From the NCBI GenBank assembly GCA_016932715.1, contig JAFGCG010000082.1:1-33277 (forward strand): a stretch of 33,277 nt of DNA. The letters are read 5' to 3'. This document shows, piece after piece, positions 1 through 33,277 of the stretch. Under the pieces are notes generated by a model that was given only the letters and a program-made list of their open reading frames with translations, ran no database searches and was not told the DNA's origin. Origin of the DNA: Anaerolineales bacterium. GTDB taxonomy: Bacteria; Chloroflexota; Anaerolineae; Anaerolineales; Villigracilaceae. A program made the position numbers and the translations under genes. Each line of letters begins with the position of its first letter. The first letter of the stretch is position 1.

Positions 1-1
1 G

Positions 2-2872
2 CGGGTATTGCGCGGCGAAAACGTGTCGCAGATTTCTGAAGTGCAGGAATTCCTCGAGAATCCATCTCTATTAGGCGATGTAACGCCAGAAGCTGCAAGC
101 TATAAAGGTTTGCTTGGAGAGACCGTTGTGGGAAGCTATGTCCCTCTGGGTACTCCTCAATGGGCTGTCTTCACCGAATTGCCAACAAACGAAGCCTATC
201 GGCCAATCATTCAATCATTTCTGTCGTCTTCTGCCGCCATTTTGATATTCGCAATATTAGCAGGCCTGGCGGGTATTTTTATAGCACGACGTCTGTCTGC
301 CCCTCTCATTGAACTATCAAACATTGCAACTGAAATTTCGGGCGGCAATCTGGGCTTACAGGCTAAAGTCAGCGGACCAGCAGAGATTGCCCAGGTAGCC
401 TCCACGTTCAACGTCATGACTTCACGTCTACGTGACTTCATTAGTACATTGGAAAAGCGCGTCGCCGACCGCACCCATGACCTGGAACTGGCGGCTGAAG
501 TCGGCCGGACCGTTACTGCAGAAGTAACACAACTATCGGAGATGCTGTCCGACGCCGTCGAGATGATCCGTGCAAGGTTCGATTTATATTACACACAAGT
601 CTATCTCACCGATCCCGCAGGGGAAAGGATCATCCTGCGTGCTGGAACGGGCCAGGTGGGCAAAGAGTTATTACAACGCGGCCACAATCTGGTCATCAAT
701 TCGGCTTCCCTGAACGGACGCGCGGCTGTGCAGAAACAGGCTCAGATCGTTGCCGATACACAGGATGACCCGAGTTTCCTGCCCAATCGGCTGCTGCCGG
801 ATACTCGTTCCGAAATGTGCGTTCCGCTCATTGTCGATGAAAAAGTGGTCGGGGTTCTCGATATGCAGAGCAGACAACCCGGGGCGTTCTCTGAAACCAA
901 CCTGCCTGCATTCGAGGCTCTCGCAGGCCAACTGGCTGTGGCGATTCGAAATGCGGCTTTGTTCATGGAAGTCCAGGAAGCCCGCGCGGAAGTGGAAGCA
1001 CAGATAAGCCGCTTCACCGAACAGGGGTGGGAAGACTTCCTGAATGCCATCCACCAGGGACATCGGATCGGTTTTGCCTTCGATGACAGCCGGGTCTTTC
1101 GCCTGCGACCCGAGACCCTCGCAACAAGATCGAATGGAGATGGTCTCAACATGCCGATTGCTATCGCGGGCGCCAGGGTCGGCGAGATCCAGCTCCCGGC
1201 CAGTTTGAAACCCAATGAATTGGAACTGGTGAAAGCGGTCGGCGAGCAGCTGGCACAGCACGTTGAAAACCTGCGCTTGCTGGCACAGGCTGAAATATTC
1301 CGAAAAGAGTCTGAACTCGCCGTACGCCGGTTAACGCGCGAAGGTTGGGAGACCTACCTCAACAGCGCCAAGCAGCCGGAGATAGGCTACGTTTATGACC
1401 TCAACCAGGTTCAACCCCTTTCCGACGGCAATCGCAGTCCGGCTCATTCCTTCACGCAGCCGCTTGTTATTCGTGATGAGGCAATTGGTGAGTTTAAGCT
1501 GGATTTGCCCGACTCATCCGATGAAACCATCGAGATCATTTCCGCGGTCGCCCAGCAATTAAGCGGCCATCTCGAGAACCTGCGGCTCGTCGAACAGAAC
1601 GAAAAACGCGCCTATGAACTGGCAACGGTTGCCACGGTCAGTACGACGGCTTCGACCCTGCTCGATCCTGATCAACTGCTGCAATCCGTTGTTGACCTGA
1701 CCAAGGAACGGTTCGGGCTGTATCACGCACATGTTTACACTTATGAATCAGCGTGGAACACCCTGATGCTCGCGGCGGGTGCAGGGGAGGTCGGGCGGAA
1801 GCTGGTTGCGGAGCAGCATGCAATTCCAATGACTCTCATGCAATCGCTGGTCGCCCGCGCCGCCCGTGATCGAAAAGCCGTCATCGTCAATGATGTCAGC
1901 AGTGAGCCCGGCTTCCTCCCCAACCCATTGCTGCCCGAAACCCGCGCAGAAATGGCTGTCCCCATGACCGTAGGCGACAAGCTGCTCGGTGTATTCGATG
2001 TGCAATCGGACAACGCGGCCGGTTTTTCAGAGGAAGACGCCAATATCTATGTCACCCTGGCGGCCCAGGTAGGCGTTGCCCTGCAAAATGCCCGTCTGTA
2101 TGTGGAACAGGCTGCCCTCGTAACCCAATTGCGCGAACTCGACCGTCTCAAGTCTTCCTTCCTGGCGAATATGAGCCATGAGCTGCGCACACCGTTGAAC
2201 TCCATCCTTGGTTTTGCCGATGTCATCATCGAGGAATTGGATGGTCCACTGACGGAGAACATGAGCAACGACCTGCGCCTCATTCAGAAGAACGGACAAC
2301 ATCTCCTGCACCTGATCAACGATGTGCTGGATATGGCAAAGATCGAAGCCGGGCGCATGAACCTCAGCCCGGAGAGCTTTAAAGCCTGTGAGGTGCTGGA
2401 AGAAGTAACCAGCATCACCTCCACACTGGCAAGCGAAAAGAATATTGCGCTCTTCACCGAGGAAGGTTCGGACCAGAACGTCAAAATTTTCGCAGACCGG
2501 ACACGCCTGCGGCAGGTGATGATCAACCTGGTGAACAACGCCATCAAATTCACGGAAAATGGTAAGATAGCCCTCAACATAGCTTCCCTGCCGGGTGCCC
2601 GAATATTGATCACCGTCAAAGACACCGGCATTGGAATCCCACCCGATAAATTGGATGCAATCTTCCAGGAATTTACGCAAGTAGATTCTTCCTCCACACG
2701 GAAAGCCGGAGGCACAGGTTTGGGCCTGCCGATCAGCCGCAAGCTTGTTGAAATGCACGGCGGCCGCCTGTGGGCGGAAAGCACTGGCGAGCCGGGCGAA
2801 GGTTCGACATTCTTTGTCGAATTGCCCGTCGAAGCCAGGATCACCGAAACCGTTGAAAAACAGGTAAAGTAA
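2..2872 (+). CDS. Membrane sensor histidine kinase, Cache-TM-HAMP-GAF-GAF-HisKA-HATPase (5' end cut by window)
   Basis: The frame is open to the left edge, so the N-terminus is missing; the TTG at position 8 is not a credible start. The visible part begins with the tail of an extracellular Cache-like sensor domain. A transmembrane helix (about 205-280), a HAMP segment (about 285-440) and a first GAF domain (about 500-960) follow. Two copies of a roughly 100-residue module come next (about 1010-1590), then a second GAF (about 1625-2100). The HisKA domain has the H-box MSHELRTP, phospho-acceptor His codon at 2177-2179. The HATPase domain shows the N-box (INLVNNAIKF, about 2521), G1 (DTGIGIPP, about 2621) and G2 (GGTGLGLPIS, about 2707). 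There is no receiver domain on this protein; the next two genes supply receivers. Its stop codon abuts the next start, so the genes are very probably cotranscribed and functionally linked. The ligand is unknown. Confidence 0.93.
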   Translation, partial: RVLRGENVSQISEVQEFLENPSLLGDVTPEAASYKGLLGETVVGSYVPLGTPQWAVFTELPTNEAYRPIIQSFLSSSAAILIFAILAGLAGIFIARRLSAPLIELSNIATEISGGNLGLQAKVSGPAEIAQVASTFNVMTSRLRDFISTLEKRVADRTHDLELAAEVGRTVTAEVTQLSEMLSDAVEMIRARFDLYYTQVYLTDPAGERIILRAGTGQVGKELLQRGHNLVINSASLNGRAAVQKQAQIVADTQDDPSFLPNRLLPDTRSEMCVPLIVDEKVVGVLDMQSRQPGAFSETNLPAFEALAGQLAVAIRNAALFMEVQEARAEVEAQISRFTEQGWEDFLNAIHQGHRIGFAFDDSRVFRLRPETLATRSNGDGLNMPIAIAGARVGEIQLPASLKPNELELVKAVGEQLAQHVENLRLLAQAEIFRKESELAVRRLTREGWETYLNSAKQPEIGYVYDLNQVQPLSDGNRSPAHSFTQPLVIRDEAIGEFKLDLPDSSDETIEIISAVAQQLSGHLENLRLVEQNEKRAYELATVATVSTTASTLLDPDQLLQSVVDLTKERFGLYHAHVYTYESAWNTLMLAAGAGEVGRKLVAEQHAIPMTLMQSLVARAARDRKAVIVNDVSSEPGFLPNPLLPETRAEMAVPMTVGDKLLGVFDVQSDNAAGFSEEDANIYVTLAAQVGVALQNARLYVEQAALVTQLRELDRLKSSFLANMSHELRTPLNSILGFADVIIEELDGPLTENMSNDLRLIQKNGQHLLHLINDVLDMAKIEAGRMNLSPESFKACEVLEEVTSITSTLASEKNIALFTEEGSDQNVKIFADRTRLRQVMINLVNNAIKFTENGKIALNIASLPGARILITVKDTGIGIPPDKLDAIFQEFTQVDSSSTRKAGGTGLGLPISRKLVEMHGGRLWAESTGEPGEGSTFFVELPVEARITETVEKQVK

Positions 2873-4516
2873 ATGGCATTACCAAAGTATCTCGAATGCA
2901 ATCTTTGCGGCAGCCAGCAGCCTTACGAACCCTTCGTCCCTGCGATCTGCAAGAATTGCAGCGCGCAGTGGCTGGAAGCCCGCTATGATTATGAGGCATT
3001 CAAACGCGAGATCCTGCGCGGACTTCCCAATCGTCCATCGAATATGTGGCGTTATCAGGATGTCCTGCCGCTGAACGCTCCCGCCTCTCTGGACCTGTAT
3101 CCCGCGGGAGGCACGCCACTGTGGCTGTCGCAGCGCTTCGCTCCCCCCCTCGGGCTGGATTCCGTTTACATCAAGGACGAACGCTACGGGCCCACCAGTT
3201 CCTTCAAAGACCGCCAGGCTGCTGGCGCGGTCGCGGCGATGCTGGAGAATGGGATCCGCGAAGCCGTCGTCGCCTCCACCGGGAACGCGGCCGTCGCCTA
3301 CGCCGCAGCCTGCGCCCGGGCCGGGATCAAGCTCTGGGTCTTTATGACCAGCCTCGTACCGCAGGAAAAGCTGCGGGAGGCGGCGCTGTTTGGCGCGGAG
3401 GTGATCCGGGTCAGCGGGAATTACGATCAAACCAAACAGATCGCCTCCCAATTTGCGCAGCGCCGCCATCTCCTGTATGACCGGGGAGCCACTTCCATCC
3501 CGGCGCGCGAATCGATGAAGACGATCGCTTATGAGATCGTCGAACAGCTTGGCTGGAAGGCTCCAGACTGGTACGTCCAGGCTGTCAGCGGAGGGATGGG
3601 ACCCCTGGGAGTCTATCACGGCTTCAAGGAACTGCTGAACATGGGTCTGATCGATAAAATCCCCAAAACGGCGATCATCCAGGCGGAAGGCTGCGCCCCG
3701 ATGGTCCATGCCTTCAAAGCTGGCAGGGACGTGGCGGAAGCGGTCATCCCGGAGACAAGCATTATCATTTTGTCAACGGGCGACCCCGGTAAGATATATA
3801 CCTACCTGTGGCAGATCACGCAGCAACACGGCGGCGCAATGGAATCCGTGAGCGACGCGGAGACATTCTCTGCCATGCGCGCCCTCGCCAAAAGCGAGGG
3901 CTCAGCCGTCGAACCGGCCGCCGCGGTCGCCTTCGCGGGTTTCGAAAAACTGGTCCGCGCTGGCGCCATCCAACCGAATGAATTGGTGGTCATCAATTCC
4001 ACCGGGCACACCTTCCCGGTCGAAAAACATGTGATGGGCGACCAGTTTGCAGTCGACGTCCACCTCAGCAAGGATCAAACCCCCGCCCCGCGCGAGGGCT
4101 TGCAGGCTGCGCTGGAAAACCTCGACGAGAAGACCACCTCGGTCCTGCTGGTGGACGATAATGCCGATGACGCCCTGCTGATCCAGCGTCTGCTCGAGAT
4201 GCACAAGTCCTATCGCGTGTACCACGCCAAGGATGGCTGGGAGGGTCTGGCACAGGCGCGCCAAAAACTGCCTGATCTGATTGTTACCGACCTCATGATG
4301 CCGGGCATCGATGGCTTCGGCCTGGTCGAGGAACTAAAGCTTGATCCGCGCACCAAAGATATTCCTGTTGTTGTCGTCAGTGCGAAAGACATTACCCCCG
4401 AGGAGCGCAAACGACTAAACGGAAATATTGAAGCCGTATATCAAAAAGGATCGCTGCCTCCGCGCAGGTTCGTGGACGAGGTGGTACAGGTTCTTGAAGA
4501 AAAAAGTGCGGAGTAA
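2873..4516 (+). CDS. Threonine-synthase-like PLP enzyme fused to a C-terminal response-regulator receiver domain
   Basis: Residues 1-35 form a zinc-ribbon (Cys9, Cys12, Cys26, Cys29), as in class II threonine synthases. Residues about 75-395 are a fold-type II PLP enzyme. The predicted Schiff-base Lys112 lies in PTSSFKDRQ, with STGNAAVAYAA as the substrate/PLP loop and SGGMGPLG as the glycine-rich phosphate loop. Residues about 420-545 are a complete receiver domain: acidic pair Asp428/Asp429 (LLVDDN), phospho-acceptor Asp473 (IVTDLMMPG), Ser503 and Lys525. All catalytic receiver residues are present, so it should be phosphorylatable. The start ATG directly follows the kinase stop codon. Threonine synthase normally converts O-phosphohomoserine to threonine, but the C-terminal motif (NSTGHTFP) differs from standard ThrC, so the actual reaction is uncertain. 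Regulation of the enzyme by kinase-driven phosphorylation is my inference from the fusion and gene order. Confidence 0.9.
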   Translation: MALPKYLECNLCGSQQPYEPFVPAICKNCSAQWLEARYDYEAFKREILRGLPNRPSNMWRYQDVLPLNAPASLDLYPAGGTPLWLSQRFAPPLGLDSVYIKDERYGPTSSFKDRQAAGAVAAMLENGIREAVVASTGNAAVAYAAACARAGIKLWVFMTSLVPQEKLREAALFGAEVIRVSGNYDQTKQIASQFAQRRHLLYDRGATSIPARESMKTIAYEIVEQLGWKAPDWYVQAVSGGMGPLGVYHGFKELLNMGLIDKIPKTAIIQAEGCAPMVHAFKAGRDVAEAVIPETSIIILSTGDPGKIYTYLWQITQQHGGAMESVSDAETFSAMRALAKSEGSAVEPAAAVAFAGFEKLVRAGAIQPNELVVINSTGHTFPVEKHVMGDQFAVDVHLSKDQTPAPREGLQAALENLDEKTTSVLLVDDNADDALLIQRLLEMHKSYRVYHAKDGWEGLAQARQKLPDLIVTDLMMPGIDGFGLVEELKLDPRTKDIPVVVVSAKDITPEERKRLNGNIEAVYQKGSLPPRRFVDEVVQVLEEKSAE

Positions 4517-4530
4517 GGAGAATGAATTCG

Positions 4531-4908
4531 ATGAGTCACAATATACTTTATGTGGAAGATAATCACGACAACATGATGCTTGTCAAGCGTGCCCTGGAGG
4601 CGCGCGGCTACCGCCTTCTGGAAGCCCTGAACGGAAACACCGGGCTGGAGGTGGCAGAACGGGAAAATGTGGATTTGATCCTGCTGGATATCAACCTGCC
4701 GGACATCGACGGCTATGAAGTCGCGCGGCGTCTGCGAAGCAGTTCGAAATCTGCACTGGCTCACATCCCGATCATTGCCATTACAGCCAACGCGCTCAAG
4801 GGCGATGCCGAAAAGGCTCTGGAGGCTGGTTGTGATGTGTACATGTCCAAGCCGATCAACATTCGTGAGTTATGGGCACGCGTGGAAGCATTTCTTCCCA
4901 CGCCCTGA
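4531..4908 (+). CDS. Single-domain response regulator (CheY/DivK-like receiver)
   Basis: About 125 residues consisting only of a receiver domain: acidic pair in ILYVEDN, phospho-acceptor Asp53 in LLDINLPDIDG, Thr in AITANALKG and Lys in MSKPINI. No output domain is present, so it probably acts as a phosphate shuttle or sink, or by binding a partner protein. Two starts are possible. ATG 4522 is only one base from the AAGGAG Shine-Dalgarno (4515-4520), whereas ATG 4531 is ten bases away and gives the usual receiver N-terminus (MSHNILYVEDN), so I chose 4531. It lies 14 bp after the receiver-fused PLP enzyme and just upstream of a second PLP enzyme, within the kinase operon. Confidence 0.92.
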   Translation: MSHNILYVEDNHDNMMLVKRALEARGYRLLEALNGNTGLEVAERENVDLILLDINLPDIDGYEVARRLRSSSKSALAHIPIIAITANALKGDAEKALEAGCDVYMSKPINIRELWARVEAFLPTP

Positions 4909-4991
4909 GAATGACAATGCGAAATTCCGAAAACAAAGCTGTCAGGAATTTATTACAGCACGTGCCAATGTTCACACCATCTCGCACATCA

Positions 4992-6167
4992 ATGAAGCGA
5001 TCCTATCTCTCTCACCTGGAATGTTCCGGCTGTGGCAAACAATATGACCACCATGAGGTTCATACGTTTTGTCCCGTCTGCCAGTCACCGCTTTTATCGA
5101 TTTATGACTTAACAGAAGCGCGTCTGAATGTTGACCGGGATGAAGTTACACGCCGGAAAAGAGGCATGTGGCGCTGGCACGAATTACTTCCTGTTCTTAA
5201 TGAGGAAAATCAAGTCTTCCTGGGAGAAGGAGACACGCCCTTACTTTTCCTGCCGCGCCTGGAAAAAGAATTGAGGCTTTCCAATCTTTATGTCAAGGAT
5301 GAAAGCAGTAACCCAACCGGCACATTCAAGGCCCGCGGCCTGGCGGCAGCCATTTCGAAAGCCAAAGAACTGGGGGTGGAGAAAGTAATCATCCCCACAG
5401 CCGGGAACGCAGGCGGAGCCATGGCTGCTTACGCTGCGCGGGCCGGCATAAAAGCTCACATCTTTATGCCAAAAGATACTCCTTATGCCAATATCGAAGA
5501 GAGCCGCATGGCGGGCGCCGAAGTGGTTTTGGTGGATGGCTTGATCAGCGATGCCGCTGGTATGGCTGGCGAAAAAGCACGCGCCGAAGGCTGGTTCGAT
5601 GTGTCCACGTTCAAGGAGCCCTATCGTGTGGAAGGGAAAAAGGTGATGGGATATGAACTGGCAGAGGCATTCGAGTGGAGCCTGCCGGACGTCATCATCT
5701 ATCCTACCGGCGGCGGTACAGGCTTGGTCGGCATGTGGAAGGCCTTTGCAGAGCTGGAGACACTGGGTTGGCTCGAAAACAAAAAACGCCCACGCATGGT
5801 GGCTGTACAGGCGGACGGATGTGCCCCGGTTGTGAAAGCCTTCGAGAAAAGCGCCACGTTCTGTGATTTCTGGACAAATGCTCACACCATGGCCTCAGGG
5901 CTGCGCGTTCCAAAGAGCTTTGCTGACAATCTTATCCTGCAGGACATTTATGACAGTGAAGGCACAGCCATTGCCGTGAGTGATGCAGCCATCCTCGAAT
6001 CTCAAAAACAACTGGCTTGCATGGAAGGCATCTTTGCCGCTCCCGAGGGTGCAGCAACGCTTGCCGCACTCAAGGAACTGGTCAGACAAGGCTGGGTGCA
6101 TCCTGAAGAACGGATCATATTATTCAACACGGGGTCAGGGCTGAAGTATCTCGATCATCCCGGTTGA
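4992..6167 (+). CDS. Threonine-synthase-like PLP-dependent enzyme (no receiver domain)
   Basis: About 391 residues. An N-terminal zinc-ribbon (ECSGCGK ... FCPVCQ) is followed by a fold-type II PLP domain with GEGDTPL, Schiff-base Lys113 in PTGTFKARG, PTAGNAGGAMAAYAARAG and the glycine-rich PTGGGTGLVG. The TFKARG form is common in threonine-synthase-like proteins of archaea and Chloroflexota. The expected reaction is O-phospho-L-homoserine to L-threonine, in the cytoplasm. The frame is open upstream to 4872 with in-frame ATGs at 4911 and 4968. None has a clear Shine-Dalgarno, and I chose 4992 because homologous sequence begins there (MKRSYLSHLECSGCG). It is a divergent paralogue of the PLP part of the gene at 2873 and lacks the receiver domain. 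Confidence 0.9.
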   Translation: MKRSYLSHLECSGCGKQYDHHEVHTFCPVCQSPLLSIYDLTEARLNVDRDEVTRRKRGMWRWHELLPVLNEENQVFLGEGDTPLLFLPRLEKELRLSNLYVKDESSNPTGTFKARGLAAAISKAKELGVEKVIIPTAGNAGGAMAAYAARAGIKAHIFMPKDTPYANIEESRMAGAEVVLVDGLISDAAGMAGEKARAEGWFDVSTFKEPYRVEGKKVMGYELAEAFEWSLPDVIIYPTGGGTGLVGMWKAFAELETLGWLENKKRPRMVAVQADGCAPVVKAFEKSATFCDFWTNAHTMASGLRVPKSFADNLILQDIYDSEGTAIAVSDAAILESQKQLACMEGIFAAPEGAATLAALKELVRQGWVHPEERIILFNTGSGLKYLDHPG

Positions 6168-6480
6168 TCTTGCGCAGAGGGGGAATATGAACCTGTTTAT
6201 TTATCTTGTGATGGCTTGACCTATCCATATTTGTTTTTCAGTGCGCAGACGGCAAACTGTTGGTCCCGATCATCAACCTGTAACCAAAAGCCTTTTGGAC
6301 CGGTGGTCAAGCCATGCGCAGGCAAAAGCGGCTTTCGATCCCATCAATGCAGAAAACCCCAGGAAAAGAGAGTTGTTTAGTCATATTATGATCTACTGCA
6401 TGCCAGATGCAGCTTATTGCTCGAAAATGATGCTTGTCATGTGAATCCGGGAAGATTTTCAGTATTTTTTAAGGGAAGCG
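6168..6480. other. Gene-poor intergenic stretch with an 11-bp inverted repeat
   Basis: No convincing coding sequence is present. An open frame at 6241-6444 has no Shine-Dalgarno and no recognisable protein features. An exact 11-bp inverted repeat, ATGGCTTGACC at 6211-6221 and GGTCAAGCCAT at 6305-6315, encloses 83 bp. A short perfect hairpin (CTGCAT, 5-nt loop, ATGCAG) lies at 6396-6412. These could be remnants of a small mobile element or regulatory structures. I see no T-run that would make an intrinsic terminator for the upstream operon. Confidence 0.5.
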
Positions 6481-6484
6481 TTGC

Positions 6485-6513
6485 TTGACTACTAAAATGA
6501 GTTGTGAAATAAT
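6485..6513 (+). promoter_or_regulatory. Sigma70-type promoter of the lacI-family gene
   Basis: The -35 box TTGACT (6485-6490) and the -10 box AATAAT (6508-6513) each match consensus at 5 of 6 positions and are separated by exactly 17 bp. The predicted transcription start is near 6520, inside the palindrome. This leaves a leader of about 28 nt with no Shine-Dalgarno before the ATG at 6548. Confidence 0.7.
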
Positions 6514-6542
6514 GTAAACGGTTACTGTAACCGTTTACATTA
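6510..6542. promoter_or_regulatory. LacI-family operator, perfect palindrome with 16-bp arms
   Basis: TAATGTAAACGGTTAC (6510-6525) is followed by a single T at 6526 and then by its exact reverse complement (6527-6542). The core contains the TGTAAACG/CGTTTACA half-sites typical of LacI-family operators. It overlaps the -10 box and transcription start of the downstream repressor gene, so autorepression is the natural reading. I found no second full copy elsewhere in the window, including upstream of the binding-protein gene. Confidence 0.85.
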
Positions 6543-6547
6543 AAACC

Positions 6548-7570
6548 ATGACTCGGCGTTCCTCCTCCGTCACAATCCGCGACGTGGCCCGACAAGCAGG
6601 TGTTTCGGTAGCCACCGTAAGCCGATATATCAATCGGAATGCGCCGGTTTCCGCAGAGGTTGCGGATCGCCTGCATCAAGTGATGAGTGACTTGAGGTAC
6701 GTGCCACATGCAGCGGCTCGACATTTGGCATCCAGGAAAACACGTGTAGTTGGCATATTGCTCCGAAACCTGCATAATGATTTCTTCGTTCCGCTTTTGA
6801 ATGGCGTTGAGGCGGTCGTCCGCACAAAAGAGTATAACTTGATCGTAGCCACGTATCACGCAAATAGCCGCAATGGATTGCCTCCCCCCATAGGACCGCA
6901 TAATACGGATGGGTTGCTGATTTTTTCAGACGGTCTTACCGATGAGGACCTCGCGAATCTGAGTGCAAGCGGCTTCCCAATGGTGTTACTGTACCGCACT
7001 TGCCCCCCTTCTCTAAACATTCCCAGTATTACCGTTGAAAATGTAGAAATCACCCGAAAACTGGTGGAACACCTGATCCAGGTCCATGGGAAACGCCGCA
7101 TTTTATATATGCGAGGTCCCATCGGCCAGGAGGATTCCGACCGGCGCGAAGCAGGTTATCGAGCTGCGCTGGAAGCAAACGGAATCCCGTTCGATGAGGA
7201 ACTAATTCTGAATGGAGAATTCGAACGCGACACAGCTTACCAAGTCTTGAATGATTTTCTCAGCAACGGAAAGCAGGTCGCGTTCGATGCTATTTTTACA
7301 GGGGATGACGATGCTGCGGTGGGTGTTCTAAAAGCCTTGCACAAACATGGATACAGAATCCCTGAAGACGTCGCCGTCGTCGGATTTGACGATCTTGCCG
7401 TCGCGCCGTTCCTAAACCCGGCGCTGACGACCGTTCGAGCCCCTACCGAATCAGTTGGAAGAATTGCCGCCGAGAGACTGTTTGCCCTCCTGGAAAATCA
7501 GGCCTTGAGTGAAGCGGTCGTCCTTCCTACCGAAATTGTTTTTCGCCGTTCATGTGGGTGTCACACATGA
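6548..7570 (+). CDS. LacI-family transcriptional repressor
   Basis: 340 residues, the normal family length. The N-terminal helix-turn-helix reads VTIRDVARQAGVSVATVSRYIN (residues 8-29), with the hinge at about 50-65 (YVPHAAARHLASRKT). The periplasmic-binding-protein-like effector domain starts at VVGILLRNL. The C-terminus ends in RRSCGCHT, a usual LacI-family ending. The ATG lies six bases after a perfect palindromic operator and has no Shine-Dalgarno. It stands directly upstream of an ABC sugar importer and a glycoside hydrolase/phosphorylase cluster, so it probably senses an imported oligosaccharide or its breakdown product and controls this locus; the effector is not known. Confidence 0.95.
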   Translation: MTRRSSSVTIRDVARQAGVSVATVSRYINRNAPVSAEVADRLHQVMSDLRYVPHAAARHLASRKTRVVGILLRNLHNDFFVPLLNGVEAVVRTKEYNLIVATYHANSRNGLPPPIGPHNTDGLLIFSDGLTDEDLANLSASGFPMVLLYRTCPPSLNIPSITVENVEITRKLVEHLIQVHGKRRILYMRGPIGQEDSDRREAGYRAALEANGIPFDEELILNGEFERDTAYQVLNDFLSNGKQVAFDAIFTGDDDAAVGVLKALHKHGYRIPEDVAVVGFDDLAVAPFLNPALTTVRAPTESVGRIAAERLFALLENQALSEAVVLPTEIVFRRSCGCHT

Positions 7571-7579
7571 AGGCGGTGT

Positions 7580-7643
7580 GTTTGAAAGGAGGTGAGGACC
7601 TCGCCAATAACTTTTCCATCTAACTCTCCGACTGTTTTCAAAC
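7580..7643 (+). promoter_or_regulatory. Structured leader with orphan Shine-Dalgarno in a hairpin
   Basis: GTTTGAAA (7580-7587) and TTTCAAAC (7636-7643) form an exact 8-bp inverted repeat. Between them, GAGGT-GAGG-ACCTC (7589-7602) forms a small hairpin containing a near-perfect anti-Shine-Dalgarno match, AAGGAGGTGA (7586-7595). No start codon follows it at a usable distance. The binding-protein gene has its own GAGGAG site near 7657. This may be a translational or processing element of the importer mRNA; the role is unproven. Confidence 0.4.
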
Positions 7644-7673
7644 CAAATCCTATGTAGAGGAGAAAAACTCACC

Positions 7674-9560
7674 ATGAAGAAACTTTTGTCTGTTCTGTCC
7701 CTGATGATCGTCGCAACGATGGTCCTCACGGCATGCGGTGGCGCTGTTACCCCGGCAGCTACCCAACCTCCCGCTGTGGAAACCGAAGCTCCCGTTGCCA
7801 CCGAAGCTCCCGCCACCGAAGCTTCTGTTGACGCGAACGCTCTACCCCGCAATGAAACCCTGTACTTCAATGGGCAACAGTGGGGTCCGGTTGTTGGCTG
7901 GAATCCATACTCCAACAGCAACAACAATGCGTTGGCGATCGCCCAGCAGGACAGCGCCCGCGTCATCATGTTCGAAACCCCGTACCTGTACAACATGCTC
8001 GATGGCAAGCAGTATCCTCTGCTGGCTGACGGCGACTATGCATGGGACGAGGGAATGACCGAGGTCACCTTCAAGATCAAGGCTGCCGCCAAGTGGAGTG
8101 ATGGCACCCCGGTGACCGCTGAGGATGTCGCTTATACCTGGGCAACCGCTGTCAAGTACGATACCCCTCTCGCCGCTGCCAATAAAGATTACGTCGACAC
8201 CATCGAAGCTAAGGATGCCCAGACGGTTGTGGTCAAAGCCGTACTAGGCGATGATGGTAAAGCCAAAAATCCCCTGCTCGTCAATGCTTACCTGAGCACC
8301 AACTACGTCATTCAGAAAGCCTGGACGCAAACACTGGAAGCGCGCTCTGCGGATGCTACTGCGTTGTTGGCTGATCCCGCCGAGGACGTTGTGTACTCCG
8401 GTCCTTATGGCAAATTCTTCGCGGACGATTCGAAAGTTGTCTATGTTCGCAACGATGAATACTGGGGTCAGGATGCTTCCATGTGGGGCAAGCTGCCGGC
8501 TCCGAAGTACCTGGCGCATACTATCTTTAAGGATAACGCCGCCGGTTCTGTTGCTTTGGCACAGGGTGAAGTGGATGTCAGCCAGCAGTTCAATTCCAAT
8601 ATTCAGGTTTTGTGGCTCAACTACGGTCTGCCCGTCTCCACCTACCTGCCCGAGGCTCCTTATGGCATTGGCGCCAGCCTCCCCACCGCCTTCTACAACC
8701 TGAAGTCTTATGGTTTGGACAATGTTGCGGTTCGCAAGGCGATCGCCATGGCTGTTGATTATCCCACCATCATCGCCAACGCGATGACCAACCAATCGGC
8801 AACCTTCGACCAGGTGCCGCGCTCCCTCATGAACCCGACTGCCGGCGAACAGGCATTGTATGACCACGATGCCGTCAAGGACCTGCAGTGGGCTGGCAAC
8901 GACGTTGCAGGCGCCATAGCGCTCCTCGAAGAGGCCGGAGTCACAGATACCGATGGTGATGGCTGGCGCGAGCTCGATGGTCAAAAGCTTACCTATATAG
9001 CAACCTGCCCCAATGGCTGGTCCGACTGGCAAGCTGCCATTGAAATCGTCGCTGCCGCCGGAAAGAAAATCGGCATTGACATCACGACCAACTATCCTGA
9101 ATGGTCCGTCTATCAGACCGTCGTCACCGCATCGGATGCAGATCTCCCCGAAGGCTATGACATCCTCATGATGTGGAGCGACGGCGCCGGCCCGACCCAA
9201 CCCTGGGGACGTATCCGCAAGCTGATGAGCTCTGAATTCGTTGGTATGGCAAGCAACTGGAATGGCAACTGGGGACAATATAGCAATCCTGCCGCCGATG
9301 AATTGATCAATGCGATCCCCACGATGACCGATGAGTCCGAGTTGAAGGCAGCCTACACGGAATTGGTCAAGATCTACCTGACCGATGTTCCTTCCTTCAC
9401 CCTCATGTATCGCCCACAGGCATTCCATGCTGTGAACGAGAGTGTCTGGACGAACTTCCCCCATGATGGTGATGGCACCAACCCGCCCGTCCCGCCGCTC
9501 GACATGACGGACGGTTGGAGTATCGCAGGTCTCTATAACCTGACGCTTGTTAACCCGTAA
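7674..9560 (+). CDS. ABC transporter substrate-binding lipoprotein, family 5 (SBP_bac_5)
   Basis: 628 residues. A lipoprotein signal peptide ends in the lipobox LTAC (Cys21). A Pro/Thr/Ala/Glu-rich linker (about 25-55) probably spans the cell-wall zone. The rest is an extracellular family 5 domain, with the characteristic segments [17 protein letters not shown] and [13 protein letters not shown]. Family 5 members bind peptides, but several in Thermotoga and archaea bind cello-, manno- or other beta-oligosaccharides. The glycosidase neighbours favour a sugar ligand here. A GAGGAG site sits upstream of the ATG. It is followed by an intrinsic terminator, which would let the binding protein be made in excess over the permeases. 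Confidence 0.95.
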
Positions 9561-9566
9561 TCCAGT

Positions 9567-9607
9567 AAAAACAGCCATGTTCCGCGAAGCGGGGCATGGC
9601 TGTTTTT
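9567..9607 (+). terminator. Intrinsic terminator after the binding-protein gene
   Basis: A perfect 13-bp stem, AAAAACAGCCATG (9567-9579) with CATGGCTGTTTTT (9595-9607), carries a second CCGC/GCGG stem in the loop (9582-9592). It ends in a run of five T. It begins seven bases after the stop codon. The A-run on the other arm would also make it work on the opposite strand. It probably causes partial termination between the binding protein and the permeases. Confidence 0.85.
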
Positions 9608-9617
9608 GTAATAGGCA

Positions 9618-9699
9618 GGTGACAGTCACTTTGCGTCCAGGACGGCAAATCTCTGAAGCCGCAGACCTAACTCTGGTCTGACCAAGTGACTGTCACTTT
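9618..9699. repeat. REP/MITE-like palindromic element
   Basis: GTGACAGTCACTT (9619-9631) and AAGTGACTGTCAC (9684-9696) are exact 13-bp inverted repeats, and each end is also palindromic in itself (GTGAC-N-GTCAC). Between them lie two more hairpins, CGTCC-A-GGACG (9634-9644) and CAGACC/GGTCTG (about 9662-9680). The architecture resembles REP elements mobilised by IS200-like RAYT transposases. That link is inference; no such transposase gene is in the window. Confidence 0.6.
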
Positions 9700-9704
9700 A
9701 TCGG

Positions 9705-9710
9705 TATAAT
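9705..9710 (+). promoter_or_regulatory. Possible -10 box for the permease genes
   Basis: A consensus TATAAT lies 26 bp upstream of the likely permease start, after the terminator and repeat element. I see no convincing -35 box at 16-18 bp, so the promoter is tentative. Confidence 0.35.
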
Positions 9711-9735
9711 GCCTGTTGTATTTACGTGGAGGTGT

Positions 9736-10743
9736 GTGTTGAAAGGATATCGAAAGTATTTCTTCAACAAGCTGGCCTGGTACCTGGTCACCTTTGTTTT
9801 CGCGTTCATATTGAATTTCATCCTGCCGCGCCTGATGCCGGGAGATCCCGTGGCAGCCATCGTAGCGAGGTTTGCTCAAGGTATGAGCAATGCGACCGGG
9901 GTCCAGGCAATCTATCAGCAATACACGGAACTGTTCGGCACCAACAAACCCATGCTTGAACAGTTTTTCATATACGTAAAAAATGTGATGCGCGGCGATT
10001 TTGGTTTCTCATTTAGCCAATATCCCAGGACGGTGGCAGACGTTCTCAAATCTTCCATCTGGTGGACGGCGGCGCTACAGTTCCCGGCGATCATCGTCGG
10101 CTGGATTATCGGCAACACACTCGGTGCGTTGGCAGCCTATCGCAAGGGGGGCTTTGATAAAGTCCTCATGCCCGTCAGCATTTTTGTCAGCAGTCTACCG
10201 CCATTCGGCATGGCAGTCATTTTGCTGGTTATTTTTGGGATCGGATTAAAATGGTTCCCAACCTCCGGTGGATATGGATTTGACCTGATTCCCAGCTTTA
10301 CCTGGTCGTTCATGTGGTCTGTGATCGTGCACTATCAACTGCCCTTCTGGTCGCTCGTGTTGATCGCGGTCGGCGGTCAGGCGATCGGCATGCGCTCCAT
10401 GGCAATCTACGAACTGAATGCAGACTATGTGAAATACGCCCGTTTTATGGGGATCAAAGACCGCAAGATCATCGGTTACGTGTTTCGAAACGCAATGCTG
10501 CCGCAGATTACCGGCCTGGCGTTAGCGATTGGCACCATGGTTGGCGGCGCGCTAGTGGCAGAGATCATCTTTAGTTATCCCGGGCTTGGTTCCACGATTT
10601 TTACGGCCGTAATGGGCGGGGATTATCCGTTGATCTCGGCCACCACCTTGATCATCACAGTGATGGTGCTGGCCGCGAATTTTATCATCGAGATTCTATA
10701 CGGCTTTATCGACCCGCGCATTAAAGCCGCGCAGGCGGATTAG
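9736..10743 (+). CDS. ABC transporter permease, DppB/OppB family
   Basis: About 335 residues with a first hydrophobic segment ([17 protein letters not shown]) and several further membrane spans. The cytoplasmic EAA-type loop ([23 protein letters not shown]) leads into the family C-terminal segment ([18 protein letters not shown]). An ATG at 9709 overlaps the TATAAT box and adds an unlikely N-terminus. The GGAGG at 9728-9732 points to GTG 9736 or, with better spacing, TTG 9739; I give 9736. It should pair with the next permease to form the membrane channel fed by the family 5 binding lipoprotein. Confidence 0.92.
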
Positions 10744-10757
10744 GCAGAGATGCTGCT

Positions 10758-12008
10758 ATGAAACATACACTTCGACAAATCTTTCGCTCCGGCAAGTTTG
10801 TTTTTGGTTTCTCCATTTTTGTCGGGATTCTGCTGATTGTAATCATCTATCCGCTGATCATCACCAATCATCCGTTGGAGATCGTCGGGCAGGGCACCTT
10901 CTTCCCGCCCGGGGTCTATGTAAATGTTTACGACAGCCTCGGCTCCACATCGTATACGCTTATGCTGGAGGATGCCGCTGCCAAACGAATTGCCAGCAAA
11001 CTGAGCGAGGGGGACCGTACCGCCATCAAGGAATGGCTCGTGAAAGCGGGGATTCCTGAAGGCGAGATCGATACTGCGGATACGGAAAAGCTTTTGGATC
11101 AGTGGGTAAACAATTATGATCCCAACAAGAATATTCCCGGCATGACGAATGCCAAGCGAAACTATTTTATTCGGCTCAACAACTCGCTCAAAGGGCTTTT
11201 GTCAACCGAGGGAGTGAGCATCGCAGTAAAAAACACGGAAACAGGTGCATTGGAGGAGTCCGATTTTGTCGGCCAATCCGAGTATGTGAATGTCAGCCAG
11301 GTTGCCAGTGTACGTGTATTACCGCTTGGAACCGATAACTTCGGCAGGGACGTACTGACAGAGCTGGTTGCAGCCACGCGCGTATCCCTGCAGATCGGTT
11401 TTGTCGCAGGGACCATCGCGACCCTGATCGGTTTGGCCCTGGGATTGCTGGCGGGTTATGTCGGCGGACTGGTGGATGATATCATCATGTTCATCACCAA
11501 TCTCTTCACCGTCATCCCCACTTTTGTGTTGTTGATCCTGATTTCCTTCAGCATCGGGCAGGATAAACGCGGTCCATTTGCTATCGCGGTGGTGATCGGG
11601 TTGACCGCCTGGTTTTGGACTGCCAGGGCAGTGCGGGCGCAAGTAATTTCGCTGCGAAATCGCGACCACGTCAACCTGTCGAAACTATCCGGGCACTCCA
11701 TTGCTCACATCATCATCGCAGATATTCTGCCTTACATTGCTTCTTATGTCGTGATGGCGCTGATTCTGCAGATCTCTGCGGGGATCCTGGCGGAAGCCGG
11801 GTTATCGATCCTTGGGTTGGGACCCAGGACTACCGAAGTGCCAACGTTGGGGTTGATGATGAACTGGGCGATGATCTACCAGGCACAGATCCTGGGAAAA
11901 TGGTGGGCGTACTTCCCCGTGATCGTAGTCATCGCTCTGATTGCGTTCTCGTTGAATTTAATGAATACAGGTCTCGACCAGGTGTTCAATCCGGCATTAC
12001 GAGACTAG
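10758..12008 (+). CDS. ABC transporter permease, DppC/OppC family, with large extracytoplasmic insert
   Basis: 416 residues; family members are usually near 300. After the N-terminal membrane helix ([20 protein letters not shown]) comes an insert of about 150-170 residues, predicted to be extracytoplasmic. The conserved [11 protein letters not shown] motif then opens the transport domain. EAA-loop-like sequence ([19 protein letters not shown]) and the family C-terminus ([13 protein letters not shown]) are present. It begins 15 bp after the first permease stop and ends 9 bp before the first ATPase. The insert may contact the binding protein, but this is inference. Confidence 0.93.
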
Positions 12009-12017
12009 GAGATCGAC

Positions 12018-13043
12018 ATGTCAAACACCATGTTAGAGGTTAGGGAACTCACAACCAAATATATCACCCGGTTTCGGGAAGATGTTTACGCGGTTGACCA
12101 TGTTTCTCTGAAGGTCGAAGAAGGGAAAACGCTGGGAATTGCGGGAGAATCCGGCTGCGGGAAGTCGACGCTGGCGCTCAGCCTAATGGGTTATTACTTT
12201 CCTCCGCTGCATTATACGAGTGGCGAGATCATTATCGATGGGCATAATATTACCGGGATGGACCCTGATGTAGTTCGCAAAATGATATTGGGGGCAGAAA
12301 TTGCCTATATCCCTCAGGCCGCCATGAACGCACTCAACCCCACCCAGAAGATCATCCACTTTATCGAGGATGTTATCCAGGAACATGACCTTTACGTCAC
12401 CAAGAAAGATATTTATGAACGTGCCAGAATATTGTTTGAGACCCTGGGGCTTCCAGCGGAGGTACTGCAAAAATATCCCGTTGAACTTTCGGGCGGCATG
12501 AAACAGCGTACGGTGATTGCTGTATCTGTGCTGCTTTTACCCAAAGTGCTGATTGCGGATGAGCCTTCCTCCGCGCTCGATGTCACTTCACAGAAGATGG
12601 TCATCAAGATGCTGCGGCAACTCATGGAAACAGGTTTAATTAGTTCGATGATCTTCATCACGCATGAGCTTCCGCTCCTGTACAACGTGACCGACGATAT
12701 CATGGTCATGTACGCCGGGCAGATCGTGGAGAAGGGCACGGCACAGGAAACTGTATTCGACCCACTCCATCCATACTCCAAAGGTCTGATGGGTTCGATC
12801 ATTGTGCCTGAAAAAGGTCTGCGGGATGTCAAACTGGCAGCCATTCCCGGGGTGCCGCCTAATCTCAAAAATCCACCTGCTGGCTGCCGGTTTGCCCCAC
12901 GCTGCAAATACGTTCGAGAAGAATGCACCTTACATTCCATCCCTATGCACGAGGCAGCCGGCAGACGCGCGTACCGCTGTATCATCCCTGAAAAAGAACT
13001 GAGGGAGATCTATGCCAAGGAGGCTTACAGAAATGCCCGTTGA
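12018..13043 (+). CDS. ABC transporter ATPase, OppD/DppD family
   Basis: 341 residues. Walker A is GESGCGKST (residues 43-51), the Q-loop is [10 protein letters not shown], the signature LSGGMKQR starts at residue 157, Walker B is VLIADEPSS with Asp181 and Glu182, and the switch His is in FITHEL. The C-terminus carries the oligopeptide/dipeptide extension with [10 protein letters not shown] ... EC; in relatives its cysteines can ligate an iron-sulfur cluster. A GGAG site precedes the ATG. The 3' end contains the Shine-Dalgarno for the partner ATPase and overlaps that gene by 11 nt, indicating translational coupling. Confidence 0.96.
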
Positions 13044-13845
13044 AAAAGAATTGTACCTGAGCGCCTCAGGGCTTACCAAGGTATTTGGGTTTGGCCGCCA
13101 GAAAACTGTCGCTGTCGATCACGTGGATCTCAATCTCTACGAAGGCGAAGTCATCTCGATCGTGGGCGAATCGGGCAGCGGAAAGACTACATTGGCGAAG
13201 ATGCTTTTGGGACTGATCAGCACTACTGAGGGCGATATTTACTTCCAGGGGAAAAAACGCGACATCAGTACTCACAGGAAGAAAAAGGAATACTGGAAAA
13301 ATATTCAGGCGATCTTTCAGGACCCGTTCTCTTCATACAACATATTCAACAAGATCGATACCGTGCTTTTGGATTGTATTCATATGCGCGGCGGTCGAAA
13401 GTTTCCGTATGCGAAAAAAGTGGAGTTGATGACAGAGGCATGCAGCTTTGTCAACTTGAAGTTCGAGGAGTTGACCAACAAGTATCCTTTTGAACTTTCC
13501 GGCGGACAGATGCAGCGCTTGATGATCGCCCGCATCTTCCTGCTGAAACCGAAGATCCTGCTGGCTGATGAACCTACCTCGATGATCGATGCCTGTTCAC
13601 GCGCGACCATCCTGGATATGCTGATGCAATTACGCAAGGAAATTGGGATGACGATCATTTTCATCACCCATGATATTGGGCTGGCGTACTATGTTTCTGA
13701 CAGCGTCTATATTATGGAGCATGGAAAATTCGTGGAAAGCGGATCTGCCGACGATGTGATTCTGCGTCCGAAAGAGCCGTACACCAAGCGCCTGCTCAAT
13801 GACGTTCCGAAGATCTACGAAGAATGGGATCTCTCAACGGTGTAA
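13033..13845 (+). CDS. ABC transporter ATPase, OppF/DppF family
   Basis: About 270 residues with Walker [10 protein letters not shown] (about 45-53), Q-loop [11 protein letters not shown], signature LSGGQMQRL, Walker [10 protein letters not shown] and switch His in FITHDIG. The frame extends to ATG 13012, but AAGGAGG at 13017-13023 lies inside that extension, nine bases before ATG 13033, so 13033 is the better start. It is shorter than typical OppF because the C-terminal oligopeptide extension is almost absent. It should form the heterodimeric ATPase of the importer with the preceding gene. Confidence 0.95.
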
Positions 13846-13911
13846 CGCATTTCGCGTGAGTGATGAACTGCACAATCATGAGATCTTCTTCGCCCTGGAA
13901 GAAATAAAGTT

Positions 13912-15210
13912 ATGTTGAAAGTAGCCGTCATCGGCGGCGGCTCGACGTACACTCCAGAATTGGTCAACGGTTTTCTCGCGCGGACAGAACAATTCCCACT
14001 CGATGAACTTTGGCTGATGGATATTGACGCCGGGCGGCTCGAGATCGTCGGCGGGTTTGCTCAACGCATGGTGGAGGCGAAAGGCGCACCTTTCAAAGTC
14101 ATTCTCTCCACAAATCAGCGTGAATCCATCCAGGAGGCGGACTATGTGACCACGCAATTGCGCGTTGGTCATATGGAAGCCCGCCGCCGCGATGAATACC
14201 TCGGGCTGAGGCACGGCCTGATCGGACAGGAGACGACGGGGGTGGGCGGCATGGGCAAGGCGCTCCGCACCATCCCCGTGATCCTGCAGATCGCCCGCGA
14301 TATCCGGGAAGCTGCCAGGCCCGGGACCCTGCTGGTGAACTTCACAAACCCGGCCGGTCTCGTCACACAGGCGTTGAGCAAGTACGCACCGGATGTCCCC
14401 GCGGTTGGCGTATGCAACGTGTCGATTACGACAAAAATGCACATCCTCGAAAGCCTCGAACAGGCGACCGGCAGGAAGATCGACCCAAGCCAGACGGAGT
14501 TGAAGACTCTCGGCTTGAATCACCTGTCGTGGCACCGCGGTTTTACGATCGATGGAGAAGATGTCTGGCCCCAGGTCATGGCGGGCTTCCTCGCGGGCCT
14601 CAGGAAAGAAGCAGAGCCGGAATGGGATCCGCGCACCATCGAAGTCCTGCAGATGATCCCAAACTATTATCTCCAATACTTCTATCACACCGATAGGAAG
14701 TTAAAAGCACAGGAGCAGTGGCCGCCCTCGCGTGCAGACGAAGTGATGGAAGTAGAGCAAGACTTGCTGCGTGAATATGCCAACCCCAACTTGAAGGAGC
14801 CGCCTGCCGACCTGATGAAACGCGGCGGTGCATACTACTCGACCGTTGCGACACAGTTGCTAAACGCTCATTACAATGATCTGGGCGAGACTCATGTGGT
14901 AAATATCAGGAATAACGGCGCGGTCAAAGAATGGCCCGCCGAGTGGGTGCTGGAAATCCCATCCCTCGTGAAAAGGAACGGGATCACTCCCATCCCTGCC
15001 GAGCCCCTGCCCGCCTCCTGCTTTGGATTGATCGCGGCTGTGAAGGCATATGAACTGCTGACCGTGGAAGCCGCGGTGCATGGCGACCGCGCGGCTGCCT
15101 ACCAGGCTTTACTGGTACATCCGCTGGGACCAAAAGCGGACAAGGTGCAGGCTGTGCTCGACGACCTGTTGGAAACCCATAAAGAACACCTGCCCCAGTT
15201 CTGGAACTAA
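13912..15210 (+). CDS. Glycoside hydrolase family 4 (6-phospho-beta-glucosidase-like)
   Basis: 432 residues. An N-terminal Rossmann fold (VAVIGGGSTYTPELVNGF) binds NAD. TTQLRVGHMEAR and GQETTGVGG are family signature stretches. The predicted metal ligands are Cys168 (GVCNV) and His204 (GLNHLSW). GH4 enzymes hydrolyse glycosides by an NAD- and Mn-dependent redox-elimination mechanism in the cytoplasm. Closest in motif style are 6-phospho-beta-glucosidases, which normally act on PTS products. No PTS component is visible here and the importer is ABC type, so the true substrate may be unphosphorylated or phosphorylated by a kinase encoded elsewhere. The Shine-Dalgarno is weak. Confidence 0.93.
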   Translation: MLKVAVIGGGSTYTPELVNGFLARTEQFPLDELWLMDIDAGRLEIVGGFAQRMVEAKGAPFKVILSTNQRESIQEADYVTTQLRVGHMEARRRDEYLGLRHGLIGQETTGVGGMGKALRTIPVILQIARDIREAARPGTLLVNFTNPAGLVTQALSKYAPDVPAVGVCNVSITTKMHILESLEQATGRKIDPSQTELKTLGLNHLSWHRGFTIDGEDVWPQVMAGFLAGLRKEAEPEWDPRTIEVLQMIPNYYLQYFYHTDRKLKAQEQWPPSRADEVMEVEQDLLREYANPNLKEPPADLMKRGGAYYSTVATQLLNAHYNDLGETHVVNIRNNGAVKEWPAEWVLEIPSLVKRNGITPIPAEPLPASCFGLIAAVKAYELLTVEAAVHGDRAAAYQALLVHPLGPKADKVQAVLDDLLETHKEHLPQFWN

Positions 15211-15368
15211 CCCGCATGGGGCGATGGACCGGCCGCCCCGCTACTGGCTTGTCGATATGGATTATTCCTTGACACCGCCGAAACTCACTCATCGCAAATG
15301 AATACCGGCAGTGTCCTTCTACTTCTTTTTTCAAAATACTTTGCAGGAAATATTTCAGTGAGGTGAAC

Positions 15369-16574
15369 ATGGTTGCCATCGAATTCACGACCATCGCGGA
15401 TACGGATGCTGAGTATGAGTTCCAGCTCGAATTATTGGCAGGCTTCAGGAAACAGACCGGCATAGAAGTCAAACTCACTCGCATGCAGTGGAGTAACGCC
15501 TGGCAGCAGCTGGTCGATATTTCCACCCACGGGCAGGGAGCGGATATCTCGCAGGTCGGTTCCACCTGGGTCAGCAGCCTGGTCAGCCTGAATTCTCTGC
15601 GGCCGATCCCGCAGCACCTCATTACAAAAATAGGCGGCGAAGAATCCTTCGTCCATTCCGCCTGGGAAAGCGTCACGGTGGAGGAGGACAGACACTCCTG
15701 GGCGATCCCTCTCAGTTCGTACACCTATGCCATTGCCTATCGACGTGACCTGCTTCAAAAAGCCGGTCTCGACGGTGCGACCGCCTTTGCAACACCCTAC
15801 GCCTTCGAAAACACGATCTGCCGACTCGAGGAACTCAAGTCTGTCGAACATGCCTGGCTGATGCCCTATACCCCCTCCCCTTTTAATGATTTTGTTCATA
15901 CAGCCGCTTCCTGGATCTGGAGTTCAGGCGGGCAGCTGATCGACAATCGCGGCAACCAGGTGCTGTTCGATTCACCCGCCGCCCTGGCTGGTCTGAAAGC
16001 CTATTTCAAACTCCTGCGCCGCCAGCCCAATGCTGATCCAGTAGGCGCAGATGTCTGCATGCAAAGGCTGATGCGCGGCGAAGCGGCTGCGGTGCTGACC
16101 GATGCGCGCGCCGTTTTGATTTACTTGCAGGAAGAAATACCGGAAGCAAGGAACATTGGTGCAGCCAGTGTGATGAGTATTCCCTGGTCCGGGGGTGGGA
16201 ACCTCGTGATCTGGAGGCATACGTACGGCTATCCCGATCGCCTCGAAGCCGCCTTCAAACTGGCGGAATTTCTCACCCGCAAGAGCACCATGCTCGAAAT
16301 GGGCCGCAGGTCGCATGTCCTGCCGGCGCGTGTCGACGCCCTCGACGAGCTGATTCCTCCCGAGCATCCGCTGCGACCCGTGATGATCCAGCTGGTCTCC
16401 TCTTCGCGTGCGTATCGCACGATCCCACTCTGGCGGCGGATCGAAAATCAATTCGGTCAGGAATTGAGCCTGGTTGCAGGAACAATCCTGAAGGACAAAA
16501 ACGCAGACCCGGATAAGGTTCTGACGGAGACGATGAAGGCACTTACGCTGCGTCTCAATTTGACACTTGGATAA
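15369..16574 (+). CDS. Solute-binding-protein family 1 homologue lacking a signal peptide (probably cytoplasmic)
   Basis: 401 residues with the fold signature of extracellular family 1 sugar-binding proteins: an N-terminal strand and helix (EFTTIADTDAEYEFQLELL), GADISQVGSTWV, a hinge strand (SWAIPLSSYTYAIAYRRDLL) and WSSGGQLID. The protein starts directly at the mature-domain first strand. The region upstream (15300-15368) encodes no hydrophobic leader in this frame. GAGG at 15360-15363 gives good spacing to ATG 15369; GTG 15363 is an alternative. With no export signal it is probably an intracellular sugar sensor or carrier. It sits between GH4 and GH130 and has no permease partner of the family 1 type nearby. 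Confidence 0.85.
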   Translation: MVAIEFTTIADTDAEYEFQLELLAGFRKQTGIEVKLTRMQWSNAWQQLVDISTHGQGADISQVGSTWVSSLVSLNSLRPIPQHLITKIGGEESFVHSAWESVTVEEDRHSWAIPLSSYTYAIAYRRDLLQKAGLDGATAFATPYAFENTICRLEELKSVEHAWLMPYTPSPFNDFVHTAASWIWSSGGQLIDNRGNQVLFDSPAALAGLKAYFKLLRRQPNADPVGADVCMQRLMRGEAAAVLTDARAVLIYLQEEIPEARNIGAASVMSIPWSGGGNLVIWRHTYGYPDRLEAAFKLAEFLTRKSTMLEMGRRSHVLPARVDALDELIPPEHPLRPVMIQLVSSSRAYRTIPLWRRIENQFGQELSLVAGTILKDKNADPDKVLTETMKALTLRLNLTLG

Positions 16575-16720
16575 TCTGCTCCGTTTCCTTTCAAGCCTCA
16601 GCCGAGTGCCGTTTTATTGGCAGCTTGCTCCACCTGCGCGACTCCCGCCACCAACGCGCGCCGACAATGACATACCAGGAACTTTTCGATCAATAGTCTT
16701 TATAAAGGATTTTTTCAAAC

Positions 16721-17692
16721 ATGACCTACGATGCTCTTCCCAACATCCCCTGGCAGGACCGGCCCGCCGCCTGCTCTGATGTTATCTGGCGCTATGATGC
16801 CAACCCCATCATCCCCCGGGATCTGATCCCCTCCTCGAACAGTATCTTCAACAGCGCGGTGGTTCCCTTCAACGGCAAGTTTGCCGGTGTCTTTCGCTGC
16901 GACAATAAAAAGCGTGAGATGAACCTCCATCGCGGTTTCAGCGAGAATGGCATCCACTGGAAACTGGATAACGACCCCATCCGATGGGAATGCAGCGACC
17001 CCGATATCGGCTGGTTTCAATATCGTTACGACCCGCGCGTGGTCTGGCTCGAAGATCGTTACTATGTGACCTGGTGCAACGGCTATCATGGCCCCACGAT
17101 CGGGATCGGTTACACCTTTGACTTCGAAAAGTTTATCTTCCTGGAGAACGCACTATTACCGTTCAATCGGAACGGCGTGCTTTTCCCGCGCAGGATCAAG
17201 GACAAGTACGTGATGTTCAGCCGCCCCAGCGATAACGGCCACACACCCTTCGGTGACATTTACCTGAGTCAAAGCCTGGATCTGATCCACTGGGGTGAGC
17301 ATCGTTTCGTGATGGGGACCAAAGGGGGCTGGCAAAGCACAAAGGTCGGAGCCGGGCCCGTGCCCATCGAAACCCCGGAAGGCTGGCTGCTGTTCTATCA
17401 CGGCGTTCTCACTTCCTGCAACGGATTTGTCTACAGCTTTGGCGCCGCCCTGCTCGACCTGGATAAACCCTGGAAAGTGATCGCGCGTGGAGGTCCCTAC
17501 CTCCTTTCCCCCCAAACCTATTATGAATGTGTGGGGGATGTGCCCAACGTGGCGTTCCCCTGCGCCACTCTGTACGATCAGCCAACCGGCCGGATCGCCA
17601 TCTACTACGGCGGCGCCGACACGGTCACAGCCCTGGCATTTGCCAAACTGGATGAAGTCCTCGATTTTGTAAAATCAACCTCGGAGCTCTAG
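16721..17692 (+). CDS. Glycoside hydrolase family 130, beta-mannoside phosphorylase
   Basis: 323 residues, the usual GH130 length, forming a five-bladed beta-propeller. The conserved YDPRV with general acid Asp104, [11 protein letters not shown], and [20 protein letters not shown] are characteristic of GH130. These cytoplasmic enzymes phosphorolyse beta-1,4-mannosides, such as mannooligosaccharides, mannosyl-glucose or mannosyl-N-acetylglucosamine, to alpha-mannose 1-phosphate. The subfamily and exact acceptor cannot be fixed from motifs alone. No signal peptide is present. The stop codon is one base from the start of the following GH5-like gene. Confidence 0.93.
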
Positions 17693-17693
17693 A

Positions 17694-18977
17694 ATGTCTG
17701 AACCTTTTATGTTAGGTGTGAATTATTGGCCGCGCCGGAAAGCCATGTACTGGTGGAACGATTTCGACGCGGGTGAGGTACGCGAGGAATTTAGTGTTAT
17801 TCGTGAACTGGGATTAAAGGTCGTCCGCCTGTTCCTGCTCTGGGAAGACTTCCAGCCCGATCCGGATTCTGTTTCGAAGGAAGCCCTGGATCGTTTGATC
17901 ACCGTGGCAGATATTGCCGCGGAAAAGGGTCTCGGGCTCGACGTGACCTTCTTCACCGGTCACATGAGCGGACCGAACTGGAGTCCGCGCTGGCTGCTCG
18001 GGGGCACGGACCATCCCTATAAAGATCCATGGATGGGATTACTTCGAGATATTGTCAGCGAGGGTAAGGTGACGGAACTGGGCTACCGCAACATGTTCCA
18101 CGATGAGACGGCACTACGTGCCGCGCGCTTGCTCCTGAAAACCGTCGTAAGCACGCTCAGGGATCATCCCGGCATCTGGATGTGGAATCTCGGCAACGAA
18201 CCCGACCTGTTTGCCTGGCCCAATACATCAGATGAAGGTGCAGCCTGGGTCAGGGAAATGGTTGGACTGATCAAAGAGATCGATCCGAACCATCCTGTCA
18301 CGATCGGGCTGCACAGCGCCGAGCTGCATGCCGATACCGGTCTGCGGATCGACAAAGTCTACAAGCACACGGACAGCGCGGTGATGCATTCCTATCCCAT
18401 GTACATACCCTGGGCGCGCAGACCGCTCGACCCTGACTTTGTCCCCTTCACCTGTGCAATCACCGCCGCCTTAGCCGGCAAGCCCATCCTGATGGAGGAA
18501 TTCGGCGGCTGCACCGCCCAGCCTGGCGAACCATCCCACGTCATGAAATGGACGGAGTCCAATGGCCGTCCGCGCGAACAGTTCATGGCATCGGAGGAAG
18601 ACTTTGCCGAGTTCATTCGCCAGACGCTGACAAAACTTCAGGATAGCGGCGCGACCGGGGCAATGCTCTGGTGTTACGCCGACTACATCCCGGAGCTTTG
18701 GAACCTGCCGCCCTGCGACAACCACCAGCACGAACGTTTCTTCGGGCTGGTGAGACCCGATGGCTCGCTCAAGCCTCATGCAAAAGTGATCCAAGAATTT
18801 GCGGCGACCAAGCCCCAGGTCCAACCGATCCCCGATTATGCAAAGTTCGAGTTTAACCCGGAAGAGTTCTACAAGGGTCCCATCCCTTTCCTGCTCGACT
18901 TTTACGCTCAGTATTTGAAGGGAGCCGATGTCTCAGATCCCGGGCCCAGGCTCTCGGAATTCAAAGATACATCTTAA
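17694..18977 (+). CDS. Clan GH-A glycoside hydrolase, GH5-like (mannanase/beta-mannosidase type)
   Basis: 427 residues, a TIM-barrel hydrolase. It starts with FMLGVNYWPRRKAMYWW. The predicted acid/base is Glu169 in WNLGNEPD and the nucleophile is Glu269 in PILMEEFGG. The two carboxylates are spaced as expected for the retaining clan GH-A mechanism. No signal peptide is present, so it should act on imported oligosaccharides. The family is GH5 or a close clan-A relative. Mannoside cleavage is inferred from the adjacent, nearly overlapping GH130 gene, not from a diagnostic motif. Confidence 0.85.
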   Translation: MSEPFMLGVNYWPRRKAMYWWNDFDAGEVREEFSVIRELGLKVVRLFLLWEDFQPDPDSVSKEALDRLITVADIAAEKGLGLDVTFFTGHMSGPNWSPRWLLGGTDHPYKDPWMGLLRDIVSEGKVTELGYRNMFHDETALRAARLLLKTVVSTLRDHPGIWMWNLGNEPDLFAWPNTSDEGAAWVREMVGLIKEIDPNHPVTIGLHSAELHADTGLRIDKVYKHTDSAVMHSYPMYIPWARRPLDPDFVPFTCAITAALAGKPILMEEFGGCTAQPGEPSHVMKWTESNGRPREQFMASEEDFAEFIRQTLTKLQDSGATGAMLWCYADYIPELWNLPPCDNHQHERFFGLVRPDGSLKPHAKVIQEFAATKPQVQPIPDYAKFEFNPEEFYKGPIPFLLDFYAQYLKGADVSDPGPRLSEFKDTS

Positions 18978-18985
18978 CCCTCTTC

Positions 18986-19013
18986 TTTCCTCTTTCTTCT
19001 TTCCTCTTTCTTC
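18986..19013 (+). repeat. Tandem CT-rich 14-mer, two copies
   Basis: TTTCCTCTTTCTTC occurs twice in direct tandem (18986-18999 and 19000-19013) within a pyrimidine-rich gap between the GH5-like and GH3 genes. It is probably a simple replication-slippage repeat. Confidence 0.8.
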
Positions 19014-19041
19014 TCACCTCTTTCATCCTTTGGGAGAAACC

Positions 19042-21684
19042 ATGTCTCATCTTGACGACCTTCTCAGACAAATGACACTCGAAGAAAAAATTTCGATGCT
19101 TGCCGGCGCGGATCTGTGGCACAGTGTCCCAGTGCCGCGGCTGGGCATCTCACAGTTCAAAGTGACCGATGGACCCAACGGGGCGCGCGGCGCCTGGGGC
19201 AGCATGGGACCCACCTCCGTCGCCACACCGGTGGGGATCGCGCTGGGCGCCACCTGGAACCCTACCCTCGTGGAAAAAGTTGGCAATGTGCTCGCGGATG
19301 AGATCAAAGCCAAAGGCGCGCATATCCTGCTCGCGCCCACGGTCAACATCCACCGCACGCCCATCGCGGGACGGAACTTCGAATGCTATTCCGAGGACCC
19401 ATTTCTCAGCGGAGTGCTGGCAGCAGCCTACATCAAGGGGATTCAGAGTAAGGGCGTCGGCGCGTGCATCAAACACTTCGTGACGAACGATCAGGAATAT
19501 GAACGTCACTCGATGAGTTCCGAAGTGGATGAACGCACCCTGCGTGAAATCTACCTGGAACCGTTCCGCATCGCGATCCGCAGCGCAAACCCCTGGTCTG
19601 TGATGTCTGCTTACAACCGCGTCAATGGGACGTATGCCTGCCAAAACGACCACACACTGCTCGAGATCCTCAAAGGCGAGTGGAATTATGAGGGCTTCGT
19701 CATGTCCGACTGGTTCGGCACCTACGACCCGGGAGCTCCCTCGGGCGGACTCGATCTGGAGATGCCGGGTCCCGCGCGCTGGATGAGCGAGGAACACGTC
19801 AGGAACGCGCTTGCCAGTGGAAAGCTGACGGAAGCCGCGCTCGATGATAAAGTCCTCCGCTTGCTGCGCGTGCTGGAAAAAGCCGGATTGTTCGAGAATC
19901 CAACGCTCCAGCCTGAACGGGCTGAGAACAAGCCTCAGCATCGCAGGATCATCCGCGCGGCGGCGCGTGAGGCGATCGTGCTGCTCAAGAACGACGGGAC
20001 CCTGCCCCTCAGGAAGGTCAAGTCCATCGCGGTGATCGGACCCTATGCCGCGACCGCACAGATCCTCGGCGGCGGCAGTTCCAATGTCACACCGCACTAT
20101 GCGGTCTCGCCTTACGAAGGAATCAGGAATCGTGCGGGCAGCAGGATCAAAGTGGAGACCGCGCCCGGATGCTTCATCTACAAGAATATCCCTGCGCCGG
20201 CCCCCGAAACGTTGTCCACGCCCGACAGGCGCCGCCCCGGACTCACCCTCAGCCTGTTCAACGGGACCGAGCTTGCCGGCGAACCTGCTCATACCGAGAA
20301 TACAACGCGCGTCCAATATGGCTGGTTCGAAAATACGGTGCCAGGCGTGGATCAGGAAGCCTTCTCCCTGCGCCTGGAGGGATTCTTCACCCCGCAGGAA
20401 AGCGGCACGCACACACTCGCTCTCTCCGCCGTCGGATGGGCAAAGCTCTATCTCGATGACAACCTTGTCATCGATCATACCTCTGACTCCGATATGGCAA
20501 AGCAGCTCACTGCCGAGCTCAAACTTGAAGGCGGCAAAGCCTATCCACTCAAAATCGAATATTACTGGAAAGGCAGTCCGCGCTGGCGTTCCCTCTCGTT
20601 TGGGCATCAGCCGCCGCGCGCCAAAGACACAATCGCTGAAGCCGTCAAACTGGCGAAGAGCTCCGACGTCGTTGTGCTGATCGCCAGCTTGAACGGCGAA
20701 TGGGAAGCCGAAGGCTCCGATCGCCTCGACATGAAGCTGCCCGGCGCGCAAAATGAACTGATCGAACGCGTGGCGAAAGCCAACAGGAACACCATCGTCG
20801 TTCTGAACGCTGGTTCTCCCGTGGAAATGCCCTGGATCGACAAAGTCCCGGCTGTGCTGCAGCTCTGGTACGACAGCCAGGAACAGGGCAACGCTCTCGC
20901 CGACATTTTGTTTGGCGATGTGAATCCATCGGGCAAGCTGCCGACCACCTTCCCCATCCGCCTGCAGGATAACCCGGCCTATACCAATTACCCGGGCGAG
21001 AATGGCAAAGTCCGCTATGGGGAGGGCATCTTCGTTGGCTATCGCTATTACGACAAAAAGGAAATCGCACCGCTCTTCCCGTTCGGTCACGGGCTCTCCT
21101 ACACAACCTTCAAATACAGCAACCTGCGCCTCAGCGCAAAGTCGATCACTACGAACGAATTGCTGAAAGTCAGAGTGGACGTCACCAACACAGGCAAACT
21201 CGCGGGCAAGGAAGTGGTCCAGCTTTACGTGAGCGATCTCAATGCCACGATCGCACGGCCCGAGAAGGAACTCAAAGCCTTTGCGAAGGTGGAACTGGCT
21301 CCCAAACAAACCAGGACCGTGTCGTTTACGCTGGACCGCGAAGCCTTCTGGTATTTCGATGTCCACAAGAACGAGTGGGCGACCAAACCGGGCGATTTCG
21401 AGATCCTGATCGGTTCGTCGAGCCGCGACATTCGTCTGCGTGAACGTCTCTCGCTCCTGCCTCCGCCGCGCGCTTCTCGTCTGCATACCGGTCTCACCCT
21501 CGGGAGATTGCTCGATGACCCCGACGGCCGTGCGATCCTCTCCAGGCACCTCGGCGGTTTCCTGCACATCGACGACATGACTATGGCAACAGAAATGACG
21601 CTCGAACAGATCGCAGCCAACCATCCGACCTTCGTCTCGGCTGATTTGCTCAAAGCAATCAACGAAGAGCTGGGGAAAGTTTGA
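19042..21684 (+). CDS. Glycoside hydrolase family 3 beta-glucosidase with PA14 insert
   Basis: About 880 residues. The N-terminal TIM barrel contains TDGPNGARG and the nucleophile Asp223 in VMSDWFGT. The second alpha/beta domain is interrupted at about residues 398-530 by a PA14 domain (LTLSLFNGTELAGEP ... LYLDDNLVIDH), as in KmBglI-type enzymes where it shapes the substrate pocket. A FnIII-like domain (FPFGHGLSYTTF) and a roughly 80-residue C-terminal extension follow. The frame is open to 18928, but that extension translates the CT-rich repeat. GGGAG at 19032-19036 gives correct spacing to ATG 19042. No signal peptide is present, so it is probably cytoplasmic. The last base of its stop codon is the first base of the next start codon. 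Confidence 0.94.
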   Translation: MSHLDDLLRQMTLEEKISMLAGADLWHSVPVPRLGISQFKVTDGPNGARGAWGSMGPTSVATPVGIALGATWNPTLVEKVGNVLADEIKAKGAHILLAPTVNIHRTPIAGRNFECYSEDPFLSGVLAAAYIKGIQSKGVGACIKHFVTNDQEYERHSMSSEVDERTLREIYLEPFRIAIRSANPWSVMSAYNRVNGTYACQNDHTLLEILKGEWNYEGFVMSDWFGTYDPGAPSGGLDLEMPGPARWMSEEHVRNALASGKLTEAALDDKVLRLLRVLEKAGLFENPTLQPERAENKPQHRRIIRAAAREAIVLLKNDGTLPLRKVKSIAVIGPYAATAQILGGGSSNVTPHYAVSPYEGIRNRAGSRIKVETAPGCFIYKNIPAPAPETLSTPDRRRPGLTLSLFNGTELAGEPAHTENTTRVQYGWFENTVPGVDQEAFSLRLEGFFTPQESGTHTLALSAVGWAKLYLDDNLVIDHTSDSDMAKQLTAELKLEGGKAYPLKIEYYWKGSPRWRSLSFGHQPPRAKDTIAEAVKLAKSSDVVVLIASLNGEWEAEGSDRLDMKLPGAQNELIERVAKANRNTIVVLNAGSPVEMPWIDKVPAVLQLWYDSQEQGNALADILFGDVNPSGKLPTTFPIRLQDNPAYTNYPGENGKVRYGEGIFVGYRYYDKKEIAPLFPFGHGLSYTTFKYSNLRLSAKSITTNELLKVRVDVTNTGKLAGKEVVQLYVSDLNATIARPEKELKAFAKVELAPKQTRTVSFTLDREAFWYFDVHKNEWATKPGDFEILIGSSSRDIRLRERLSLLPPPRASRLHTGLTLGRLLDDPDGRAILSRHLGGFLHIDDMTMATEMTLEQIAANHPTFVSADLLKAINEELGKV

Positions 21685-22910
21685 TGACCAAAACTACCCT
21701 GTATCGAACCATTCTCCTCTGGCTTGCCTGGGAGGTCATCATCCTGGGCTTCCAGTGGATCGTGACAAACCGCCTGAGGATCGAACATCCCGATCTCGCT
21801 GTTCCCTGGAGCCAATACGCGACCCTGCCCTCCAGCAATAGTGATCAGATCTATTTGCTCGAGCCATTTATGAATCGACAGGTGTCCTGGGACTCGGAGT
21901 ACTATGTCGGCATCGCCGTCGGCGGATATGACGATCCCAGGGCCAGCACGATCACCAATCCGAATACCGGGCAGGACGTGATCATCAATTATGCTTTTTT
22001 TCCCTTCTATCCTTACGTGATGCGCATATTTGCATGGCCGCTCAGGCTGTTCGGATTGAATCCCCTGGCAGCCGCCAGTCTGGCGGGCGTCATTGTGTCA
22101 GCATTGGGGACGCTCGCGGGTCTGCTCGCATTGTGGGATATGACACGTTCGTACTTTGAAGAAAATGATGCGTATCGGGCTGTCTTTTATGCCTTGATCT
22201 TCCCCACCTCTTTCTTTTTTACCATGGTTTATACCGAAGGACTGTTCATCGGGCTGGCATTTGGGGCCTTGGCGCTCTTGAAACGCGGATACTGGGCCTG
22301 GGCAGCCATTCTCGGCGTGATGGCTGCCTGGACTCGCGCGCCTGGAGCCCTTCTCACCCTGCCCATGCTTATGCTCTGGTGGATGCAGATCAGACAGCAG
22401 CAACCCCTGAAACTGACGTGGAACTCGTTGCTGCGCGGCGCTTTGGCATTACTGCCGCTGGCTGGCTGTCTTCTCTGGCGCTTTTCAGACCTCGGTATGG
22501 GCTGGTCGGAATTACAGGGGTTCTTCTTTGGTCGCAGACTGCTTGGAGCTGGCGAGACGGCTGCAAATTGGCAAATTGTCTTGCAGTATGCCCGTTTCCT
22601 GGAGAGTGGAGACGCCCGGATCTATTTCGCCATTGAAATTGGGGCGATGCTCCTGGCGTTGATCGCCTCCATATGGCTCATCCGCCGCGACCCTGCAGTG
22701 GCATTATTTAGCATTGCCGTCATTATAGTTTCGGTTCTTAGCGCCAGTCCCCAGAGCATGGCTCGCTATATGCTCATGGCGCCTGCACTTTACATTTTCC
22801 TTGCTCAACTTGGAAGGAACAAAACGTTCGACCGCGCCTGGACAGTCTTCAGCATTTTGCTTCTTGGGATGGAAGCCAGTCTGTTTGCTGTGGATATGTG
22901 GGTCGGATAA
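21684..22910 (+). CDS. PIG-V-like mannosyltransferase, polytopic membrane protein
   Basis: About 408 residues with roughly nine to ten hydrophobic segments. An early aromatic-acidic motif WDSEYY follows the first membrane helix and a long loop, then NYAFFPFYPYVMR and PTSFFFTMVYTEGLF. These are characteristic of the PIG-V/GPI-mannosyltransferase-2-like family, GT-C fold enzymes that use lipid-linked sugar donors such as polyprenyl-phosphate-mannose. ATG 21684 shares one base with the GH3 stop codon, so it is translationally coupled to the catabolic gene. Its acceptor is unknown, and it is the only membrane glycosyltransferase in the cluster. Confidence 0.82.
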   Translation: MTKTTLYRTILLWLAWEVIILGFQWIVTNRLRIEHPDLAVPWSQYATLPSSNSDQIYLLEPFMNRQVSWDSEYYVGIAVGGYDDPRASTITNPNTGQDVIINYAFFPFYPYVMRIFAWPLRLFGLNPLAAASLAGVIVSALGTLAGLLALWDMTRSYFEENDAYRAVFYALIFPTSFFFTMVYTEGLFIGLAFGALALLKRGYWAWAAILGVMAAWTRAPGALLTLPMLMLWWMQIRQQQPLKLTWNSLLRGALALLPLAGCLLWRFSDLGMGWSELQGFFFGRRLLGAGETAANWQIVLQYARFLESGDARIYFAIEIGAMLLALIASIWLIRRDPAVALFSIAVIIVSVLSASPQSMARYMLMAPALYIFLAQLGRNKTFDRAWTVFSILLLGMEASLFAVDMWVG

Positions 22911-22947
22911 ACTAAGCAAGCAGATCTTAAATCGACAAGAGGTTAAT

Positions 22948-25455
22948 ATGCGCTACGGATATTTCGACGACCCTGCAAGAGAATACGTGATCACCCGTCC
23001 CGACACCCCATTGCCCTGGATCAATTACCTGGGCTGCGAGGAATACTTCGGGCTGATCTCGAACACAGCCGGCGGCTACTCTTTTTATAAAGACGCCCGC
23101 CTGCGCCGCCTCACGCGCTACCGCTATAACAACGCCCCGCTCGACATGGGCGGACGGTACCTCTATCTGCGCGACGACCTCAGCGGCAAGTATTGGTCGC
23201 CCTCATGGATGCCTACCCGCCTTACGCTGGATGAATACGAGTGCCGCCATGGACAGGGCTATACGATCATCACGTCCAGGCTCAATGGGATCAAATTCTC
23301 GGCGCGCTATTTTGTCCCGCTCGGGGAGAGCCTCGAGATCTGGCAGGTGACCCTGACCAACGAGAACGCCTCGGCCGCGGACCTGAGCCTGTTCTCCGCC
23401 ATCGAGTTTTGCCTGTGGGACGCGAACGACGACGCCACCAACTTCCAGCGCAATTATTCCATTGGACAGGTGGAACCCCCCACCCGCTCCCCCCAAATTG
23501 GGGGGAGCGCAGAGGGGGGGGTGATCTATCACAAGAGCGAATATCGCGAGCGCCGCGATCACTTCGCCTATTTTGCCTGCTCCGAAAAACTGGCAGGCTT
23601 CGATACCGACCGCGCAGATTTCCTGGGACCCTATCGCGGCTGGGACACACCCCTCGCCGTGGAAGAGGGCAAGTCGCGCAACTCCGAAGCACTTGGCTGG
23701 CAGCCGATGGGATCGCATCATATCAAAATCAAGTTGAAGCCCGGCGAGCAGAAGCAGGTCATTTTCATCCTGGGATACCAGGAGAATCCCAAAGACGAGA
23801 AGTTCGATCCGCCCGGTTCGCAGGTCATCAACAAACAGCGCCTCAAGCCGGTGCTCGAAAAATATTTGAAGCCGGAAAACGTGGATAAAGCCTTCGGCGC
23901 CCTGCGCGAGTACTGGACCATGCTGCTTGGCAAGATCCAGGTGACAACGCCCGACGAACACACCAATCGCATGGTCAACATTTGGAACGCCTATCAATGC
24001 ATGGTGACCTTCAACATGAGCCGCTCCGCCTCCTATTTCGAGAGCGGCATCGGACGCGGCATGGGCTTCCGCGATTCGACTCAGGATCTGCTTGGCTTTG
24101 TACACATGATCCCCGAACGCGCCCGTGAACGCATCCTGGACGTATCTGGGACGCAATTGAAGAACGGCGGTGCGTTCCATCAATACCAGCCCCTCACCAA
24201 ACGCGGCAACAACGATGTCGGCTCCGGTTTCAACGATGATCCGCTCTGGCTGGTACTGGCTGTCGCGGCTTACCTCAAGGAGAGCGGCGACTGGTCGATC
24301 CTCGATGAGCAGGTGCGGTATCAAAACGAACCTGGGACGGAAAGCCCGCTCTACGAGCATTTGCAGCGCGCCGTTCAATACACGCTCGACCGCCTGGGAC
24401 CGCACAAGCTCCCGCTCATCGGCCGCGCGGACTGGAACGACTGCCTGAACCTGAACTGCTTCTCGGATACCCCCGGTCAATCCTTCCAGACCACCACCAA
24501 CAAAGAGGGCAAAGTCGCCGAAAGCGTGTTCATCGCCGGGTTGTTCGTGCTGGCATCGCAGGAAATGGCTGGGATTGCCAGGCATTGCGGCGATCAGGCT
24601 GAAGTGGACAAAATGCAAAAATCCGCCGCCGAGATGGAAAAGACCGTCTGGGCAGCGGGCTGGGACGGAGAATGGTTCCGGCGCGCCTACGATGATTACG
24701 GTCATGTGCTGGGGTCAAAGGAAAACGTCGAAGGACGGATCTTCATCGAGCCGCAGGGCATCTCCATCATGGCGGGGCTGGGTGTCGACGCCGCGCCACG
24801 CCCTGACGGGCAGAGCGGCAGCGGCAACGCGATCAAGGCGCTCGATGCGGTGGAGAAGTATCTTGGCACCCCGCACGGGCTTGTGCTGCATAACCCTGGG
24901 TTTAGCCAGTATTATTTGCACCTGGGCGAGATTTCCTCCTACCCGGCCGGCTACAAGGAAAACGCTGGGATTTTCTGCCATAATAATCCATGGGTGATGA
25001 TCGCCGAGACCGTTGTCGGACGCGGAGACAAGGCGTTCGATTATTACACCCGCACCAATCCATCGGCGCGGGAGGCGATCAGTGAAGTGCATAAGTGTGA
25101 ACCCTATGTGTACGCCCAGATGATCGCGGGCAAGGAGGCTGTCAAACCGGGCGAAGCCAAGAACTCCTGGCTGACCGGTGCGGCTGCCTGGAATTATGTG
25201 GCGATCACACAGCATATCCTGGGTGTCCGTCCCACATTCGCTGGTCTGGAAGTGAAGCCGGTCCTCCCGTCGGGTTGGGAAGGTTTCGAAATGAGGCGCA
25301 ACTTCCAGGGAGTCTGTTACGAGATTTCCGTGAGGCGGGAAGGAGCGGGAAATAACGTCGCGCTCGAGGTGGACGGCAAATCCATCCAGGGCACACTCAT
25401 TCCGCTGCCCGACGCAAACAAAAAAACTGTAAAGGTCAAGGCTGTCGTTCGATAA
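22948..25455 (+). CDS. GH94 phosphorylase, cellobiose-phosphorylase-like
   Basis: About 835 residues. It opens with the GH94 N-terminal signature MRYGYFDDPAREYVITRPDT. The beta-sandwich domain and helical linker are followed by an (alpha/alpha)6 barrel with GMGFRDSTQDLLG and catalytic acid Asp498 in ADWNDCLN. YPAGYKENAGIFCHNNPW and NSWLTGAAAWN complete the barrel. It should convert cellobiose and phosphate to alpha-glucose 1-phosphate and glucose in the cytoplasm. The frame extends to 22801 within the previous gene, but GAGG at 22939-22942 sets the start at 22948. A palindromic insert encodes an extra PPTRSPQIGGSAEGG-type loop in the N-terminal domain. Confidence 0.93.
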   Translation: MRYGYFDDPAREYVITRPDTPLPWINYLGCEEYFGLISNTAGGYSFYKDARLRRLTRYRYNNAPLDMGGRYLYLRDDLSGKYWSPSWMPTRLTLDEYECRHGQGYTIITSRLNGIKFSARYFVPLGESLEIWQVTLTNENASAADLSLFSAIEFCLWDANDDATNFQRNYSIGQVEPPTRSPQIGGSAEGGVIYHKSEYRERRDHFAYFACSEKLAGFDTDRADFLGPYRGWDTPLAVEEGKSRNSEALGWQPMGSHHIKIKLKPGEQKQVIFILGYQENPKDEKFDPPGSQVINKQRLKPVLEKYLKPENVDKAFGALREYWTMLLGKIQVTTPDEHTNRMVNIWNAYQCMVTFNMSRSASYFESGIGRGMGFRDSTQDLLGFVHMIPERARERILDVSGTQLKNGGAFHQYQPLTKRGNNDVGSGFNDDPLWLVLAVAAYLKESGDWSILDEQVRYQNEPGTESPLYEHLQRAVQYTLDRLGPHKLPLIGRADWNDCLNLNCFSDTPGQSFQTTTNKEGKVAESVFIAGLFVLASQEMAGIARHCGDQAEVDKMQKSAAEMEKTVWAAGWDGEWFRRAYDDYGHVLGSKENVEGRIFIEPQGISIMAGLGVDAAPRPDGQSGSGNAIKALDAVEKYLGTPHGLVLHNPGFSQYYLHLGEISSYPAGYKENAGIFCHNNPWVMIAETVVGRGDKAFDYYTRTNPSAREAISEVHKCEPYVYAQMIAGKEAVKPGEAKNSWLTGAAAWNYVAITQHILGVRPTFAGLEVKPVLPSGWEGFEMRRNFQGVCYEISVRREGAGNNVALEVDGKSIQGTLIPLPDANKKTVKVKAVVR
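23475..23522. repeat. Perfect palindrome inserted in frame in the GH94 gene
   Basis: CGCTCCCCCCAA (23485-23496), a single A, then the exact reverse complement (23498-23509) form a 12-bp-arm palindrome. C-run and G-run flanks extend it imperfectly to 23475-23522, 48 bp or 16 codons. It is read through in frame as a Pro/Gly/Ser-rich loop. Its base composition is unlike the surrounding gene. Confidence 0.85.
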
Positions 25456-25604
25456 GGAAAAGAAGGACTCGCATTTCGTTTCAACATTCATAACATCGGA
25501 GATAAAATTAGCTGTGAGGCGCCCCTCTTTCCGTTTGGATAGGGTCTGGCTTATGGTGAGCCGTCGCCTGAAATCCCGGAATGCATTCCTGAATAGGAGC
25601 AACA

Positions 25605-28013
25605 ATGAACTACGGCTACTTCGACGATCCCAACCGTGAATATGTGATCACCGATCCACGCACGCCCACCAAGTGGATCAACTATATTGGCACGCTGCAG
25701 TTCGGCGGATTCGTGGACCATACCGGCGGCGCGTTGATCTGCAAGAATGACCCGACCTTCAACCGCATCACAAAATATATCCAGCAGATGCCGTCCTCCG
25801 ATTTCAAGGGCGAGACACTATATCTTCGCATTAAGCTGGAAAACATTTACAAGGTCTTCTCCCCCTTCTTTGTGCCCACACTGGATTACTACGACAAATA
25901 TGAGTGCCGCGTGGGACTCAATTACACGCGCATTATCAGTGAATTCCATGAGATCCGCACCGAAGTGACGATCTTCGTTCCAACCCATGCCGCCGTCGAA
26001 GTGCGCGATATCAGGATCACCAACCTCAGCGGGGAGCCGCTCGAACTGGACGCGATCCCGGTGCTGGAATACACCCATCCCGACGCGCTAAAACAATTTA
26101 CCAATGCCGATTGGATCCCCCAGACGATGACCTCGCAAGCGGTGAAAAACGGCGATTACATAGTGCTGATCCAATATCCCTTCATGAACCGCGACCTCCA
26201 GGTCAATTACTTCACCTCGAACCTGGTTGCGTCATCGTTCGAGACAGATCGCAAAAAATTCCTCGGCAGGAATGAATATGGCACGTGGGCGAATCCTGAA
26301 AGCTTGCAGGAGGCGGAGCTCTCCAATACCGAAGCGTTACGAGGAGACAACATCGCGGCGCTGATGCACCATCTCGGCACGCTGCAGCCCGGCGAGACGA
26401 AACGCCTCATCACGCAGCTGGGACAGGAAACAAACCTGGAAGCAGCCGGGCAAAGTATCGAAACACACCGCGATCCAAAGTCCGTGGACGAGGCGCTCGT
26501 GGAGATGAAAAATTTCTGGGATGAATACCTCGCCACGCTGCAGGTCGAAACCCCCGACCCGGCGATGAATGCCATTCTCAACATCCACAACCCGCATCAA
26601 TGTTTCATCACGCGTCAATGGTCCCGCTATCTGTCGTATTATCAGCTCGGGCTTGGGGCACGCGGGATTGGCATCCGCGACTCGTCGCAGGACATCCTCG
26701 GCGTGATGGCGAACATTCCCGACGATGCGAAAGATTTCCTGAAGACGCTGCTCTCCTTCCAAAAGGGAAATGGCTCGGCGCTGCATAATTTCAATCCACT
26801 GACGATGGAAGGCAGCGTCGGCGACGCGATCGAACGGGAGGATCGCCCCCACTATTACAGCGACGACCATCTGTGGAGCATTCTGGGAGTCACGGCGTAC
26901 ATCAAGGAAACGGGGGATGTCCCATTTCTCGATGAGACGGTCCCGTTCTATGAAAAGGATAAGCAGGGGAACCCACTCGAGACGGCCTCCGTGCTGGATC
27001 ACGTTAAACGCGCCCTGTCCTTCACCCGGGCAGATCTCGGCGTCCATGGCCTGCCCCTGCTGGGCTTCGCAGACTGGAACGACACCATCAATCTTGCGAA
27101 AGGTGCGGAGTCGCTTTTTTCCGCGCATTTGTATGGGCGCGCCTTGAATGAATTCATTAGCCTGCTGGATTTCCTTGGCAGGAAGGAAGAAGCCGATGAA
27201 TGGCGCAAGGCGCATGCCGAGATGAAGAGGCGCGTCGAGGAGCATGCCTGGGATGGCGAGTGGTATGTGATGTACTTCGACCACGATGGTACACCGGTTG
27301 GCTCGCATAAAAATCAATATGGCAGGATCCATCTCAACGGACAGTCCTGGGCGGTGCTCTCAGGCTTTGCTTCCCAGGAACGCGCCCGCCAGGCAATGGA
27401 TTCCGTCTATAAGCATCTCAACACGAAATATGGCATCAAACTTTCGACACCGGGCTACAATGGCTTTGACCCGCGCTATGGCGGCATCACGACCTATCCT
27501 CCCGGGGCGAAGGAAAACTGCGGCATCTTCCTGCACCCGAATCCCTGGGCGATGATCGCAGAGACCCTGCTGGGGGACGGCGACCGCGCCTACGAGTATT
27601 ACTCGCAGATCAACCCGGCCGGCAAGAACGACATGATCGATCTCTATGAGAGCGAGCCGTATGTCTATCCACAAAATATCCTGGGCGATGAACACCCGCA
27701 GTTCGGCCTGGCACGCAACTCCTGGCTTTCCGGCACCGCCTCGTGGATGTACCAGGCCGGTACGCAGTGGATCCTTGGCATCCGCGCCGAGTACGATGGG
27801 CTGCGCGTCGATCCGTGCATCCCGTCGAAGTGGAATGGGTTCAGAGTGACGCGCGAATATCGCGGCGCGAGCTATCTTATAACGGTGAACAACCCAAAGC
27901 ACGTCTGCAGAGGCGTGGAAAAGGTCACAGTTAACGGCGGGCAGGCCGAGGGGAGTCTGATCCGGGCACATAAAGGCGCAAGCCTGGTGCAGGTTAAGGT
28001 CACGCTGGGATGA
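25605..28013 (+). CDS. GH94 phosphorylase, divergent second paralogue
   Basis: 802 residues with the same N-terminal signature (MNYGYFDDPNREYVITDPRT), GIGIRDSSQDILG, catalytic acid Asp493 in FADWNDTINL, and YPPGAKENCGIFLHPNPW. It differs from the first GH94 at the residues after WND (TINL against CLNL) and in the substrate-loop region (HYYSDDHLW), so its substrate is likely different. Chitobiose, cellobionate, cellodextrin and laminaribiose phosphorylases are all possible in this family. The 149-bp gap upstream shows no clear promoter; AGGAG precedes the ATG. Its stop overlaps the next start (ATGA). Confidence 0.93.
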   Translation: MNYGYFDDPNREYVITDPRTPTKWINYIGTLQFGGFVDHTGGALICKNDPTFNRITKYIQQMPSSDFKGETLYLRIKLENIYKVFSPFFVPTLDYYDKYECRVGLNYTRIISEFHEIRTEVTIFVPTHAAVEVRDIRITNLSGEPLELDAIPVLEYTHPDALKQFTNADWIPQTMTSQAVKNGDYIVLIQYPFMNRDLQVNYFTSNLVASSFETDRKKFLGRNEYGTWANPESLQEAELSNTEALRGDNIAALMHHLGTLQPGETKRLITQLGQETNLEAAGQSIETHRDPKSVDEALVEMKNFWDEYLATLQVETPDPAMNAILNIHNPHQCFITRQWSRYLSYYQLGLGARGIGIRDSSQDILGVMANIPDDAKDFLKTLLSFQKGNGSALHNFNPLTMEGSVGDAIEREDRPHYYSDDHLWSILGVTAYIKETGDVPFLDETVPFYEKDKQGNPLETASVLDHVKRALSFTRADLGVHGLPLLGFADWNDTINLAKGAESLFSAHLYGRALNEFISLLDFLGRKEEADEWRKAHAEMKRRVEEHAWDGEWYVMYFDHDGTPVGSHKNQYGRIHLNGQSWAVLSGFASQERARQAMDSVYKHLNTKYGIKLSTPGYNGFDPRYGGITTYPPGAKENCGIFLHPNPWAMIAETLLGDGDRAYEYYSQINPAGKNDMIDLYESEPYVYPQNILGDEHPQFGLARNSWLSGTASWMYQAGTQWILGIRAEYDGLRVDPCIPSKWNGFRVTREYRGASYLITVNNPKHVCRGVEKVTVNGGQAEGSLIRAHKGASLVQVKVTLG

Positions 28014-28876
28014 GCATGGCGGCTTACGCATCCCCACTTCCTTTTGCATCCATTGGAAATGACTGTCTGCGAGTCGATTACCTGATGACCACAGGTCCAC
28101 GGCTGATCGGTTTGTATGCCAGGGGCGTGGAAGGCAACCTGCTCGCAGAGACTCCCGATGTGCATTGGAGCACGCCACATGGCGAATTTTATTTGCGCGG
28201 CGGTCACCGCTTATGGATCGCGCCGGAGGACTCTTTTTATGTTTGTCCGGAAGGCAGCGTGAAGGTAGTTGCGGAAAGTGGGAAGATTACTTTGCGAAGC
28301 GACCTCGATGCTTCCGGGCTGGAAAAAGAAATAGCCTTTCATTTGGATCAAAACCGTGTGTCCCTGAGCCAGCGAGTCACATGGCACGGCAAGGAACCCA
28401 TCGAGCTCGCGCCGTGGGGAATTACACAGTTACGATTGGGAGGGATCGCCATCCTGCCGCTGTCGGCTACGGAGGGCGTGCAGCCGAACCGCAACCTGGT
28501 CCTCTGGCCCTATTCGCAAGTGGACGATGAGCGCTTCGAGCTGCATGATGATTTGATTCTGCTTCACGGGCACGGGTCTGAGCAGGCGTTCAAGATCGGG
28601 AATTACAACTCACATGGATGGCTTGCCTGTCTGTGGGATCATGTCCTGTTCGTCAAACGATTTTCCGTGGATCGCACAGGTAACTATCCCGATATGGGTT
28701 CCAACGCGGAAGCCTATGTCAGAGACTCATGCCTCGAACTTGAAACACTCGGACCTCTGACCTCCCTGAAACCGGGCGAGTCCGTGACGCTCGAAGAAAT
28801 CTGGGAAGTAAGCACAGGGGAATACTCAGCTACACTGGAAGATGCACGAAGAATCTGCAGGCAATTATCAAATTAA
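28010..28876 (+). CDS. Aldose-epimerase-fold (galactose mutarotase-like) protein
   Basis: 288 residues, predominantly beta, without a signal peptide. The segments GPRLIGLYARG, LRGGHRLWIAPED, APWGITQLRLGG and the C-terminal LKPGESVTLEEIWEV resemble the galactose-mutarotase-like sugar-binding superfamily and DUF4380-type proteins. A mutarotase could interconvert the anomers of glucose or mannose released by the retaining hydrolases and inverting phosphorylases nearby. It starts inside the GH94 stop codon (ATGA overlap), so it is translationally coupled to the second phosphorylase. Catalytic residues cannot be assigned with confidence; a non-enzymatic sugar-binding role is also possible. Confidence 0.72.
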   Translation: MSMAAYASPLPFASIGNDCLRVDYLMTTGPRLIGLYARGVEGNLLAETPDVHWSTPHGEFYLRGGHRLWIAPEDSFYVCPEGSVKVVAESGKITLRSDLDASGLEKEIAFHLDQNRVSLSQRVTWHGKEPIELAPWGITQLRLGGIAILPLSATEGVQPNRNLVLWPYSQVDDERFELHDDLILLHGHGSEQAFKIGNYNSHGWLACLWDHVLFVKRFSVDRTGNYPDMGSNAEAYVRDSCLELETLGPLTSLKPGESVTLEEIWEVSTGEYSATLEDARRICRQLSN

Positions 28877-28893
28877 AAAGGACACCTTATTCG

Positions 28894-30255
28894 ATGGCAA
28901 ACAAAATCACTTTTCCTGAAAATTTCCTGTGGGGCGCAGCAACAGCATCCTATCAGATCGAAGGCGCCTGGAACAAGCACGGCAAGGGCGAATCGACCTG
29001 GGACCGCTTTACACATACACCCGGAAAGATCAGGAATAGCGATACGGGCGACATTGCTACGGACCATTACCGCCTTTGGAAAAAAGATATCGGCTTGATG
29101 AAAAAGATCGGCCTGAAGGCTTATCGTTTTTCCATTGCGTGGCCGCGCCTCCTCCCGGCAGGACGCGGCAAGGTCAATCAGAAGGGACTGGATTTCTACA
29201 GCAGGCTGGTGGATGGTCTGCTGGCTGCAAACATCACGCCGTTTGTGACGCTCAACCACTGGGACATTCCCCAAATATTGGAGGAGGAAGGCGGCTGGAC
29301 CGTACGTTCCATGGCTGACGCATTCGTCGAATATACCGATGTGATCACGCGCAGCCTTGGCGACCGCGTGAAAAACTGGATCACACATAACGAACCGGCC
29401 GTCGTGGCATGGATGGGCTACGGGTCGGGGGTCCATGCGCCAGGGTTGAGGGACTATAAACTCGGGATACGCGCCGCGCATCACCTCCTGCTTTCACACG
29501 GACAGGCTGTGCCGGTCATTCGACGCAACAGCCCGAATGCAGAAGTGGGCATTACGCTCAATATCGCCTGGAACATAGCCGCCTCCAACAGCCGCGCCGA
29601 CCGGGAGGCGGTCCGCGCGAACGACGGCGAATGGTTCCGCTGGTTTGCCGATCCCCTCTATGGGCGCGGCTACCCGTCTGACAAGGTCACGGACTACACC
29701 CAGATGGGTGCCTTGCCAAACGGCATGGACTTTGTCCAACCCGGCGACATGGATGTGATCGCCACGCCGACAGATTTCATCGGTCTCAATTACTACTCCC
29801 GCCACGTCTTCCGCGCCGACGGCGCAGATAATGACCCACAAATTGTTTTTGCACATCCGAAGACCCCTGAACATTGGACCGAGATGGGCTGGGAAAATCA
29901 CCCCGACGGACTCATCGGGATACTGGGGCGTGTGTATTTCGATTACCAGCCGCTCAAGCTCTATGTCACCGAGAACGGGGCAAGCTATTCCACTCCACCT
30001 GATGAAAAAGGCGAAATTCATGATGAACATCGCACGAACTATTTAAGGACTCACTTCGTTGCCCTGCATCGCGCCCTCCAGGCCGGCATACCGCTGGCGG
30101 GGTACTTTCTTTGGTCACTTCTGGATAACTTCGAGTGGTCGCATGGTTATTCTCAACGCTTCGGCATCGTTTGGGTAGATTATGAAACACAAAAGCGCAT
30201 TTTGAAAGACAGCGCCAAGTGGTACAAACGCGTGATCAAAAAGAACGGGTTTTGA
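28894..30255 (+). CDS. Glycoside hydrolase family 1 beta-glucosidase
   Basis: 453 residues, typical GH1 length. The N-terminal signature is FPENFLWGAATASYQIEGAW. The acid/base is Glu167 in THNEPAVV and the nucleophile Glu360 in YVTENGAS. WSLLDNFEW with the following HGYSQRFGIV lines the -1 site. The usual Leu-Tyr-His-Trp motif reads LNHWDIP here, a minor substitution. No phosphate-binding signature of 6-phospho-beta-glycosidases is evident in the loop after WSLLDNFEW. A cytoplasmic exo-beta-glucosidase or beta-mannosidase/beta-galactosidase activity on imported oligosaccharides is expected. Confidence 0.95.
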   Translation: MANKITFPENFLWGAATASYQIEGAWNKHGKGESTWDRFTHTPGKIRNSDTGDIATDHYRLWKKDIGLMKKIGLKAYRFSIAWPRLLPAGRGKVNQKGLDFYSRLVDGLLAANITPFVTLNHWDIPQILEEEGGWTVRSMADAFVEYTDVITRSLGDRVKNWITHNEPAVVAWMGYGSGVHAPGLRDYKLGIRAAHHLLLSHGQAVPVIRRNSPNAEVGITLNIAWNIAASNSRADREAVRANDGEWFRWFADPLYGRGYPSDKVTDYTQMGALPNGMDFVQPGDMDVIATPTDFIGLNYYSRHVFRADGADNDPQIVFAHPKTPEHWTEMGWENHPDGLIGILGRVYFDYQPLKLYVTENGASYSTPPDEKGEIHDEHRTNYLRTHFVALHRALQAGIPLAGYFLWSLLDNFEWSHGYSQRFGIVWVDYETQKRILKDSAKWYKRVIKKNGF

Positions 30256-30373
30256 TCTTCATCCATTCCGCGAGATTTCAGTTGCGCCAACAGTCCATGG
30301 AGAAGCTGACCACAGTGCGATCAGGTCTTTTGAGGCCCGGGTTGCAGATCACTTGAACAGGAACAGGCTGTCG

Positions 30374-33277
30374 ATGAACCAGAAGTCAACTCCGATTTTC
30401 ATCGGTGATACAGTTCAACAGCGATCCGAACGAGATGTCAAAGGGGAATTCGTTGACATGCTTGGCGGGAAGTTTTATAAGATCGAAAATTATGATGGCC
30501 TGGCACCATTTTTTATGAGTATTATCAGCTGTTCGAATCACTGGCTCTTTATCTCGTCAACCGGCGGGTTATCCGCGGGGAGAGCCAGTGCCGAACAGTC
30601 TCTATTCCCCTATTACACAGACGACAAGCTGACCGAAAGCAGCGAAAATACAGGCCACAAATCCATCCTGCTGGTGACACGTGGCGAACGGACCAGCCTG
30701 TGGGAACCGTTTTCAGAACGCTACAAAGGTAACTACCGCATCGAACGAAACCTTTATAAGAATGTGGCCGGTACCGCGCTTGTTTTCGAAGAGCACAATT
30801 TCAGTCTCGGGTTATCCTACCGGTATGCCTGGCGGACCAGTGACATCTTCGGCTTTGTTAAAACGTCATGGCTGTTGAATTCTGGGGACTCTCGCTGCCA
30901 GGTTGAGTTCCTCGATGGAATTCAAAATATTCTGCCTGCTAACATCACCTCCCTGACTCAAAACACATTCAGTCCTTTGTTGGACGCCTACAAACGCAGC
31001 GAAGTGGACCTTGAGACGGGTCTCGCTATCTTTGCGTTAAACTCAACCCTGACCGATCTGGCTGAGCCCAGCGAATCGCTGCTGGCGACCACGGTCATGC
31101 AACTGGGACTCGATCAGGCTGACTATTTGCTCTCCTCAGCACAACTTGACGCTTTTCGAGCCGGGCTGGGCATAAAAATGGAAACGGAAGTGCGCGGTCG
31201 GCGTTGTGCCTACTTTGTGCACAGCACCCTGGACCTGGCTCCCGGGGCAGAACGGTCCTGGCATCTTACGGCAGATGTGTGTCAGGATAGCATTGCGATC
31301 GTCAATCTGTCGAAAAAACTGCGCACGAACAAAGCAGGGTTGGCAGAGGCTCTTGAGCGCGACATCACATTGAACAACTTGAATCTGGAAAAGTATGTTG
31401 CAGCTGCGGATGGCTTGCAGATATCCAGGGATCAACTCTGTTCCGGCCACCATTTTGCAAATGTGATGTTCAACCTCATGCGCGGAGGCATTTTTGCCGA
31501 CGGATACAAGTTCCAGGCGCAGGACTTCATAGAGTTCGTCTCTGTGCGCAATCCAGCTGTTCTCGCGGAAAATGAGGCGTTCTTTTCCGGTCTGCCTGCG
31601 GAAGGGACGATGCCCGATCTGCATGCCCGGGCGGAGGCGAGCGGTCGGGAGGACTTGATCCGCTTGAGTTATGCCTATCTGCCCCTGTCGTTCAGCCGGC
31701 GGCACGGCGATCCCAGCCGACCCTGGAATCGTTTTGTCATCGATCTCAAAAAACAGGACGGATCTCTGAAAGTAGGATATGAAGGAAATTGGCGCGATAT
31801 TTTCCAGAACTGGGAAGCACTTGCCTATTCCTACCCGGAATATATCGAAGGCATGATCTGCACCTTCCTGAATGCTACAACCCTGGATGGATACAACCCC
31901 TATCGAATTACACATCAGGGAATCGATTGGGAGGTTCCCGAGCCTCATAACCCCTGGGCGAACATTGGCTACTGGAGCGACCATCAAATCATTTATCTCC
32001 AAAAACTGATGGAGATCAGTATGAAGGTCCATCCCGGCAAGCTTCAGTCATTCCTTACCCAAACGATTTTCAGTTCCGCCAATGTTCCCTACCGGATCAA
32101 ACCTTACAGCGATTTGCAGGAGAATCCTTACAACACGATCGACTTCAACTGGGAACTACATCGGGAGATCGAGGCGCGTGTCCAGGGACATGGCACAGAC
32201 GGCAGGCTGGTCCAGAACCCGAGCGGAGGAGTCCTGCACGTCACACTGGCAGAAAAGTTACTCACCCTGCTGCTTGCCAAGCTGGTAAATTTCGTCCCCG
32301 AGGGCGGCATCTGGATGAATACCCAGCGCCCGGAGTGGAACGATGCCAACAATGCGCTCGTTGGCAAGGGACTGTCGGTGGTGACGCTTTGCTATTTGCG
32401 GCGGACGATTGTCTTCTGCAAGGAATTGCTGCAGCAGAGCCGACTCGGCTCCGTTCAGGCTTGCGTGGAGCTTCAGAATCTCTACTCGCAGATATTTCAG
32501 ATCCTGCACGAATTTCAGGATGCACTCAAGAGCACGTTTAGCGATGAACAAAGACGTGCCATGATGGACACTCTCGGCCAGGCCGGCAGCAACTATCGCT
32601 GGAACTATTATTCCCAGGGTCTCTCAGGGGAATACACCCAATTACCGATTCCCGATCTGGTTGCATTTCTCGACCTGGCACAGCAGTACGTTGAGCATTC
32701 ATTATCTGCCAACCGGCGCAGCGATAATCTCTATCATGCTTACAATATCCTGCATCTCGGTCATGGGATGGCATCCATCGGCCATCTATATGAAATGCTG
32801 GAAGGCCAGGTTGCCATCCTTTCCTCAGGCATGCTATCTGGGGAAGAGTCGCGCCTGCTTCTGGAAAGCCTGCGACACAGCCAGTTGTACCGTTCTGACC
32901 AACACAGTTACATTCTCTATCCGGACCGGGATCTGCGGGGTTTCCTTGAAAAGAATCGCATGACACCCGATCAAGTGAGTGGATTGAAACTGGTTTCAGA
33001 ACTTGTCAGGGCGAATGATAAGTCCCTGATCGTCAGGAGCGAGGAAGGCAACTATCACTTCAGCGGACATATTCACAACGCAAAAGATGTGCGCCGCGTG
33101 CTGGATGCATTGCAAAACAAATATGCCGAATTAGTAAAGCGCGAGCGCGGCCAAATCATGACCCTGTTCGAGAATATATTTCATCACAGTGAGTTCACCG
33201 GACGGTCAGGAACCTTTTTTGCCTATGAAGGCCTGGGGAGTATTTACTGGCACATGGTTTCCAAGCTCCTGCTTGCA
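30374..33277 (+). CDS. Very large protein of unnamed family, GH94-like WND motif, 3' end beyond window
   Basis: 968 codons without a stop, running off the right edge. The N-terminal part looks beta-rich (FISSTGGLSAG, LFPYYTDDKL, LWEPFSERYKG, FLDGIQNILP), similar in layout to the GH94 super-sandwich domain. The middle contains LSFSRRHGDPSRPWN (about residue 440), EGNWRDIFQNWEALAYSYPEY and GYNPYRIT. The second half is helical and carries TQRPEWNDANNALVGKG with Asp657, placed like the catalytic Asp of GH94 ADWND. I infer an (alpha/alpha)6-barrel glycosidase or phosphorylase. I cannot assign a characterised family or substrate. The frame is open upstream into the GH1 gene; ATG 30374 has only a weak AGGAAC site, and TTG 30353 is an alternative. 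No signal peptide is seen. Confidence 0.85.
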   Translation, partial: MNQKSTPIFIGDTVQQRSERDVKGEFVDMLGGKFYKIENYDGLAPFFMSIISCSNHWLFISSTGGLSAGRASAEQSLFPYYTDDKLTESSENTGHKSILLVTRGERTSLWEPFSERYKGNYRIERNLYKNVAGTALVFEEHNFSLGLSYRYAWRTSDIFGFVKTSWLLNSGDSRCQVEFLDGIQNILPANITSLTQNTFSPLLDAYKRSEVDLETGLAIFALNSTLTDLAEPSESLLATTVMQLGLDQADYLLSSAQLDAFRAGLGIKMETEVRGRRCAYFVHSTLDLAPGAERSWHLTADVCQDSIAIVNLSKKLRTNKAGLAEALERDITLNNLNLEKYVAAADGLQISRDQLCSGHHFANVMFNLMRGGIFADGYKFQAQDFIEFVSVRNPAVLAENEAFFSGLPAEGTMPDLHARAEASGREDLIRLSYAYLPLSFSRRHGDPSRPWNRFVIDLKKQDGSLKVGYEGNWRDIFQNWEALAYSYPEYIEGMICTFLNATTLDGYNPYRITHQGIDWEVPEPHNPWANIGYWSDHQIIYLQKLMEISMKVHPGKLQSFLTQTIFSSANVPYRIKPYSDLQENPYNTIDFNWELHREIEARVQGHGTDGRLVQNPSGGVLHVTLAEKLLTLLLAKLVNFVPEGGIWMNTQRPEWNDANNALVGKGLSVVTLCYLRRTIVFCKELLQQSRLGSVQACVELQNLYSQIFQILHEFQDALKSTFSDEQRRAMMDTLGQAGSNYRWNYYSQGLSGEYTQLPIPDLVAFLDLAQQYVEHSLSANRRSDNLYHAYNILHLGHGMASIGHLYEMLEGQVAILSSGMLSGEESRLLLESLRHSQLYRSDQHSYILYPDRDLRGFLEKNRMTPDQVSGLKLVSELVRANDKSLIVRSEEGNYHFSGHIHNAKDVRRVLDALQNKYAELVKRERGQIMTLFENIFHHSEFTGRSGTFFAYEGLGSIYWHMVSKLLLA

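Follow-up and report, generated by a model that had tools for sequence, protein, structure and literature searches.

The last gene of the window almost certainly encodes a 1,3-beta-D-glucan phosphorylase of family GH149. Its activity is predicted, and the gene is truncated only by the end of the contig. The window is the whole stretch of DNA that was analyzed (33,277 nucleotides). The main case is carried by sequence evidence and not by the structure model. GH149 is a known family whose members use phosphate to remove glucose units from beta-1,3-glucans, for example those of algae or fungi. The family was founded in 2018 (PMC5827456), and a crystal structure followed in 2019 (PMC6771811).

Family assignment

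Despite the 3' truncation, the protein scored 1343.9 bits on the NCBIfam model NF058639 ("1,3-beta-D-glucan phosphorylase, GH149 family," an equivalog), whose cut-off is 1150. The alignment placed residues 19 to 968 on model positions 2 to 950 of 1134. The best match by sequence among solved structures was Pro_7066 (PDB 6HQ6 and 6HQ8), a beta-1,3-oligoglucan phosphorylase. It had an E value of 2.8e-289 and 965.5 bits and was collinear with residues 18 to 968 of the window protein. This alignment spans residues 35 to 986 of the 6hq6 chain with gaps of 1 to 2 residues, and it includes both inserts, Dom 1 and Dom 2. The architecture expected of GH149 (an N-terminal beta-sandwich, a helical linker, and an (alpha/alpha)6 domain with Dom 1 and Dom 2) was thus found at the sequence level. 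The C-terminal jelly roll of GH149 would fall beyond the contig end; a 72% identical Anaerolineales protein, L024, reaches model position 1133 of 1134. Relatives are encoded in at least 583 of the 592 pattern-matched stretches of genome contigs that were examined. With this count and the NCBIfam score, a frame arising by chance is far out of reach.

An earlier, sequence-only reading had proposed a GH94-like layout and a likely carbohydrate phosphorylase, and this was right. It had also proposed an undescribed carbohydrate-active family. That part was wrong. The reading had itself named a significant match to a characterized family of known activity as evidence against a new family, and NF058639 and 6hq6 are such matches. 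The reading holds for the phosphorylase and the GH94-like layout and fails for the new family.

Two GH149 enzymes from the literature can be compared with the window protein. Pro_7066 is metagenomic, perhaps from a Flavobacteria species according to its description, whereas the window is from Chloroflexota and its copy lacks the 3' end. EgP1 of Euglena gracilis has the family and the expected reaction in common with the window protein, a likeness drawn from its description and not from its sequence. It is eukaryotic, with a targeting peptide predicted in PMC5827456.

Extent of the gene

The frame is free of stops over 968 codons counted from the ATG at 30374 and is open at the last base, 33277, so the earlier reading of at least 968 codons is borne out. 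A TTG at 30353 is an alternative start. The assembly comprises 195 contigs (4.94 Mb), and the window is the whole of one of them, C130; the open end of the frame therefore means that the gene was cut by the contig end. About 180 residues are expected beyond codon 968 by comparison with L024, which has 1,148 residues. The missing 3' part was not found when its own assembly was searched with the C-terminal 211 residues of L024; the sole match covered the final 29 codons of the window. The GH149 model has a single match in this genome, the window gene. The protein had been called giant, but complete relatives mostly have about 1,125 to 1,170 residues and its size is ordinary.

Active-site residues and conserved motifs

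PMC6771811 names seven residues of Pro_7066, which are W651, N652, D653 (predicted catalytic), R470, D471, H959, and E951. They were mapped along the alignment of the window protein with 6hq6, with the numbering offset set by D653. They correspond to W655, N656, D657, R474, D475, H960, and E952 (Table 1), and all seven are the same in the window protein. Asp657 had been taken, correctly, for the counterpart of the GH94 catalytic Asp.

Conservation was read from an alignment of the window protein with the best 80 loci of the at least 583 relatives (81 rows), which is biased towards close relatives. W655, N656, D657, R474, and D475 do not vary in any of the 81 rows. E952 and H960 are identical in 80 rows and gapped in the remaining one. 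Among rows with a residue at the position, 140 of the 968 window residues are invariant.

The same alignment bears on two motifs that had been said to fit no nameable family; both are conserved across GH149. SFSRRHGDPSRPWN starts at residue 439, and 12 of its 14 positions are identical in all 81 rows. FPYYTDDKL starts at residue 78. Its F, P, Y, and second D are kept in 80 rows, and the remaining row is gapped there; the first D is present in 58 rows and the terminal L is replaced by I in 63. As judged from this alignment, both are features of GH149. The motif PEWNDANNALVG starts at residue 653, includes Asp657, and is identical in every row.

Table 1. Positions of the GH149 gene, its predicted active-site residues, and neighboring genes in the window
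Feature	Position	Strand	Basis
LacI-type regulator	6548..7570	+	Pfam LacI, Peripla_BP_3
Oligopeptide-type ABC importer: SBP_bac_5 protein, two permeases, two ATPases	7674..13845	+	Pfam
GH4 enzyme	13912..15210	+	Pfam
GH130 (mannoside phosphorylase family)	16721..17692	+	Pfam
GH3 enzyme with PA14 domain	18928..21684	+	Pfam
GH94, cellobiose phosphorylase-like; homology begins about 50 codons into the frame	22801..25455	+	Pfam; 3qde, 1110 bits
Second GH94	25605..28013	+	Pfam
GH1 enzyme	28894..30255	+	Pfam Glyco_hydro_1, E 5.7e-160
Predicted GH149 1,3-beta-D-glucan phosphorylase gene, 3' end missing	30374..33277	+	NCBIfam NF058639, 6hq6
Arg474-Asp475, RD motif (Pro_7066 R470, D471); sugar 1-phosphate recognition according to PMC6771811	31793..31798	+	Alignment
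Trp655-Asn656-Asp657, WND motif, catalytic loop; Asp657 corresponds to Pro_7066 D653, predicted catalytic	32336..32344	+	Alignment
Glu952, corresponds to Pro_7066 E951 (bicine-binding, crystal donor site; PMC6771811)	33227..33229	+	Alignment
His960, corresponds to Pro_7066 H959, predicted phosphate recognition (PMC6771811)	33251..33253	+	Alignment

Predicted fold

The AlphaFold2 model was built from 28 sequences and had a mean pLDDT of 82.7 and a pTM of 0.60. Strands dominate to about residue 304 and helices from residue 306, in line with the beta-rich start and helical second half read from the sequence. The three best Foldseek matches in the PDB were all 6hq8 or 6hq6 (E value of 2.3e-94, TM score of 0.70 by query, 46% structural-alignment identity). 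The protein had been expected to be a relative of (alpha/alpha)6-barrel enzymes, and this ranking agrees. GH161 chains came next (19% identity), followed by GH94 laminaribiose phosphorylase (13%). GH116 and GH63 barrels appeared from rank 35 downward with E values of 1e-9 or weaker. Confidence was low for residues 443 to 452, 653 to 656 (the catalytic loop), and 941 to 968. The rmsd between the model and 6hq8 was 17.8, which means that the model places its domains poorly. The model supports the predicted fold and not the geometry of the active site.

Relatives and distribution

The nearest rows in the tree of the window protein and the best 80 loci were the Anaerolineales proteins L024 and L023 (74% identity). 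Both pass the GH149 cut-off, and the full-length L024 scores 1595.5 bits. These neighbors suggest that the window itself belongs to Anaerolineales (Chloroflexota). With midpoint rooting, the window falls in a set of 19 rows with a support of 100. This set contains 13 Chloroflexota, 3 Actinomycetota, and 2 Deinococcota rows and the window itself. A fourth Actinomycetota row sits among mostly Bacteroidota rows. A GH149 protein from a Candidatus Brockarchaeota bin (L039:6001-8874) was grouped with one Actinomycetota and one Bacteroidota row, also among mostly Bacteroidota rows. Its placement reflects either transfer or a binning error.

The distribution of GH149 among kin is patchy. The GH149 model matched 9 of 61 genomes, and 5 passed the cut-off. 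Of 298 genomes sampled evenly from the class, 37 matched and 14 passed; the window's own genome is counted in both samples and is one of the 14. In 3 of the 23 genomes of the class sample that matched without passing (G162, G268, and G222), the stretches are partial and score more strongly. The other 20 have weak matches within frames of about 810 to 1,150 residues. One protein of the same order from the 61-genome set, L009, scores 851 bits to 9qqk and 856 bits to 9h8v, whereas the GH149 model gives it only 102 bits; it is assigned to GH161 by these matches. A second protein of that set, L008, has a similarly weak GH149 score on NCBIfam. We infer that the other weak matches to the GH149 model are GH161 as well.

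Gene neighborhood

The gene is the last of a same-strand cluster. The order on the forward strand is LacI regulator, SBP_bac_5 protein with two permeases and two ATPases, GH4, a second binding protein, GH130, a GH5-like protein, GH3, a PIG-V-like protein, two GH94 enzymes, a 288-residue protein, GH1, and then GH149. According to PMC5827456, Type I GH149 clusters carry an importer made up of a COG0747 protein, two permeases, and two ATP-binding proteins, together with a regulator of the LacI or AraC type. The predicted importer and regulator of the window agree with this, as compared by Pfam and not by COG. PMC6484121 describes GH161-GH94 tandems and proposes a sequential role for them. The window cluster looks like an enlarged form of the known layout. 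The importer lies upstream, separated from the GH149 gene by about 16 kb that contains other GH genes, and its link to GH149 is therefore indirect.

Counterparts of 19 window genes were sought in flanks of up to 6 kb at the 80 best loci, with an E value of 1e-15 as the limit; many of these loci are cut by contig ends. Any match was found at 22 of the 80 loci. GH1 was matched in L018 and L082, GH94 in L064, and GH3 in L025 (55%). The remaining matches were weaker and were to GH3, LacI, GH4, or a kinase. The importer genes were matched at none of the 80 loci within these flanks. No common operon was found among the 22 matching loci, and a conserved neighborhood was rejected as evidence of function. 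PMC5827456 describes GH149 cluster architectures as varied.

Several neighbors have features of their own. The second GH94 protein scores 533 bits to cellobiose phosphorylase, 493 bits to chitobiose phosphorylase, and 62 bits to laminaribiose phosphorylase. The 288-residue protein (28010-28876, forward strand) overlaps the end of this gene. It matches no family above the cut-off and has a weak DUF4380 match (E value of 0.0015, 18 bits against a cut-off of 29.4). A PIG-V-like mannosyltransferase (21681-22910, forward strand; Pfam 26.7 bits against a cut-off of 22.4) lies amid the catabolic cluster.

A gene near the start of the window (2873-4516, forward strand) encodes a threonine-synthase-like PLP enzyme with a C-terminal response-regulator receiver domain. 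It lies directly 3' of a GAF/histidine kinase gene. Of 41 genomes (own, genus, family, and order), 35 gave a match across both domains with E values of about 1e-150 or better, which makes an assembly error unlikely. Three of the 35 best matches read through one stop. The fusion may provide a sensory link to amino-acid metabolism.

A shared regulator site was looked for as palindromes with 7-base arms and at most one mismatch. Short palindromes, which may be chance occurrences, precede the LacI, SBP_bac_5, first permease, second GH94, and second PLP-enzyme genes. The scan gave none upstream of the GH149, GH1, GH4, GH130, or second binding-protein gene. Perfect or near-perfect examples are CGGTTACTGTAACCG upstream of the LacI gene (6519-6533) and AGGTGACAGTCACTT (9617-9631) and AAGTGACTGTCACTT (9684-9698) upstream of the first permease gene. 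These three are possible operators.

Alternative readings

Pfam gave no match to the protein above the cut-off, and for this reason it looks like an orphan, as a member of an undescribed GH family would. Between them, NCBIfam, the solved structures, and the literature on the family account for residues 18 to 968, and the NCBIfam and PDB matches rule this reading out. Assignment to GH161 as a beta-1,3-glucan phosphorylase is refuted just as firmly by the score gap. GH161 phosphorylases (PapP, GH161A) are related in fold and act on the same linkage, and GH161 chains follow directly after GH149 in the fold ranking. The protein also matches 9qqk (GH161; E value of 5.1e-14, 54.5 bits) and 9h8v (deposited as a cellobiose phosphorylase; E value of 4e-14, 54.8 bits). 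This similarity is weak, however. The match to GH149 is about 910 bits stronger, and the GH161 protein L009 falls far below the window protein on the GH149 model (102 against 1344 bits). The GH94 laminaribiose and cellobiose phosphorylases are described as belonging to clan GH-Q and as having the catalytic Asp and general layout in common with GH149. The scores rule out GH94 too, since the window protein matches no GH94 domain in Pfam, with BAT alone reaching an insignificant E value of 0.13, whereas both neighboring GH94 proteins match strongly.

A truncated, non-functional gene would have no stop within the contig, and its 3' part would be missing from the assembly, as is the case here. It is very improbable, because the cut falls on the last base of the contig, the match is uninterrupted and free of inner stops, and every active-site residue named for Pro_7066 is preserved. 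A GH149 enzyme with shifted specificity, for example for mixed-linkage beta-1,3/1,4-gluco-oligosaccharides, is unlikely. A neighboring GH94 protein scores 1110 bits to cellobiose phosphorylase, GH130 is nearby, and the Chloroflexota, Deinococcota, and three of four Actinomycetota rows stand apart from Bacteroidota in the tree of the best 80 loci, all of which would fit such a shift. Against it, none of the donor-site or catalytic residues named for Pro_7066 has changed, and EgP1 and Pro_7066 are both active on beta-1,3-glucans with a mutual identity of only 45% (PMC5827456). The preferred reading remains a GH149 enzyme with the activity of its characterized relatives.

Proposed reaction and significance

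The most likely predicted reaction is the phosphorolysis of imported beta-1,3-gluco-oligosaccharides to alpha-Glc1P, which in a GH149 enzyme would be reversible. The oligosaccharides would be imported through the ABC importer, as suggested by homology. Inside the cell, the (alpha/alpha)6 barrel of the GH149 enzyme would take the non-reducing end of the substrate. Asp657 would act as the general acid and protonate the glycosidic oxygen. Phosphate held near Arg474/Asp475 and His960 would attack the anomeric carbon with inversion; PMC8950772 lists GH149 as an inverting phosphorylase family, with at least three GH149 enzymes in its table. The products would be alpha-glucose 1-phosphate and a chain shorter by one glucose. 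The neighboring GH1, GH3, and GH94 enzymes may act on leftover disaccharides and other linkages.

There is a small chance that the Chloroflexota, Actinomycetota, and Deinococcota branch is a functionally distinct subgroup of GH149. In this genome, GH149 would then be one of several phosphorylases of the locus (two GH94, GH130, and GH149) by which an energy-limited anaerobe keeps the bond energy of mixed beta-linked oligosaccharides in the form of sugar 1-phosphates. PMC5827456 places GH149 in Bacteroidetes, Proteobacteria, and Euglenophyta. PMC11919646 gives GH149 under Proteobacteria and Bacteroidota and GH1 under Chloroflexota; a Chloroflexota GH149 may still be reported in supplements or in CAZy. 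The window gene adds a Chloroflexota example to GH149 and corrects the claim of a new family.
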